From the NCBI RefSeq assembly GCF_001368915.1, contig NZ_CSTE01000004.1, forward strand, positions 1 through 64,000: DNA of 64,000 nt, read 5' to 3'. Numbering within the stretch: position 1 is the stretch's first letter; each line of letters begins with the position of its first letter. The position numbers and the translations under genes are program-made. This document shows positions 1 through 64,000 of this stretch, one piece after another. The notes below the pieces were generated by a model. It saw nothing but the letters and a program-made list of their open reading frames with translations, was not told the DNA's origin and did not search any database. Source of the DNA: Haloferax massiliensis. Its GTDB lineage: Archaea > Halobacteriota > Halobacteria > Halobacteriales > Haloferacaceae.

Positions 1-579
1 GGCCCGCCCGCCGCCCGGATCGGCCGCGGCCTCCAGCCGCGCGAGGTAGCCCGCGAACTCCAGTTCGTACGGGAGATAGTCGTGGTTGTCACGGGTCTCC
101 CGGTCGATTTCGAGCCCGAAGTAGTCGTACGCGCGTGCGAGGTCGAGATTCACGTCGTTCCACGCCGCGTCGGGGCGGTACGACGACTCGTACAGCGAGA
201 TTCGCGGCCCCTCGCTGTCGAGCGAGCCGTCGGTTCGGTCCGCGTACTCGGCGTAGCCGACCGTGAACAGGTCGTTGAAACGGGCACACGCCGTCTCGTA
301 GTCGTCTTCGACGGTCAGTTCCGGCGGGGCGACCGAGAGCCCGGTCGCCCCGAGGAGTCCCCGGACGGTCTCGTCGACTTCCCCGGCGGCGAGTCGCTCG
401 TGGAGCCGCTCGTCGGGCTCGTCGAGCAGCGTCGCCAGCGCGGTATAGATTGCCGCCCGCGCCGCCGCGGGTCGGTCGACCGCGCTCGAATCGATTCGGT
501 CGGCGTCGTTGTTCGTATCGCTGTTGGTGTCGCGGTTCGTGTCGTCGGTTCGCGTCTCCGCGTGGGTGTTCGTATCCAT
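1..579 (-). CDS. narJ: NarJ/TorD-type nitrate reductase assembly chaperone, C-terminus cut by window edge
   Basis: Cytoplasmic chaperone expected to bind apo-NarG and help insert its molybdenum cofactor before Tat export. The frame opens at an ATG at 577-579 and stays open for 193 codons to base 1, so the C-terminus is missing. The first ~35 residues are Asp/Asn/Thr-rich and low in complexity. After that comes a helical domain with family hallmarks: a LYESSYRPDAAW segment, then YDYFGLEIDRETRDNHDYL and LPYELEFAGYLARLE near residues 150-185, the usual NarJ/TorD 'ELEFmxxL' region. It starts 10 bp after the heme-b gene stops and is probably the last gene of the nar operon. Assignment rests on these motifs and on position. 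Confidence 0.85.
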   Translation of the reverse strand, partial: MDTNTHAETRTDDTNRDTNSDTNNDADRIDSSAVDRPAAARAAIYTALATLLDEPDERLHERLAAGEVDETVRGLLGATGLSVAPPELTVEDDYETACARFNDLFTVGYAEYADRTDGSLDSEGPRISLYESSYRPDAAWNDVNLDLARAYDYFGLEIDRETRDNHDYLPYELEFAGYLARLEAAADPGGGRA

Positions 580-589
580 CGTCGTGTCC

Positions 590-1405
590 TCAGTTCTTCC
601 GCACCGCTTCGATAGTCACGAGCGCGACGCCGACGATGGCGAGGCCGGCGACGGCCCACAGTATCGACTCGTACGGCGGCCCCTGCGGTCCGGGACCGAA
701 CGGGAAGTGATACCAGTCGCTGACCGATTTCCGGCCGGAGCGCTCCATCTCGGACCCGTTCCACACCGCGAAGGCCACGTCCACGTCGTTGTCGACGGCG
801 AACGAGGTCCGGTTCGCGGCGTCCGAGTCGAGCGGCCGCGACATGACGACCGTCCAGCGGCCGTCGTCGTGGCTCGCCGTCGTCTCGACGGCCGTCTGCT
901 CGAACTCGGTCGTGGACCCCGGGCCGCCGGCGAGCAGTTCCTCGCTCTCGCCGTCGGCGCTCCAGTACCAGACGTTCACCAGATTCCGCGTGCTCCCCAT
1001 CGAAATCGGGGGGCGGACCGAGGTGTTGACCGGTACCTGCACCGCGGCCGCGTCGAGGAACGACCTCGGACTGGTGGCGTTGCGGTCGGCGGTTCCGTCG
1101 GCCCACGAGAGCCGGAGATACAACCGCTCGTCGGTCTGGGCCGACTGGACGCGAACCGATTCGACGGAGGTGTCGCTCGCGTTCGGAACGCCGCTGGGCG
1201 CGCTCGTCAGCGGGACGTTCACCGACGGAACGGTGTCCCAGGCCTCGCTCGTCGGCCGCTGGGGCCGGTCGTCGGCAGCGACCGATTGGACGGGAATCTC
1301 GTTCGCGGGGCGCGCGGACACCGCCGCGGGGCCGGCGACTGCGGCGGCCAAGAGCAGCGCCACGACGACGACCGCGCCGACGGCGGCCGCTCGACGCTCA
1401 CGCAT
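590..1405 (-). CDS. Heme-b-binding subunit of the Nar complex (DMSO-reductase type II gamma-like)
   Basis: A 271-residue exported protein resembling the gamma/heme-b subunits of type II DMSO-reductase-family enzymes (ethylbenzene and DMS dehydrogenase). It would pass electrons to the NarGH module on the outer face of the membrane. Residues 1-32 form a signal peptide (RERRAAAVGAVVVVALLLAAAVAG). The middle has the beta-sandwich pattern LYLRLSWADGTADRN, AAAVQVPV and WYWSADGESEELLAGGPGS typical of the family. A single C-terminal membrane anchor (ILWAVAGLAIVGVALVTIEAV) ends in RKN. It occupies the 'orf7' position known between narH and narJ in Haloferax nar clusters. It starts 58 bp after the narH stop. 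I see no alternative identity. Confidence 0.8.
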   Translation of the reverse strand: MRERRAAAVGAVVVVALLLAAAVAGPAAVSARPANEIPVQSVAADDRPQRPTSEAWDTVPSVNVPLTSAPSGVPNASDTSVESVRVQSAQTDERLYLRLSWADGTADRNATSPRSFLDAAAVQVPVNTSVRPPISMGSTRNLVNVWYWSADGESEELLAGGPGSTTEFEQTAVETTASHDDGRWTVVMSRPLDSDAANRTSFAVDNDVDVAFAVWNGSEMERSGRKSVSDWYHFPFGPGPQGPPYESILWAVAGLAIVGVALVTIEAVRKN

Positions 1406-1463
1406 CAGTCGAACACCCCCGGGGCGAGGCCCGGCGAGCCCGACTCCGCTCGCGTTGCTCGCA

Positions 1464-2534
1464 TCAGTCGAACACCTCCAACCGGTACTTCCGGGCCGGG
1501 TTGGTGTCGGTCAGCATGTCGAGGAGTTCGCTCTCTCCACCGCGGTCGACCTTGTCGCGTTCCTTCTCGATGGTGTCGAGCGCGTCGTGGACGCGGTCGC
1601 CGAACAGCTCTTCGAGGTAGTTACGGGGGATGCGGTCCACGTCCACCGTCTCGCCGTCCTCGGAGTGCTGCGGCGGCGCGAACGGCGGGATGTAGTAGAC
1701 GTTCGGCTGCGTCTGGTACTCCGGATGCAGCGGGAGTGCGACCTCGTACTCCTCGACGAGCTTGTGAATCGGCCCCTGTTCGTCGTCGAGGAACCCGACG
1801 AGTCGCAACTGCGGCGGACAGTCTTCCGCGCAGGCGGGGGCGAACGTCTCGCCGTCGGGGCCCTCGCCCTCGATGCGGGGGTAACAGAAGATGCACTTCT
1901 CGGAGGTCTTCTGCGTCGCGTTGTAGTACACCTTCTTGTACGGACAGCCCTCGACGCAGTAGCGGTAGCCGCGGCAGCGCTCCTGGTCGATGAGGACGAT
2001 ACCGTCCTCCTCGCGCTTGTAGATGGCCTTCCGCGGGCACGCCTCCACGCAGGAGGGGTGCGTGCAGTGGTTGCAGATGCGCGGGAGGTAGAAGTAATAC
2101 GAGTTCGGATGCTCGCCCGCGCCTTGGTCTTCGTCCCAGTTCGGCCCCCACTCGGGGTCGCTGTCGGGACGCAGCGGCCGGTCGCCGCCGTTGTACATGA
2201 CCTCCTCGTGGTTGAACGACCACGCGTCGCCGTAGTCCGCTTGGTCGGGGATGTCGCCGGGCTTTCGCTCGGTGTGTTCGGCGTCCGTCCAGCCGCCGCC
2301 GGAGTCCTCCCAGTCGCGCGGGTAGCCCTTGCCGGGCTTCGTCTCGACGTTGTTCCAGTACATGTAGTCGCGGCCGCCGCCCTCCGTCCAGAGCGACTTG
2401 CACGCGACCGTGCAGGTCTGACAGCCGATGCACTTGTTCAGGTCCATCACCATGGCGACCTGGTGGTCGACCCCGTCGGCGAGGTCGACCCCGTCGCCGT
2501 CGGTCTGTGCCGCTGGCCCGTCGTCGGTGCTCAT
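1464..2534 (-). CDS. narH: Respiratory nitrate reductase beta subunit, iron-sulfur protein
   Basis: A 356-residue electron-transfer subunit that carries electrons to NarG through four Fe-S clusters. Four Cys groups are visible: CIGCQTCTVACK near residue 35, CNHCTHPSCVEACP, CRGYRYCVEGCPYKKVYYN and CIFC...ACAEDCPP. In the third group one expected Cys is Tyr (CRGY). NarH proteins normally have Trp there and carry a [3Fe-4S] cluster, so this is a conservative variant. No signal peptide is present. As in other outward-facing archaeal Nar enzymes, it presumably leaves the cell by hitchhiking on the Tat signal of NarG. Its start overlaps the narG stop by 4 bp (ATGA), which indicates translational coupling. 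Confidence 0.95.
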   Translation of the reverse strand: MSTDDGPAAQTDGDGVDLADGVDHQVAMVMDLNKCIGCQTCTVACKSLWTEGGGRDYMYWNNVETKPGKGYPRDWEDSGGGWTDAEHTERKPGDIPDQADYGDAWSFNHEEVMYNGGDRPLRPDSDPEWGPNWDEDQGAGEHPNSYYFYLPRICNHCTHPSCVEACPRKAIYKREEDGIVLIDQERCRGYRYCVEGCPYKKVYYNATQKTSEKCIFCYPRIEGEGPDGETFAPACAEDCPPQLRLVGFLDDEQGPIHKLVEEYEVALPLHPEYQTQPNVYYIPPFAPPQHSEDGETVDVDRIPRNYLEELFGDRVHDALDTIEKERDKVDRGGESELLDMLTDTNPARKYRLEVFD

Positions 2535-5482
2535 TCGGCCTCACCTCCCCCTTTCCGCACGTCGACGCGGACGTCGCTGTTGACCCCCGTCGGCCCCCAG
2601 TAGTTGGGGAAGAAGTAGAGGTGTTCGCCGGAGTCCTCCGGGTACTGGACCAACTGCGTCGGTTTCATGTACATCGGGACGAGCGAGTTGAAGTTCGTGT
2701 CGCCGTCGAACTGGAACCGCTCCCAGGCGAAGTACATCCGCGCCGTGCCGCGCTGGCTGCTCGGGTAGAGTTTCGCCTGTAGTTCGACCGACGCGAGGTC
2801 GTTGAACACTTCCACGGTGTCGCCGTCTTCGATGCCCCGTTCGGCGGCGTCCTCGGGATGGAGATAGACCACCGGCTCCCCGCGCTGGAGGCGGAGCAGT
2901 TTCTCGTTGTCCCGCCACGTGGAGTGGATAGACCACCGTCCGTGGGGCGTGTTGTACTCCATCGGGTAGTCGCCGCCCGTCTGCGTCGGCCCCTCCTTGT
3001 GGGTCGGCAACTGCTCGCCGAGTTCGAGGAACCAGTCGTGGTCGATGTAGTACTGCTGTCTGCCGGTGACGGTCGGCCACGGGTTCTTGTCTTGGACGAA
3101 GTCCTTCCACGGCGTGTACGCCTCGCCGTCCTCGATGTCGGAGGTCCAGTGGTCGCCGGCGGCCAAGAGCCGCTGGGGCTGTTCGACCGTGTCGGCGAAC
3201 GTTATCTGGTCGTCGCTCTCGGACGGGTTCGACTCCTCGGAGTGTTCGAGGATGTACTCGCAGGCGGCGCGGTCCTCGGCGAGGGCGTCGGCCTCGCCGG
3301 TCTCCCAGTCGCGGACGTAGTCGTCGTGGACGGACTGGAGGTCGATGTCGCGGTCGAACTTCCGGTCCGAAATCGGCCCGACGCCGCGCTCGGTGGCGAC
3401 CTCCTGAATCTTCGCGGCGAGTTCGCGGAATATCTGCCAGTCGGTCTTCGACTCGCCGAGCGGTTCGACCGCTGGCGTGAAGGGATGCACGTAGCTGTGC
3501 ATGTCCGTCATCGAGAGGTCGTGTTTCTCGTAGTGGCTCGCGGTCGGCAACACGATGTCCGAGTACAGCGCCGTCGAGTCCATCCGGAAGTTGATGTCGA
3601 CGACGAGGTCGAGCTTCGGCCACAGCTCCTCCTCGACGGCGACGTTCCCCTTCGCCTGGTTGAAGTAGTTGCCGCGCCAGACGAACATCGTCGTCGGGTC
3701 GGGACGAGAGCCGTCGTCGCGCTCCTCGGGGTAGACCGGCATCCACCCCTCGTCGATGGACTCCCGTATCTTCGCGGCCGTGTCGGCGTCGGTGTTGTCG
3801 AGGATGCCCGCGTGGTAGTAGGTCCACAGCGTCGTCGGCACCCCGCGGACGTTGCCCGTCGGGAACGACAGCGTCTTCCAGCCGTGGAACGTCCATATCT
3901 TCTCCTGGCCGACGTAGTGGTCTAGCCCGGTCCCCTGCTCGCCGAGGTTGCCCGTCAGCGTGACGAGCAACTGGAGCGCGCGGTTCCCGAGGTCGTTGTG
4001 ATACCAGTCGTTGACGCCCTTGCCCTGGATTATCTTCGCCTTGTCGGCCTCGGCGAACTCGCGGGCGACGCGCTGGTACGTCTCTTCGCCGACGCCGGTC
4101 TCGTCGTGGACCGTCTCGGGGTCCCAGTTGTCGAGTTCGTCCCGCAACTCGTCCCACACGGTCCGGACGCGGACGCGCCCGCTTTCGGTTCTGACCGTGG
4201 TTTCGCCGTCCAGTTGCGGGTCGAAGTCGAGTTCGATGCTCTTGGAGTAGTCTTTCTGTCCGTCGCGTTCGCCGAGCGACCCCGGCGCCTCGCGGAGGCG
4301 TCCGTCGGAGTCGAGCATGAGCAACATCCACTCGGGTCGGTCGGCGTCGGTCGAGACCGATGGAACCTCGCTCGCGCGGAGGAACTTCCCGGTGTCCTGC
4401 CGGACCAAAAGCGGCATGTCAGTCTGCTCTTTGAGGTGGGCCTCGTCGTACAGTTCCTCGTCGACGATGGTCCGTGCCATGCCGAGCGCGAGCGCGGTGT
4501 CGGTGCCCGAATCGGGGCTGAGCCACTCGTCGGTGTGGATGGCCGTCTGCGAGTAGTCGGTGAAGACGCCGACGCGCTTCGTCCCGTTGTAGCCCGATTC
4601 GAGGAAGTACTTCGCGTCGGGGATGCGGGTGACGTTGATGTTCGACCCCCACGCGATGATGTAGTCGGCGTTGTACCAGTCGGCGCTCTCGGCGTTGTCG
4701 GTCTGGGTGCCCCACGTGATGGGCTGGCCCGGCGGCAGGTCGGAGTACCAGTCGTAAAACGAGTGGCTGACGCCGCCGAGGAGGTTGATGAGCCGCGACC
4801 CGCTGGCGAACGAGACGGGGCTCATCGCCGGGATGGGCGTGAAGCCGCTGATGGCGTCGTAGCGACCGGCCTGCACCTCGTCGACGACGTGCTCGGCGAT
4901 TTCGGTGAGCGCCTCGTCCCACGAGATGCGCCGCCACTTCCCCTCGCCGCGGTCGCCGACGCGCTTCAGCGGGTGTTTGATTCGCTCGTCCGCGTTGACG
5001 TAGTCGGTGTAACACGCGCCCTTCTGACAGCCGCGGGGGTTCGGGTCGGGGAGGCTCTCGTCGAACCGCGGGTAGTCTCCGGCCTGCTCTTCGCGCCACA
5101 CCTGTCCGTTTTTGACGTAGACGTTCCACGAACAACTGCCGGTGCAGTTGACGCTGTGCGTGGACCGGGAGACCGAGTCCCAGTCCCACTTCTCGCGGTA
5201 CAGGTCCTCCCAGTCCCGGTAGGGGTAGTTCCCGATAGGGTCGTCGACGGGGTTCAGCCCGCCCATCTGGAACAGCGGGTCGTCGTCGGCCGCGGACCGG
5301 CCGATACCCAGAAGCGAGGCGATGCCGACGCCTTCGAGGAACCGGCGACGGGAGACGCTCGTCCCCTCGGTCGCCGGCTCTCCCGGCGGGTCGCCGACCG
5401 CCGGCGGGCCGTCCGTCTGTTCGGCTTGCGATTCGTCCGTTCCCGACTCGTCGTCGGGGGTCGAGGTGTTCGTTCGGTTCAT
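2531..5482 (-). CDS. narG: Respiratory nitrate reductase catalytic subunit, Tat-exported
   Basis: Molybdenum bis-MGD enzyme reducing nitrate to nitrite, 983 residues. Residues 44-60 form a Tat signal (SRRRFLEGVGIASLLGIG), so the active site faces the outside, as established for archaeal pNar. The FS0 cluster ligands are visible as H109, C113, C117 (HSVNCTGSC) and C152 (GCQKGAC). The segments AWGSNINVTRIPDA and VWRGNYFNQAKGN match the molybdopterin-binding regions of NarG-like DMSO-reductase family members. It is shorter than the ~1250-residue cytoplasmic bacterial NarG, as expected for archaeal forms. It overlaps narH by 4 bp at its 3' end and the small membrane-protein gene by 4 bp at its 5' end. 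The operon promoter is upstream of narA. Confidence 0.95.
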   Translation of the reverse strand: MNRTNTSTPDDESGTDESQAEQTDGPPAVGDPPGEPATEGTSVSRRRFLEGVGIASLLGIGRSAADDDPLFQMGGLNPVDDPIGNYPYRDWEDLYREKWDWDSVSRSTHSVNCTGSCSWNVYVKNGQVWREEQAGDYPRFDESLPDPNPRGCQKGACYTDYVNADERIKHPLKRVGDRGEGKWRRISWDEALTEIAEHVVDEVQAGRYDAISGFTPIPAMSPVSFASGSRLINLLGGVSHSFYDWYSDLPPGQPITWGTQTDNAESADWYNADYIIAWGSNINVTRIPDAKYFLESGYNGTKRVGVFTDYSQTAIHTDEWLSPDSGTDTALALGMARTIVDEELYDEAHLKEQTDMPLLVRQDTGKFLRASEVPSVSTDADRPEWMLLMLDSDGRLREAPGSLGERDGQKDYSKSIELDFDPQLDGETTVRTESGRVRVRTVWDELRDELDNWDPETVHDETGVGEETYQRVAREFAEADKAKIIQGKGVNDWYHNDLGNRALQLLVTLTGNLGEQGTGLDHYVGQEKIWTFHGWKTLSFPTGNVRGVPTTLWTYYHAGILDNTDADTAAKIRESIDEGWMPVYPEERDDGSRPDPTTMFVWRGNYFNQAKGNVAVEEELWPKLDLVVDINFRMDSTALYSDIVLPTASHYEKHDLSMTDMHSYVHPFTPAVEPLGESKTDWQIFRELAAKIQEVATERGVGPISDRKFDRDIDLQSVHDDYVRDWETGEADALAEDRAACEYILEHSEESNPSESDDQITFADTVEQPQRLLAAGDHWTSDIEDGEAYTPWKDFVQDKNPWPTVTGRQQYYIDHDWFLELGEQLPTHKEGPTQTGGDYPMEYNTPHGRWSIHSTWRDNEKLLRLQRGEPVVYLHPEDAAERGIEDGDTVEVFNDLASVELQAKLYPSSQRGTARMYFAWERFQFDGDTNFNSLVPMYMKPTQLVQYPEDSGEHLYFFPNYWGPTGVNSDVRVDVRKGGGEAE

Positions 5483-5691
5483 GAATCTATCTGTAAAAAG
5501 ACGGTCGTTAGTGCCAGTCCAGCGCCCAGAACGCCGAGCGAAACCCCCACGAGCGTGTCGCCGCCCGCGTCGAGGCCGACGGCGACGAGCGCCACGCCGA
5601 GGAGTTTGCTCGCGCGGTCGAGGTGTCGGTACGTCCGAGGCGAGAGTTCGATGCGTCGCCGCGGAGCCCCGCCGGTGTTCGCGTCAGTCAT
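5479..5691 (-). CDS. Small two-helix membrane protein between narC and narG
   Basis: A 70-residue protein of unknown function with two predicted membrane helices: [17 protein letters not shown] and [21 protein letters not shown]. The N-terminus is basic ([14 protein letters not shown]). It overlaps narC by 8 bp and narG by 4 bp, so it is translated within the operon. It sits at the position called orf4 in the Haloferax mediterranei nar cluster. I see no motif that gives a biochemical role. A structural or assembly role in the membrane part of the Nar complex is a guess from position. Confidence 0.75.
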
Positions 5692-7132
5692 CGCCGGCCT
5701 CCCCCGGAACGCGCCCGGTTCGGCTCTCGTCCGCGTCGTCGCCCAGCACGCGGTAGACGAGGGCCGCGGAGCCGACGGGAACGACGAACAACGCGACGGT
5801 CAAGATCGGGTTGACGACGCCGGTTCCGACGCCGAGCGCCCGGCCGAGGAGGTTGTTCATGCCCGCGATGGAGGCGATCATGATGAACTGAACCGCGGCG
5901 ACGCCGACCGCGGTCTGCCACGGCCGGTCGAGGGGGTCAGCCGTGAAGTGGACCGACTCGTCGTGGTAGTCGACGAACGGCCACACCGCCACCGCGCCGA
6001 ACACGAGCGTCGGCAGAAAGACGCCGCCGACGAACTCCGTCGAGACGTGGACGCCGGTGAACGGAACGGTGAACCCCATCCACGACGGGAGCAGTTTCAG
6101 CAGGCCGTAGACCCACATCAGGAACCAATCGGGCATGATGAGTTCCGGCGTCCCCGCGGGGTTGTTCGGCCCGTACTCGGCGATGTTGTGGACCGGAAGG
6201 AACCCGGCCAGCATCGCCAGCGTGGCCAGCGTGAGGAAGAACACGACCGCGCTCACGGCCGCCTGGTTGGGGAACGCCGGGAGACCGACGACGACGCTGT
6301 CGTCGTCTCTCGGGACGGTCTGTTCGGTGCCGCCGTCGCTCGACGGGGACCCCTCAGCCGGGCGTCGGCCCCGGTTCCCGAGTCCGCGGACGTCGTCATC
6401 GCGGGGGGCCTCCGTGTGCTTCTGGCGGACGAGAATCGCCATGTGAACCGCCAGCAGCCCCCCGATTGCCACGGGGATGACGAGGACGTGGAGGAAGTAG
6501 AGCCGGGGTATCGTCGCGCTCGACGGGAACTCCCCGCCGAAGAACGCTTTCCCGGCTACCCCCCCGACGAGCGGAATCGACGTGGCGAGGCTGTAACCGA
6601 TGCCGGTGGCCGTCGCGGCGAACTCGTCGAAGGGGAGCGCGTAGCCCGTATAGGCCGCGCCCATCGAGAGTCCGGCGAGGCCGGTGCCGACGACCCAGTT
6701 CGGCTCGCGCGGATTGCGGTACGCCCCGGTGAAAAACACCCTGAGCATGTGCAGCCCGATGGACGCGACGAACAGGTGAGCCGCCCAGTGGTGCATCCGC
6801 CGGATGAACATCCCGAAGGGGATGTCGTAGGTGATGTGCAGGACGCTCGCGAACGCCTCGGGCACCTCTTGGCCTTGGAACTTCGCGACGCTCCCCTCGT
6901 ATTCGACGCCGCTCGTCGACGGCTCGAAGAACATCCCGAGGAACATCCCTGTGAGGACGAGAAGCAGGAAGCAGAACAGCGCCACCTCGCCGAGGAGAAA
7001 CGAGTCCTCGGCGGGGAACGCCTTCCCGAGGAACGCGCGGCCGCTGTCGAGGTCGAACCGCTCGTCTACCCAGTCGTACGCCTCGTCGCCGGCGTCGCCG
7101 GCGCGGTCGGCGAGACGGTCGAGCCGCGACAT
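5684..7132 (-). CDS. narC: Cytochrome b of the nitrate reductase complex (b6/bc1-type)
   Basis: A 482-residue membrane cytochrome b that, with the Rieske protein NarB, should oxidise quinol and feed NarGH. The ATG at 7130-7132 was chosen because it shares one base with the narB stop (TGATG) and because the cytochrome b similarity begins just after it. A longer in-frame reading would overlap narB by 150 bp. Heme-ligand helices appear as [22 protein letters not shown] and [23 protein letters not shown], with [15 protein letters not shown] between them. A charged linker (about residues 245-280) separates this cytochrome-b6-like half from a subunit-IV-like half containing [16 protein letters not shown]. 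Such fused forms are typical of haloarchaeal NarC. Confidence 0.92.
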
Positions 7133-7785
7133 CACTCGCCCCCCGGGCCGACCGGCCCATTGAAGTCGCCCGTGGCGATGAGATTGCCCTCGCTCGACAA
7201 CGTGATTGGGAGTTGCGGGAGCGGTCTCGAAGGCGGTCCACCGACCACTTTCGCGCCCGCGGTCGGGTCGAACTTCCCGAAGTGACACGGGCAGACGAAC
7301 GTCTCTCCCTCCTCGTTCGACACCATACAGCCCGCGTGGGTACAGACCTTCGAGTAGGCGGCGTAACCCGACACCGTGTACTCAAGGTTCGTTGCGCCAC
7401 CGTAGGCGTCCTCGGCGTGTCTCACGAGTAGCGTCGGCGCCCGTTCGATGCCCGGTCTGGGCTCCGGGAACACGGTCATCTTTTCGCCTTCGCTCAGGGC
7501 GTTCTCGCCGACGCGCTCGCCCTCACCGTCGACGAGGTAGATGCCGTCCGAGTACACGGGGCCGGTGTACGAGCGCTCGAAGACGCGAGTCAGCCCGGCC
7601 AACGGTGCCGCGAGGCTCCCGACGGCGGTCAAACCCCCGACGCTGGCGAGCAGTTTCGCGTAGTCGCGGCGGGCGAGCGAGGCGCGGTCGTCGGAGAAGA
7701 TGCTCGGCCGGTAGTTGCTGTCGTCCCCGCAGTCATCGCAGTGCTCGTCGCAGTCGTCCGATGCGTTCTGATTGTCGAGTCTCAT
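7132..7785 (-). CDS. narB: Rieske iron-sulfur protein of the nitrate reductase complex
   Basis: A 217-residue Rieske [2Fe-2S] protein. The cluster ligands lie in CTHAGC and [13 protein letters not shown] near the C-terminus, the canonical CTHxGC/CPCH pair. A twin-arginine motif ([14 protein letters not shown], about residues 33-47) precedes a hydrophobic stretch, so the folded domain is probably Tat-exported and anchored. The N-terminus has an unusual [11 protein letters not shown] run with three cysteines, not needed for the Rieske cluster. The ATG at 7783-7785 shares one base with the narA stop (TAATG). With NarC it would form a quinol-oxidising module analogous to cytochrome bc1. Confidence 0.93.
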
Positions 7786-8360
7786 TAGTGTCCCCTCCGT
7801 TCTGCGACCTCGACGTGGGGGAGGAACCACGCGTAGTACGACACGGTGAGCAAAGCGAGCGCGGTGAACATCCCCGCGGCGTAGACGCCGAAGTACTGGG
7901 TCCGCGCGAGCGTCAGGTACTCGCCGGTGAACAGCGCCGCGAAGACGATAGCGAGGATGGTCAGTCCGCCCATCGCCACGATTCCCTCGATGGCGTCGGA
8001 GGCGTCGTCGTACTCGACGACCCAGCGGTCCGCGGTCCAGAACCACGGCAGTCCGACCTGACCGCCGTCCGCGATCGTTGGTTCGTCACCCGGGTCACTC
8101 CTGACCGCCGTGTCCATGAACCGGTGGACCGCGGCGAGGACGCCGACGAGCGCGAAGAGCGCGACCCACACGATGACGCCTACCTGACTCGGCGCGAGTT
8201 TCTCCGGCGTGTCGACGATCTCCTGCAGCGGTCGCATCTCGGTGACGCTCTGGTCGATTTCTATCTGTTCGCTCGGTGGCTCGCCGTGCAGCGCCACGTA
8301 CCACGTCGGCAGGAGCACCGCGACGACGAGCAGCAACACGACGACCGTCCCGCGTCTCAC
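7785..8360 (-). CDS. narA: Membrane protein NarA, first gene of the nar operon
   Basis: A 191-residue membrane protein with an N-terminal signal or anchor (RRGTVVVLLLVVAVLLPTWYVAL) and at least three further hydrophobic segments (VGVIVWVALFALVGVLAAV, GIVAMGGLTILAIVFAALF, YFGVYAAGMFTALALLTVSYY). I see no metal-binding Cys or heme CxxCH motif. It occupies the first position in the conserved haloarchaeal order narA-B-C-orf4-G-H-orf7-J. Its role is not known to me beyond membership of the complex or operon. It starts about 85 bp below a TATA-like element and 38 bp below a perfect 9-bp hairpin. Confidence 0.8.
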   Translation of the reverse strand: MRRGTVVVLLLVVAVLLPTWYVALHGEPPSEQIEIDQSVTEMRPLQEIVDTPEKLAPSQVGVIVWVALFALVGVLAAVHRFMDTAVRSDPGDEPTIADGGQVGLPWFWTADRWVVEYDDASDAIEGIVAMGGLTILAIVFAALFTGEYLTLARTQYFGVYAAGMFTALALLTVSYYAWFLPHVEVAERRGH

Positions 8361-8398
8361 GGTGACTCACCCCGCGTACCGACTCGCCGCCTCACGCT

Positions 8399-8430
8399 CC
8401 AAACGGGCGGCGTTCCGTTCCCCCGTTTGG
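8399..8430 (-). promoter_or_regulatory. Hairpin in the nar operon leader
   Basis: CCAAACGGG (8399-8407) and CCCGTTTGG (8422-8430) form a perfect 9-bp inverted repeat with a 14-nt spacer. It lies 39-70 bp upstream of the narA start and near where transcription from the TATA-like element at 8444-8451 should begin. It could be a leader hairpin or an operator. The NarO motif I recall (CGAA-N4-TTCG) is not present in 8361-8624. Confidence 0.5.
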
Positions 8431-8443
8431 CCCCGAGCAAGCT

Positions 8444-8451
8444 CGTATATG
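8444..8451 (-). promoter_or_regulatory. TATA-like element of the nar operon
   Basis: On the minus strand this reads CATATACG, the only clear AT-rich TATA candidate in the GC-rich 260 bp between narA and the divergent regulator. Transcription would start about 25 bp downstream, near 8420. Confidence 0.4.
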
Positions 8452-8624
8452 TCATACTTCGATTCGTTGGAGAATCTGCACCGAGGCCAGTAACACCCGA
8501 ACCATAGGGTGCGGGGACTTTATACGGCTCTCGTCGGGGAATCCGCTCGAACACGGACCGGAATCACGAGACGGCAAACAGATTCGGCGAAGATTATTTC
8601 AGAGCCACCGTCGTACGCCGACCT

Positions 8625-9260
8625 ATGACCGAGGGCGTGCACGGTGAAATTCACGTGACTGACCCGTCTGTCTGCCGGGTGTCGGAAGCGTCGGCGGAGA
8701 CCTCCGTCGAATCCGTCTCGCGGTCGGTGGCTGCCGACAACGACACCGCCGCGGTCGAGTTTACCGCCCCCTCGTCAGCCGCTATCGACGACGCAGACGA
8801 GGTGTTTCACCACGAGCAAAAGACGATTTATCGCGTGACCAGCGGCCCCGCCGAGGGGCCACGGTGCGCCTGCGAACTCGTCGAGTGTCACGGCTGTCCG
8901 GTCCGGCACCTCGAAGCGGAGTGCGGCACCGTCGTTCTGTCGTTCGTCGCTTCGGACCTCACATCGTTCCGCGACATCGTCGTCAATCTTAAATCGGAGT
9001 TCGACGGCATCTCACTTCGGCGACTCACACAGTCCGAACCAGATTCCGTCTCCAGCTCGCTCGTGTTCGTTGACCGCGACAAATTGACGGCGAGACAGCG
9101 GGAGGTCCTTGAGACGGCCCACGAGATGGGGTACTTCGAACATCCCCGCGAGGCAAACGCGACGGAAGTCGCCGCGGCGCTCGATATCAACCGGTCGACG
9201 TTCACCGAGCATCTGTCCGCCGCCCAGTCGAAGCTTCTCGACGCGATTCTCGACGTGTAG
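8625..9260 (+). CDS. narO: NarO/DmsR-like Bat-family regulator with cysteine cluster
   Basis: A 211-residue transcriptional regulator, divergent from the nar operon. The C-terminus is an HTH_10 (bacterio-opsin activator, Bat-type) domain (LTARQREVLETAHEMGYF...VAAALDINRSTFTEHL, about residues 153-205). The middle holds a compact Cys group: C81, C83, C88, C91 and C100 (CACELVECHGC...EAEC). NarO and DmsR of Haloferax volcanii, which switch on denitrification and DMSO respiration under low oxygen, have the same layout, and their cysteines are thought to sense redox or oxygen. The position beside narA supports the NarO assignment. A TATA-like ATTATTTC lies ~30 bp upstream of the start. Confidence 0.85.
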   Translation: MTEGVHGEIHVTDPSVCRVSEASAETSVESVSRSVAADNDTAAVEFTAPSSAAIDDADEVFHHEQKTIYRVTSGPAEGPRCACELVECHGCPVRHLEAECGTVVLSFVASDLTSFRDIVVNLKSEFDGISLRRLTQSEPDSVSSSLVFVDRDKLTARQREVLETAHEMGYFEHPREANATEVAAALDINRSTFTEHLSAAQSKLLDAILDV

Positions 9261-9353
9261 TTGGGCCTAGCGTATGTATTCCCGCCCTATGGTGGGGTGT
9301 GATAGATACTGACAGCGTCTGTGCTTCGGGTAGTGGTCGCCGTGCCAGGCCAG

Positions 9354-9867
9354 TTAGTCTTCGACTGCCCGGAGTGCAGCGTCGAGGTGTTCGTCGACGC
9401 GGGCATCCGTGAGCGGATTCTCGACGATGGGTGCGTGCTGTGCGGTTCGCCGGTCGGGGCGGACGCGTTCGATTCGCATCCCGGAGAGTCGTGACCGGGG
9501 GTGGCGTCTCCAACGTCGCGAACGGCTACGGGGGCGGGACACGTGCCAGGCTCGACCGTCTCGCCGATGCGGGGCGAAGTCTCGAAGTTGCATTCCGCGT
9601 TGCTCCCGATTCGCTAGTCGAAGGTCATCCCGTAGCCCCACTCTTCGAGGCACTCTTCCGTTTCGTCGAGGTGTTGCAGTCCAACCTTCATGAGCGCTTC
9701 ACGGAGGTCGGTGAGCGAGACGTTCTCTTCGAACCGGTCTTCGAACTCTCGGAGGGCATCTCGCTCCGCGGTTTCAGCCCCGCCCGAGCGTGCGCGACCG
9801 CCAGATTCGCTGCGGTGGTCGTCTTCCCAACCCCGCCCGCCTCGCTGTAGGTCGAGTACGTGAGCAT
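9354..9867 (-). pseudogene. Decayed ParA/MinD-type partition ATPase
   Basis: Starting from the ATG at 9865-9867, the minus strand encodes MLTYSTYSEAGGVGKTTTAANLAVAHARAGLKP, the exact style of a haloarchaeal ParA N-terminus with a deviant Walker A motif (GGVGKTTT). After 'GLKP' (about 9760) the similarity stops. A different frame then gives RFEENVSLTDLREALMKVGLQHLDETEECLEEWGYGMTF and stops at 9614. A third segment (RIERVRPDRRTAQHAPIVENP..., stop at 9354) may be the old C-terminus. The ~260-residue protein is therefore reduced to frame-shifted fragments. The N-terminal identification is solid. The two later fragments are assigned by position and are less certain. Confidence 0.6.
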
Positions 9868-10650
9868 ACTGTCTCATCAAGAACGTCCACCTTGAATCTT
9901 CTGTACATACCACCATTGTGTTCAGCATGAAACACCACTAATTGTGTGAATCAATGAATGTACTCACTGAACACACATAGTGAACATCTACCGCCAGCAC
10001 CGGACAGACCGGCACGTCTTCACGCAATTATATTGCAAAAGATGCACAACTACACGCGGCGTGGAACTGACGTTTGACGGTGAATCGTTTTGACGGGACG
10101 GCACCGGTAGACCGCTCCAGTTCTCACCGACTCCCGGAGAAACACGACTTCTTAAACGATGTGACTTTCCGAGATAACGCGCTAGACGACGGTTACCTCT
10201 CGATTTAGAGCGGTCGGTACGCTCGGTCCGTCGAGCGAAAGCTCATCGAAACGCGGTCTCACACTCGCCACAGGCGAGCCAGTCAGTTCGACAGCCGTAG
10301 GGTTGCAGTCACGCGTGGGGAGGAAGAAATTGTTTATATACTACAATACTGTCCCGTCAAACGACCTGTCGAGATACCGTCCGAGTCACGAGTTCGATAT
10401 TGAATTCGCGATGTGTGAGGTTTACAGGCCTATGGATGTAATTTGGTCGCTGTTCCGCCACCGAGCAACCCGCAGAGCCAAATATACGAATCGTTCAGTA
10501 TTGTTCACGGTTAGAAAACACCCTCTCGGACTACGACTGAACTATCTACCCATCATCTTGACCATCACGAACTTCACGAACATATATCCGGGTTTCCGTA
10601 TCCGTATTTCTACCTCCCGCGCCGGGTCTGTTAACTAATAGAAAATCCAG
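9868..10650. other. Non-coding stretch, no supportable gene
   Basis: About 780 bp with mixed composition. A 111-codon open frame exists at 10303-10638, but its composition (basic, many Tyr/Asn/Ile) is unlike the neighbouring proteins and it has no recognisable motif, so I do not call it. A short minus-strand frame around 10250-10310 reads YGCRTDWLACGECETAFR, which looks like a zinc-ribbon fragment and may be another relic. Together with the broken parA this segment looks like a graveyard of insertion or plasmid DNA. Confidence 0.5.
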
Positions 10651-11421
10651 TCAGTCGATCGAGAGTTTATTCTCTACGTTCTTCGCTCCGCTGACGACCA
10701 AGCCGACGGTGTCCTCTTCGAGACGCTTTCCGCTCATTCTCGGGGGAGGGCCGAGGACTTCGATTGCGCCCAGCGGGCGACCATCGTCGTCGAGGACCGG
10801 TGCGGCGACACCCCGATAGTCATCCGATTGCTCCTGTCTGTCGTATGCGACTCCTTGGTCGCGAATCGCTTGGAGTTTGGACTTCAACTCGTTGCGTTCG
10901 GTGATCGTATTCGCAGTCTCCGAGGAGAGCGAGTCGTGGTCGAGAAACTCCGCGACCTCGTCTTTGTCCATATTGGCGAGGATTACCTTCCCGGCCGCTG
11001 TCGCGTGCAATGGTCGTATCTCGCCTTCCTGGTCCGGAGTGTCTAAATCCGCTGGCACGGCCGTGAACATGTAGAGGCAGTTCCACTCACTACCCTGTCC
11101 CGGAACGACCAGACAGACCTGCTCCCGCATGGTGTTGGCCAGTTCGACCACCTGTGACCGCGCGACCTCGTATATCCGCTGTCGTCGCCTCGCGTAGACG
11201 CCGAAACTCACGAGTTCGAGTCCGATTTCGTACCCCTCGTCACGTCGCATGACGTAGCCGAGTGTTTCGAGCGTCGCGAGGTGCTTGTGGACCGCCGGTT
11301 TCGAGAGGTCGAGTGCCCGAGCGATCTCCGTCAACGTCGGCCGGTCGCGACTCCGTATCGTATCGAGGATTCGATGGCTCGTCATCGTCGCCTTGATTCC
11401 GTAGTCGTCTGCGGTGGGCAT
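10651..11421 (-). CDS. IclR-family transcriptional regulator (galactose cluster)
   Basis: A 256-residue IclR-type regulator: an N-terminal winged helix (HRILDTIRSRDRPTLTEIARALDLSKPAVHKHLATLETLGYV, about residues 14-58) and a C-terminal GAF-like ligand domain (PLHATAAGKVILANM, GVAYDRQEQSDDYRGVAAPVLDDDGRPLGAIEVLGP). The ATG at 11419-11421 (MPTADDYGIKAT) was preferred over one nine codons upstream because the conserved domain begins there. A TATA-like ACTTATTT lies ~25 bp upstream, suiting a leaderless transcript. A 17-bp dyad lies 35-51 bp upstream, suggesting autoregulation. It adjoins the galactonate dehydratase on the same strand and probably controls the De Ley-Doudoroff genes. Confidence 0.9.
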   Translation of the reverse strand: MPTADDYGIKATMTSHRILDTIRSRDRPTLTEIARALDLSKPAVHKHLATLETLGYVMRRDEGYEIGLELVSFGVYARRRQRIYEVARSQVVELANTMREQVCLVVPGQGSEWNCLYMFTAVPADLDTPDQEGEIRPLHATAAGKVILANMDKDEVAEFLDHDSLSSETANTITERNELKSKLQAIRDQGVAYDRQEQSDDYRGVAAPVLDDDGRPLGAIEVLGPPPRMSGKRLEEDTVGLVVSGAKNVENKLSID

Positions 11422-11455
11422 ACCCTCCGACACTCGACGGACGTACAAATAAGTT

Positions 11456-11472
11456 GTTAACAGTTAGTGAAC
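11456..11472. promoter_or_regulatory. Dyad upstream of IclR gene 1 (candidate operator)
   Basis: On the minus strand it reads GTTCACTAACTGTTAAC. It shares the GTTCACTA half and the 17-bp span with dyads at 37924, 38872 and 51700. It abuts the TATA-like element of the IclR gene at 10651-11421. The right arm (TAAC) deviates by one base from GAAY. Confidence 0.45.
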
Positions 11473-11488
11473 GATTCGCGGCGGCCGG

Positions 11489-12643
11489 TCACCACTCGGC
11501 GACGCTGCCGTCTTCGTGACGCCACACGGGGTTGTGCCAGTTGACCGGGCGTTCGGCCTGCTTTCGGATGTACTGTTCGTCCATCTGTATTCCGAGCCCG
11601 GGTTCGTCGGGAACCGCGACGTAGCCGTCTTCGTACTCGAACGCGCTCTTGTCTTCGAGATAGTCGAGCACGTCGTTCCGCTGGTTGTAGTGGATGTTGA
11701 GGCTCTGTTCCTGGATGAGCGCGTTGGGGGAACAGGTGTCCACTTGGAGGCACGAGGCGAGCGCAATCGGGCCGAGCGGACAGTGCGGGGCGAGCGCGAC
11801 GTCGTACGCCTCGGCCATCGCTGCGATCTTCTTGACTTCGGTAATGCCACCCGCGTGGCTGAGGTCCGGCTGAATCAGATCGACCGCGCCGTTCTCGAAC
11901 ACCTGCTTGAAATCCCAGCGCGAGTACATTCGCTCGCCCGTCGCGATGGGAATCGTCGTGTGCTGTGCGATTTCCGGGAGCACGTCGTTGTGTTCGGGGA
12001 GGACGGGCTCTTCGATGAACATCGGCTCGTACGGTTCGAGCGCCTTCGCCAGTCGCTTCGCCATGGGCTTCGAGACGCGCCCGTGGAAGTCGACGCCGAT
12101 GTCGATTTCGGGGCCAACGGCCTCCCTGACCTCTTCGAGTCGATTGACCGCCGCTTGGACCGACGCGGGCGTGTCAATCCGTTCAAGCTCCGCCGTGGCG
12201 TTCATCTTCACGGCGGTCAGCCCCGCCTCGACTTTCAGTTCGGCCTGTTCGGCGACCTCCGAGGGGCGGTCCCCACCGATCCACTGATAGACGCGCATTC
12301 GGTCCCGCGTCGCACCGCCGAGCAGTTCGTGAACCGGGGCTCCGAAGCGTTTCCCTTTGATGTCCCACAGCGCCTGGTCGATACCCGCAATCGCGCTCAT
12401 CAACACCGGACCGCCGCGATAGAAGCCGCCCCGGTACATCGCTTGCCAGTGGTCTTCTATCGCCGCGGGGTCCGTTCCAAGGATGTAGTTGTCCATCAGT
12501 TCCTCGACGGCGGCCCTGACGCTGTGAGCGCGACCCTCCACGACTGGTTCGCCCCAGCCGACGACGCCGTCGGTCGTCTCCAACTTGAGAAACAGCCATC
12601 GCGGTGGCACCTCGAACAGCTCATACTCCGAAATCTTACTCAT
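11489..12643 (-). CDS. dgoD: D-galactonate dehydratase (enolase superfamily)
   Basis: A 384-residue enzyme converting D-galactonate to 2-keto-3-deoxygalactonate. It aligns closely from end to end with E. coli GalD as I recall it (VPPRW-FLK-ET-GVVGWGEP at the start, NPVWRHEDGSVAEW at the end). All active-site residues are present: metal ligands D185, E211 and E237, the leaving-group acid H187 (DFHGRV) and the D260/H287 dyad (QPDLSHAGG, APHCPLGP), equivalent to E. coli D183/E209/E235/H185/D258/H285. It lies 67 bp upstream of the IclR gene on the same strand and diverges from a sugar dehydrogenase gene. A paralogue at 38905-40056 lacks the key acid/base residues. Confidence 0.93.
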   Translation of the reverse strand: MSKISEYELFEVPPRWLFLKLETTDGVVGWGEPVVEGRAHSVRAAVEELMDNYILGTDPAAIEDHWQAMYRGGFYRGGPVLMSAIAGIDQALWDIKGKRFGAPVHELLGGATRDRMRVYQWIGGDRPSEVAEQAELKVEAGLTAVKMNATAELERIDTPASVQAAVNRLEEVREAVGPEIDIGVDFHGRVSKPMAKRLAKALEPYEPMFIEEPVLPEHNDVLPEIAQHTTIPIATGERMYSRWDFKQVFENGAVDLIQPDLSHAGGITEVKKIAAMAEAYDVALAPHCPLGPIALASCLQVDTCSPNALIQEQSLNIHYNQRNDVLDYLEDKSAFEYEDGYVAVPDEPGLGIQMDEQYIRKQAERPVNWHNPVWRHEDGSVAEW

Positions 12644-12760
12644 GATTCGTTACGCGTACGTTGGGGTGTACCTCGAAAAAGTCTTTCTCTCGGACCGTGA
12701 CCTCGGTGACGACTCCCGAACCCTCGATATTATACCACTCGTCCATCTTGTGGGACTCGT

Positions 12761-13834
12761 ATGTCGTTAGAAGCGTTCCTCGACGATTTCGAGCGCCGTA
12801 ACTGGCAGCGTGTGTCCGACGGGACGGTCCGCATCGCAGTCATCGGACTCGGGTGGTGGACCGTCGACCAAGCGATTCCGGCTATCGACGCGTCGGAGTT
12901 GTGCGAGACGACCGTCGCCGTCAGTAGTAGCTCGGAGAAAGCAAAGCGGGTCGCGGCCGGCGTCGAAACGGCGACACACGGTCTCTCGTACGACGAGTTC
13001 CACGCCGGCGAAGCCGCCGACGCCTACGACGCGGTATACATCTGCTCGCCCAACGCGCTTCATCTCCCGTACGCGCGCACGGCCGCCGAGTTGGGCAAGG
13101 CTGTCCTCTGCGAGAAACCGATCGAAGCGAGTAGCGAACGCGGGCAGAAGATGGTCGATGCGTGTGACGAGGCGGGCGTTCCGCTTATCGTCGGCTACCG
13201 GATGCACACCGAACCCGCGATTCGACGCGCGCGAAAGTTGATTCGAGACGGCGTCATCGGCGACCCGGTCCACGCAATCGGGACGAACTCGCAAGCGATG
13301 CTCGAACTGAGTTCCGACCCGAACCAATGGCGGCTCGACCCCGAACTGGCGGGACCGGGCGCGACCGTCACGGACATCGGCATCTATCCGCTCAACACCT
13401 GCCGGTTCCTGCTCGATTCCGACCCGGTTGCCGCGCAGGCGTTCATGCAATCCGCTCACGACGCGTTCGAGCAGGTGCCCGACGAGCACACCTCGTTCAT
13501 GGTGGAGTTCGACGACGGAACGTACTTGGCCGCGACCGCCAGCCAAAACGCCCAAGCGACGACCAGCCTCCGCGTCGTCGGGACCAACGGCGAGATTCTC
13601 GTCGAACCGGCCTACCACATGGAAACGGAAATCCGAGTGACGCGCGACGACGTTTCGGTCACGCTCGACACGCCGCAGGTCAATCAGATGACCGAGTTGT
13701 TCGACTACGCCGCAGACCGCATCTTGACCGACGCGCCGATCGGTCCCGACGGCGAACACGGTGTCCTCGATATGCGACTCATCGAGGCCGTCTACGAGGC
13801 AGGCGAGTCCGGACGTGTGGTCACGCTCGACTGA
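12761..13834 (+). CDS. Gfo/Idh/MocA sugar dehydrogenase (D-xylose dehydrogenase-like; probably galactose here)
   Basis: A 357-residue NAD(P)-dependent aldose dehydrogenase. The Rossmann motif is [15 protein letters not shown] near residue 30. CEKPIEA and the [16 protein letters not shown] region are typical of the family. It resembles the haloarchaeal D-xylose dehydrogenase (gfo6) closely in layout and in many stretches ([49 protein letters not shown]). Because it sits with galactonate dehydratase, KDPGal aldolase and KDGal kinase, oxidation of D-galactose to galactonolactone is the likelier job. The specificity cannot be read from the sequence. It is followed after 78 bp by the aldolase. Confidence 0.82.
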
Positions 13835-13912
13835 GCGTCGGCGACGGGGCGGGACGGTATCTCTGGACGGGTCGACCACCGCGTTTAAACCCCTCGTCCG
13901 AGAGTAGCCAGT

Positions 13913-14560
13913 ATGAGCCAACACCCAGCACGCCGCATCCGGGAGACCGGCCTCATCGCCATCATCCGTGGAACCGACGCCGACACGGCGATCGAAACCG
14001 TCGAAGCGCTCACGCGCGGCGGCGTCTCGACCGTCGAAATCACCGCGAACACGGACGGCGTCCTCGACATGCTCCGCGACGTGTCCGCGTCGTTCACGGC
14101 GGAAGAGGTCACCATCGGCGCTGGAACCGTCCTCGACGGCGAAACCGCTCGCGCGGCGCTGCTCGCAGGTGCGGAGTACCTGGTCACGCCGACGTTCGAC
14201 GAGGGGGTCATCCGGACCGGTAACAGATACGGTTCCCCTTCTATCGTCGGTATCGCGACACCGACCGAGGCGGTCGACGCCTACGAGGCCGGTGCCGAGA
14301 TGGTGAAGGTGTTCCCGGCCGGAACGCTCGGCCCCGGGTTCGTCTCCGCACTGGGCGGTCCGCTCGGACACATTCCGACGGTTCCGACGGGTGGCGTGGA
14401 CCTCGATACCGTCGGCGAGTTCTTCGACGCCGGAGCGACCGCCGTTGGGGTCGGAAGCGCAATCGTAGACAACGACGCCGTCTCGCGCGGTGACTTCGCG
14501 ACCATCGAGAACAACGCGCGTTCCTTCGTCGAAGCGGTCGAAAGCGCACGCCGCGACTGA
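13913..14560 (+). CDS. dgoA: KDPG/KDPGal aldolase (class I, Eda/DgoA family)
   Basis: A 215-residue class I aldolase splitting 2-keto-3-deoxy-6-phosphogalactonate (or -gluconate) into pyruvate and glyceraldehyde 3-phosphate. The Schiff-base lysine is in MVKVFPA. The other family signatures are GLIAIIRG, VEITANT, IGAGTVLDGETARAALLAGAEYLVTP and PTGGVDLDTVGEFFDAGA. Length is normal for Eda. It follows the sugar dehydrogenase in the same direction, with a TTTAAAC AT-rich element ~35 bp upstream, so it may also have its own promoter. Context with galactonate dehydratase favours the galacto-configured substrate. Confidence 0.9.
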   Translation: MSQHPARRIRETGLIAIIRGTDADTAIETVEALTRGGVSTVEITANTDGVLDMLRDVSASFTAEEVTIGAGTVLDGETARAALLAGAEYLVTPTFDEGVIRTGNRYGSPSIVGIATPTEAVDAYEAGAEMVKVFPAGTLGPGFVSALGGPLGHIPTVPTGGVDLDTVGEFFDAGATAVGVGSAIVDNDAVSRGDFATIENNARSFVEAVESARRD

Positions 14561-14644
14561 CGCACCCCACCGCTCGGAAGTTCGGAGCTGACTGTCTCGG
14601 CGCGGTTCGCGCGGCGAATCCGGAACGCTCGGCGAAGGAGGGGG

Positions 14645-15601
14645 TTATCGGTCGATTCCGGCGTCGCCCCCGCGGAGGACGCGTTCGACTTCGTCAGGCG
14701 TCACGACCGCGAGGTCGCCGTGAATTGTCCGTTTGAGCGCGGCGGTCGCCGCACCGTAGGCGAGCGCGGTCTCGACTGATTCGCCCGCGATGAGCCGCGA
14801 CAGGAACGCTCCGACGAACGCGTCGCCGGTCCCGATGGCGTCGACCGTGTCCGTCTCGAAGACCGGTTGCTCGTACACCGTTCCGTCGTGTCGTGCGAGC
14901 GCTCCGTCTTCCCCGCGAGTGACCACGACCGTCTCGAAATCGAAGTCGGCGGTCAACTCCGATGCGAGCGTCGGCGCGTCGCCGTCGAGTTCCAGAACAG
15001 TGCGGATGTCTCGCTCCGCGGCGACGAGGACGTCGACCTCGGGGAAGAGCGATTCGCACACGTCTCGCGCGTCGGACGGCGACCAGAGCTTCGACCGGTA
15101 GTTGAGGTCGAACGCGGTCGTCGTCCCCGCCTCGGTCGCCGTCTGCAGAAGCTCGCCGGTCGTCTCCCGAAGCGTCTCGGAGAGCGCCGGCGTGATGCCG
15201 CTCGTGTAGAACGCCGCCGCGTCTTCCACGACTTCGACGGCGAGTTCGTCCGGTCGCGCGGTCGTGACTGCCGCATCGGCGCGGTCGTAGATGACGTTCG
15301 TCGGACGCGGCGAGCGCCCCTGTTCGATGTAGTACCCTCCTTGGCGAGCGTCGTCGTCCCAGCGTACGTACGGCTCGACGCCGTGTGTCCGGAGTTCCGT
15401 GGTGACGCGCCGACCGAGGGGCGAGTCTGGAAGCTTCGAGAGCCACGCGGCGGAGCAGCCGAGGCGGGAGGCGGCGACCGCGACGTTGCTTTCCGCACCG
15501 GCGGTCCGGAATTCGAGGGACTGGGCGGTCTCGATTCGCTCGCCCTCCGGCGGTCTCAGCCGAATCATCGTCTCGCCGAACGTGACGAGTTCGGCAGTCA
15601 T
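14645..15601 (-). CDS. kdgK: 2-keto-3-deoxygalactonate/gluconate kinase (PfkB family)
   Basis: A 318-residue sugar kinase phosphorylating KDGal/KDG at C6. The PfkB signatures are present: [16 protein letters not shown] near the N-terminus and [17 protein letters not shown] with the catalytic Asp near the C-terminus. The ATG at 15599-15601 ([18 protein letters not shown]) was chosen because PfkB proteins begin exactly there. The 29 codons of a longer reading are Arg-rich and unlike the family. It converges on the aldolase gene and diverges from bgaH, completing the galactose-to-KDPGal route. Confidence 0.9.
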
Positions 15602-15833
15602 CGACGCCCCTCGGCGGTTTGCGACCGGGTCTCGCGTTCGGTGTCGAGGGCGTTCAGACCGACAGTTGAGCCGTGCATGTGTTCGCACGACTGTCTCTCA
15701 CAGTGGTACATAAGTACGGGCGATGGTTCCGAAATTTGTGACGGCGGGCCTGGTGCGCAGGACTCGACGGGTGGGTATCAGCCAGTGCCCAGACACCGGA
15801 AAGAACTATACCTCACCACTTTGACTAATGGGT

Positions 15834-17825
15834 ATGACAGTTGGTGTCTGCTATTTCCCGGAGCACTGGTCGCGAGAGCGGTGGGAGACCGATATCAGTC
15901 AGATGGCCGAAGCCGGGATTGAATACGTTCGAATGGGGGAGTTCGCGTGGGGACGAATCGAACCGGAGCGAGGGACGTTCGATTTCGCGTGGTTAGACGA
16001 GGCCGTCGAACTCATCGGGGAGTTCGGGATGAAAGCGGTTCTGTGCACGCCGACAGCGACGCCGCCGAAATGGCTCGTCGACGAACATCCCGACGTTCGA
16101 CAGCGAGACAGAGACGGCACGCCGCGCGAGTGGGGGAGCCGTCGGTTCACCTGCTTCAACTCGCCCACCTACCGTTCCGAGACCGAACGCATCGTCGGCG
16201 TGCTGACCGAACGATACGCCGACAACCCCCACGTCGCCGGGTGGCAGACCGACAACGAATTCGGCTGCCACGAGACGGTTACCTGCTACTGCGAGGACTG
16301 TGGCGAGGCGTTTAGCGAATGGCTCGCCGACAGCTATGAGACCGTTGCCGACCTCAATGAGGCGTGGGGAACGGCGTTTTGGAGCCAGCAGTACGACGAT
16401 TTCGAGAGCGTCGACCCTCCAAAACCGACACCGGCCGCCAACCACCCCTCGCGGGTACTCGCCTACGAGCGGTTTAGTAACGACAGCGTGGCCGAGTACA
16501 ACCGCCTGCACGCAGACCTCATCCGCGAAGCGAACGACGAGTGGTTCGTCACGCACAACTTCATGGGTGGCTTTTCACTCGACGCCTTTCGCCTCGCCGA
16601 CGACCTCGATTTCCTCTCGTGGGACTCCTATCCGACGGGGTTCGTGCAGGACCGACAGCCGGACACGCCGACAGCCGACGAGTTACGGGCCGGGAATCCC
16701 GACCAAGTGAGCATGAACCACGACCTCCAGCGCGGCGCGAAAGGGAAGCCGTTCTGGGTGATGGAGCAACAGCCGGGAGACATCAACTGGCCGCCGCAGT
16801 CGCCGCAACCGGCCGACGGGGCGATGCGCCTGTGGGCCCACCACGCCGTCGCTCACGGCGCGGACGCCGTCGTCTACTTCCGCTGGCGTCGCTGTCGTCA
16901 GGGGCAAGAACAGTACCACGCCGGGCTTCGGCGGCAGGACGGCTCCCCGGACCGCGGGTACCGCGAAGCGTCGACCGCCGCCGACGAGCTGTTCGACTTG
17001 GACTCGGTCGATGCGTCGGTCGCGCTCGTCCACGACTACGAGAGCCTGTGGGCGACGCGTTCGCAACCTCTCTCGCCCGACTGGGACTACTGGAACCACT
17101 TACGGACGTACTACGATACGCTTCGCGCCCGCGGTGTGCAGGTCGACATCGTCTCGCCGGAAGCGAGTCTCGAACGGTACGACGCGGTCGTCGCACCGAC
17201 GTTGTATCTCGTCGGCGACGAGCTGTCGACCGCCCTGACCGACTACGTCGATTCGGGCGGCAGTCTCCTCCTCGGGGCCCGGACGGGGGAGAAAGACCCG
17301 TACAACCAGCTTCACGAGTCGCTCGCGCCGGGGCCGCTCACCTCCCTCACCGGCGCACGGGTGGCGCGTCACGAAACGCTGCCCGACCATATCGAGACGC
17401 GGCTCTCCTACGACGGTGCAACGTACGAGTTCCGAACGTGGGCCTCGTGGCTGGCTCCCGAAGACGGGGTGCCCCGGGGAGAGTATCGGACGGGCGAAGC
17501 GGCCGGAAACACCGCAATCGTGCGGAACGACGCCGGAAACGGAACCGTGACGTACTGCGGTTGCTGGCCGGGGGACGACCTCGCCGACGCGCTCGTGACG
17601 GAGTTACTGGACGCCGCCGGCGTCGAGTACACTGAGCGATTCCCGGACGGCGTGCGCGTGATGGAGCGCGACGGCTACACGTGGGCGCTTAATTTCACGA
17701 GCGACCCGGTGACGTTGACCGTCCCCGACTCCGCCGGGTTCCTGCTCGGTGAGGCGACCGTCGACGCGTTCGATATCGCGGTACTCGACGGGTCTATCGG
17801 AGGCGTCGGACTCGGGTCCGAGTAA
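15834..17825 (+). CDS. bgaH: Beta-galactosidase BgaH (GH42)
   Basis: A 663-residue GH42 beta-galactosidase, cytoplasmic (no signal peptide), cleaving lactose-like beta-galactosides. The acid/base Glu is in WQTDNEFGCHE and the nucleophile Glu in WVMEQQPGDINW. Four family Cys residues that may bind zinc appear around CYCEDC. As I recall it, the Haloferax lucentense/volcanii BgaH protein is the same almost residue for residue, the basis for naming the genus. The second ATG (MTVGVCYF) was chosen over GTATG two codons upstream because the published protein begins there. It diverges from kdgK. Released galactose would enter the De Ley-Doudoroff genes next door. Confidence 0.97.
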   Translation: MTVGVCYFPEHWSRERWETDISQMAEAGIEYVRMGEFAWGRIEPERGTFDFAWLDEAVELIGEFGMKAVLCTPTATPPKWLVDEHPDVRQRDRDGTPREWGSRRFTCFNSPTYRSETERIVGVLTERYADNPHVAGWQTDNEFGCHETVTCYCEDCGEAFSEWLADSYETVADLNEAWGTAFWSQQYDDFESVDPPKPTPAANHPSRVLAYERFSNDSVAEYNRLHADLIREANDEWFVTHNFMGGFSLDAFRLADDLDFLSWDSYPTGFVQDRQPDTPTADELRAGNPDQVSMNHDLQRGAKGKPFWVMEQQPGDINWPPQSPQPADGAMRLWAHHAVAHGADAVVYFRWRRCRQGQEQYHAGLRRQDGSPDRGYREASTAADELFDLDSVDASVALVHDYESLWATRSQPLSPDWDYWNHLRTYYDTLRARGVQVDIVSPEASLERYDAVVAPTLYLVGDELSTALTDYVDSGGSLLLGARTGEKDPYNQLHESLAPGPLTSLTGARVARHETLPDHIETRLSYDGATYEFRTWASWLAPEDGVPRGEYRTGEAAGNTAIVRNDAGNGTVTYCGCWPGDDLADALVTELLDAAGVEYTERFPDGVRVMERDGYTWALNFTSDPVTLTVPDSAGFLLGEATVDAFDIAVLDGSIGGVGLGSE

Positions 17826-17939
17826 GTCGGCACGGGACCACTCACCAAGGCGGCTCTCGCCCGGTGTGTTCTCGAACGTCGAGGGGGATACTGGCCGGAC
17901 CGTGCTCCGACGAGGCACCGACCGGACGCCGGTTCGCCG

Positions 17940-20900
17940 TTACGGCGCGTTGAACGTCCACTTCTGGTTGTCGCCGCCGCCCCATCCCCACTGGATGACG
18001 TCGGCACCGTTGCTGGTCGAAGCGGCGTTCACGTCGGCGACGTACCCCGAGTTGACATTCTCCAACCGGTACGTGCCGTCGCTGTTTTCGTTGACGGCCC
18101 ATCGCTGCTCGTCGTTTCCGTTCCACGTCCACTGGACGAGTGTCGCCCCTTCGCTGGTCGACCCGGAATCGACCGACAGCACCTTTCCGCTGTTGACGTT
18201 CTCGAAGCGGTAGGTCCCGTCCCCGTTGCGGACAGCGTCCCACTGCTGGTTCGAACCGCCCCAGTAACCGTACTGCTGGACGTTCCCGCCGTCAGCCGTC
18301 GAACTGTTCGCGATGTCCATCGCCTTTCCGCTGTTGACGTTCTCGACGTAGTACGTCCCCTCGGTGATGGGACCCGAACCCGATTGACCGGCGTACGGGA
18401 GGTCACGCCGACTCAGCGAGAGCGGGTCGTCGCTGCTTGCATCGAACGGACGGAACGCATAGGAGAACCGCTCGCTGATGGGGTCGACGCTGTACGCAGA
18501 AAGCGTGTTCCGAGGCATCCCGCCGACGCCGCTGACGGCGTAATCGACGTTGAAGACGATGCCGTCGGCGAACTGGAGGTCGCTGACGCGTTCGGCGTCA
18601 CTCATGTCGGTGAACGCTTGGACGCTGACGTTCATCGTCTCCGTCGACGGCAAGCCGTGGACCAACAGGCCGACGCCGCTGTCGTTGGTCAACGCGGCGT
18701 AGCGCGTGTCGCACTTGTTGCCGTAGTCGCCCGGAGGGACGTACCCGACGAACTGGTCGGAGACGGACCCGCTGTACCGCCCGATACGCTCGTTCCATTT
18801 CCGGTCCGGATAGGTCTCCCCGGGGCCGCGACCGAACCACTCGAAGGTATCGAAGTCCGCCGGCATCCGGAGTTGGAGGCCGTACTTCGGCAGGTACTCC
18901 GTGATGGCGTTCTGCATGTCCGTGTTGGGCGTCACTTCGACCTGCACGACCACGTCGCCGCTGCCGAGGACGTCGTAGGTGTAGCCGGTGGTGAAGGCCT
19001 CGCTGTGACCGCTCGCGGAGTCAGTCGTTTCGACTTCGATGCGGACCGCCGACGGATCCGGCTGTGAGACGCTACTAGCGTCAACCGTCGCCGTCAGCGC
19101 GTCTAGCCCCGCCGACGTCCACTCGTCGGCCTCGGCTCCGCCCCACCCGGCGGACTCGTTGTGGACCGGTTCGCGCCACGCGTTGAGTTGCGGGCCGGCG
19201 TTCAGCAGTTCCTCTCCGTGGCGCTGGAACGACGTGAATCGGCCCGCGCTCGTATCGAAGACGTACGTGAAGTCCGACCCGGAGACGGTGACTTCCGACC
19301 CGCTCGTCGAGTAGCTGACGCCGCTCATATCCGAGAGGCTCGACTGCGGGGCGTCCGGGGCGTCCCACGGGACGACGAACTGTTCGAACGCGATTTCGTA
19401 GCCGGCGTCGGCCCACGACGTGTCCGACGCGAGCGTCACGCTGATGTCCAAGAAGTACTCGGAGCCGGCCTGTAGCGACGGTTGTGAGTACCCGAGGCTG
19501 ACCGTCTGCGTCTCGCCGGGAGCGATGCTCGGGTTCAACGTCCCGCTCTGGATGACCGTGTCGTCCTCTTTGAGCACCCAACTGAAGTCGAACTGGCTCG
19601 TGTTCGTGAAGTCGTAGACGTTCGTGACGTCGACGTCGCCGTTCGGCAGGTCGTTCGCCTCGAAGCGAACGAACTGCTGGGCCTTCTTCATCACGTCGAG
19701 TTGGGGCATCGTGTGCCGGTGGTCGATTACCGTCGCCGTCGGCTGGGGCGGGTCGCCCCAGTGGTGCTCTTTGAGTTCGAAGTCGAGCCAGAGGCGACAG
19801 GAGTCGTCCGGCGAGGAAAGCGAGCCAACCTCGCTCGACGAGAGCGCCCGCTCGAAGATGCGAACGGAATCGACCCGAACGTTCGCATAGCGCTCCGCCG
19901 TCTCGGTGTTGTGACCGATTCCGACCCGGTATCGGTTGCTGTTTATCGCCCCCGAGAAGGCTGTGGACGCGATTTCGGACCCATCGACGTACAGCCGGAC
20001 GGCCGACCCGTCGTAGACGCCCGAGAGCGTGTGCCAACTCCCGTCCCAGCCGCTCGGGGGAGCGGCACTCGCAGTCTGCTGATTCGAGCCGTCGGAGACG
20101 AAAAACTGCAGGTCGCCGTCGCTCATCTTCAGTCCGTACTGGGTGTCGCCCTTGACGACGAACGGCTGTTCACCGGCGAGGCTACCGTCGCCGTAGACGA
20201 CCGCTTCGACGGTCAGTTCGCCCGTAATGTCGATTCTGTCGTCGTGGTTGGCGTCGACCCAGTCGGCGGTCCCGTCGAGTTCGAGCGCCGACCCGCTCTC
20301 GCCGGACACCTCGTTCGGCGAGCCGTTAACCAGCGCGGTGTGGCCCGCGATGGAGCGGTCGTCGATAGCCGCGCGTCTGTGGTCCTCGCTCAACAGATTC
20401 CCGTCGAGCGGGTCCTCCGTCGCGTTGAGTTGGTGCTGATTCCACATCCAGATATAGCCGCCCTGTAACTGCTCGTGGGCGTGGATGACGTCGTAGAAGT
20501 CGGTCAGGAGTCCCCCGCCGTTGCCGGACATAATCTGGTATTCACCCATGACGACCGGTTTCGTCACGCTGGAGTCGCCCGCCATGCTCTCGATGGTGCC
20601 TGGGAAGGGGTACCGGATGCCGTTGATATCTGCGAAGGAAGCGGTGCCACCGAAACCGCTCCCGTAGCCACCGGCGTTATCCTGATGGCCGACGAGCCGA
20701 GTCGGGTCCGCGCTGCGCACCCAGTCGGCCATCTTTCGATGCGCCTCCCCCAGACCGGCCTCGTTTCCGGTCGACCAGACGGTTATCGAGGCGAAGTTCT
20801 TATCGCGCACGACCATCCGCTTGAACCGGTCGAGGAACGACGGGTCGTACGAGGGGAAGTCGTTGACGAGCGACTGGTTGCCGTGGGCCTCGGCGTTGAG

Positions 20901-22961
20901 CTCGTCTTGCAGATAGATTCCGTACTCGTCGCACAGTCGGTAGAAGTCGGGGCGGTTGGGGTAGTGCGAACAGCGGATCGCGTTGGCGTTGTTCCGCTTC
21001 GCGAGTTCGATCTCCTTTCGCATCCGCTCGGTCGGCACGTGTCGCCCGTGGTCGAGGCTGTAGTCGTGGCGGTTCGTCCCGGCGAGCGTCACCGCCTCGC
21101 CGTTGACGGTGATTTTCTCCGCTGCCCCGTCGGAGGTCGAAACGACCTCGATGGTTCGGAAGCCGACTTTCTCCACCATCGCTTCGGTAGCCGAGGAAGC
21201 CCCGCTCGGGATGAGTTCGATGCCGAGCGTGTACAGGGCCGGCGTCTCGGCGGTCCACGCGTCGACGTTGGAGACCGTCATCGACAGCGGCGGGCCCGTC
21301 TGTTCGAAGTCGAGCCACAGTCGCGTCGAACTGTCGGGGCCGGTTCGGGAGGCGTTCACTTCCGACGACGAGAGCGCGCGGTCGTACACGCGTACCGAGT
21401 CGAGGCGGCCACCAAAGTAGCGGCTCCGAGCCTCGGCGTTGTGGCCGATACCGAGGCGGTAACCGTTCGTCGAGACCGACCCCGAGAACGAAGTCGCGCC
21501 GATTTCGGTGCCGTCGACGTACAGGCGAAGCGACGAACCGTCGTAGACGCCGGTCACCGTGTGCCAACTTCCGGACCAGCCACTCGGCGGCGCGACAGTG
21601 ACCGTGTTCCAGCTTCCGTCGTAGACGAAGAACTGGAGGTCGCCGCCGCTCATCTTCAGTCCGTAGGACGTGTCTCCCTTGACAACCATCGGCTGTTCGC
21701 CGGTGAGCGACTCGCCGTAGACGACGGCTTCCAGCGTCAACGCGTCCGAGAGGTCGAGACTCGGGTGGGACCCGACGTCGACCCAGTCGTCGCCCCCGTC
21801 GAAATCGAGCGCCCGTCCGCTGGACCCACTCACGTAGGACGGGTCGCCGATGACGGTGCCACCGTTGTTCTCCGTCGAGTGGTCGGTGACCACGCCGTCC
21901 GACATCGTAACGGTGTCGCCGGCGTCGATGGTGACGCTCCGATTAGTCGTCCCGACTTCGATTCCGGCGGGGTCGTACAGGGTCGCTTGCACGGTCGCGG
22001 ACTGCTGACTGCTCGTGTGGTTGGCGAGGGCGGCGTCGACTTCCAGCGTCCCGTCCGTGTAGGTGGAATCGAGGTCCGCGACCGTATCGAAGTCCTGGAC
22101 GTGTACGTCGGGTTTCGAGTACAGAAGCACGTCCCGGAAGATGCCGGCTAACCGCCACATATGTTGTTGTTCGAGATACGTCCCGTCGGTCCAGCGGACG
22201 ACCTGAATTGTGACGGTATTCGTCGAGTCCTCGGTGACGACGTCGGTGATGTTGAACTCACCGGGCGTCATCGACCCCTGCTTGTAGCCAACGTACGCGT
22301 CGTTGACCCAGACGAAGTACCCGGCTTTCGCACCGCCGATGTTGAGATACGTTTGCCGACCTTGGGTCCATCCGTCCGGAACGGTGAACTCCCGTTTGTA
22401 CGTCCCGACGCTGTTGTCGGTACTCGGGACGTTCGGCGGGTCGTTCGGCGAGAAACCGACCGCCTGATTGTAGAACCCCAAATCGCCGTAGCCGTCTGTG
22501 TTCCATGTGTGGGGAACGTAGACTGTGTCCCAGTTCGCGTAGTTCGACGTGTCAGCCGTCGCACCAGCGAGGTCGGTTGCGAAGTCGAACTGCCACGGGC
22601 CGTCGAGCGATGTGACGTACTGCGATTCGAGCCATTGGTCGGTCAGGAAGTCGCGGTCGCGCTCGGCGGCTCGCGCCGCGGACAGCGACCCGTAGGGCAT
22701 CGTCGTCGCGACGTGCGGCGGTTCGGTGTACTCTCCGACGACGCCGGGTGTCTCGATATACGTGCTCCAATTAATGTCCCCGGGCGTCGGGTCGACTCCA
22801 TCGTGTGGTTCTGCGCGGGCCGTGGACGTCTCGTGGCCGAACAACGCGCCGCCAAGGAGCGACCCGCCGGTCACCTGCATGAGTCGTCGTCGCGTCACCG
22901 CCAGCTTAGTCGACGAGGAGTCGCCGCCGTCGGAACTGTCGGAGGTATCGTCCCGACTCAT
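17940..22961 (-). CDS. Secreted multidomain GH2 beta-galactosidase with two LamG-like inserts and ricin-B tail
   Basis: A 1673-residue exported glycoside hydrolase. A Tat signal (RRRLMQVTGGSLLGGALFG, residues 24-42) is followed by the GH2 sugar-binding domain (about 105-285), a GH2 immunoglobulin-like domain split by a LamG/concanavalin-like insert (about 350-555), and the catalytic TIM barrel (about 610-870) with acid/base E734 (WSTGNEAG) and nucleophile E807 (VVMGEYQ). A second LamG-like insert (about 870-1062) lies inside the barrel region, between YIWMWNQHQ and HHWGDPPQPT. The beta-galactosidase small-chain domain follows (about 1200-1510, WFGRGPGETYPDRK). Residues 1532-1673 form a ricin-B (CBM13) domain with three QxW-type repeats (NQQW, EQRW, NQKW). 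It converges with bgaH and probably supplies it with galactosides from outside. Confidence 0.92.
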   Translation of the reverse strand: MSRDDTSDSSDGGDSSSTKLAVTRRRLMQVTGGSLLGGALFGHETSTARAEPHDGVDPTPGDINWSTYIETPGVVGEYTEPPHVATTMPYGSLSAARAAERDRDFLTDQWLESQYVTSLDGPWQFDFATDLAGATADTSNYANWDTVYVPHTWNTDGYGDLGFYNQAVGFSPNDPPNVPSTDNSVGTYKREFTVPDGWTQGRQTYLNIGGAKAGYFVWVNDAYVGYKQGSMTPGEFNITDVVTEDSTNTVTIQVVRWTDGTYLEQQHMWRLAGIFRDVLLYSKPDVHVQDFDTVADLDSTYTDGTLEVDAALANHTSSQQSATVQATLYDPAGIEVGTTNRSVTIDAGDTVTMSDGVVTDHSTENNGGTVIGDPSYVSGSSGRALDFDGGDDWVDVGSHPSLDLSDALTLEAVVYGESLTGEQPMVVKGDTSYGLKMSGGDLQFFVYDGSWNTVTVAPPSGWSGSWHTVTGVYDGSSLRLYVDGTEIGATSFSGSVSTNGYRLGIGHNAEARSRYFGGRLDSVRVYDRALSSSEVNASRTGPDSSTRLWLDFEQTGPPLSMTVSNVDAWTAETPALYTLGIELIPSGASSATEAMVEKVGFRTIEVVSTSDGAAEKITVNGEAVTLAGTNRHDYSLDHGRHVPTERMRKEIELAKRNNANAIRCSHYPNRPDFYRLCDEYGIYLQDELNAEAHGNQSLVNDFPSYDPSFLDRFKRMVVRDKNFASITVWSTGNEAGLGEAHRKMADWVRSADPTRLVGHQDNAGGYGSGFGGTASFADINGIRYPFPGTIESMAGDSSVTKPVVMGEYQIMSGNGGGLLTDFYDVIHAHEQLQGGYIWMWNQHQLNATEDPLDGNLLSEDHRRAAIDDRSIAGHTALVNGSPNEVSGESGSALELDGTADWVDANHDDRIDITGELTVEAVVYGDGSLAGEQPFVVKGDTQYGLKMSDGDLQFFVSDGSNQQTASAAPPSGWDGSWHTLSGVYDGSAVRLYVDGSEIASTAFSGAINSNRYRVGIGHNTETAERYANVRVDSVRIFERALSSSEVGSLSSPDDSCRLWLDFELKEHHWGDPPQPTATVIDHRHTMPQLDVMKKAQQFVRFEANDLPNGDVDVTNVYDFTNTSQFDFSWVLKEDDTVIQSGTLNPSIAPGETQTVSLGYSQPSLQAGSEYFLDISVTLASDTSWADAGYEIAFEQFVVPWDAPDAPQSSLSDMSGVSYSTSGSEVTVSGSDFTYVFDTSAGRFTSFQRHGEELLNAGPQLNAWREPVHNESAGWGGAEADEWTSAGLDALTATVDASSVSQPDPSAVRIEVETTDSASGHSEAFTTGYTYDVLGSGDVVVQVEVTPNTDMQNAITEYLPKYGLQLRMPADFDTFEWFGRGPGETYPDRKWNERIGRYSGSVSDQFVGYVPPGDYGNKCDTRYAALTNDSGVGLLVHGLPSTETMNVSVQAFTDMSDAERVSDLQFADGIVFNVDYAVSGVGGMPRNTLSAYSVDPISERFSYAFRPFDASSDDPLSLSRRDLPYAGQSGSGPITEGTYYVENVNSGKAMDIANSSTADGGNVQQYGYWGGSNQQWDAVRNGDGTYRFENVNSGKVLSVDSGSTSEGATLVQWTWNGNDEQRWAVNENSDGTYRLENVNSGYVADVNAASTSNGADVIQWGWGGGDNQKWTFNAP

Positions 22962-23355
22962 CGGTCTCCCCTCGTCCGGCAGTCGCGCGTATCACTGTGC
23001 TCATCGCCACGGATAGTCAAGCCTGTCCGTATCCACATGGTTTCTGTCACCGTGATTAACGATACCAACCCTCACTATTTATTGTTTTTGTTGGTGGGGC
23101 GGATTTCGGCGGTGAGTCCTCGTCTCCCGCCCAGCGTGGGGAGAATCCGGCCGTTGAGCGCGCGCGAGGCGTTGCTAGACTTGTCGTCGGCGACGTCGGT
23201 GTGCCGGAGATGACGACGCGAACGGTGCGGAGATAGCCAACAGGTGCGTGCGGTCTCGCCGTGATGGCGGTGCTCTGGTAGCGTTGTCGGCACGGCCGCC
23301 GTTCACCTGTTCGACCGGCGTGGGTGTTCCTCGCGTGTTCACGCGGGGAACTGCG
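22962..23355. other. Intergenic region upstream of the GH2 gene
   Basis: Carries the GH2 promoter: the minus strand has an AT-rich segment around 23070-23090 (runs of AATAAA/ACAA). I see no gene, RNA or clear operator here. The ABC ATPase gene ends just beyond it. Confidence 0.5.
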
Positions 23356-24480
<1,125 letters not shown>

Positions 24481-24486
24481 GTTGAA

Positions 24487-25335
24487 TTACTCCTTTACGG
24501 CTCCCGAGAGGATGCCTCGCACGAAGTACTTCTGAAGCGCGAGGAACACCACGAACATCGGGAGTATTGCGACCGCCGATGCGACCATCAGTTGGTCGAA
24601 CGCGACGACCTGCTGTCCCATGATTTTGGTAATCGCTACCGGGATTGTGAACTTATCCGTGTCGAGAACGACCAGCGGCCAGAGGAACATGTTCCACTGG
24701 AAGAGAAAGAGGATGACAGCGAGCGCCGCCATCGACGATCTCATCGACGGTATCGCAACGCGGTAGAACAGTTGGAACTCCGAGGCGCCGTCCATCCGGG
24801 CGGACTCCAACAGCGCGTCGGGGATCGCTTGCATCGACTGACGCATGAAGAAGATTCCAACCGGGTACGCGGCCCACGGCAGGATGACCGCGGCGTACGT
24901 GTTGGTCATGTTCGCCGTCGACATGACGAGGAACAGAGGGATGACCAACAGATTGACCGGGATGATAAGCGTCGCCAGAATGCCGGCGAAGATGGACTTC
25001 TTGAACCGGAACTCGTACTTGGCGAACGCGAAGCCGGCCATCGAACACAGAATCAACGCGAGGACCGTGTAGACGATTGCGATGAAGATGCTGTTCCAGA
25101 CACTGCTCATGAAGTTGACGTACTGGCGCGACTGCAACGCCTGAAAGTTCTCCACGAAGTGTCCGCCGGGGAGTAGTTGCGGAAGCGCGCCGCTGCTCGA
25201 CAGAATCGCCGACTGAGGCAGAGTAGATGCGATAACGATCCAGTATATCGGGACGATCATGAACAGCGCGGCCGCGATGAGGAACCCGTAGCCGCCGAAT
25301 CGCCACAACGCCTCGGTTTTCGATTTTTCGTGCAT
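24487..25335 (-). CDS. ABC sugar transporter permease (MalG type)
   Basis: A 282-residue inner-membrane permease with six predicted helices. The EAA loop is ESARMDGASEFQLFYRVAIPSMRSSMAA, the classic MalG-type coupling motif. The ATG at 25333-25335 (MHEKSK) was chosen because GGAG lies 6 bp before it. An earlier ATG at 25347 would overlap the previous gene by 10 bp. The pair of MalF- and MalG-like permeases indicates a CUT1-type carbohydrate importer. Confidence 0.93.
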   Translation of the reverse strand: MHEKSKTEALWRFGGYGFLIAAALFMIVPIYWIVIASTLPQSAILSSSGALPQLLPGGHFVENFQALQSRQYVNFMSSVWNSIFIAIVYTVLALILCSMAGFAFAKYEFRFKKSIFAGILATLIIPVNLLVIPLFLVMSTANMTNTYAAVILPWAAYPVGIFFMRQSMQAIPDALLESARMDGASEFQLFYRVAIPSMRSSMAALAVILFLFQWNMFLWPLVVLDTDKFTIPVAITKIMGQQVVAFDQLMVASAVAILPMFVVFLALQKYFVRGILSGAVKE

Positions 25336-25337
25336 GG

Positions 25338-26315
25338 TTAGCTCCACTTGAGTTGGATTACGGACAGTGACATGACGATTCCAACGAGAACGACGGTCAG
25401 CGCACTTCCGTACCCGAGTTGAAGGTTCTGGAAGGCGACCTCGTAGATGTAGTAGACGACCGTTCGAGTCTCTTTTACCGGCGCGCCCGCGCCGATGAGA
25501 ATCGTCGGCTCCGAGAACTTCTTGAAGCTCCCGATGGTCGTCGTCACGAGAACGAACAGCAACACCGGTTTGAGCTGTGGGATGGTGATGTACCGGAACT
25601 TTTCGAGGCGCGACGCGCCGTCGATTTCCGCGGCCTCGTACAGCGACTCGGAGATCGTCTGGAGCCCGGCCAAGATGATTATCATGTTGTATCCGGTCCA
25701 GCGCCAGACGACCATGAACGCCATCAGGTTCCGAGACCAGAACCCGTTGCCGAGCCAGTTCAGCGGCGCGATGCCGAACAGTTGGAAGATGAAGTCGAGC
25801 AGTCCGCCCTCGGCGACGATGACGACGAACACGACCGAGTACGCGACGGTGTTTGCCGAGACCGGGAGGAGCATCAGACTCCGGAAGATGCCCTTGAACC
25901 GAGTGAACCCCGCGTTAAGTACCACGGCGAGCCCGAGCGCGAGCCCGACCATCAGCGGGAGTTCGATTGCGAAGACGTAGATAGTGTTGAACATCGACTG
26001 ATGGAACACACTATCACGAAGAAGTCGTTGGTAGTTCGCCAGCCCCACAAACTCTAGGCTCGCGATTTTCGGTATTTCGAGGTAGACGTTTCCGAACTGG
26101 ACCCAGAACAGCGGATCGCTCGCCACGCCCTGATACGTGAAAAACGAAAGGTAGACCGTGTAGAAGATCGGGAACGCCAGGAACAGGACGAACGTGATGA
26201 AGAAGGGCGCGAGGAAGATGTATGCAGTCCCGGGAATCGTCGGCATCATCTCCTTGAACCGCTGTCGCTGGAAGCGAAGGCGGTCAGACAGTTTGACGAT
26301 GGACTCCGAGCTCAT
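25338..26315 (-). CDS. ABC sugar transporter permease (MalF/UgpA type)
   Basis: A 325-residue membrane permease with an N-terminal helix (IFLAPFFITFVLFLAFPIFYTVYLSFF) and the EAA motif EAAEIDGASRLEKFRYITIPQLKPVLLF. It begins 3 bp after the binding-protein gene and ends next to the MalG-like gene, so the four genes are one transcription unit. It partners the MalG-like permease as the heterodimeric channel of a CUT1 importer. Confidence 0.93.
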   Translation of the reverse strand: MSSESIVKLSDRLRFQRQRFKEMMPTIPGTAYIFLAPFFITFVLFLAFPIFYTVYLSFFTYQGVASDPLFWVQFGNVYLEIPKIASLEFVGLANYQRLLRDSVFHQSMFNTIYVFAIELPLMVGLALGLAVVLNAGFTRFKGIFRSLMLLPVSANTVAYSVVFVVIVAEGGLLDFIFQLFGIAPLNWLGNGFWSRNLMAFMVVWRWTGYNMIIILAGLQTISESLYEAAEIDGASRLEKFRYITIPQLKPVLLFVLVTTTIGSFKKFSEPTILIGAGAPVKETRTVVYYIYEVAFQNLQLGYGSALTVVLVGIVMSLSVIQLKWS

Positions 26316-26318
26316 CTT

Positions 26319-27704
26319 CTATGCGATGTCGCGACCGGTTCGGTCAGCGACGCGCTGTGCCGCACGGTCTAAGGCCTGTTTCGGCGAGTCGCCCTCGTCG
26401 ATCATGTTTCGCATCTCCTCGTTTATGATACTGGAGACGATGGGGGAATCGACGGTGAATCGGTATCCGGGGATGTCCGGAACGGTGTCGATCCAGATGT
26501 TGGCGAGCTGCTGTCCGCCGAAGAAGTCGAATTCGGCGTTCGAGAACGCGCTTTGGTCCCACGACGGCTCGTGTGCCGTCATCTGGCCTTCGTTCTTGTA
26601 ACTGAGCGCGTTCTGCTTGGGGGTGGCGGTGACGAACTTAATGTAGTCCCACACTCGATTCGCCTCCTCCTCGGACGCCTGCTGCGGAATGACGAGGCCG
26701 GAACCGCCGCGGTTGCTCGCCCGGTTGCCGCCCGACTCAAGCGCGGGAAGCTTGAAGCCGCGCCAGTTACCCTCGGTCTCCGGCATCGAGGAGGTGATGG
26801 TCCCGTAGAACCACGACCCGGTCGCGTAGCCGGTGATAGTCCCGTTCTGGAATCCGGAGAACCACTGTTGGCTCCAGTTTGCGCCCCGGTCGATGAGACC
26901 CTCGTTCGAGAGGCGCTTCATCATCCGGGCCGCCTTCAGGCCCTCCTCACCGTTGAGGACGACCTCCCCGTTCTCGTTGAACTCCTGTCCGCCCTGCATC
27001 CGGTTCAGGAACCGCCAGTAGAGGTTCGACCCGGACGCGGGAAGCGAGAGAAGCGAGATGTCGTCCGGGAGCTTCTTTCCCTCCTCGATGAGTTGGTCCC
27101 ACGTTTCGATTTCGTCGTGCGGTGCGAGTCCGTGTTCGTCCCACACGTCTCGACGGTAATAGAGCGTGGTCGGTGCGATGTCGTCCGGGACCGAGTAAAT
27201 CTGTCCCTCGTCCCCGGTCACGGCGGACAACACCCCGTCGTTGAATTCGTCGATAATGCCGGCGTCCTCCATTCGCGGCCGCAGGTCCCGCAGGCCGCCG
27301 GTCGACGCGATTTTCAGCGTCTTTTTCTGTTCGATGAGCGCGGTACTCGGGGCACCCTGTCCGGAGATGAGCCGCGTCTGCATCTTGTTTATAATCTCGG
27401 GATACCCCATGTTCGTGTGGGATATCTCCGTTCCCGTCTCCTGGGCGTAGCGGTCCATGAGTCCGCCGTAGGAGCCCGCCATCTCCCAGAACTCTATCGA
27501 GTCCGCCATCGGTGCGGCCGTCGCCGCTTCCGTTGGGGTCTCGTCGGCGGTGCCTTCGGCGGAAGAGTCGCTGTTGGTCGTCTGCGTCGCGTCGGTCTGC
27601 GGACCGGACCCAGTCCCCACGCAACCGGCGAGAGTCGCGGCACCGAGACCACCAATCGCTTGTAGCACGTTCCGTCGGTTGAGAGATTCTACTTGATCTT
27701 TCAT
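26319..27704 (-). CDS. ABC transporter solute-binding lipoprotein (carbohydrate, family 1)
   Basis: A 461-residue extracytoplasmic sugar-binding protein. The N-terminus combines a Tat motif and a lipobox (NRRNVLQAIGGLGAATLAGC, Cys about residue 28), followed by a Thr/Ser/Glu-rich tether (about 30-65), the usual design of haloarchaeal lipoproteins. The mature domain has the MalE-like fold pattern (IEFWEMAGSYGGLMDRYAQETG, GYATGSWFYGTI, WDYIKFVTATPKQNALS). As first gene of the importer operon it has its own AT-rich promoter region (27715-27745) shared divergently with the aldo/keto reductase gene. Confidence 0.93.
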   Translation of the reverse strand: MKDQVESLNRRNVLQAIGGLGAATLAGCVGTGSGPQTDATQTTNSDSSAEGTADETPTEAATAAPMADSIEFWEMAGSYGGLMDRYAQETGTEISHTNMGYPEIINKMQTRLISGQGAPSTALIEQKKTLKIASTGGLRDLRPRMEDAGIIDEFNDGVLSAVTGDEGQIYSVPDDIAPTTLYYRRDVWDEHGLAPHDEIETWDQLIEEGKKLPDDISLLSLPASGSNLYWRFLNRMQGGQEFNENGEVVLNGEEGLKAARMMKRLSNEGLIDRGANWSQQWFSGFQNGTITGYATGSWFYGTITSSMPETEGNWRGFKLPALESGGNRASNRGGSGLVIPQQASEEEANRVWDYIKFVTATPKQNALSYKNEGQMTAHEPSWDQSAFSNAEFDFFGGQQLANIWIDTVPDIPGYRFTVDSPIVSSIINEEMRNMIDEGDSPKQALDRAAQRVADRTGRDIA

Positions 27705-27861
27705 TGCGAACGTTTAGCAAATTACTGGCTCCATATAAATAATTTGGCCTTGTTGACAAGACTGCCCGCCGTGTCGGACCCAAACCCGACTCGTCGACAC
27801 CACGCCCACTTTCGATGCGAACCATCCAAAGAAATTTGAATCGTACCGGAGACAAGTGAGT

Positions 27862-28668
27862 ATGAGTCTCCCACAGCTCGGACTCGGCACGTGGCAAAAC
27901 ACGGACCCGGAAACCTGTCGTGAAAGCGTTCGGACGGCGCTGGAGATGGGGTATCGACACGTCGACACCGCACAGTACTACGGAAACGAAGCGGCTGTCG
28001 GCGACGGTATCGAAGCGGCCGACGTCCCCCGCGAGGAGATATTCGTGGCGTCGAAGGTGCACGCTGAGAAGTTCGGGCTCGCGTACGACGAGGTCATCGA
28101 GGGACTGGCGGCCACGCTCGACCGCCTCGGCCTCGAATACCTCGACCTGCTGTACGTCCACTGGCCGGTCGGGAACTACGACTCGGCGGAGACGCTTCCC
28201 GCATTCGACGAACTCGTCGGCCGGGGACGCATCAACCACGTCGGTGTCTGTAACTTCGATATCGACCTTCTCGAAGAGGCGATAGAACAGTTGGAGACGC
28301 CGCTGTTCGCACACCAAGTCGAGACCCATCCACTCCTCCAACAGGGCGACCTCATCGCGCACGCGGAGACCCGGGGATACCGCCACGTCGCGTACTCTCC
28401 GCTCGCCCGCGGGACCGTCTTCGATATCCCGGAAGTGGTCGAAATAGCCGACAAACACGGGGTGAGTCCGGCACAGGTCAGCCTCGCGTGGCTCCTCTCG
28501 AAGAACCCGGTCTCCGTTATCCCGAAGGCGACGAGCGAACCGCACCTCCGAGACAACGTCGACGCGCTGTCTCTCGACCTCGACGACCGAGACATCGAGC
28601 GAATCGATGCCATCGGCCGAACTGACCGACTCGTCGAGCGAGAGGGCGCTCCGTGGCTCGACGACTGA
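27862..28668 (+). CDS. Aldo/keto reductase
   Basis: A 268-residue NAD(P)H-dependent reductase of the AKR family. The catalytic set is visible: Asp in GYRHVDTAQYYGNEAAVG, Tyr in AQYYGNE, Lys in VASKVHAEKFG and His in YVHWPVG. The cofactor-binding end is VIPKATSEPHLRDN. It begins at an ATG two codons after a GTG. It diverges from the sugar importer and is followed convergently by a Gfo/Idh oxidoreductase, so a role in reducing or interconverting imported sugar products is likely. The exact substrate is unknown. Confidence 0.88.
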   Translation: MSLPQLGLGTWQNTDPETCRESVRTALEMGYRHVDTAQYYGNEAAVGDGIEAADVPREEIFVASKVHAEKFGLAYDEVIEGLAATLDRLGLEYLDLLYVHWPVGNYDSAETLPAFDELVGRGRINHVGVCNFDIDLLEEAIEQLETPLFAHQVETHPLLQQGDLIAHAETRGYRHVAYSPLARGTVFDIPEVVEIADKHGVSPAQVSLAWLLSKNPVSVIPKATSEPHLRDNVDALSLDLDDRDIERIDAIGRTDRLVEREGAPWLDD

Positions 28669-28719
28669 GTCGTCCCGCCGAACACGAATCCCAGCGCCGA
28701 AACGACGGTTATCCGTGAC

Positions 28720-29817
28720 TCACCACGACTTTATCGGGACGTCTTTTAGCGGCTCTGCGAGCGGAATATCGACCGTCGACCCGGTGTAATGAGAGATGTA
28801 GAACCCGACGATGATTTCGAGCGAGCGGGCGGCTTCGGCCCCCGGTGAGTAGTTCTGTCCGTCCCCGTTCAGTAAGTCCTGTATATGGTTCGCGGCGTTC
28901 GCAAACGACCGCTTGTAGTCATCGTCCCACGTCCACGTTCCTTCGATGCCCGGTAACTGTCGTTCGACGTGCTCGCCGTCTTCGAGCGACCAGTAGCGCC
29001 ACTCGCCGTCGTCGTTGTTCAGATACAGTTTCCCCTCGGTGCCGATGAAGTTCAGCGACATCGACGAGATGTCCCGCGGAATCGTGCAATCGACGGTGAC
29101 GAACGAACCGTCGTTCATCACGACGTGGCCGCCGCCGCCCGCATCGACTACGCCCCCTGCCGTTCCGAGCGAGTCGATCGCTTCGTTCTCGCCGGTGATG
29201 TACCCGCTGACACGCTCCGCGCGTGCGTCGAGGAGATACACGAGCGTGTCGAGCACGTGCGTGGAGTTACGCATCAACTCCATCCTGTACTGCGTACTGA
29301 CCGATTGCACGTCTCCGAGGATGTCCCGCTCCCGGATGAGGTCGTGGAGTCGCCGTAGCTTCTCGGTGAACCGGAACGAGTGGTTGACGACCAACTCCGT
29401 CTCCGTTTCCTCGCACACCTCGACCATCTCTTCGGCGGCGCTGACCTCCGACGCGATCGGTTTCTCGCACCAGATGACCGACGGGTCGGCGGCGGACTTC
29501 GCCGCGTCGACGGTGTGTTCGTGGTGGAGAAAAGACGGGGTACAGATAGAGACGACATCGAGGTCTTCCCGTGCCAACATCGCTTCGTGGCCGTCGTACC
29601 GCCGGTCGGTCGGGATGTCCCACGCGTTACCGAACGTGGTGAGTTTCTCCGAGTCGACGTCCGCAATCGCGACGAGTTCGATCTCGTCAGCGTCGGCGTA
29701 CCCGCCGGCGTGACTCGCGTCGATTTTCTCTTTGCCGATCACCTCCTCGTCGTGCATTCCGAGGATACCCATACCTGCGATACCGCCAGTTCCGATCACG
29801 CCTGCTCTGTAAGTCAT
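28720..29817 (-). CDS. Gfo/Idh/MocA-family oxidoreductase
   Basis: A 365-residue NAD(P)-dependent sugar/polyol oxidoreductase, with Rossmann motif VIGTGGIAGMGILGMHD at the N-terminus, IADVDSEKL, ICTPSFLHHEHTVDAA and the catalytic-type Lys in WCEKPIASE. The C-terminal beta-sheet dimer domain includes LNFIGTEGKLYLNND. An inserted-looking segment (VIGKEKIDASHAGGYADADE, about residues 26-46) lengthens the first loop compared with the xylose-dehydrogenase-like protein at 12761. It probably acts on a monosaccharide released from the imported oligosaccharide. The neighbouring IS element begins 117 bp upstream of its start and may have separated it from its original promoter or partners. Confidence 0.88.
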   Translation of the reverse strand: MTYRAGVIGTGGIAGMGILGMHDEEVIGKEKIDASHAGGYADADEIELVAIADVDSEKLTTFGNAWDIPTDRRYDGHEAMLAREDLDVVSICTPSFLHHEHTVDAAKSAADPSVIWCEKPIASEVSAAEEMVEVCEETETELVVNHSFRFTEKLRRLHDLIRERDILGDVQSVSTQYRMELMRNSTHVLDTLVYLLDARAERVSGYITGENEAIDSLGTAGGVVDAGGGGHVVMNDGSFVTVDCTIPRDISSMSLNFIGTEGKLYLNNDDGEWRYWSLEDGEHVERQLPGIEGTWTWDDDYKRSFANAANHIQDLLNGDGQNYSPGAEAARSLEIIVGFYISHYTGSTVDIPLAEPLKDVPIKSW

Positions 29818-29933
29818 CCTTGATCACTCTCCACGTCCGGTCGCAGAACCGCCACCACGCGGTAGACGGACCGCTTCCAGCGCGAGTATTCAATCGCTAA
29901 TTGATGCAATACTACCACACGTATTGAATGTTA

Positions 29934-29955
29934 CCCCGCGCACGGTGGCGCGGGG
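29934..29955. repeat. Right-end hairpin of the IS element
   Basis: CCCCGCGC-ACGGTG-GCGCGGGG, a perfect 8-bp stem with a 6-nt loop, just past the 3' end of tnpB. In this family the right end also contributes the guide (omega) RNA scaffold. Confidence 0.75.
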
Positions 29956-29965
29956 AATCCTGCTC

Positions 29966-31207
29966 TCACGAGGGCAGGCTTCCTGTTTCGATGACGTGAC
30001 TTGCAGACACAGACTCAAACTGAGCCGTGTCCGTAGCGGTCACAGTCTCCACAGGCGTATCTTCGGGCCATCCCAGCCCTAACTCAGAAAAGCCTCTCTG
30101 CAAGACGTTCATCGCCGCATTCGCATCCCTATCCGTCTCGAACCCACACGCCGGACAGGAGTGTTCCCTGACCCAGATAGGCTTTGCCGTCTCCACCCCG
30201 CACCGAGCGCACTCCTTCGTCGTGCCTCGTGCTTCGACCTGTTTGACGTGACAGCCGTACAGGTCGGCCTTGTATTCGAGGAGCGTGATGAACTGTCGCC
30301 ACGCCGCGTCCTGCTTGTTCCGGGCGTTCCCGTCGCCCTGAAGCATTCCAGCAACGTCAAGGTCTTCCACGAACACGGCGTCGTACTCTTTGACGAGCCA
30401 CGTTGTGAGTTTGTGCTGGTAGTCCAGTACCTTCCGACGAATGTGGCGTTTGACCGTGGCGACCTTCTGGCGTTGTTTCTCGTAGTTGTTCGACCCCTTC
30501 ACCTTCCGCGAGAGTTTGCGTTGCTCGCGGCGAAGACGCTCGTAGTCGTCTTCGAGGTCAAGCCAATCCACGGTCTTCCCGTCGGAGGTGTGGATGTAGT
30601 TCTGGATGCCGAGGTCTATCCCGACGCTGTTGCTCGTGTCAAGCGAGTCCACGTCGGGCTTCTCGGGCAAGTCGGCGTCTCCGGTTTCCAGTCCGAAAGA
30701 GACGAACCACTCGCCAGTCGTCTCCTTCTTGAACGTGGCCTCTTTGATAGTGGCGTGGTCGGGAACCGGGCGAGAGTACCGGATTTTCACCCACCCGATT
30801 TTGCTGAAGCGCACGTATGCGTACTTGTCGTGGCCCCTCTTTTCATCGAGGTCAAAACCAGACTGGTTGTACGTCACGCTCCGGTAATCGCTAGGTGCTT
30901 GCCGTTTGAGACAACCGACCTTGTACCCCTTCTCTTTCTTCTTGCGAAGATTCGAGAGGTTACGGTGGAAACGAGCGACGGTGGTCTGTGCGGCTTTCGA
31001 GTACAGTTCACCGAACACCGACCACTTGCGTTTCCATTCGGGGAGTTTGTTGTTCTGGTCGTACTCGCTCGGTTTGTCGTCCTCGGGACTGTTCTGGTAG
31101 TCCCATCGGACGTGGTTGTAGAGTTGACGATGAACGTCTAGATGGTGTTCCAGTCCTTCCGCTACCTCCTGCGTTGGGTAAGCGTGGTAGCGGTGACTGT
31201 ATTCCAT
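29966..31207 (-). CDS. tnpB: RNA-guided nuclease TnpB (IS605 OrfB)
   Basis: A 413-residue TnpB with the complete RuvC-like catalytic triad: D198 (VGIDLGIQNY), E281 (VFVEDLDV) and D361 (DRDANAAMN). The zinc ribbon is C333/C336 (CARC) and C351/C354 (CPAC). The N-terminal OrfB helix-turn-helix-like region (YHAYPTQEVAEGLEHHLDVHRQLYNHVRWDY) is intact. TnpB proteins are established as omegaRNA-guided DNA nucleases that favour retention of the element. The guide would be made from the 3' end of this gene and the sequence outside 29934. The intact reading frame suggests it is still active or recently inserted. Confidence 0.92.
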   Translation of the reverse strand: MEYSHRYHAYPTQEVAEGLEHHLDVHRQLYNHVRWDYQNSPEDDKPSEYDQNNKLPEWKRKWSVFGELYSKAAQTTVARFHRNLSNLRKKKEKGYKVGCLKRQAPSDYRSVTYNQSGFDLDEKRGHDKYAYVRFSKIGWVKIRYSRPVPDHATIKEATFKKETTGEWFVSFGLETGDADLPEKPDVDSLDTSNSVGIDLGIQNYIHTSDGKTVDWLDLEDDYERLRREQRKLSRKVKGSNNYEKQRQKVATVKRHIRRKVLDYQHKLTTWLVKEYDAVFVEDLDVAGMLQGDGNARNKQDAAWRQFITLLEYKADLYGCHVKQVEARGTTKECARCGVETAKPIWVREHSCPACGFETDRDANAAMNVLQRGFSELGLGWPEDTPVETVTATDTAQFESVSASHVIETGSLPS

Positions 31208-31269
31208 CGCTGTCTCTTGATTAGCGATGTGTTCCCTTAACGGTTTGTATCACGAGTTGTCGGCTTCAT

Positions 31270-31291
31270 CCCCGACCACGGTGGGTCGGGG
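31270..31291. repeat. Left-end hairpin of the IS element
   Basis: CCCCGACC-ACGGTG-GGTCGGGG, a perfect 8-bp stem with the same 6-nt loop as the right-end hairpin but a differently paired stem, located 63 bp upstream of the tnpB start. Confidence 0.75.
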
Positions 31292-31340
31292 TATTCGCCT
31301 TGCTGACCAGTATAAATCTAAGCCCGGTGACTCGACGGTG

Positions 31341-33170
31341 TCAGAAGTCGTCAGGCCGGCAATCGAGGAGCCGGTCGCCGTTCGCGGTCTCGACCACGAC
31401 ACCGTCTGCAGTTCGTTCGAGCGTCGGCCCCCGTTCCCACGGTGCGCTCCCGTCGGGGCTAGCCATGACCGCCGAAGCGAACCAGTGTTCCCCCGGTTCG
31501 TGCGTCGCTCGCAGCGTCGGGACGACCGTGCGAGCGTAGTTCAGGTTCGTGTTAGGGTCGTCGACCACGACGGCCGGCGTGCGGTCGCCGAACCCGTCGG
31601 AGATACCGCTAACACCGTTCGGGTATCTGGCGAGCGCCGTTCCATTCTGACTGTCGTGCGTAACGTTGGCCCCGGTGTCGTCACCGGTTTTGTCCAGGGC
31701 GAACCCACCTTCTTCGCTGTGTACGACCCGGTCCGTTTGCAGTCGGTGGACGCGCACGTGCCACGGAAGGTCGGGCGCGAGCCACGTCTCGACGCTGACG
31801 TCCTCCCACGGGTTCCATCGGGCGGCGAGGGTCGACCCGTCTACGCGCGTCTGCGTGAACGACGCGGGAATCTTGAACTGGTCGCCGTCGAGGCTGAGCG
31901 CGAGGGCGCTGTCGTGTCCCGCCTGTCCCGGTCCGGGCGTCCGACCAGCAACGGAGAAGGCGAACTGCGTCGAGTACGCGAATTTCGTGTATTTCTCTCG
32001 TCCGTGATGGCTGTCCCGAGTGAGCGAAAGCGCAAAGAGGTGGTCGTCGTCGCGGCACACGACTTTCTCGGCTTCGGGCTGTGCCGTCGTCTCCGGGAGG
32101 TCCGGGAGTGGCTCCTCGTCGGCCTGCCAGAATGGGTGGGTTGGATGTAGCGCCAGCGGGAGGAACGCCTTCATCGCCCAGTACGGCGAATTCGGCGAGT
32201 TGTAGGTTTCGGACACTTTCAGCGACGGGTATCGGTATCCGACCGACAGCAACCCGCCGTCGGTGAATATCGGTTGGTCGAGCCACCAGCGGATGTTCCG
32301 GGCCCAGAGTCCGCGGACGACGCCCCACGAGAGCGATTCCAAGCCGGCAAACGCCAGCGTCCCCCAGAACGACGCCTGCGCGAAGCGATAGGTCAGGCTC
32401 CGGCCGTACGGAAGCGCTCGCCCGGTCTCGTCGAACCAGTGGATGTGAGCAGTCGCGAACTTCTCGGCCCGCGCCCGAAAGCGGTCCGCCCGCTCGGGGT
32501 CGTCCTCGCCAGCAACGGCGGCGTAGAGGAGTCCGTACACGTGCATCGCCCACGGGACGTAGTAATCGACGGGGTTGTGTTCGTCGTCGGGGCCGTCCGT
32601 GTACCACCCGTCGCCGCGATAGAACGTTTCGAGTCGGTCGAGCGCGGACTGGGTCTGTTCCCAGTCGTGGCGCGCCCCGACCGACCGAAGCCCCACGTTC
32701 ACCATCACGCGGAAGAACAGCCAGTTACAGTCATGGAGTTCCGCGTCGTTGATCCGGTTCAACCAACTGACCAGTCGGTTCCGTTCCGGCTCCGAAAGCG
32801 GTTCCCAGAGGTGTTCCGGTGTGAGCGCGAGGCCGACGCCGATAGCGGCCATCTCGACGAGTTTCTGTGAGTGGTCGTCTACGTCTCCCCAGTACTCCTC
32901 GTGAGACGGGTCCGTCCCGTTGGTCAGCCCGGTCCGGAAAAACGACCAATAGTCGACGTCACTGTGAACGCCTAACGGCACGACACCCCACAGCGGGCGG
33001 GCAAATCCTTCAAGTTCGGCTGCGACGGCTGGAAAGTGAGCGCCGGTCGCCGTGGGCCTCACTCGCGCGTTACCGGGACTGGCGTGCGTGAGCAACGGTT
33101 CGACGAGTTGGGACACCGCTCGTTCGAAATCCCGTCGTGTCTGGAGCGGGTTACCTGTCGTTGGATTCAT
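31341..33170 (-). CDS. DUF2264-domain protein, possible glycoside hydrolase
   Basis: A 609-residue protein matching the DUF2264 family pattern: LTHASPGNARVRPTATGAHFPAVAAELEGFARPLWGVVPL at the N-terminus, then helix-rich repeats with WLNRINDAELHDCNWLFFRVMVNVGLR and GRSLTYRFAQASFWG, suggesting an (alpha/alpha) toroid, and a C-terminal beta-sandwich region (YSTQFAFSVAG onward). No signal peptide, so cytoplasmic. DUF2264 proteins are commonly found in polysaccharide-utilisation clusters, and I believe some have been assigned to a beta-glucuronidase-type GH family, though I cannot verify this here. It neighbours a GH88 glucuronyl hydrolase on the same strand, which fits processing of uronic-acid-containing oligosaccharides. 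It starts 90 bp after the GH88 stop. Confidence 0.75.
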   Translation of the reverse strand: MNPTTGNPLQTRRDFERAVSQLVEPLLTHASPGNARVRPTATGAHFPAVAAELEGFARPLWGVVPLGVHSDVDYWSFFRTGLTNGTDPSHEEYWGDVDDHSQKLVEMAAIGVGLALTPEHLWEPLSEPERNRLVSWLNRINDAELHDCNWLFFRVMVNVGLRSVGARHDWEQTQSALDRLETFYRGDGWYTDGPDDEHNPVDYYVPWAMHVYGLLYAAVAGEDDPERADRFRARAEKFATAHIHWFDETGRALPYGRSLTYRFAQASFWGTLAFAGLESLSWGVVRGLWARNIRWWLDQPIFTDGGLLSVGYRYPSLKVSETYNSPNSPYWAMKAFLPLALHPTHPFWQADEEPLPDLPETTAQPEAEKVVCRDDDHLFALSLTRDSHHGREKYTKFAYSTQFAFSVAGRTPGPGQAGHDSALALSLDGDQFKIPASFTQTRVDGSTLAARWNPWEDVSVETWLAPDLPWHVRVHRLQTDRVVHSEEGGFALDKTGDDTGANVTHDSQNGTALARYPNGVSGISDGFGDRTPAVVVDDPNTNLNYARTVVPTLRATHEPGEHWFASAVMASPDGSAPWERGPTLERTADGVVVETANGDRLLDCRPDDF

Positions 33171-33260
33171 CTAGTTTGTGCGTTGATCGCATGCATCAAT
33201 AGCGTTTCCCTGCCCCGACCGGGAGTTTACGTCGTCGTGAAACGGCGGGTGGCGGGCCGC

Positions 33261-34469
33261 TCACCAGTAGCGGGACCACTGTTGGGTGGCTCGAACGAGC
33301 CCTTCGACGTAGAAGTAGTCTCCCCAGATGCAACACTCGTTGTAGTCTCCCTCGGTCGGGTCGTAAGCGCCGTCAGTCAGCAATCCGTTCGACCGGTTTC
33401 CGTCGGTCGTGTAATTCTCCGTGAGACTGCGGAGGATTGCGAGTGACGCGTTCTCGTAGCGCCGGGCGCGAGTATCCGCGAGCGGGAGCCGCGTGGCGAG
33501 TTCGTCGAGTCCACAGGCGGCGATCGCCGCGGCGGAGGTGTCACGGTAGTTCTGCTCGTCGGGCGCATCGAAGTCCCAGCGCGGGACGTGGTCCGCTTCG
33601 ACGTTCGAGAGGTAGTAGTTCGCCAGCTTTGCGGACAGTTGCGCGTACGCGGCCTCATCGGTGTACTCCGCCGCGAGAGCGTACCCGTATATGGCCCACG
33701 TCTGGCCGCGTGACCAACAGGAGCCGGCGTCGTAGCCCTGCGCCGTTTCGCCGCCGAGCGGCGACCCGCTTTCGACGTCGCATTTGAACGTGTGGAACGT
33801 CGAGCCGTCGTCGCGAACGACGTGCTGTGCGTTCGTCCGGGCGTGCGTCTCGGCGACGGAGGCGTACGTGGGGTCACCCGTCTCCTCGCTCGCCCAGAAC
33901 AAAAGCGGGAGGTTCATCATCGAGTCGACGATCATTCGACCGCGCTCCCACGAGTCCTCGGGTTCCTCGGGGTCGCCCCACGCCTGAATGAGTCCGGGCG
34001 AGTCCCAAAAGCGGGCGACGAGATGGTCGGCGGCGGTGAGGGCCGCCGACCGATACCGTTCGAGGTCCGTCAACCGATAGCCGGCGATGGCAGAGAGCGT
34101 ATAGAGGAACCCGAGGTCGTGGGTCTTCACGTCACCGGCCGTCAACCTCCGCTCGAACGTCGCCAATTGGGCTTCGGCGGCGTCTCGAAACGTGCGGTCG
34201 CCCGTCGCCTCGTACGCGAGCCAACAGAGTCCCGTCCAGAACGAAGTCGTCCAGCCGTCCATGTTGTCGGAGGGGCTATAAACGAGATTCTCACTCGACG
34301 GCCCGGGAAATCGGTCGTAGAACTCGTCGAGATTCTCATCGATGCGGTCGATTGCGACCGAGAGCGCCCGTTCGATATCGCTCTGTGCGACGTCCGGTCT
34401 CGTCGCGTATCGGTCCGGCAGACCGGTGTCGTCGATACGTCGCAGTAACGCGGCTGGCTTTCGTGCCAT
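33261..34469 (-). CDS. Unsaturated glucuronyl hydrolase (GH88)
   Basis: A 402-residue (alpha/alpha)6-barrel enzyme that hydrates the 4,5-unsaturated uronic acid left by polysaccharide lyases and so releases it. Family features are visible: NMDGWTTSFWTGLCWLAYEATGD near residues 68-90, KTHDLGFLYTLSA with the first catalytic-type Asp, GRMIVDSMMNLPLLFWASEETGD with the second, and ETAQGYDAGSCWSRGQTWAIYGYALA. No signal peptide, so it works on imported oligosaccharides in the cytoplasm. It heads a two-gene unit with the DUF2264 gene and diverges from an IclR regulator. Its presence implies that a lyase product is the natural substrate of this locus. Confidence 0.88.
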   Translation of the reverse strand: MARKPAALLRRIDDTGLPDRYATRPDVAQSDIERALSVAIDRIDENLDEFYDRFPGPSSENLVYSPSDNMDGWTTSFWTGLCWLAYEATGDRTFRDAAEAQLATFERRLTAGDVKTHDLGFLYTLSAIAGYRLTDLERYRSAALTAADHLVARFWDSPGLIQAWGDPEEPEDSWERGRMIVDSMMNLPLLFWASEETGDPTYASVAETHARTNAQHVVRDDGSTFHTFKCDVESGSPLGGETAQGYDAGSCWSRGQTWAIYGYALAAEYTDEAAYAQLSAKLANYYLSNVEADHVPRWDFDAPDEQNYRDTSAAAIAACGLDELATRLPLADTRARRYENASLAILRSLTENYTTDGNRSNGLLTDGAYDPTEGDYNECCIWGDYFYVEGLVRATQQWSRYW

Positions 34470-34585
34470 GTGGCTACAGTTCCCTTGGCAGACGCTATAA
34501 AGCCATCGTCAAGCCACCGGCCCGTCTCTCACTCCGACTCGGAACGACGCTCTCAGGGGTTCACGCCGCGTAATTCAGAACGAGG

Positions 34586-34602
34586 TTCAGTATCGGTGAA
34601 TC
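34586..34602. promoter_or_regulatory. Dyad upstream of IclR gene 2 (candidate operator)
   Basis: GTTCAGTATCGGTGAAT, 54-70 bp upstream of the IclR start at 34656 and between it and the divergent GH88 gene. It keeps the GTTC...GAAY arms, TAT core and 17-bp span of the other dyads, with three differences in the inner positions. Confidence 0.4.
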
Positions 34603-34655
34603 ATATCCATTCATTGATGACATACATTTACAATGCTCCCCTTGTTAGAGAGAGT

Positions 34656-35423
34656 ATGTCAGACAGAGAACAGTCGAATCACGTGAAGACCGCGCGGACG
34701 ACGTTCCGGATACTCGAAGTGCTCAAAGAGAAGAACGAGGCGACCGTCACGGAGATGACCCAGGAGTTCGACCTGTCGAAGAGTAGCTTACACAACTACC
34801 TGAGCACGCTCGAACAGGACGGATACATCGTGAAAGAGGGCAACACCTATCGTGTCGGTCTGAAGTTGCTCGATTTGGGCGGCCACGCGCGGCACAGACG
34901 GCGACTCTACGAAATCGCAAAAGACGAAGTGACCGCGCTAGCCGAGGAGACGGGAGAACTGACGAACCTCCTCGTGGAAGAACACGGGAAGGGAATCTAC
35001 CTCCACAGAGCACACGGCGCCGACGCGGTTAAAACGGACTCGTACATCGGACAGGCGGTCTACCTCCACAACACCGGCCTCGGAAACGCGATATTGGCGC
35101 ACCTCCCCCGGGAGCGCGTGAACGAAATCCTCGATCGACACGGCATGCCAGCGTCCACGGAAAACACCATCACGGAGCGGTCGGAGCTGTTCGAGACCCT
35201 CGACAAGGTGGCCGAAGACGGCTACGCACTGGATGACGAAACCCGCGTCAAAGGCCTCCGATGCGTTGCGGTCCCGATAATCAACAATAACGACGAGGTC
35301 GAGGGAGCGATCAGCGTCTCGGGCCCGAAAAGTCGGTTTCAAGACGAACGGTTCCGAGAAACGCTCCCAGAGAAATTACAGAACGTCGCGAACATCATCG
35401 AACTCAACATTACGTACACGTAG
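34656..35423 (+). CDS. IclR-family transcriptional regulator (uronate locus)
   Basis: A 255-residue IclR regulator: winged helix at about residues 12-60 (TTFRILEVLKEKNEATVTEMTQEFDLSKSSLHNYLSTLEQDGYI) and effector domain to the end (YLHNTGLGNAILAHLPRERVNEILDRHG, LRCVAVPIINNNDEVEGAISVSGP). The ATG at 34656, preceded by GAGAGA, was chosen because the upstream 62 codons of the same frame are unlike protein. A TATA-like element (CATACATTTA) lies ~30 bp upstream. It diverges from the GH88/DUF2264 genes and precedes the BNR_4 gene, so it likely controls both sides. Confidence 0.9.
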   Translation: MSDREQSNHVKTARTTFRILEVLKEKNEATVTEMTQEFDLSKSSLHNYLSTLEQDGYIVKEGNTYRVGLKLLDLGGHARHRRRLYEIAKDEVTALAEETGELTNLLVEEHGKGIYLHRAHGADAVKTDSYIGQAVYLHNTGLGNAILAHLPRERVNEILDRHGMPASTENTITERSELFETLDKVAEDGYALDDETRVKGLRCVAVPIINNNDEVEGAISVSGPKSRFQDERFRETLPEKLQNVANIIELNITYT

Positions 35424-35768
35424 TCAAGATGGCCGAACAATCCTGAATGATTGCTGAAATATCTATCATTAATTCTGTGGTGATCTGCCAGATGACTGGG
35501 TATTTGATTATTCTGTGGTGTGTGAGATAATATATGAATGAAGTTCAGTATGAGTGTAGAGAGGGTTGATTTGGTTAGGTGGCGTGGTTTGCTGACGGGG
35601 ATAGCCGCTCCGGCGGGCGTGCTACGTGGCGAACCGCGACCTGAGCGGCGGATATCGCGTGCTCGAAGGCGAAAGCGGCCTCGACGGACACAATGTTTAA
35701 CCGATGGCCCACAAATTGTAATCCACTTCACAGGTGCGTTGTCATAACGCGAATGCACCGGAGTACCA
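35424..35768. other. AT-rich intergenic region upstream of the BNR_4 gene
   Basis: The first 120 bp are AT-rich (a good promoter or terminator region after the IclR gene). Closer to the BNR_4 gene, ACAATGTTTAACC and a later ACAAATTGT give an ACAAT...ATTGT inverted pair at about 35690-35719 that could be an operator. I see no gene. Confidence 0.4.
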
Positions 35769-37445
35769 ATGACGTTCGAGGACCAAAACGAGAAGCAGGC
35801 CGAGCAGAACGGAACGGAGAGTGCCGGGAAGATGTTCTCATTGAAGCGCGAGAGGCTCCTAAGCGGCGAGGCGTGGGCGTTCAACAACGCGCCGTGGGAC
35901 CAACGGAAAGTCGTTACTGTCGGAGACTACCAGTACGTACCGTATTGGAACGACGACGGCGTTCTCTCGCTCGCTCGCCGAGCGCTGCCAACTGACTCGG
36001 TTCAGTGCATCCAGTTCGACTGGAGGGTTCCAGACGAGGACTCGCACAGGAACACGGCACTCGGGACCGACAACGACGGTCGTCTCCATCTCGCGTACGA
36101 CCACCACGACGACCCGTTCCACTACCGATACTCGTCGTCTGGATTCCTGACAGACCCGCCTTCGAGCGTCTCCACCGGTGATTTCTCAGAGACTACTGAC
36201 ATGGGCCTGAGCGGTCCGGAGCGCCCAGTTACCTACCCTCGGTTTTTCAACGATCAGCGCGGAACGCTGTTCTGCGAGTACCGGATTGGCTCGTCCGGCG
36301 ACGGTGATTCGTACCTTCACGTCCACGACTCACCGTCGAACTCGTGGACGCGCATCGGAACGGTGTTTTCGAGTGCGGGGACGTACGAGCCGTGGAACGG
36401 TTCCGCGTCTCGGAACGCGTACCATCACGACTGGACCTTCGACGACACCGGTCGACTCCACGTCACCTGGACGTGGCGCGAGACGTGGGAGACGTGGCGC
36501 TCTAATCACGACATCCACTACGCCTACAGCGACGACGGTGGCTACACGTGGTGCAACAACGACGGTACCGTCATCGGTGACGTGAACGCGGACGACCCGA
36601 TTCGCGTGGACGACGAGAGCGTCGTCGTCGACGGTCCGGCGCGTTCGTGGCTGATAAATCAGGGGACGCAGGCGCTCGACTCGAACGACCAACCACACAT
36701 CTTCACGTCGCGCTCGACGGACTCGACGACCGACTTCGACGACGCTAACCGCCACTATATTCACTATTGGCGAACGACGGACGGGCAGTGGCACGAACAG
36801 TACATCGACGACACGAGCGTCGACCTCTCGACGGTCGGAATCGACCCAACGCGTGCGGGAGATATCTTGCTAGATCGCGGTGATTTGCTGTTCGACGACA
36901 ACGACGCGCTCCACGTGTACACCGTCGTCGACGGGCGACTCTACGCCGGGGTTGCGACAGCATCCTCGGGGTGGACCGACTGGACGCTCTACTGTCTCCA
37001 CGAGGGCCCGTTCTGTGGGATGGACGGTCGAAAACACGATACGTGTCGGTGGGAAAACGAGAGCGTCCTGTCGATACCACTCGAACGACCCCGCGAGAAC
37101 GGCACGGCGTTCGTACTGCAGGAGTACTCCATCGTGGGACCGAACGACCCGTCCGCACCCTCGCTGTCGGTGTCAAACGAGTCGTCGTCGAGTGTCGAAC
37201 TGTCGTGGACCGAGGCGCGAGGCGCGGAGAGTTACACACTCCATCGGCGGCCAGTCGACGGAGATTTCGAGGTCGTCGCGGACGAAATCGCGGAAAACTC
37301 GTTTTACACCCAGTACACCGACACCCGCGTGAGTTCGGGCAGTGACTACGAGTACAGACTCACGGCCGTCAACAGCGTCGGCGAGACCGATTCGACCATC
37401 GTTCGGGTCACGACCGATGGTTCGTCGAACGCGGCGATGGAATAG
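35769..37445 (+). CDS. BNR_4 beta-propeller protein, candidate polysaccharide lyase (ulvan-lyase-like), with FN3 tail
   Basis: A 558-residue protein. Residues ~25-450 look like a BNR_4 seven-bladed propeller: WDQRKVVTVGDYQYVPYWNDDGVLSLARRAL, then HRNTALGTDNDGRLHLAYDHHDDPFHYRYS, VTYPRFF, AYHHDWTFDDTGRLHVTWTWRET, IHYAYSDDGGYTW and HDTCRWENESVLSIP. This fold and its His-rich blade edges are shared with ulvan lyases of PL24/PL25, which cut next to glucuronic acid and leave an unsaturated end. Residues ~457-550 are a fibronectin III domain. No Tat or Sec signal is visible, which is odd for a polymer-degrading enzyme. A GH88 gene nearby supports lyase chemistry. It could instead be a non-catalytic BNR protein; substrate is inference. 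Confidence 0.65.
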   Translation: MTFEDQNEKQAEQNGTESAGKMFSLKRERLLSGEAWAFNNAPWDQRKVVTVGDYQYVPYWNDDGVLSLARRALPTDSVQCIQFDWRVPDEDSHRNTALGTDNDGRLHLAYDHHDDPFHYRYSSSGFLTDPPSSVSTGDFSETTDMGLSGPERPVTYPRFFNDQRGTLFCEYRIGSSGDGDSYLHVHDSPSNSWTRIGTVFSSAGTYEPWNGSASRNAYHHDWTFDDTGRLHVTWTWRETWETWRSNHDIHYAYSDDGGYTWCNNDGTVIGDVNADDPIRVDDESVVVDGPARSWLINQGTQALDSNDQPHIFTSRSTDSTTDFDDANRHYIHYWRTTDGQWHEQYIDDTSVDLSTVGIDPTRAGDILLDRGDLLFDDNDALHVYTVVDGRLYAGVATASSGWTDWTLYCLHEGPFCGMDGRKHDTCRWENESVLSIPLERPRENGTAFVLQEYSIVGPNDPSAPSLSVSNESSSSVELSWTEARGAESYTLHRRPVDGDFEVVADEIAENSFYTQYTDTRVSSGSDYEYRLTAVNSVGETDSTIVRVTTDGSSNAAME

Positions 37446-38070
37446 TCACGTGGTTCGTTCACCGTGAGCTAACACTTCGGTGGCGATACCGCCAACGGGT
37501 CTGAAACGGCTCGGTTGTGAGACCACGGCTATCGGTTCGTTAGATCCGTAGATAGACTGATTCGTTCCATCTGCGCAATATCGCGGGCTGGACGGACACG
37601 GACGTCCAGCGTCGCTGTGAGATGCTACGTAGACGGGCGGTCGCTATCTCGTCTGCAGTCCGTGAGTTACCTCCGCGTTCGGGTAGCATTCGAAGCGCAC
37701 TTGACCAACGCTGTCGCGCACTCGTGGCGTGAAATATTACAGAGCTATGCTCGTAATTCCCAGCGCGTTTGTCAGTTCGTCACTCCTCGTCCGACGGGCG
37801 AATGATGCGGTCGCTGGAACTCGCGTATCGCCATCGTGCGTGGCATGAGACGGACGTTGCGACCGACGGCGAGGACACGGAGGACACAGGGACGTCTGTA
37901 ACGGGTCGTCACGCCGGCGGAGTGTTCGGATATAGTGAACAATATTTGGAGAGGGGCGAGTCGTCCACTAACGCTCCGTGTGGGGCGCGCACTCGCTGGC
38001 GAAGCCGCTATCGAGCGAAGAGAGAACAGAAGTAGGCGTCGAGCGGCCGCGAGGCGCGGAGCGCCGCGAC
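37446..38070. other. Gap with an orphan dyad and no gene
   Basis: About 625 bp. The short open frames here have no recognisable motif and poor haloarchaeal composition, so none is called. The only notable item is the dyad at 37924-37940, directly followed by an AT-rich CAATATTTGG on the + strand, which resembles a promoter reading towards the 3' end of the IclR gene at 38071-38838. Confidence 0.5.
37924..37940. promoter_or_regulatory. Orphan dyad with adjoining TATA-like sequence
   Basis: GTTCGGATATAGTGAAC. On the minus strand it is GTTCACTATATCCGAAC, which differs from the dyads at 38872 and 51700 only in the two centre bases and in a paired change of both outer arms (G...C for A...T). AATATTT follows at once on the + strand, as a TATA box follows the dyads of the IclR genes. 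No gene lies downstream on +, so a non-coding or antisense transcript is possible. Confidence 0.45.
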
Positions 38071-38838
38071 TCAGGGCGACTCGCGGAGCGCCTTCCGAAT
38101 CTGGTTGGCGGAGCTGATGATGAGTCCGGGCACGTCCTGCTGGAAGCGCTTTCCGGACATGCTCTCCGAGGGGCTCAACACGAATATCGACCCGACCCGA
38201 CCGCTCTCGGGGTCGACGACGCCAGCGGCGAGACCGCGGAGGTCGGTCTGCCACTCCTCGCGGTCCGACAGGAGGCCGCGCGTCTCCGCGGTGTCGAGTT
38301 CCTCACGGAGGGCGGCCGCGCTCGTAATCGTCTGGTCCGTGTGGCGGTCGAGAGACGCCGCATCGACGGCATCGCGGCGGTCGTCCGCCGGGAGTTGTGC
38401 GAGCATCGCCTTCCCCGGGGCCGTGCAGTAGAGCGGGACCGTCCGACCTTCGGCCACGGGCGGGGTCTCGACGTTCTGACCGGTCCGCTCGTAGATGCAG
38501 ACGCCCCGTCCGCGCTCGAATACGGTGAGGCCGGCGGCGAGTCCCGAAATCCGCGCGAGTCGGTCGACCTCCCGCTTTCCGACCCGGTAGAAGGGGACCC
38601 CGGACCGGACCGAACAGCCGAGTTCGAAAAACCGAAGACTGCGTCGATACCGCTGGTCCTCCTTGACGACGAACCCCAACTGTCGGAGCGTTTCGAGGTG
38701 GTTGTGCACCGAACTCTTCGAGAGGCCGACCTCCGTCTCGACCTCGGTCAGGTTGGCGTCGCCGAGTTTCGAGAGGGCGTCCAGCACGCGCCCGCTCGTC
38801 GTCGTCGCCTTCACCGGTGGGTCTCCGCGCTCGTTCAT
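38071..38838 (-). CDS. IclR-family transcriptional regulator (aldolase/glp cluster)
   Basis: A 255-residue IclR regulator with winged helix at about residues 7-55 (ATTTSGRVLDALSKLGDANLTEVETEVGLSKSSVHNHLETLRQLGFV) and effector domain (LYCTAPGKAMLAQLPADDRRDAVDAASLDRHTDQTI, LRGLAAGVVDPESGRVGSIFVLSP). The ATG at 38836-38838 (MNERGDPPVKAT) was chosen because the domain begins just after it. A TATA-like ACTTTTATGG lies ~25-33 bp upstream and a dyad is immediately above that. It lies downstream of the dehydratase paralogue on the same strand. The matching dyad above the kinase gene at 51589 suggests that both ends of the cluster are its targets. Confidence 0.9.
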   Translation of the reverse strand: MNERGDPPVKATTTSGRVLDALSKLGDANLTEVETEVGLSKSSVHNHLETLRQLGFVVKEDQRYRRSLRFFELGCSVRSGVPFYRVGKREVDRLARISGLAAGLTVFERGRGVCIYERTGQNVETPPVAEGRTVPLYCTAPGKAMLAQLPADDRRDAVDAASLDRHTDQTITSAAALREELDTAETRGLLSDREEWQTDLRGLAAGVVDPESGRVGSIFVLSPSESMSGKRFQQDVPGLIISSANQIRKALRESP

Positions 38839-38871
38839 GGCCCAACGAAGAACGGAGTTTACCATAAAAGT

Positions 38872-38888
38872 ATTCACTATCGCCGAAT
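38872..38888. promoter_or_regulatory. Dyad abutting the TATA element of IclR gene 3
   Basis: ATTCACTATCGCCGAAT, arms ATTC/GAAT, 34-50 bp upstream of the IclR start. It matches the dyad at 51700 in 15 of 17 positions, and the next six bases (CGGCCG) are also identical. Confidence 0.55.
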
Positions 38889-38904
38889 CGGCCGCGTCGG
38901 TGGC

Positions 38905-40056
38905 TCACCACTCGGCGACGCTCCCGTCCTCGTGGTACCATATCGGGCTCTGCCAGTCGACGCGGGACTGCGCGTGCTCGCGGACGGCCTCCTCGTCTAT
39001 CTCCACACCGAGGCCGGGGGCGTCGGGAGCGGAGACGAAGCCGTCGTCGAAGCCGAAGACGGCGGGGTCGTCGAGGTACGCGAGGAGGTCGTTCCCGTCG
39101 GCGCGGTGGATTTCGAGGTTCTGCGCCTGCGCGATGGCGTTCGGGAGCACCATGTCGAGGTGGAGACAGGAGGCGAACGAAATCGGCCCCAGCGGGCAGT
39201 GAAGCGAGACGAGCACGTCTTTGGACTCGGCCGCCGTGGCTATCTTGCGGACCTCAGAGATGCCCCCGGCGTGAGACGGGGAGGGCTGAAGCACGTCGAT
39301 GGCGTCGAGTTCCAGCGTTCGCTCGAAGTCCCAGCGGGAGTACAGGCGCTCGCCCGTCGCGAGGGGGACCTTGGTCCGGTTCTCGATGCGCGGCAGGGAG
39401 CGCGCGTGTTCGGGGAGGACGGGCTCCTCGTAGAACATCGGATCGAGCGGGTCGAGTTCGTCGGCGACCCATTTCGCCATCCCGGTCGTGATGCGCCCGC
39501 GGAAGTCGACGACGATGTCCACGTCGGCTCCGACCTCGGACCGGACGGCTTCGAGGCGCTCGCGGACCCGAGCCACCGCCGCCGGGGAGTCGATGCGGTC
39601 TAGCTGCGAGACGGCGGAGAGCTTCAGGCAGTCGTAGCCGCGGTCGACCTCCTCGGCCGCGGCGCGCGCGATGGCCTCGGGCGTCTCGCCGCCGACCCAC
39701 TGGTAGACCGGAATCCGGTCGCGGGCCTTCCCCCCGAGGAGGTCGTAGACGGGCGCGCCGTAGTGTTTCCCTTTGATGTCCCACAGCGCCTGGTCGATAC
39801 CGCCGATGGCGCTCATGAGAACCGGGCCGCCCCGGAAGTGCCGCCCGCGGTACATCGCCTGCCAGTGGCGCTCGATTTCGAGCGGGTCGGTCCCGAGGAG
39901 GTAGTTGTCGATCATCTCCTCGACGGCCGCCTTCGTCGTCTTCGCGTAGCCCTCCACGATTGGCTCCCCCCACCCGCAGACGCCCGCGTCGGTTTCGAGC
40001 TTGAGGAAGACCCACCGGGGCGGGACTTCGAACAGTTCGTACCCGGTTATTTCCAT
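38905..40056 (-). CDS. Galactonate-dehydratase paralogue with altered acid/base residues (enolase superfamily)
   Basis: A 383-residue relative of the dehydratase at 11489-12643, similar from MEITGYELFEVPPRWVFLKLET to the HEDGSVAEW end. The metal ligands are kept: D184, E210 (or E211) and E236. The catalytic partners are not. The His that protonates the leaving hydroxyl in GalD is R186 (VVDFRGRI). The Asp that pairs with the base His is S259 (QPSPSHAGG for QPDLSHAGG). The base His itself remains (H286, SLHCPLGP). So it probably binds a sugar acid and metal but has a different substrate or reaction. The ATG at 40054-40056 was chosen because the paralogue starts there. It diverges from the fused aldolase gene, suggesting a shared pathway. 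Confidence 0.82.
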   Translation of the reverse strand: MEITGYELFEVPPRWVFLKLETDAGVCGWGEPIVEGYAKTTKAAVEEMIDNYLLGTDPLEIERHWQAMYRGRHFRGGPVLMSAIGGIDQALWDIKGKHYGAPVYDLLGGKARDRIPVYQWVGGETPEAIARAAAEEVDRGYDCLKLSAVSQLDRIDSPAAVARVRERLEAVRSEVGADVDIVVDFRGRITTGMAKWVADELDPLDPMFYEEPVLPEHARSLPRIENRTKVPLATGERLYSRWDFERTLELDAIDVLQPSPSHAGGISEVRKIATAAESKDVLVSLHCPLGPISFASCLHLDMVLPNAIAQAQNLEIHRADGNDLLAYLDDPAVFGFDDGFVSAPDAPGLGVEIDEEAVREHAQSRVDWQSPIWYHEDGSVAEW

Positions 40057-40201
40057 GCGCGAACCGACGACCCGCGGTCGTAAAGTAGTTTGTCCGACTG
40101 CGGCGGTCGGCCCGCGACGAACGCCGGGAAAACACGGGTCGCGTCGGACCGTCGCTGTCGCAACCCCTAGAATTATCTCCCCCCATCTGGATAGAACAAT
40201 C

Positions 40202-41545
40202 ATGACGGTGAACGAACCTCAGCGTCTAGTCAGTACGCTCGGCAAGCGCATGCTGGCAGACGGCCTCACGAAGGGAACCGGCGGAAACGTCAGCGTCAGA
40301 GCGGACGACGGAACCGTCGCCATCAGTCCCTCGGGGATGCCCTACGACGAAATCGAACCCGAGGACGTACCGATTCTCGACATCGACGGCGAACGGGTCG
40401 CCGGCGACCGCAAGCCATCGAGCGAGTTCCGCATGCACACGGACGTGCTCCGCCAGCGCGAGGACGTGGGCGCGGTGGTCCACAACCACTCCCCGTACGC
40501 CAGCACCTTCGCCAGTATCGACGAACCAGTCGGCCCCTCGCACTACCTCATCGCGTTCATCGGCGACGAGATTCCCGTGGCGAGTTACGAGACCTACGGG
40601 ACCGCCGAACTCGCCGACGTGGCGGTGGAGACGTTGGGCGACGACTACAACGCCTGTCTCCTCGAAAACCACGGCGTCCTCGCCACCGGCGCGACCGCCG
40701 AGGAGGCGTACGAGGTGGCGCTCATGGTCGAGTACTGCGCCCGCATCCACTATCAGGCGCGCAGCGTCGGCGAGCCCTCGCTGCTCCCCGACGAGGAAAT
40801 CGACACCCTCCTCGACCGCTTCGCCGACTACGGGCAGACGCAGTCGGCCGACGAGGACGGGTCGGAACCGACCGGCGACGACCGCGTCCCCGCCGACCGA
40901 CTGTCAGACCTCGCGTCGCACCGCTCGGCGGTCAGCGAGTTCGGCCGCGAGATGCTCCATCAGGGCCTGACCGAGGGGACCGGCGGCAACATCAGCGCGC
41001 AGGCCGACGACCTCGTCGCCATCAGTCCCTCGGGGATGCCCTACGACGAAATCGAACCCGAGGACGTGCCCGTCGTCACGCTGGACGGCGAGTGGGTCGC
41101 CGGCGACCGCAAGCCGTCGAGCGAGGTCCGCATGCACGCCGGCATCCTCCGCGAGCGCGACGACGCGGGCGCGGTGGTCCACAACCACTCCCCGTACGCC
41201 AGCACCTTCGCGAGCCTCGGCGAGCCGATTCCGGCCTCGCACTACCTCATCGCCTTTGCCGGCGACGAGATACCCGTCGCGGGCTACGAGACCTACGGGA
41301 CGCAGGGACTGGCCGACCTCGCGCTGGAGGCGCTGGGCGACGACTACAACGCCTGTCTCCTCGAAAACCACGGCGTCGTCGCCGTCGGCGACTCCGTCGC
41401 GGAGGCGTACGAGGTGGCGCTCATGGTCGAGTACTGCGCCCGCATCCACTACCAGGCGCTCAACATCGGCGAGCCCTCGCTGCTCCCTGGCGAGGAAATC
41501 GACACCCTCCTCGACCGCTTCGCCGACTACGGACAGGACCACTAA
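40202..41545 (+). CDS. Class II (fuculose-phosphate-type) aldolase, two complete copies fused in tandem
   Basis: A 447-residue protein made of two full L-fuculose-1-phosphate-aldolase/AraD-type domains: about residues 1-218 and 240-447, joined by an acidic linker ([17 protein letters not shown]). Both contain the catalytic Glu (RKPSSE), two zinc His residues ([10 protein letters not shown]) and the third zinc His (LLENHGV). Each domain ends with the same [14 protein letters not shown]. Single-domain relatives are ~215 residues. The enzyme would cleave a ketose phosphate to dihydroxyacetone phosphate and an aldehyde. It starts 145 bp from the divergent dehydratase paralogue and precedes the GlpA-like gene by 211 bp. 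The intergenic region has an AT-rich AGAATTATCT element ~30 bp upstream of the start. Confidence 0.85.
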
Positions 41546-41756
41546 ACGGGCCGCTCTCGGCGCAACCGTCGAGTCGGCGCTCCGGGGAGTCGGTGCTCCG
41601 GCGAGTCGCAGGTCACAGCCCGGAGCGCCGCCGAATCGAGACCCCGTGTCGCGGAGGGCACGCGAGCGATGCCGTCGCCGCGTCCGACCCGCGACCGCGG
41701 AAAATTCGGTGAGCACAACAATTATTACGTCGCTTCCCATGGTCTTTCATAATTAT

Positions 41757-43448
41757 ATGAGCCACTCAGTCGTCGTTATCGGCGGTGGAGCCACCGGTAC
41801 GGGGACCGCCCGCGACCTCGCGATGCGCGGCTTCGACGTGACGCTCGTGGAGCGGGGGAACCTGACCGAGGGGACGACCGGGCGCACCCACGGCCACCTC
41901 CACAGCGGGGCCCGCTACGTGGTGTCGGACAAAGAGAGCGCCGTCGACTGCATGCGGGAAAACCGGGTGCTCCACCGCATCGCTGGCCACTGTATCGAGG
42001 ACACCGGCGGGCTGTTCGTCCAGTTAGAGGGCGACTCCGACGACTACTTCGAACGGAAGTTGGCCGGGTGTGCGGAGTGCGACATCCCGACCGAGGTCAT
42101 CTCGGGCGAGGAGGCGCGGCGGCGCGAACCCTACCTCACCGACGCGGTCGAGCGCGCCATCTGGGTCCCCGACGGCGCGGTCGACCCGTTCCGCCTCTGC
42201 GTGGCGAACGCCGCGAGCGCCGTCGAGCACGGCGCGCGCATCGAGACGCACGCGGAGGTCGTCGACCTCGTCGTCGAGGGGGGGCGGGTGGCCGGCGTCG
42301 AAGTCGAGCGGCGAGGGCCGAACCACCGCGGCGAGGGCGCGGCGGGCGACACCGAGACGTTCGAGGCGGACTACGTCGTCAGCGCGACCGGCGCGTGGGC
42401 GGGACAGTTGGCGGCGATGGCCGGCGTCGACCTCGAAATGGCGATTTCGAAGGGCGCGATGGTCGTCACCAACGTCCGGCAGTTGGACACGGTCATCAAC
42501 CGCTGTCTCCCGAAGGGCGAGGGCGACACCATCATCCCCCACGAAACGACGGTCCTGCTCGGCGCAAACGACGACCCGGTGGACGACCCCGACGACTACC
42601 CCGAAGAGCAGTGGGAAGTGGACATGATGATAGACGTCGCCTCCGAGATGGTTCCGGTGGTCGCCGACGCCCGCATGATACGCGCCTACTGGGGCGTCAG
42701 ACCGCTGTACGACCCGAACCCGGAGTCGACGACCGACCCCGGCGACGTGACGCGGAACTACTTCGTGCTCGACCACGCCGAGCGCGACGGAGTCGGGGGG
42801 TTCGCCTCCGTCGTCGGCGGCAAGCTCACCACCTACCGAGAGATGGCGGAGTCCGTCGGCGACCACGTCTGCGAGGTACTGGGCGTCGAAGAACCGTGCC
42901 GGACGGACGAGGTCCCGCTCCCCGGGAGCGCCGACCCCTCGGCGCTCGACGAGTACATGGACGAGTTCGACCTGCGCTCGCCCATCGCCCGCAGGAGCGG
43001 TCAGCGACTCGGCGACCGGGCCCCCGAGGTGCTCGACATCGACGGGCCGAACCCGACGCTCTGCGAGTGCGAGGCCGTCACCCGCGCCGAGGTCAGAGAC
43101 GCCATCGACCAGGTCGGCGCGGACCTCAACGGGGTCCGCCTCCGGACCCGCGCGTCGATGGGGAACTGTCAGGGCGGCTTCTGTAGCCATCGGCTGGGAG
43201 CCGAACTCTATCCCGACCACGGAGCCGAGGCCGCCCGCGACGCCGTCGACGAACTGTATCAGGAGCGCTGGAAGGGCCAGCGTCACGCCCTCTGGGGCGA
43301 ACAGCTCTCGCAGGCCATGCTCAACGCCATGCTCCACGCGACGACGATGAATCACGACGCGAATCACGTCGTCGGCGACGAGAACATCGAGTACCGCGCC
43401 TTCGACGGGGGGCGGACCGCGGTTCCGGAGGGCAGCCATGGCGATTGA
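41757..43448 (+). CDS. glpA: GlpA-type FAD-dependent glycerol/polyol-3-phosphate dehydrogenase, subunit A
   Basis: A 563-residue flavoprotein with an N-terminal dinucleotide-binding motif ([30 protein letters not shown]), [13 protein letters not shown], and a C-terminal BFD-like [2Fe-2S] region ([11 protein letters not shown]...MGNCQGGFC). This is the GlpA layout of anaerobic glycerol-3-phosphate dehydrogenases. The ATG at 41757 follows an AT-rich stretch. It overlaps glpB by 11 bp. Haloferax has a main glpABC set next to glycerol kinase. The kinase and aldolase near this one suggest it may oxidise another polyol phosphate. Confidence 0.9.
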
Positions 43449-44796
43449 GAGCGACGTGCTCGTCGTCGGCGGCGGACTCGCCGGGATGGCGAGCGCGGTC
43501 GCGGCCGCCCGCGAGGGCGCGACGGTCAGACTGGTCTCCCACAAGAAGACGACGCTCCGACAGGCGTCGGGGCTGGTCGACGCCCTCGGCTACGTGCCGT
43601 CCCGGGACTCGGCGGTCGAGGGGACGGACTACGTCTCCCAAGAGCGCGCGGACTTCCGAGAAGTGCGGTCGAACCGGGACGCCTACCGGGGACCGCTCGT
43701 CAGACCGACCGACGGATTCGACGACCTCCCGGCGGACCACCCCTACTCGCTCGTCGGCGAGTCCGCCCTGCGAGACGGCCTCGCGCTGTTCGACGACCTC
43801 ACGGGCGACGCGTATCTCGGCGGCCACACGGAGCGAAACGCGCTCGTGCCGACGTTCGGCGGCGCGGTGAAGCCGACAGCGCGATACCCGCGCGCCGCGG
43901 CCGCGGGGCTGGCGAGCGACGACCGCCCGATGCTCGTCGTCGGTTTCCGGTCGTTCACGGACTTCGACGCCCGCATGCTCGCGGACTCGCTTGAGGCCGC
44001 GGGCGTTCCGTTTCCCGTCGCCGGCGTCGAAGTCGAGTTCGCCGAGGAGTTCCGGGCTGACGCGCCGGTGACGCGAATTGCGAAGGCGCTGGACCACGAC
44101 GAGCGCCTCGACGGGACTCCGGCGAGGCGGGCGCTCGCGGACGCCGTGAAGCCGTACGTCGACCGCGCGGAGCGCGTGGGCTTTCCGGCCGTGCTCGGCG
44201 ACGACCGCGCCGACGCGGTTCGGGCGGCGCTCTCGGAGCGACTCGGCGTCGACGTGTTCGAGATTCCGATGGGACCGCCGAGCCTCCCCGGCCTCCGGCT
44301 GGAGGACCGGCTCTACGACGCGCTCGACGCCGAGGGCGTCCTGTACGAGACCGGAAACCCCGTCGTCGGCTACGAGACCGACGGCGACTCGGGGCACGTC
44401 GACGCGGTGCTCGTCGACCGGAAGGGCCGAGAGGTACCGTACGGGGCCGACTCGTTCGTCCTCGCGACCGGCGGCCTCGTCGGCAAGGGCCTCGACTCCG
44501 ACCGGACGGCGGTCAGAGAGCCCGTGTTCGACTGTCGCGTCCCCCAGCCGTCGGACCGCTACGACTGGTTCGTCGACGACGCGTTCGGGGCGCATCCCTA
44601 CGCCCGTTTCGGCGTCGAACCGGACGCCGAGATGCGGCCGCTCGCCGCCGACGGAACGCCGGAGTTCGGGAACCTCTACGCCGCCGGCGCGGTGGTCGGC
44701 GGCGCGGACGCCGCCCGGGAGAAGTCCGCCGCCGGCGTCTCTCTCGCCACGGGCGTCGTCGCGGGACGCAACGCCGCGAAGAGACTCGGCGACTGA
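43438..44796 (+). CDS. glpB: GlpB-type subunit of glycerol/polyol-3-phosphate dehydrogenase
   Basis: A 452-residue flavoprotein subunit with an N-terminal FAD motif ([40 protein letters not shown]) and a C-terminal one ([34 protein letters not shown]). Both are characteristic of GlpB, which links GlpA to the membrane subunit GlpC. The start overlaps the glpA end by 11 bp, so translation is coupled. Separated from glpC by 100 bp. Confidence 0.9.
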
Positions 44797-44896
44797 CGGC
44801 GAGTCGACCGACGATGGAGACTGGACGACCGAACCGGACCGACCGAACGACAACAGACGGCCGAACGACGCCGGACGCGACCCACCACACGAGACT

Positions 44897-46333
44897 ATGA
44901 CAGCGACCGACGACGGAGACCGAACGACCGAACCGAACCGGACGAACAGCCGCGACCAGGCGACCGAGAGAGACAGAACGGCCGAGGAGGGGAAACAGCG
45001 ACGGACCGACGGGGAACGACGAGTCACCGACGGCGGCGTCGCGGCCGCGTCAGCCCCCGAGAGTGCCGAGTACGACACCGACCCGGAACTGACCGACGTG
45101 TTCGAGGAGGGTGACCTCGACCTCCGCGCGGGCGCGGACGACTGCTACAAATGCACCGCCTGCGACACGTCCTGCCCGGTCGCCGAGGTGGACGAGGAGT
45201 TCCCCGGACCGAAGTTCCAAGGGCCGGAGCAGTGGCGACTCAAGCGCAAAGGGGACGCCGACATCGACGACTCCGTCATGTCGTGTTCGAACTGCATGCG
45301 CTGTGACTCGGCGTGCCCGTCGAGCGTCCCGCTCAGCCAGATGCACAACGAGGCCCGCGGCGAGTACGTGAGCGAGCAGATGAGCGCGCTCTCGCGGGAG
45401 TACGTCCGCAACCGTATCCTCGCCAACTACCGGACCTCGGCGGCGGTCGCGTCGGCGGTTCCGCGACTCGCGAACTTCGCCATGAACTTCGGTCCGGCGC
45501 GCTGGGCGATGGAGAAACTGCTGGGCGTCACCGCCGAACGCGACTTCCCAGAGTTCGCGTCGCAGACGTTCCGGGAGTGGTGGCGCGAACGCGGCGGGGC
45601 GCGGGTGGAGAACCCCGAAAAGCGGGTCGCCTACTTCCACGGCTGTTACGCCAACTACAACACGCCGGAGGTGGCGAAGGCGATGGTCCGCGTCTTCGAG
45701 CAGTTCGGTTACGAGGTCCTCGTCCCGCCGCAGGGGTGCTCGGGGACGCCGATGTTCGCGAACGGCATGCTCGACGACGCCCGGCGACACGCCGAGACGA
45801 ACGTCGAACACCTCGCGGCCGCGCTGGCGGACGGCGCGGACGTCATCGCGTCGTGTACCTCCTGTTCGCTGTCGCTTCGGCAGGAGTACCCCGAACTGTT
45901 CGACATCGACGGTATCGAGGACGTCTCGGACAACGCGTTCGAGGCGCTGGAGTACCTCCGCATCCACGAGGACCTGCGGGGTGCGCTGGCCGACGCCGAA
46001 CTCGACGGGGAGTCGTTCGGCTACCACGGACCGTGCCACGCTCGCAATCAGGGGCTCCACCGGCAGGTCGTCGAACTGTTCCGCGACGTCGACGGCGTCG
46101 AAATCGAGGACGTGGGCGACTCCTGTTCCGGCATCTCCGGCACCTACGGCTGGAAGGAAGAGAAGTACGACAAGTCGATGAAAATCGGCGAGGAGATGTT
46201 CGACCACATGCGTCACGCCGAGGGCGACGCGGGCATCACCGAGTGTCCCACCTGCGCGATGCAGATGGAACACGGCACTGGCTACGAGATTCGCCACCCG
46301 CTCGAACTGCTCGAAGACGCGCTCGTCGAGTGA
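44897..46333 (+). CDS. glpC: GlpC-type Fe-S subunit of glycerol/polyol-3-phosphate dehydrogenase
   Basis: A 478-residue Fe-S protein passing electrons from GlpAB to quinone. Two ferredoxin-type groups are visible (CYKCTACDTSCPV and CSNCMRCDSACPS) followed by two CCG domains (FHGCYANYNTPEVAKAM...PPQGCSGTPMF and YHGPCHARNQGLHRQ...CSGISGTYGWKEEKY). The first ~65 residues are a disordered, very polar extension (Asp/Glu/Arg/Thr) that bacterial GlpC lacks. No transmembrane helix is evident; GlpC is expected to associate peripherally. Confidence 0.9.
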   Translation: MTATDDGDRTTEPNRTNSRDQATERDRTAEEGKQRRTDGERRVTDGGVAAASAPESAEYDTDPELTDVFEEGDLDLRAGADDCYKCTACDTSCPVAEVDEEFPGPKFQGPEQWRLKRKGDADIDDSVMSCSNCMRCDSACPSSVPLSQMHNEARGEYVSEQMSALSREYVRNRILANYRTSAAVASAVPRLANFAMNFGPARWAMEKLLGVTAERDFPEFASQTFREWWRERGGARVENPEKRVAYFHGCYANYNTPEVAKAMVRVFEQFGYEVLVPPQGCSGTPMFANGMLDDARRHAETNVEHLAAALADGADVIASCTSCSLSLRQEYPELFDIDGIEDVSDNAFEALEYLRIHEDLRGALADAELDGESFGYHGPCHARNQGLHRQVVELFRDVDGVEIEDVGDSCSGISGTYGWKEEKYDKSMKIGEEMFDHMRHAEGDAGITECPTCAMQMEHGTGYEIRHPLELLEDALVE

Positions 46334-46399
46334 CGGCTTGGGAAAATCCGACGAAAAATGACCGGGATTTATGTGTCCGCGTGCGGGGGTTACGCACGC

Positions 46400-46843
46400 A
46401 TGGTGGAAGCAATCCCGCTAGACGTAGCAACGCAGTTGATCGAAGCGGCCGAGGGCCGGGCCGACGAAATCGAGAACCCGATGGTCGTCACGGTCGCCAA
46501 CAGCGAGGGGAACCTCATCGCGCAGCACCGGATGGACGGCGCGTGGCTCGCCTCCGTCAGTATCTCGCGCAACAAGGCGTACACGTCCGCCGCGCTCGAC
46601 ATGCCGACGCACGAACTCGCCGAGGCGTCCGAGCCGGGGAACTCGCTGTACGGGCTGGACACGCGGGACGACGGTCGGATGGTCGTCTTCGGCGGCGGCT
46701 ACCCGCTCGAACGCGACGGCGAAGTCGTCGGCGCGATCGGCGTCTCCGGCGGCGCCGTCTCGCAGGACCGCGACGTCGCCGAGGCCGGCGTCGAGCGCTG
46801 GACCGAACTCGTCGAGGCGGACGCGGTTCCGAGCGACGACTGA
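46400..46843 (+). CDS. GlcG/HbpS-type (DUF336) small protein
   Basis: A 147-residue protein of the GlcG/HbpS family, known for heme or cob(II)alamin binding and for accompanying glycolate, propanediol and glycerol genes. Pattern: VVTVANSEGNLIAQHRMDGAWLASVSISRNKAYTSAAL, PGNSLYGLDTRDDGRMVVFGGGYPL and VGAIGVSGGAVSQDRDVAEAG. The ATG at 46400 (MVEAIPLDVATQLIEAAE) was preferred over one 14 codons upstream because the family begins there. It follows glpC by 66 bp, likely in the same transcript. Confidence 0.82.
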   Translation: MVEAIPLDVATQLIEAAEGRADEIENPMVVTVANSEGNLIAQHRMDGAWLASVSISRNKAYTSAALDMPTHELAEASEPGNSLYGLDTRDDGRMVVFGGGYPLERDGEVVGAIGVSGGAVSQDRDVAEAGVERWTELVEADAVPSDD

Positions 46844-47092
46844 GCCGTTCCGAGGAAACGCGAGCGACTGACGACTGACCGCGGGAGCGACCGGACTCGG
46901 AGGTCGACACCCGGCGTCGAACGCGACCCTGAGACGCGACCGGTCCGAGTCGTGACCGCGGTTCGAGAACGCTCACGCAGGCACCCACGGGGCGTCTGTC
47001 CCGCCTCGCTTTTCGAGACCGCCGCGGCGGCGGTTACAGTCCACATGTCGATATTCCGGAGGTTTTAGACCGGGTGCGCGCGTAGTGGACCT

Positions 47093-47806
47093 ATGGTATC
47101 CGTGACCGTATGGAACGAGTACGTACAGGAGCGAACGGACGAGGAAGTCGCCGCGGTCTACCCCGACGGCATCCACGCGGTGCTCGCCGAGGCCCTCGAA
47201 TCGCGGGGTCACGACGTGCGTGTCGCGACGTTCGACGAACCTGACCACGGCCTCACCGATGCGGTGCTCGACGACACCGACGCGTTGGTCTGGTGGGGCC
47301 ACAAGGCCCACCAGGCGGTCGAAGACGCGGTCGTCGAGCGGGTCTGCGAGCACGTCTACGACGGCATGGGGTTCGTCCCGCTGCACTCCGCGCACTTCTC
47401 GAAGGCGTTCAAGCGACTGATGGGCACGCCCTGTTCGCTCCGGTACCGCGAGTCCGGCGAGCGAGAGCGGGTGTGGGTGGTCGACCCCGGCCATCCCATC
47501 GCCGACGGCCTCGACGAGTCCTTTGTCGTCCCGGAGACGGAGATGTACGGCGAACCGTTCGCGGTCCCCGAGCCCGACCGTCTGGTGTTCGCGTCGTGGT
47601 TCGAGGGCGGCGAGGTGTTCCGCTCCGGCTGTTGCTACCGGCGCGGTAGCGGTCGGATATTCTACTTCCGGCCCGGCCACGAGACCTACCCGGTGTACGA
47701 GGTTCCCGTCGTGCGAGAGGTGCTCGACAACGCGGTCAGATGGGCAGCCGCGGGCGTTGACGAGGCGGTTCCGACGGTGAACCGCGCGGTCGACCCGGTC
47801 GAGTGA
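47093..47806 (+). CDS. ThuA-like trehalose-utilisation family protein
   Basis: A 237-residue class I glutamine-amidotransferase-like protein of the ThuA family. [72 protein letters not shown] and [16 protein letters not shown] match the group. No nucleophile Cys is evident at the amidotransferase elbow (PLHSAHF), as usual for ThuA. Such proteins accompany sugar-oxidation gene clusters. Its exact reaction here is unknown. The preceding 249 bp carry a possible promoter but no gene. Confidence 0.85.
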
Positions 47807-47933
47807 GCGGCGCGGCCGAGGGTGCTCGGGTCGTCACGGGATGGAACGGAGCGAGACGGAACGGGACGAACCGAATTCGGGAAGGAACGACCGCCGTCCG
47901 AGGTTTTTTCTCGCCGTGAACGGATAGCCGGGT

Positions 47934-48737
47934 ATGGAAAAGCGCTCGCGCGAAGCAGTCGCGGTAGAGGCCGCAGAGACCGGGGCGGAGTACGCCTTCG
48001 AACACTTCAGAACGGACTTCGATATCGAACAGAAGGGCGACAAGACCGACCTCGTGACCGAAATCGACCGCGAGACCCAGCGTCGGGTCATCTCGACGAT
48101 TCGGGAGCGGTTCCCGGACGACGCCGTCGTCGGCGAGGAGGAAGACGAGCGAAAGACCGTGCCGGAGTCGGGCTACGCGTGGGTCATCGACCCCATCGAC
48201 GGGACGCAGAACTTCACCCGCGGGACGAACGCGTGGGTGACGAGCGTCGCCATCGTCGAGGACATGGAACCGCTGGCCGCCGTCAACGTCGCGCCGGCGA
48301 CGGGCGACACGTACGTCGCGACCGGCGGGGAAATCGAACGCAACGGTCGCCCGATAACCGTGAACGACGAACGCGATATCGAGGCGTTCATCGTCGCCTC
48401 GACGCTCCGGTTCGGACCCGAGGACCGCCCCGCGGTCGAGACGCTCGCCGGCGAGATATTCGGCCGGTTCGGCGAACTCCGCCGAATCGGAACCACGCAG
48501 TTGACGCTCTCGCGGGTCGCCGACGGCTCGATAGACGCGGTCGTCGGCCTCGACGAGCACCCCAACGCGTGGGACACGGTCGCCGGCGTACACCACGTTC
48601 GGCGGGCTGGCGGTGTCGTGACGGACATTCGCGGAAACGAGTGGTTGCCGGGACGCCCCGGACTGGTCGCGTCGAACGGTCGGGCCCACGAAGAGGTGCT
48701 CGAAACAGCGCAGGCGGCGTTCGAAGCGATTCACTGA
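47934..48737 (+). CDS. Inositol monophosphatase-family phosphatase
   Basis: A 267-residue metal-dependent phosphatase. Family motifs: TDLVTEIDRETQRRVI, VVGEEEDE, WVIDPIDGTQNFTRG (metal site 1) and EHPNAWDTVAGVHHVRRAGGVVTD (metal site 2). In archaea such enzymes act as inositol-1-phosphatases or fructose-1,6-bisphosphatases. In this cluster it might remove phosphate from a sugar or polyol phosphate. It starts 127 bp after the ThuA-like gene, probably in the same direction of transcription. Confidence 0.85.
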   Translation: MEKRSREAVAVEAAETGAEYAFEHFRTDFDIEQKGDKTDLVTEIDRETQRRVISTIRERFPDDAVVGEEEDERKTVPESGYAWVIDPIDGTQNFTRGTNAWVTSVAIVEDMEPLAAVNVAPATGDTYVATGGEIERNGRPITVNDERDIEAFIVASTLRFGPEDRPAVETLAGEIFGRFGELRRIGTTQLTLSRVADGSIDAVVGLDEHPNAWDTVAGVHHVRRAGGVVTDIRGNEWLPGRPGLVASNGRAHEEVLETAQAAFEAIH

Positions 48738-48924
48738 CGTCGAAGCGGTCGTCTATGCGGGGAGCCGTTCGCGGTGTGCGGACTGGGAGCGGTAGTCCGT
48801 CGGTGCCCGTCGGTCGAGAGCGGTCGGGTCTGGTGCGTCGGTCGGGTCTGGTGTATCGGTCGAGTCGTCGTCTCAGTCGAGTCGTCGTCTCAGTCGAGTC
48901 TCGCGGCCGGTGGGCGGGCGTCGG

Positions 48925-50004
48925 TCACAGCGGCGGCACCCACGAGGTGTGCGGGAACACGCCGAGCGCGCCGAGGACCGCGACGAGGAACGTCCCGAAG
49001 ACGATGGCCGCGGCCGGCGGGTCGAAGTGCGTGTCTCCGTGCGCGTAGAAGACGCGCTGGAAGAGTTCGCCGAACAGCGCGCAGACGAGGCCCATGCCCG
49101 CGCCGACGAGGACCACCTCGGCGAGCGGCAGTGAACTCACCGCCGCGCCCTCGGGGGCCATCGCGAAAACCGCCGTGCTCGCGGGGAGCGTGATGTGATG
49201 GGTGACGGGGAAGTGCTCCAAGCCGATGCTCAAGAAGATGAGCGAGACGGCGCTGATGCCGAACCCGAGGTAGACGCTGCCCGTCGCGTACCCGAGGTAC
49301 GCCCCGAGCACGCCGACGACGAGTCCGAGCAGAGAGACGTTCAGCCACTTGTACTGCTGCGGCAGCCACGGCTCGACGAGGAACCGGGTCGCCGGCCCCG
49401 ACTGCGGTTGCCCGCCGTCGGTGGCGGCCTGGGGCGCGTCGCGGAACCGTTCTTCGACGAACGGGCGCATGTTGAGCCGCCCCTCCGCGGACTGGCCGAC
49501 GAGGTCGTAGCCGAACGCGACGCGGTGGAGCGCCGCCGAGAGGACGACGGCCATCGCGACGGGGTCCCACGGCGCGGCGAACGCGACCATGACCTGCGTC
49601 ATCAGGTAGCCGGCGATACCGAACAGTCCGCCGACGAGGAGCACGTCCGGTTTCGTGCCGAACGCGTAGTTGATGTTCTTCGCGGGGTGGTAGTCGAACT
49701 CCGCGTCCATGTACCCCCGCTTGGCGGCGTAGGCGGAGGCGGCGGCCCCCGCGGCGAAGCTGATGTGCGGGCCGAAGACCGGACCGAACGCGACCGACCC
49801 GGTGAGGCCGAGCGCGCTCAGTTGCGCCGGGTCGGCGTTCGTGGCAGCGGCGACGGCCTCGGTCGCGAGGTTGCCGGCCTCGCCCGCGATAACGAGGAAG
49901 CCGGTGAAGATGAAGGCGGGTTGACCGCCGATTGCGGCGCCGAACGCGCCGCCGGCGAAGGCGGCGACGAGCATGCCGAAAGAGAGGAACGACAGGTCAA
50001 TCAT
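48925..50004 (-). CDS. Polytopic membrane protein, putative glycerol/polyol transporter (haloarchaeal GlpX-like)
   Basis: A 359-residue protein with about ten hydrophobic segments (FLSFGMLVAAFAGGAFGAAIGG, FIFTGFLVIAGEAG, FGPVFGPHISFAAGAAASAYAA, LLVGGLFGIAGYLMTQVMVAF, WLNVSLLGLVVGVLGAYLGYA and others). It begins within the last 8 bp of the upstream kinase gene, so the two are co-translated. Haloarchaeal genomes place a homologue beside glycerol kinase, annotated as a putative glycerol transport protein. No classical transporter signature is visible to me. Transport of the kinase substrate is the natural inference. Confidence 0.7.
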   Translation of the reverse strand: MIDLSFLSFGMLVAAFAGGAFGAAIGGQPAFIFTGFLVIAGEAGNLATEAVAAATNADPAQLSALGLTGSVAFGPVFGPHISFAAGAAASAYAAKRGYMDAEFDYHPAKNINYAFGTKPDVLLVGGLFGIAGYLMTQVMVAFAAPWDPVAMAVVLSAALHRVAFGYDLVGQSAEGRLNMRPFVEERFRDAPQAATDGGQPQSGPATRFLVEPWLPQQYKWLNVSLLGLVVGVLGAYLGYATGSVYLGFGISAVSLIFLSIGLEHFPVTHHITLPASTAVFAMAPEGAAVSSLPLAEVVLVGAGMGLVCALFGELFQRVFYAHGDTHFDPPAAAIVFGTFLVAVLGALGVFPHTSWVPPL

Positions 50005-51589
50005 CGTATCCCCCTTTCACGGTGTCCTTGCCGACGACGGTCTTCTTGTTCGGTCTCGCGCCCGCGGACTGCGACATGTAGCGGAGGTCCTCCAGCGCCT
50101 CGACGCGCTCGTCCCAGACCGCGAACGTCGCCTCGTAGGCATCGGTGTACACGTCGTACCAGCGGCTGTACTGCTGGACTTTCTTCGGCCGCGGTTCGAA
50201 CGACTGCGAGACGGACGACGTGGTGGCCGCCGCGCCGGGGAGGTCGTCGTAGGCACCCGTGCCGACGCCGGCGAGGAGCGCGGCTCCCTTCGCGCCGAAC
50301 TCGGTTCCCTCCGGGATGATGATGGTCGCGTTCAGGCAGTCGGCGAACATCTGACACCAGAAGTCCGAGTTCGCGCCGCCGCCGCTGAGATACACCTCGT
50401 CGGCGTTCTGCGGGAGGTGCGTGAAACAGTCACGCATGGCGAGCGAGATGCCCTCGTAGACCGCGCGCACGAGGTGTGCCTGCGTGTGCTCTTGGTTCAG
50501 ACCCATGAACTGCGCCCGCGCGTTGGGGTTGAGGAAGGGCGCGCGCTCGCCCGCGGAGCTGAGGAACGGGTGGTAGATGAGGCCGTCGGAGCCGACGGGA
50601 ATCGACTCGACCTCCTCTTCGACGAGGTTGAAACTGCTCTTGTCCATGATCTCCTCGATGGCCCAATCGAGGTTCGGCGTGCCGGTCATCGAGGACATGA
50701 ACTTGGTCCAGAGCCCGCCCTCGACGCCGAGCGTCAGCAGGATACCCGTCTGCTCGTCGTCGTCGGGGGCCTCGTCGAGAACCGTCTGGTTCACTGAGGT
50801 CGTCCCGACGATAGAAGAGCCGTCGCCCGGGTTCGCGGCCCCGCTTCCGAAGGCTGACGCGGCGATATCGATAAAGCCGGAAACGACGGGCGTCCCCTCG
50901 GGGAGCCCCGTTTCGACCGCCGCGTTCCGGGTGAGACCGCCGACGACGTCGGTGCCCGGAACGAGGTCGGGGCGCATCTCGCCGACCTCCGGCATTCCGA
51001 CGACGTCCAGAACCTCGTCGGAGTACTCGGCGGACTCCGATTCGACGTACGGGAGCGACGCGTCGCTCGGGTCCGTGGTGAGTTCGTCGGTGAGCTTGTA
51101 CTTCAGCCAGTCCTTGCAGTAGAAGACCGTGTCGGCCTCCTCGTAGCGCTCGGGTTCGTTCTCCTTGAGCCACCGGAGGATGACGAGGCTGCTCCCCGGG
51201 AACTGGGTGCCGCCGCAGATGTCGTAGACCCGCTCGGAGACTCCCGACTGCTGCCACGCCTGCACGACGGAACTCGCACGGCCGTCGGACCAGAGAATCG
51301 CGGGACGGACCGGGTCACCGTCCTCGTCGACGAGCCAACAGCCGTCGCCCTGCCCGGTGACGCCGAGCGCGAGGACCTCGTCGTCGTCGTCCAACTGGTC
51401 TTCGACTTCGCTGAGCGTCTGTGCGGTCTTCTTCCACGTCGTCACCATGGACTGCTCCGCCCAGCCGGACTCGGGGCGGTCGACCGCGTTTTCGACGCTG
51501 CTCTTGTGTAGCTCCTCGCCGTCGAGCGAGAAGGCGACCGATTTAATCACTGTCGTACCGGCGTCTACGCCGATAATGACTTGCGCCAT
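49997..51589 (-). CDS. FGGY-family carbohydrate/polyol kinase (erythritol/xylulose-kinase-like)
   Basis: A 530-residue FGGY kinase. The N-terminal phosphate-binding motif VGVDAGTTVIKSVAF is of the erythritol/L-xylulose-kinase kind rather than the DQGTTSSRA form of glycerol kinases. The catalytic-type Asp lies in SGFIDIAASAFGSGA and the ATP site in LSGGGANSDFWCQMFADCLN. Homologues are sometimes labelled GlpK because of location. It is co-translated with the transporter (8-bp overlap) and faces a promoter region with a TATA-like CCTATATTA at about 51622 and a dyad 111-127 bp upstream. With GlpABC it could phosphorylate and oxidise a polyol other than glycerol. Confidence 0.78.
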   Translation of the reverse strand: MAQVIIGVDAGTTVIKSVAFSLDGEELHKSSVENAVDRPESGWAEQSMVTTWKKTAQTLSEVEDQLDDDDEVLALGVTGQGDGCWLVDEDGDPVRPAILWSDGRASSVVQAWQQSGVSERVYDICGGTQFPGSSLVILRWLKENEPERYEEADTVFYCKDWLKYKLTDELTTDPSDASLPYVESESAEYSDEVLDVVGMPEVGEMRPDLVPGTDVVGGLTRNAAVETGLPEGTPVVSGFIDIAASAFGSGAANPGDGSSIVGTTSVNQTVLDEAPDDDEQTGILLTLGVEGGLWTKFMSSMTGTPNLDWAIEEIMDKSSFNLVEEEVESIPVGSDGLIYHPFLSSAGERAPFLNPNARAQFMGLNQEHTQAHLVRAVYEGISLAMRDCFTHLPQNADEVYLSGGGANSDFWCQMFADCLNATIIIPEGTEFGAKGAALLAGVGTGAYDDLPGAAATTSSVSQSFEPRPKKVQQYSRWYDVYTDAYEATFAVWDERVEALEDLRYMSQSAGARPNKKTVVGKDTVKGGYDD

Positions 51590-51699
51590 AATAGACCATT
51601 ATCATTATCATTCTAATATAGGTTTGGATTGCTGTAGAATTGTGGGCGGGCGGACGCCGCGTTTAGTCTTTTCCCGGTCGTACTCGGTATCGACACAGC

Positions 51700-51716
51700 A
51701 TTCACTATTTCCGAAT
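51700..51716. promoter_or_regulatory. Dyad upstream of the kinase-transporter operon
   Basis: ATTCACTATTTCCGAAT, followed by CGGCCG, matches the element in the promoter of the IclR gene at 38071-38838 in 15 of 17 positions plus the six flanking bases. It lies ~70 bp upstream of the kinase TATA-like element. Confidence 0.55.
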
Positions 51717-52003
51717 CGGCCGTTGGAGCCGGTCGTAACACCCCAACGTTGCGGGTATTAACGACGGACCCGGACACAGCGATTCAGAACCACCGGGCGA
51801 GAGCCAGCGGTTCGAGAGCGACGCACTTCAGTATGAAGAAACGCGCACCGGCCCAGCGGCACCGATGGGGAGCGAGCGAATTACAGAGCTAATCGCGTAA
51901 TCTTTGTCCGATACCGGGGCTCCCGCTCCGACTCGCTCGCACTCGGTAGCATCGCACGCCGGACCGTCGCTGTCAGTGCTGTTCGGGCGGTGGTCGGAGT
52001 AGG

Positions 52004-52034
52004 CGGCCGGACTAATCGGCCGGACTAATCGGCC
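52004..52034. repeat. Short tandem repeat, 13-bp unit
   Basis: CGGCCGGACTAAT occurs twice in tandem (52004-52016, 52017-52029), then a partial third copy. It lies in non-coding DNA upstream of the RNase H gene; no function is apparent. Confidence 0.6.
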
Positions 52035-52334
52035 AGCTCAGGTCAGCGCGTTTGAACCCGAGATAGCCGGTGACTAGTGGGATGGCCGCCGAGAGGCAGA
52101 GATGGCTGGACCACCAACTTGACGTTCCCTCCGGTTATCGGGGCGCTCGCGTCGGGCATCGTCGGGACGGGCAGGCGGGTTCAATCGATACCTCACTCCC
52201 ACGACGGAGCACTGAAGGAATTATCCCGCTCGACGACAGAGGTGAGGTATGCAGGTGTTCGACGAACCGACGAACTCACCCGGGAGCGAGGATGGGAGGC
52301 CCGGCAACGGAGACCGGAACGAGGTGGTGCCGGC

Positions 52335-52985
52335 GTGAGCGGAGAACCGCTCCCCTCCGAGCACCTCTCACCGCTCGCCACGCTCGTCGACGAGGTGCTC
52401 GCAGGCGTCGGATACGAGATGGCAGTTGCCACTGAACTCATCGACGACGCGGTCCCCGGCTACGGCGGTCTCTTCGACCCCGCGACCACTCCGGCAGAGC
52501 TCCGTCAGGCACTCGAAGAGCTACTCTCCTCGGACCTCGGCCGTCCACCCATTTCGGAGCCGACCGACCGCTCGTTCATCCTGTACGTCGATGGTAGCTC
52601 GCGCGGCAACCCAGGTCCCGCCGGAGCGGGCGCTGTCGTCATGGACTCGGAAGAAAATCGGCTTGCTCGTCTCGGTCGCCCCGTCGGCTCGCGGGCGGGG
52701 AACAACACCGCGGAGTACGTCGCCCTCCAACTCGGTCTCTCCGAGCTGTTGGCCCGCTACGAACCACACAGCGTAGCGGTTCGAATCGACTCGATGACCG
52801 TTATCCGCGATATCTGGGGCGGTAACGACCCGACAGAGCCCGGCGTCGAGACGTACAGCGAGGCCATTGCCACGGCGCTGGCACGCGTTCCGAACCACTG
52901 GTACGAGCATCTGGCGGACAGCGACCCGAACCCCGCCGACGCGCTGGCGACGGTCGGTTCAGATATCGCAGCCTTTGGACCCTGA
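52335..52985 (+). CDS. rnhA: Ribonuclease H-like protein with N-terminal extension
   Basis: A 216-residue protein (GTG start, VSGEPLPSEHLSPLATLVDEVL) with a C-terminal type 1 RNase H domain from about residue 80. The first catalytic Asp is in ILYVDGSSRGNPGPAGAGAVV, the Glu in GNNTAEYVALQLGL, the second Asp in VRIDSMTVIRDIWGG and a final Asp near SDPNPADALA. It would degrade RNA in RNA-DNA hybrids. The ~75-residue N-terminal helical extension is not part of the core fold. The GTG was chosen because upstream codons look non-protein. Another start further in is possible. It precedes sfsA by 100 bp on the same strand. Confidence 0.78.
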   Translation: MSGEPLPSEHLSPLATLVDEVLAGVGYEMAVATELIDDAVPGYGGLFDPATTPAELRQALEELLSSDLGRPPISEPTDRSFILYVDGSSRGNPGPAGAGAVVMDSEENRLARLGRPVGSRAGNNTAEYVALQLGLSELLARYEPHSVAVRIDSMTVIRDIWGGNDPTEPGVETYSEAIATALARVPNHWYEHLADSDPNPADALATVGSDIAAFGP

Positions 52986-53085
52986 TAAGAGAACCAGAAG
53001 AGAGACACGCCCGGACGGCCCGAGCGCTCTCACAGACTCGAAGCGAACGATTGGTATTCCCTCGGCCGCATCGTATCCACAACAC

Positions 53086-53826
53086 ATGGACCCGCTACTC
53101 ACAATCGACGGCGAGTTACTCACCGGGACTATCGTCGACCGACCGAATCGGTTCGTCGTCCGCGTTCGGTTCGAAGACGCGCCCGAACGCGTCTTCCTCG
53201 GAGATCCCGGAGCCCTCGAAGGCACGGTCGAACCGGGAAACGAGATTCTCTGTTCACCGGTCGAGGACCCGGAGCGAGCGACGGACTACGACGCCATCGC
53301 CGTCCGCGTCGACGGCGTGTACGTGAGCGTCCGCCCGGCGCTTGCGAACGGCCTCTTCGAGCGTGCGCTCGCCCGCGATGCAATCCCCGCGTTCGACGGG
53401 TACAGTTGCCTGAAACGCGAGCCTTCGCTACCGGAGTACGGTCGAACGGATTTTCTCGTCGAGACGCCGGCCGGCGAGACCGCCTTCGTCGAAATCAAAT
53501 CCTGCACGCACGTCAAGGACGGCGTCGCCATGTTTCCCGACCGCCAAACCGAGCGCGGTCGGCGTCATCTCCGGAGCCTCGAAGCGCTCTCCGAAGACGG
53601 CCACGAGACACACGTAGTGTTCGTGGTGCAGCGACCTGACGTCGAACGCTTCCGACCCTACCAAGCTGTCGACCCGGAGTTCGCCGAATTACTCGCCCGC
53701 GTACGGGAGACCGGGGTGGACGTACACGCGATTACGACCTCGTTCGACCCGCCTCACTACTCGCTTCGGAACGACGACCTGCCCGTCGACATCGGGTCAC
53801 GAGCGGGACGCTCGGAATCCGAATAG
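53086..53826 (+). CDS. sfsA: SfsA family protein
   Basis: A 246-residue member of the SfsA (sugar fermentation stimulation) family. It has an N-terminal OB-like part (GELLTGTIVDRPNRFVVRVRFEDAPERVFLGDPGALEGTVEPG) and a PD-(D/E)xK-nuclease-like core: RTDFLVETPAGETAFVEIKSCTHVKDGVAMFPDRQTERGRRHL, with D-ExK residues. Family members bind DNA and may be nucleases; the E. coli protein was named for effects on maltose use. The ATG at 53086 (MDPLLTIDGELL) fits the family start. The first bases of the frame upstream are not family-like. Confidence 0.9.
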   Translation: MDPLLTIDGELLTGTIVDRPNRFVVRVRFEDAPERVFLGDPGALEGTVEPGNEILCSPVEDPERATDYDAIAVRVDGVYVSVRPALANGLFERALARDAIPAFDGYSCLKREPSLPEYGRTDFLVETPAGETAFVEIKSCTHVKDGVAMFPDRQTERGRRHLRSLEALSEDGHETHVVFVVQRPDVERFRPYQAVDPEFAELLARVRETGVDVHAITTSFDPPHYSLRNDDLPVDIGSRAGRSESE

Positions 53827-54329
53827 CGTCCAGTCCGTCTGTGTGGATATGCAAAGCGATTCGTTTGGGTGCGACCGAATCGGAACCGACCGTCCGACCT
53901 CCGGGGGCGACTCGCTGAGCGGTGAGTGGGTCGGCGTCCGTCGCGAACGACTCATCTCGATACCGGCCGTTAGTTCAGTTTATCCCGACCAGACGATTGT
54001 ATTTCTTTTACAATACATTTTGAGCAGACCTATGAGATTGAACCACATCGTGGTGGTCTCTATAGAAAGAGAAGAGACGTACTATAACAACACATTTCGG
54101 GGGTTTTGACCACTTACCGTGAGATAGTTTACGAGTACGTGGGCTACACTCGCTTAAATAGATCATCGTCTCTCAGCCGATATCAGCGCAGGCTAATCGC
54201 GATGTGATAATCTGAATGAGTCGATTACTTGTTTACCAATGAATCAATCTGAGCCAGCTATTATTGCACGATATACACAGTAATAATCGGGAGGTAATGC
54301 GGGCGTTGGAAGCTATAGTATTGCACAAA

Positions 54330-54640
54330 CTGTGCTAACTTTTGCAGGCGTTCGCGTGGCTTCCCACCCAAGGAACTGTCGAAGCGGTCGGCTCGAAAAC
54401 CGCGGGTGTGAAACTCGACGTCGAAGACCACTCCCGTTGATTTTGCCAGCGGTCTCGTCGACCGCAACCCGCGTCGGTTGGCCTCAGGCGGGATGTGACC
54501 GCTATCGATCAGTCTGTGCGATGATTTCCAAACGTTTTGATGAGACCGTTCGACACCGATAAATCGATGAATTCCTTTTTGTCTCCGAGTGAACAGCCGG
54601 TCGCGTGTGGCTGGACGGCGAGCCCTCCCGAGTTTCCTCG
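54330..54640 (-). pseudogene. Relic of an IS6-type (ISH) transposase
   Basis: The minus strand reads IHRFIGVERSHQNVWKSSHRL, like the helix region before the DDE domain of haloarchaeal IS6-type transposases (GVERSH..V..W...L). After a frame change around 54470, QPTRVAVDETAGKING matches the segment with the first catalytic Asp (P-RVAVDET--KING). A third frame gives FDVEFHTRGFRADRF, like the following strand. The rest of the domain is lost. The relic is frame-shifted and truncated, clearly inactive. Confidence 0.55.
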
Positions 54641-54861
54641 AAATCCGTCGCAAAGCACCCGGTGCGAACTCTGCGGTCGTCATGACCGATTCACTGGACG
54701 ACCTGCTCGCAGTGCGCTTCCCAAACCAGGTCACCTAGACAGTATATGCGTGTTTGACGGGGTCTCCCAGCGAGATTCCGCACATTTACACTTTACATGC
54801 AGGGTGCGAGTCCCCGGCGTGGGAAATCGGGACTTACACTCGTGACCGGGGGTGCGCGGTC

Positions 54862-54912
54862 GGAGAGGAGAGGAGAGGAGAGGAGAGGAGAGGAGAGGAG
54901 AGGAGAGGAGAG
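54862..54912. repeat. Pentanucleotide microsatellite (GGAGA)n
   Basis: About ten uninterrupted copies of GGAGA immediately downstream of the orc1 stop codon. Perfect purine-only repeats are uncommon in haloarchaea and prone to slippage. One strand is pure purine, so triplex-like structure is possible. Confidence 0.9.
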
Positions 54913-54917
54913 GGGGA

Positions 54918-56195
54918 TTACGCGAGATCTTCCAGCCGGCTATCGCGGAGCACGGATTTTAACACGATACCAGTGTCCTGAACCAATCGATGCTCCAGAT
55001 AGCTTCCTTCTCCCCTCCCACCACCCGTACGGGTCGACTCTACGACGCCGAGGAACGCCTGTTCCTTCAACAGTTCGTAGACGCGGTGTTCGCTCAGAAC
55101 CTTCGCATCGACCGTCTCAGTCGTGTTCTTGTATCGCTTGTAAATTCGGCTCGTCGAGAACTCGTCTTCGTTCGAACTCTCCTCGGTCAGCAGCGCGAGT
55201 GAGTAGAGAATGAACTTAACTTGGGTCGTCGATCCGCGAAGTAACTCCTCGAATCGGTCGACTTCCGCCCACTCTTGGGCATCGCGGACGTGCTCCGCGA
55301 CGACCTGGTCGGCGTTCTCTCGTTCAGCGAGTTCGCCCGCGTGTCGGAGAATTTCGATTGCCTTTCTGGCGTCGCCGTGTTCCTGCGCGGCGAGCGCCGC
55401 AGTCAGCGGAATGACGTCATCAGAAAGAACGCCATCGTGGAACGCATCGCGCCGATGCTTCATAATCCCGCGGAGTTGATTCGCGTCGTAGGGTTGGAAG
55501 ACGAACTCCTCTTCGCGGAGACTCGACTTGACACGCTCGTTCAACTGATCGCGGTACTCGATCTTGTTACTCACCGCGATAACGCCCAAGTGACAGTCGG
55601 CTTTCCCGGACTCACGGGCCCGTGAGAGTTGCATCAGAATATCGTCGTCGTCGAGCCGATCGACCTCGTCCAGAATGATGATGACCGCATCGTAGGCGAG
55701 GTTCAGAATCTCCCAGAGGTAATCGTAATACTCACCACTGCCAATCCCCGCACGCGGGACGTCGAAATCAGTTCGCTCGGTCTTGTTGAGTTCCCGCGTC
55801 ACAGTACGGGCAACGCGCGTCTGCGTATTGTGTTGTGCACAGTCGACGTAGACAGTCCCGACCGAGACACCGTTCGATTCTGCGGCCCTACGGGCACGCT
55901 CCGTAACATGGCGGGCGACCAGCGACTTGCCCGTCCCCGTCTTGCCGTAGATCATGACGTTGTTCGGCGGGTCGTCTTGCACGATGGGCCTGAGTTCCGC
56001 GGCGATGTCCTTGATTTCCTCATCGCGGCCGACGATTCGAGCACTCTCCGGGACGTGACCGACCTTCAGGAGTTCCTTGCGAGTGAAAATATCGACCCGG
56101 TCGGGATCGTCTCCCTCGATATTGAACAGCGGATCCTCAGCCGGGTCTTCGTACCGGTCGTCGAAGTCGGAGAGTTGCGACGGGTCCTTAGCCAT
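54918..56195 (-). CDS. orc1: Orc1/Cdc6 replication initiator
   Basis: A 425-residue AAA+ ATPase that recognises origins. Walker A is GKTGTGKS (residues 84-91) and Walker B ILDEVD (about 175-180). Sensor I lies in HLGVIAVSNKIEYRDQL, sensor II in HGDARKAIEILRHAG. The C-terminal winged helix spans about residues 320-425 (STTQVKFILYSLALLTEE... TRTGGGRGEGSYLEHRLVQ). It faces away from the ORB-containing intergenic region, so its promoter lies inside the origin, the usual haloarchaeal arrangement. A GGAGA microsatellite begins just after its stop. Confidence 0.95.
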   Translation of the reverse strand: MAKDPSQLSDFDDRYEDPAEDPLFNIEGDDPDRVDIFTRKELLKVGHVPESARIVGRDEEIKDIAAELRPIVQDDPPNNVMIYGKTGTGKSLVARHVTERARRAAESNGVSVGTVYVDCAQHNTQTRVARTVTRELNKTERTDFDVPRAGIGSGEYYDYLWEILNLAYDAVIIILDEVDRLDDDDILMQLSRARESGKADCHLGVIAVSNKIEYRDQLNERVKSSLREEEFVFQPYDANQLRGIMKHRRDAFHDGVLSDDVIPLTAALAAQEHGDARKAIEILRHAGELAERENADQVVAEHVRDAQEWAEVDRFEELLRGSTTQVKFILYSLALLTEESSNEDEFSTSRIYKRYKNTTETVDAKVLSEHRVYELLKEQAFLGVVESTRTGGGRGEGSYLEHRLVQDTGIVLKSVLRDSRLEDLA

Positions 56196-56235
56196 CGTTA
56201 CAAGATATCCCGCTACCCGGCTACTTAATTATTCG

Positions 56236-56778
56236 CCCACCTCGACAAGAGTGTAAATCGTCCCGTAGCAGAGACCTACTGCGCAGTGTGTCCAATGTCA
56301 GTCGAGAAGGGGTAGAGGCTATCCAGAGTGAAAGACGGCCCACCCGTGCAGGTGCTTCGCACGAGGACACACCCCTCGTCCAGAGTGAAAAACGAACAGA
56401 AGCCAATATCTGGCCACCCCTCGTCCCGAGTGAAACGCCGCGATTCGGCCGATCGCCTCGGCGGACACACCCCTCATCACGAGTGTAACTCAAACCGAGT
56501 CCAGACAATCGCACAACGCGGGACACGAGCGGCGTCTGACGTGCGGCAGACACCCCCCGTCAAGAGTGAAAACAGTCGTGAAGTGAGTCGACTGGCGGTT
56601 CGGGTGGTTCCCATTCCCAGTCGGAGTACGGACGTAAATCGCAGTCGTCAACCTCTACTCTGAATCAATCCCATCCTGAACCAATTTAACGGCTGTCGAG
56701 AATATGGAATATCGAGGAAATCATCACATTCAAACCACGACGAGATGAGACCCACCCACCCCTCGTCAAGAGTGAAAC
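56236..56778 (+). repeat. Origin recognition boxes, forward set
   Basis: Copies at 56236-56257 (degenerate), 56322-56333 (half), 56367-56390, 56414-56435, 56464-56487, 56548-56572 and 56751-56778. The shared core is CCCCTCGTC-(CA/AA/CC)-GAGTGAAA. Differences fall mainly in the two bases before GAGTG and at the last bases (GTGTAA in two copies). The opposite-strand partner is TTTTCACTCTGGACGAGGGG at 57150-57169, continuing to 57175. Confidence 0.85.
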
Positions 56779-57175
56779 TGAAACGAAGAGAGTCCGGTGG
56801 TTGACGAGAATCGAACGACTGGACCGATTAAAAACGCCGTGAATCCGGGTCAGACGTAGGAACGCTGCTGTCGAACACCCGTAGAACCGACTCGAACCAG
56901 CAACTAGTCACATTCTTTAGTATTATATGAAAGTTTTATATCCTATAAATCCGTATAGTCCGCCAAGTATATTCTCCCTACTAAGTAAGACGAGCCGCTA
57001 TTCGTCTGTGTCTCGCGAAGCGTTACTCGCCTTTTTTATTTACATTCTGTCGCCAATCTCCGTCTCAGGGGCTCTCTCCGTGGGTTCGTCGTTTTTCTCC
57101 CCTCACAAACCTCCGTTTCCCGTGGACAGTATCCCCACCCTTTCGACCGTTTTCACTCTGGACGAGGGGTGTGTG
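56236..57175. other. Replication origin: ORB array plus AT-rich unwinding segment
   Basis: The gap upstream of orc1 contains a family of repeats around CACCCCTCGTCCAGAGTGAAA, on one strand to the left and in inverted orientation at 57150-57175, with an AT-rich stretch at about 56915-56985 between them (TTAGTATTATATGAAAGTTTT). Orc1/Cdc6-adjacent gaps with inverted ORB repeats flanking a duplex-unwinding element are the textbook archaeal origin. Replication from here is inferred and not shown. Confidence 0.85.
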
Positions 57176-57420
57176 TTCCCACAGGTTTCGTCTACTTCGG
57201 AGTTCGAGTCCAAGGACGTCGAGCGACATCATCTGGGCGACCGACTGGCTCTCGGAGAAGGTCCTCCGTTGTTCGTTCTGGGGCTCTCTCGATTCCCCCC
57301 CCACCGCTGATTGTGTGTCTCTCTCGCTGCGGGCCGAACTACTTGCTTTCGACGTGAGTGAATCTCGTATCAGGAGAGCGAGCGTTCGTATATATCTCTC
57401 TCGTTGACGAATCGATACAT

Positions 57421-57831
57421 ATGAGCAAGACAGAGACGCTTCGAAACGCAGTCATCGGTGCTGTCGTCACAATCGTTCTCGCGTTCACCACTGTCTCGCC
57501 GGCGATTGGTGGGGCCGTGGCTGGCTACCTTCAGCGCGAACCTCCGGTAGGAGGTGCGAGAGTTGGGGCCATCTCCGGCGCGATAGCGAGCATCCCGTTC
57601 CTCCTCGTACTCGGCCTTGGGGTCGCCGTGTTCTTCGGGACGGCTCCGGCAGGCGGGTTCGGTGTTCCGGGAGGTGTGGAGCTAGCCGTCGTCCTGCTTT
57701 TCATCGTCCCTCTCGGCGTGCTCTGGAACGCCGGCTTGGGCGCGGTGGGTGGCTACGTGGGTGCGTACATTCGCGCGCACGCCGATTCCACGGAGTCGAC
57801 GATGTCTGAACCCGGTCACGAGGCAAGATAG
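57421..57831 (+). CDS. DUF5518-type small membrane protein
   Basis: A 136-residue membrane protein with four hydrophobic segments: AVIGAVVTIVLAFTTVSPAIGGAVAGYL, VGAISGAIASIPFLLVLGLGVAVFF, GGVELAVVLLFIVPLGVLW and AGLGAVGGYVGAYI. The Gly-rich helix pattern matches haloarchaeal DUF5518 proteins; no function is known. The ATG at 57421 was chosen because it follows an AT-rich TATATATCT element ~30 bp upstream and the hydrophobic region starts soon after. Confidence 0.75.
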   Translation: MSKTETLRNAVIGAVVTIVLAFTTVSPAIGGAVAGYLQREPPVGGARVGAISGAIASIPFLLVLGLGVAVFFGTAPAGGFGVPGGVELAVVLLFIVPLGVLWNAGLGAVGGYVGAYIRAHADSTESTMSEPGHEAR

Positions 57832-57923
57832 CACGGCTTCTTGCTGGGGAGGTATACGGTGGTCAGAACGCTCCCGTGGCGTACTGAGCGCACCACTAAG
57901 TCCTCACAGCGCGATTACACTAT

Positions 57924-59054
57924 ATGGCTCCTTCAGAGGATGTCGAACGTTATCGTCGCAATCGGCAAGACGAACTCGACAGTGCGACGGTCTACGCGGC
58001 GATGGCTGACGCCGAATCGCAACCGCAGGTCGCAGAAGTGTATCGGCGACTTGCCGACGCGGAGCGAGCCCACGCAGACTTCTGGACAGAGAAGATTCGC
58101 GAGGCCGGTTCCGACCCGGGAGAAGCCAACCCGTCCCGGAGAGCCAGAACACTCGCATGGCTGGCCGGTCGATTCGGGCCGGGATTTGTGATCTCCTCGA
58201 TGAAAGCGGGGGAAGCCATCGGCGCGGACGACTACGCGACCCAACCGGAGGTCATGGGAACCGGGATGGCGGCCGACGAACGCTCGCATGATCGTCTCCT
58301 AGCGGCCATCGCGGAAGCTCCCGGGCGGGGTGCGCAGGGGGAGGTCCTCGCCCGACTCGAAGGCCGCCACCGAGCGACCAGTGGCAATGCCCTCCGTGCC
58401 GCAGTGCTCGGCGCGAACGATGGTCTCGTTTCAAATCTCAGTCTCGTGATGGGCGTCGCCGGCGCGGCATTAGATTCGACGGCGATTCTGATTACCGGCT
58501 TGGCCGGACTTCTCGCTGGGTCGGGGTCGATGGCGATGGGCGAGTGGCTCTCCGTCCAGAGCTCTCGGGAACTCTACCAACGACAGATCGGAATCGAGGC
58601 CGAAGAACTCGCCGAAGTCCCCGAAGAAGAGGCAGAAGAACTGGCGCTCATCTACGAGGCGAAAGGGCTCTCGAAAGAACGCGCCAGAGAGGTGGCCGAG
58701 CAGTTGATCGCCGACGAGGAGATGGCGCTGGACACGCTCGCTCGCGAGGAACTGGGAATTAATCCGGAGGAACTTGGTGGCTCTGCTTGGGAAGCAGCCA
58801 CCACGTCGTTCGTCCTCTTCGCGCTTGGAGCCATCGTCCCGGTACTTCCGTACTTCGTGTTGAGCGAACTGGTCGCCGTGGGTGCGAGCCTCGTGTTGAG
58901 CGCGGTTGCCCTGTTCGTTATCGGGGCGGGAATCACGCTCCTCACGGGACGTTCCGTGCTCTTTTCCGGACTGCGTCAGGTCGGTATCGGCCTCGCCGCT
59001 GCGGTCCTCACTTACGGCGTCGGGAGCGTGATTGGGGTGACGCTGGTCAGCTGA
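57924..59054 (+). CDS. MbfA-like protein: ferritin-like domain fused to VIT1/CCC1 transporter
   Basis: A 376-residue fusion. Residues ~1-150 form an erythrin/ferritin-like four-helix domain with carboxylate and His ligands (RQDELDSATVYAAM, ADAERAHADFW, MAADERSHDRLLAAI). Residues ~155-376 form a VIT1/CCC1 iron/manganese exporter with five helices (AAVLGANDGLVSNLSLVMGVAGAAL, AGLLAGSGSMAMGEWLSV, FVLFALGAIVPVLPYFVL). An acidic helical insert (IEAEELAEVPEEEAEELALIYEAKG) matches the metal-binding loop of VIT1. Bacterial MbfA proteins with this design export iron from the cytoplasm. A TATA-like ACTATATGG lies just before the start codon. Confidence 0.88.
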   Translation: MAPSEDVERYRRNRQDELDSATVYAAMADAESQPQVAEVYRRLADAERAHADFWTEKIREAGSDPGEANPSRRARTLAWLAGRFGPGFVISSMKAGEAIGADDYATQPEVMGTGMAADERSHDRLLAAIAEAPGRGAQGEVLARLEGRHRATSGNALRAAVLGANDGLVSNLSLVMGVAGAALDSTAILITGLAGLLAGSGSMAMGEWLSVQSSRELYQRQIGIEAEELAEVPEEEAEELALIYEAKGLSKERAREVAEQLIADEEMALDTLAREELGINPEELGGSAWEAATTSFVLFALGAIVPVLPYFVLSELVAVGASLVLSAVALFVIGAGITLLTGRSVLFSGLRQVGIGLAAAVLTYGVGSVIGVTLVS

Positions 59055-59096
59055 CGGGACCGAAAATAACTGTCATTTCATACATGTCTCCTCGTA

Positions 59097-59189
59097 TGGC
59101 AGCGGGAGTACGACGAGTCGACTGATGTGTTCGAAGCGATGACCGAGACCGTCCGCGGGACCGGTGGCGCGCTCACCGGGAGTATGTAA
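59097..59189 (+). pseudogene. Truncated C-terminal gene fragment
   Basis: Reads WQREYDESTDVFEAMTETV then RGTGGALTGSM and a stop, in haloarchaeal-style codon use but with no start or upstream part. It looks like the last 30 residues of an acidic protein whose front was replaced. The DNA becomes AT-rich soon afterwards, so this may mark the edge of an inserted segment. I cannot name the parent gene. Confidence 0.4.
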
Positions 59190-59314
59190 TTAGTGGCCAG
59201 ATCGCTGACTCTGTCGGAACTGTTCACTGTTGACATTCGGAAGGACCTTCGTTCCAATTTATTAGACAGTGATGATGTCACCAATGAATGTGGTAATATG
59301 ATGTTGCGGGCCAC

Positions 59315-60256
59315 TTGATGATAATGTCATCATGGTTAGCAAAACACGGGCAGACCGAGCGCAGATATTCAACGAAAGTATGGGCGTTTTCGCAGATCAA
59401 TCGACTGCCTGAAACAGTAGGGTATAACGTAGCGTATGCCCTCCTCGCCGTTGCAATTGCTCGCTCACGGCTAGATTTAGGCCTCGAAATAGAGAGTTTG
59501 ATACAGATCTCAGCCACATTTAGTGCGGCGATGCTAACGAAAATGCAGGCGTCAGTCGCAGACGTCCTGCACGATTATGCCGTTGACAAAGAAAATCCTG
59601 AGAAACAACAGAACGCGACCGCAGTCGATGAAATCGGATACGAGAGTGCGCATACTATCCTCGTTATTGAACTCACAGCTGGTCTGTTTCTTTGGATGTG
59701 GGTCTCACTACAGACGTCGTCACTTCTGTTCGCTACTGTCGGTGCCCTGTTTTCGATATCTGGGTTCGTATACTCATACCCGCCCCGAATTAAGGAGCGA
59801 GGGATACTGAACCACCTCGTAACGACGGGTACCGATGTCGGGTTCGTCGTCCTTCCGCTCGTCATACTAGCAGGGGACCCATCAGTTGAGTATGCGGCTA
59901 CCGCTCTCGGTGTTATTTTTCTCTATACGTTTGGGTATCATACACTGCATCAAGCCGCGGATACGTACTATGACCGGCAAGCAGGAATTCGGACGTTCAC
60001 ACAGAACCTTGGAGTGTCAGCGAGCATACTACTGTCAGCGATCTGTACGGCCATGGCTGGCGTTGGTGCAGGCATACTCCACGCCCTGGGAGGTGCGTTT
60101 GCGATGTTTCTCGTTGCTGGCCGTTACGTGTGGCTCTACTATCGAGTACGAGAACAGACCGAGAAAGAACAAACAGACATTACGGCACAGCGGTTCAATA
60201 CGGCCTACGTTGCGACGTTCTTGAACGCAGCATTCGCACTCAGTCTGTTAATATAA
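59315..60256 (+). CDS. UbiA-family prenyltransferase-like membrane protein
   Basis: A 313-residue membrane protein. Two Asp-rich loops typical of UbiA prenyltransferases are visible: ASVADVLHDYAVDKEN and HQAADTYYDRQAGIRT (DxxxD form). Between and around them are about eight helices (LFLWMWVSLQTSSLLFATVGAL, FVVLPLVILAG, AALGVIFLYTFGYHTL and others). UbiA enzymes attach isoprenoid chains to aromatic or other acceptors using Mg-diphosphate. The acceptor is unknown. Three Met codons lie within the first four positions, so the exact start is uncertain. Lower GC than the rest of the window suggests acquisition. Confidence 0.7.
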   Translation: MMIMSSWLAKHGQTERRYSTKVWAFSQINRLPETVGYNVAYALLAVAIARSRLDLGLEIESLIQISATFSAAMLTKMQASVADVLHDYAVDKENPEKQQNATAVDEIGYESAHTILVIELTAGLFLWMWVSLQTSSLLFATVGALFSISGFVYSYPPRIKERGILNHLVTTGTDVGFVVLPLVILAGDPSVEYAATALGVIFLYTFGYHTLHQAADTYYDRQAGIRTFTQNLGVSASILLSAICTAMAGVGAGILHALGGAFAMFLVAGRYVWLYYRVREQTEKEQTDITAQRFNTAYVATFLNAAFALSLLI

Positions 60257-60329
60257 TTTATTTGATGTCGGATATCGACTGCGCCAACCCTGACGTTTTA
60301 GTGTTGGCGAAATTTGACTTAGAATTATC

Positions 60330-61112
60330 ATGACTGGCTTGATGGGTTCTGATTTCTCGAAGGTACTTGCGAAGCGGTTTGAGATCTTACACACGCTTAA
60401 CGAGCAACCGCAGCGGAAACCGGAACTTGTCGAGTCAGTCGACTGTTCGCGGTCGACCGTCGACCGGGCGATCACGGAGTTACTCCAGTATGACTGCGTC
60501 GAGTCTCATAATCGAGAATATCGAACGACTCCACTCGGGCGAGCCTCACTAAATATTCGACAGGAGTATCTCGATAAGATACACGACGTGCAGCGTGCTA
60601 GCGATATACTAAATAAAAATCCAAATCTGAAAGAGCTCCCGTCAGTGTTCCTTCGTCAAGTGACGGTCTCGACGGCAGATCCACAGTTCCCGGAATCTGC
60701 GCTCAGTTCGAGTACTGCGCGGTTGCGACAGTCTGAGAGGATGGTCGGCCTTGCACCTGTCGTTCTCAAATCATATATCGACGATGTTGAGGCTGCTGTT
60801 CGAGAGACGCAATGCACAGCAGAGATCATCGTATCCGAGGGCGTTCTGTCTGAGTTGGTTGATTACCGAGAGTCGTTTACTGAATTGATAGACTCCGGAC
60901 GGGTGGTTCTCCTTGTCACGGATGACGAACTCCCCTACGCACTCTGGATCATGGAAGGAGTAGACGGGGAGGTCGCTGGGATAACTGTCCATCAACACGG
61001 TGGCGTACGGGGAATGTTGACGAACATCGCATCGGAAGCCGTCGAGTGGGCGCGTGAGCAGTATGAGTCGTTCAAAGCGGATACGACTCGGTACCAACTC
61101 GTAGAGAATTGA
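60330..61112 (+). CDS. Helix-turn-helix regulator with FilR1-type C-terminal domain
   Basis: A 260-residue regulator with N-terminal winged helix (FEILHTLNEQPQRKPELVESVDCSRSTVDRAITELLQYDCVES, about residues 18-60) and a C-terminal domain ending VVLLVTDDELPYALWIMEGVDGEVAGITVHQHGGVRGMLTNIASEAVEWAREQYESFK, the pattern of the FilR1/DUF1724 haloarchaeal regulators. It lies 3 bp upstream of the cytochrome P450 reading frame and 73 bp after the UbiA-like gene, so it may control both. A possible TATA-like region precedes it at about 60300. Confidence 0.82.
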   Translation: MTGLMGSDFSKVLAKRFEILHTLNEQPQRKPELVESVDCSRSTVDRAITELLQYDCVESHNREYRTTPLGRASLNIRQEYLDKIHDVQRASDILNKNPNLKELPSVFLRQVTVSTADPQFPESALSSSTARLRQSERMVGLAPVVLKSYIDDVEAAVRETQCTAEIIVSEGVLSELVDYRESFTELIDSGRVVLLVTDDELPYALWIMEGVDGEVAGITVHQHGGVRGMLTNIASEAVEWAREQYESFKADTTRYQLVEN

Positions 61113-61114
61113 CG

Positions 61115-62501
61115 ATGAGCAGCAGACAACAAGCCCGACTCCACGAGGTGAAGTAGTCGTATGAGTCACCAGATACCCGCTCGCGTACTCGGGAAACACC
61201 GCCTGAGCCACCCTCTCCTCCGATTGTCGGGCACACCTATCAATTCCTCCGTCGTGACCCGCTCGATTGGTTCACGGAATTAAACGAAGCATACGGTCCA
61301 GTCGTCCAGCTTCGAGTTGCTGGGCAGCGACTCATCCTTCCGACAGAACCGGACGATATCGAACGGGTCCTTCTCACGAATAGTGAGAACTACGAGAAAG
61401 GTGGGTTCCAAAAGATGGTGACCAGGTCACTGCTCGGGAGTGGGCTTGTCATCGCGGGAGGCGAGGAGTGGCGGGCAAAGCGCCAAGGGATCGAGCCAGT
61501 CTTCCATCCAAAACGGATGGAGGAGTACCAGTCAGTAATCACGTCACACCCTGTCGACGATCGAGCGGATTTCGGCGGGGGACACAGTCGACTTAGAACA
61601 GGAGATGAAGCATCTCACGCTCAATATTATCGTGGATGCACTCTTTGGAGTCGACCTTTCCACAGAAGACTGGGACTTAGAACCCGCCTTCAAGCGAATC
61701 TTAACACATTTCGAACGCATCAGCCAAACGTACCTGTATCTTCCAGAGTGGATTCCGACCCCTGAAAACGGAGCATACAGAAGTGCGATTAGCACGCTTG
61801 ATTCCGCCGTCGAGGACCTAATAGCGGCTCACCGTGCGGGAGATATCGACGGGCCAACGGTCCTCAACTATCTCCTTGAGTCGGACGAAGGCTGGGACAC
61901 GAAAGACCTCAGAGACGAAATCGTGACGCTGTTACTCGCTGGTCACGAGACAACTGCGCTCATGCTCACGTTTACTGGTGACTTATTGGTGCGACATCCG
62001 GAAGTCCAAGAGACTGTGGCGCGTGAGGTCCGAGAGAAGCCGTTTTCTTACTTCTTCGGGTACAACAACGAGTATTCCGAACTCGACAAAGTAATACAGG
62101 AGTCGCTACGCTTGTACCCCCCAGTCTATGGGATTTTTCGCCAACCCATCGAGGACGACCAACTGAGCGGGTTCCATGTCCCATCGGGGTCCATTATCGC
62201 GCTCAATCAATGGGTTGCTCACCGGGATTCTCGTTGGTATCAATCACCGACACAGTTTAATCCAGAACGGTGGTCGAAGGAGTTCGAAAAATCAGTGCCG
62301 ACAGGTGCGTATTTCCCGTTCGCTGCAGGTCCACGCCGATGTGTAGGTGAGAGATTTGCAAGGTTAGAAGCAAAACTGATCTTGATTAATGTATTGAGGG
62401 AGTTTAGATTAACAAAATCAGTCGATGAGAGCCTCAACGTGATTCCGTCGTTAACTACCCAACCAGCGGAGACGGTTAGCGTCACGTTCAGAGACCGATG
62501 A
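61115..62501 (+). pseudogene. Cytochrome P450, interrupted by a stop codon and a frameshift
   Basis: The P450 frame starts at the ATG at 61115-61117, 3 bp after the previous stop, but meets TAG at 61154-61156 (codon 14). It continues in frame as PPSPPIVGHTYQFLRRDPLDWF and IEPVFHPKRMEEYQ. Near 61547-61555 it shifts by one base, after which LSTIERISAGDTVDLEQEMKHL and the rest follow to 62501. Otherwise it is complete: I-helix AGHETT, ExxR in QESLRLYPP and heme-binding FPFAAGPRRCVGE. It would be a ~460-residue monooxygenase. Two lesions suggest a recently disabled gene. Sequence error, or a later start for the first, remain possible. Confidence 0.8.
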
Positions 62502-62519
62502 CGTCATGCTAGTTTGTAC

Positions 62520-62595
62520 GGCACTGTCTAGTTAGACCGCATCAAGCGGTCGATGGACGAACGCCGGTTGAGGGAATCACTAACTAGACTGTGCC
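62520..62595. mobile_element. 76-bp MITE with 16-bp inverted repeats
   Basis: GGCACTGTCTAGTTAG (62520-62535) and CTAACTAGACTGTGCC (62580-62595) are inverted repeats with one mismatch in 16 bp, separated by 44 bp with no gene. The tips resemble those I associate with haloarchaeal IS6-type elements. TTGTA occurs just outside both ends (one base further out on the left), possibly a remnant target duplication. Confidence 0.7.
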
Positions 62596-62656
62596 TTGTA
62601 AGCTGTTACCAAACAGATATTATGTGTGAAGCACCAACCGTGAGTAGACCGGTCTA

Positions 62657-64000
62657 TGATTGGCCCCGCTACCCTCCTCTGTGTTGATCAACCTGAATGG
62701 ACGGAAACAGTTGCACGGCAAATATCGAACGAAGACGACCGGTTTGAGGTGATTTGTGAGCAATCAGCTTCTGAGGCACTCGGTCTGGTAAAGAGAAAAG
62801 ATATCGATTGCATAGTCTCAGCGTACGACCTTCCAGAACGGACTGGGCTGGAATTCTTAAGATGTGTTCGTGAAAGCCATCCCGACCTGCCCTTCATTAT
62901 CTTTACTGAGGAGGGGTCAGAGCAAATCGCTAGTGAAGCGATCTCCGCTGGCGTCTCGGACTATTTCATCAAAAACCAGATTGACTCCCAGTATCTGATA
63001 CTGGCGAATCGACTCAGAGATCTGGTTGAATCCCACCGGACTGAACAAATTGTCGGCTCTGTCGAGTCGGGGTGGCGAGAAGCGAAAGAAAGAGTGAACG
63101 ATATCTACTATATGTTCACGAGCAATTGGAGTGAGCTCCTGTATATCAATTCATCTTATGAGGTCATTTGGGGTGGTTCAATCGAAGAGCTTCGAGAAAA
63201 GCCGCAATCGTTCCTCGACTACATCCATCCTGACGATCGGGAGATCGCCGTTGAGTCTATGCAGAAGTTATCGGGGGGAGAGCCGACGGACATCGAATAT
63301 CGAGTCCAACCACCGAATGGTGGAATCCGGTGGGTCCGTGGTGTGAGTGAACCGATCTTCAACGCAAACGGAGACGTGATTCGGGTGATGGGTGCAGTGC
63401 GAGATATCTCGCGACTGAAGGAGCGGGAACGTCGATTTCAGGCCGTATTTGAGGACTCCTTTGATGCGATGGTCATCGCGGATGACGAGGGAACGTATAT
63501 CTCTGTAAATGACGCTGCCTGCGAATTGTTCGGACTGGAGGAGGAGGTACTCTTGGGAAGGAACGTCGCGGAGTTCGCGGCCCCCGACTTCGATGTCGAG
63601 GAAGCCTGGGATGAATTCCAATCAATAGATCACAAAACGGGGCTGTTCCCCCTTCAGCGACCAGATGGCGCGATTCGACTCGTCGAGTACGAAGCCACGA
63701 CAGATATCGTCCCAGGCGAGCATCTCTCTATTCTCCGGGACGTTACTGAGCGGGAACAGCAACGGCGAGAACTGGCGGAAAGTGAGGCCAGGTACGAGAC
63801 GCTAATCGAGGACGTGCTAGACACGTCCTCAGTTGGAACATTCATCCTCGACGAGGAGTTTAACGTTGTGTGGATTAACCACGCCATTGAGGAGTCCTTC
63901 GGGGTAGACCGCGAGGACATCCTCGGGAAAGACCAGGCTTCTCTCATTGAAGACCAACTAATGCAGAAATTCGCACAGCCGGAACAGTTCGCCGAGAGGG
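62657..64000 (+). CDS. Receiver-PAS sensor protein (histidine-kinase-like), cut by window edge
   Basis: The frame opens at the ATG at 62657 and is open for 448 codons to base 64000, so its end is missing. Residues ~1-120 are a receiver-like domain; ~145-270 a PAS/PAC domain (WSELLYINSSYEVIWGGSIEELREKPQSFLDYIHPDDR, VMGAVRDISRLKERERRF); ~270-390 a second PAS (QAVFEDSFDAMVIADDEGTYISVNDAACELFGLEEE); a third PAS starts near residue 395. Haloarchaeal proteins with this order usually end in a histidine kinase or a Bat-type HTH domain. The receiver lacks the phosphorylated Asp: A56 in IVSAYDLPERTGLE where SDY is usual, although the Lys of SDYFIKN is kept. Confidence 0.85.

Follow-up and report, generated by a model that had tools for sequence, protein, structure and literature searches.

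Arginine in place of the acid histidine in a haloarchaeal group of galactonate dehydratase relatives encoded beside kinase and aldolase genes

The gene at 38905-40056 of the window (the 64,000-nucleotide stretch of Haloferax massiliensis DNA analyzed here) encodes an enolase-superfamily protein that we tentatively assign, with slightly less than even confidence, to a separate subfamily of haloarchaea that descends from D-galactonate dehydratase (GalD). It would remain an enzyme, with an anionic acid-sugar mechanism, but would have ceased to be a galactonate dehydratase. The automatic label "galactonate dehydratase" (dgoD) is probably wrong for this protein, which probably acts on another acid sugar, a more anionic one, that feeds a route through kinase and aldolase. 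Proteins of this group with arginine at position 186 are referred to as R-type. Two genes of the window are compared throughout:

38905-40056, minus strand: R-type GalD-derived enolase-superfamily protein (R72, H73, D184, R186, E210, E236, S259, H286, A311)
11489-12643, minus strand: intact GalD paralogue (active-site residues D-H-E-E-D-H-E; H185, D258, and E310 kept)

The 383-amino-acid R-type product is 48 to 49% identical to the GalD references from Escherichia coli (about 49% over the full length) and Ralstonia pickettii (3rr1). The alignment to the deposited R. pickettii GalD shows the same residues as that to the E. coli sequence. GalD positions D183, E209, E235, and H285 align with D184, E210, E236, and H286, and the metal ligands and base histidine are accordingly all present, as a prior sequence-only reading had stated. 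That reading had also claimed that both acid/base partners are lost, and the alignments to both references bear out the two replacements: Arg186 stands at the place of the leaving-group acid His185 of GalD, and Ser259 at that of the dyad Asp258, leaving the His-Asp dyad incomplete with H286 kept. In addition to these, Glu310 of GalD is replaced by Ala311, the loop at 71 to 73 is rebuilt from Gly-Phe-Tyr to Arg-His-Phe, and N146 of GalD is a serine, within a stretch (146 to 150) that is likewise replaced. By a count from the alignment, the net charge over the compared positions is about +3 to +4 above that of GalD. With R72, H73, and R186 gained and D258 and E310 lost, the pocket would carry more positive charge, as would suit a substrate bearing an additional negative charge, e.g., a phosphorylated acid sugar. 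The Ser259 codon (TCC) lies two base changes from the Asp codon GAC, and the serine is present in four further genomes, which rules out a single sequencing error.

The GalD fold (capping domain and (beta/alpha)7beta barrel) is retained in the predicted structure. The AlphaFold2 model has a mean pLDDT of 85.8 and a pTM of 0.86, with residues 71 to 75 below a pLDDT of 50, and its best PDB matches in Foldseek were the GalD structures 3rra and 3rr1 (TM 0.86 to 0.89). Both the fold and the three-carboxylate metal-ligand set of the mandelate racemase subgroup of the enolase superfamily are found in the R-type protein, and GalD/DgoD shares with it the length and base His as well. A racemase or epimerase working by 1,1-proton transfer was considered unlikely, as the position of the second-face Lys of mandelate racemase is Asn in GalD and Ser, Ala, Thr, or Glu in the R-type clade, going by the alignment.

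The intact version that the sequence-only reading had placed in the same window is indeed encoded there, at 11489-12643, and is 59% identical to the R-type protein. Its neighbors are a GFO/IDH dehydrogenase, a KDPGal-type aldolase, a PfkB kinase, and beta-galactosidases, which is the standard DeLey-Doudoroff context; this galactonate context has been described for haloarchaea (PMC3102087). Haloarchaeal DeLey-Doudoroff GalDs are the nearest relatives of the R-type protein (59 to 63% identical). Elsewhere in the window, 17940-22961 encodes a GH2 beta-galactosidase of 1673 residues with laminin-G and ricin-type lectin domains.

Relatives were sought in two overlapping genome samples, 392 from the order and 391 from the class. 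Close relatives occurred in 14 of the 391 class genomes, this genome included, and in 7 of 86 genera; a GTDB contig scan added, among the matches listed, a Haloferacaceae metagenome-assembled genome (MAG), Halobellus rarus, and a third MAG. The clade set examined comprised 17 proteins, namely 13 with Arg186 (R-type) and four from Halapricum with Ser186, and was compared with 45 GalDs, including 36 haloarchaeal GalDs in the tree. With active-site columns removed, the 17 sequences formed a single clade (bootstrap/SH-aLRT, 100/98) beside the haloarchaeal GalDs. The Halapricum sequences, which have Gln72, Tyr73, and Gly311 and keep Asp259, branch among the R-type sequences, and Arg186 is therefore probably ancestral in the clade and Ser186 secondary; deep branching within the clade is weakly supported.

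H185, D258, and E310 are invariant in all 45 GalDs (and so in all 36 haloarchaeal ones of the tree), with Gly and Phe at the positions of R72 and H73. R72, H73, and R186, in turn, are invariant in all 13 R-type sequences, and position 311 is Ala or Ser in every one of them (Ala, Ser, or Gly in 17/17 clade members). The loss of both partners is not a single trait, however. Position 259 is Asp in seven R-type sequences, Ser in five, and Asn in one, and Ser259 (5/17 of the clade) is limited to this genome and a sister group of four genomes, in which E236 is replaced by Gln as well. Judged by these distributions, Arg186 is a trait of the whole R-type clade, and Ser259 a later, local change. D184 and E210 are invariant across the clade and H286 is kept in 16/17, while E236 is kept in 12/17, being Gln or Gly in 5 of the 13 R-type sequences. 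The orthologue of one MAG (L064:9139-10287) carries both E236G and H286Q in an intact 383-residue frame; by eye, the translations of the gene row in L064 resemble a 2-oxoacid dehydrogenase complex.

These counts bear on whether the gene is a redundant GalD copy undergoing local decay, as the intact GalD nearby might suggest. The sequence-only reading had named orthologues that keep His and Asp as the sign of such decay; His occurs in 0/17, and Asp is kept in 11/17. The same changes are found clade-wide across several genera, and the reading frames are open. Nei-Gojobori dN/dS between the Ser259 members was 0.06 to 0.22, with near-saturated synonymous sites in some comparisons with the H. massiliensis sequence, and was similar to the values for the adjoining aldolase (0.06 to 0.18) and kinase (0.04 to 0.10) genes. 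Purifying selection on the R-type gene is strong. Residue conservation and dN/dS together contradict local decay, which we rejected as scarcely credible.

Another possibility is that the automatic annotation is right and the protein remains a D-galactonate/D-gluconate dehydratase, slower but adequate. It scores 561 against the NCBIfam galactonate dehydratase equivalog NF010624 (cut-off, 311), and PGAP names the Halapricum copy dgoD. GalD, according to Wieczorek et al. in 1999, reportedly has its own general acid, which we take to be His185. However, His185 and Glu310, the two sequence features defining GalD chemistry, are gone in 17/17 clade members, the KDPGal aldolase present near 8/28 haloarchaeal GalD loci is near 0/16 clade loci, and an intact GalD is encoded in the same window. 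We therefore regard continued galactonate or gluconate dehydration as distinctly improbable.

In the mechanism that we favor, the substrate would be another acid sugar with more negative charge, either phosphorylated or dicarboxylic, bound by its carboxylate on Mg2+, and R72, H73, and R186 are predicted to contact it as an oxyanion pocket. H286 would abstract the proton at C2. Departure of the C3 group could then be syn, the proton being handed back by H286, or could yield an anion stabilized by R186, and the product would pass on into the kinase-aldolase route. The loss of the Asp partner of the base in this genome and the sister group would be a further step of change. As the Halapricum members have Q72, Y73, and S186 in the same gene neighborhood, the oxyanion pocket would not be needed by every member. 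E236Q in four genomes and E236G plus H286Q in MAG L064 are hard to reconcile with a single conserved metal-and-base mechanism.

The genes around the R-type gene in this genome are as follows:

38071-38877, minus strand: IclR-family regulator, downstream of the R-type gene (orthologue adjacent in 15/16 clade loci)
40202-41545, plus strand: fusion of two class II aldolase domains (FucA/Ru1P-aldolase-like), in head-to-head orientation to the R-type gene
41739-43448 (start approximate), plus strand: GlpA, anaerobic glycerol-3-phosphate dehydrogenase subunit A (conserved in 11/16 loci)
43438-44796, plus strand: GlpB
44897-46333, plus strand: GlpC
46358-46843, plus strand: HbpS/GlcG-like protein (conserved in 7/16 loci)
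47093-47806, plus strand: ThuA-domain protein (conserved in the sister group)
47934-48737, plus strand: inositol-monophosphatase-family protein
48925-50004, minus strand: multi-pass membrane protein (conserved in three R-type loci), its gene overlapping that of the kinase
49997-51589, minus strand: FGGY-family kinase, XylB-like, below the equivalog cut-off

The sequence-only reading had suggested that pairing with a divergent aldolase gene implies a different deoxy-keto product, which the aldolase itself does not support. FucA/DrdA/Ru1P-aldolase-like enzymes split ketose phosphates into dihydroxyacetone phosphate (DHAP) and an aldehyde. Both domains of the fused protein are of this class II type and keep the FucA Glu73 and Zn-His positions (relative to E. 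coli FucA), and a KDPGal-type pathway for this aldolase was rejected. Orthologues, single or fused, are present in 15/16 loci; the fused double form is also found in the sister group and Halobellus, and the single-domain form in other relatives. Among solved structures, a single-domain orthologue is closest to fuculose-phosphate aldolases, e.g., 6btd. Also in this FucA-like family (NF053831) is the ribulose-1-phosphate aldolase that serves the pentose bisphosphate pathway of haloarchaea (PMC9700705); per domain, the protein at 40202-41545 scores below the curated cut-off (about 208 to 236, versus 300 for single-domain orthologues). A 2-keto-3-deoxy product does not lead naturally to a FucA-type aldolase, and this counts against the explanation that we prefer.

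The kinase stands closer to kinases of stand-alone FGGY/2-hydroxyacid-dehydrogenase/aldolase modules in other haloarchaea (78 to 79% identical). The membrane protein at 48925-50004 matched no Pfam or NCBIfam family; it is a candidate transporter, and a link to sulfonates through a TauE/SafE exporter was dropped for want of such a match. On the other side of the R-type gene, 31341-37445 encodes, in a row, a DUF2264 protein, a GH88 hydrolase, an IclR regulator, and a BNR_4 protein with an fn3 domain, which look like genes for degrading a uronate-containing polysaccharide, possibly ulvan-like, and which do not recur near other clade members. A TnpB-type (IS605 OrfB) gene (29966-31207) lies between these and a sugar ABC transporter region.

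Gene context was counted in 16 clade loci and 78 GalD loci (28 haloarchaeal and 50 bacterial), loci within a genus not being independent. Of the 16 clade loci, 15 have both an FGGY kinase and a class II aldolase alongside, compared with 0/28 haloarchaeal and 0/50 bacterial GalD loci. At 10/16 clade loci, a D-2-hydroxyacid dehydrogenase lies nearby, and PdxA adjoins three R-type loci. The FGGY kinase beside one R-type gene (L139; G205:C1:1229317-1230837) has an in-frame TGA stop. Bacterial clusters of the same three families (FGGY kinase, 2-hydroxyacid dehydrogenase, and class II aldolase) were found in Streptomyces, Paracoccus, and Klebsiella. In that of Paracoccus denitrificans PD1222 (plasmid 1, 72008-88787; L183), the dehydrogenase, FucA-like aldolase, and FGGY kinase are accompanied by CoA transferases, a TPP enzyme, and a molybdopterin oxidoreductase; this cluster is possibly a bacterial form of the haloarchaeal kinase-dehydrogenase-aldolase route.

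The GalD and R-type contexts thus differ in that DeLey-Doudoroff kinase and KDPGal aldolase genes accompany the former and kinase and DHAP-type aldolase genes the latter. The R-type loci share the logic of kinase and class II aldolase, and where a dehydrogenase lies nearby (10/16 clade loci) that of the dehydrogenase too, with the L-threonate/D-erythronate routes (LtnD/DenD, OtnI, OtnK, and OtnC) and the PdxA2 D-threonate route. They differ from these in having an FGGY rather than a DUF1537 kinase, a dehydrogenase of the D-2-hydroxyacid family, and an aldolase nearer FucA, so that the likeness is one of resemblance only; no OtnI was seen in the R-type gene neighborhoods.

An isomerase, rather than a lyase, is a serious rival, as what the whole clade has lost served leaving-group departure (H185) and electrophilic support (E310 and N146), while D184, E210, and mostly the base are kept. 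H286 would act on an Mg2+-bound substrate to give a C2-C3 enediolate that is reprotonated at C3. Examples of such a conversion would be a 2-oxo-tetronate, or its 4-phosphate, to the 3-oxo form and tartronate semialdehyde to hydroxypyruvate, and the R-type protein would take the place of OtnI in a route to DHAP that runs through dehydrogenase, kinase, and class II aldolase. Such a product would suit the kinase and aldolase neighbors better than a 2-keto-3-deoxy product; the neighbors agree with the threonate/erythronate logic, and PdxA and a second FGGY kinase lie next to the Halobellus copies. However, we know of no enolase-superfamily member with such an isomerization. Four loci examined in other haloarchaea have the FGGY/dehydrogenase/aldolase core but lack the R-type gene, so the step is not obligatory; a close orthologue of the dehydrogenase was not found in the H. 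massiliensis genome; and FucA is the higher-scoring assignment for the aldolase, ahead of 3-oxo-tetronate-4-phosphate decarboxylase. Overall, isomerization is unlikely, if less so than the other alternatives. A bolder form, in which elimination was given up for an isomerase of an acid sugar (probably phosphorylated) with one His and an Arg-lined oxyanion pocket, in an archaeal kinase-aldolase route to DHAP, and descendants later lost the partner Asp, one metal-ligand carboxylate, and once the base, seems to us improbable.

Members lacking a metal-ligand carboxylate or the base are explained by neither the dehydratase nor the isomerase reading. They keep alive the idea of a pseudoenzyme or a regulatory or structural partner whose fold is kept for another purpose, as does the stepwise loss of superfamily residues within the clade (S259/N259, Q236/G236, and Q286). 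Yet most members keep all the metal ligands, the base, and the Asp, D184 and E210 are invariant, and R186, R72, and H73 are invariant rather than drifting, all of which leaves a noncatalytic role with little probability. We retain a distinct subfamily of enzymes as the preferred reading; the suggestion in the sequence-only reading of a new specificity or mechanism within the enolase superfamily is supported by the clade-wide change of His to Arg, purifying selection, the remodeled pocket, and a neighborhood unlike that of GalD.

A "missing functionally important residue" is a recognized type of misannotation (PMC2781113), and by that standard the dgoD label on the R-type protein would count as one: the annotation scores high despite the clade-wide absence of the residue defining GalD chemistry. 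Searches of the open literature found no account of this subfamily, of the gene combination, or of a GalD with such a change. Within one clade, His has given way to Arg, next Asp to Ser or Asn, and next Glu to Gln or Gly, with His to Gln besides, and this series forms a natural experiment that asks how much of the enolase-superfamily machinery can go while selection keeps the gene, with the intact GalD in the same genome as the control. The finding also points to an uncharacterized route, shared by haloarchaea and bacteria, through FGGY kinase, 2-hydroxyacid dehydrogenase, and class II aldolase.
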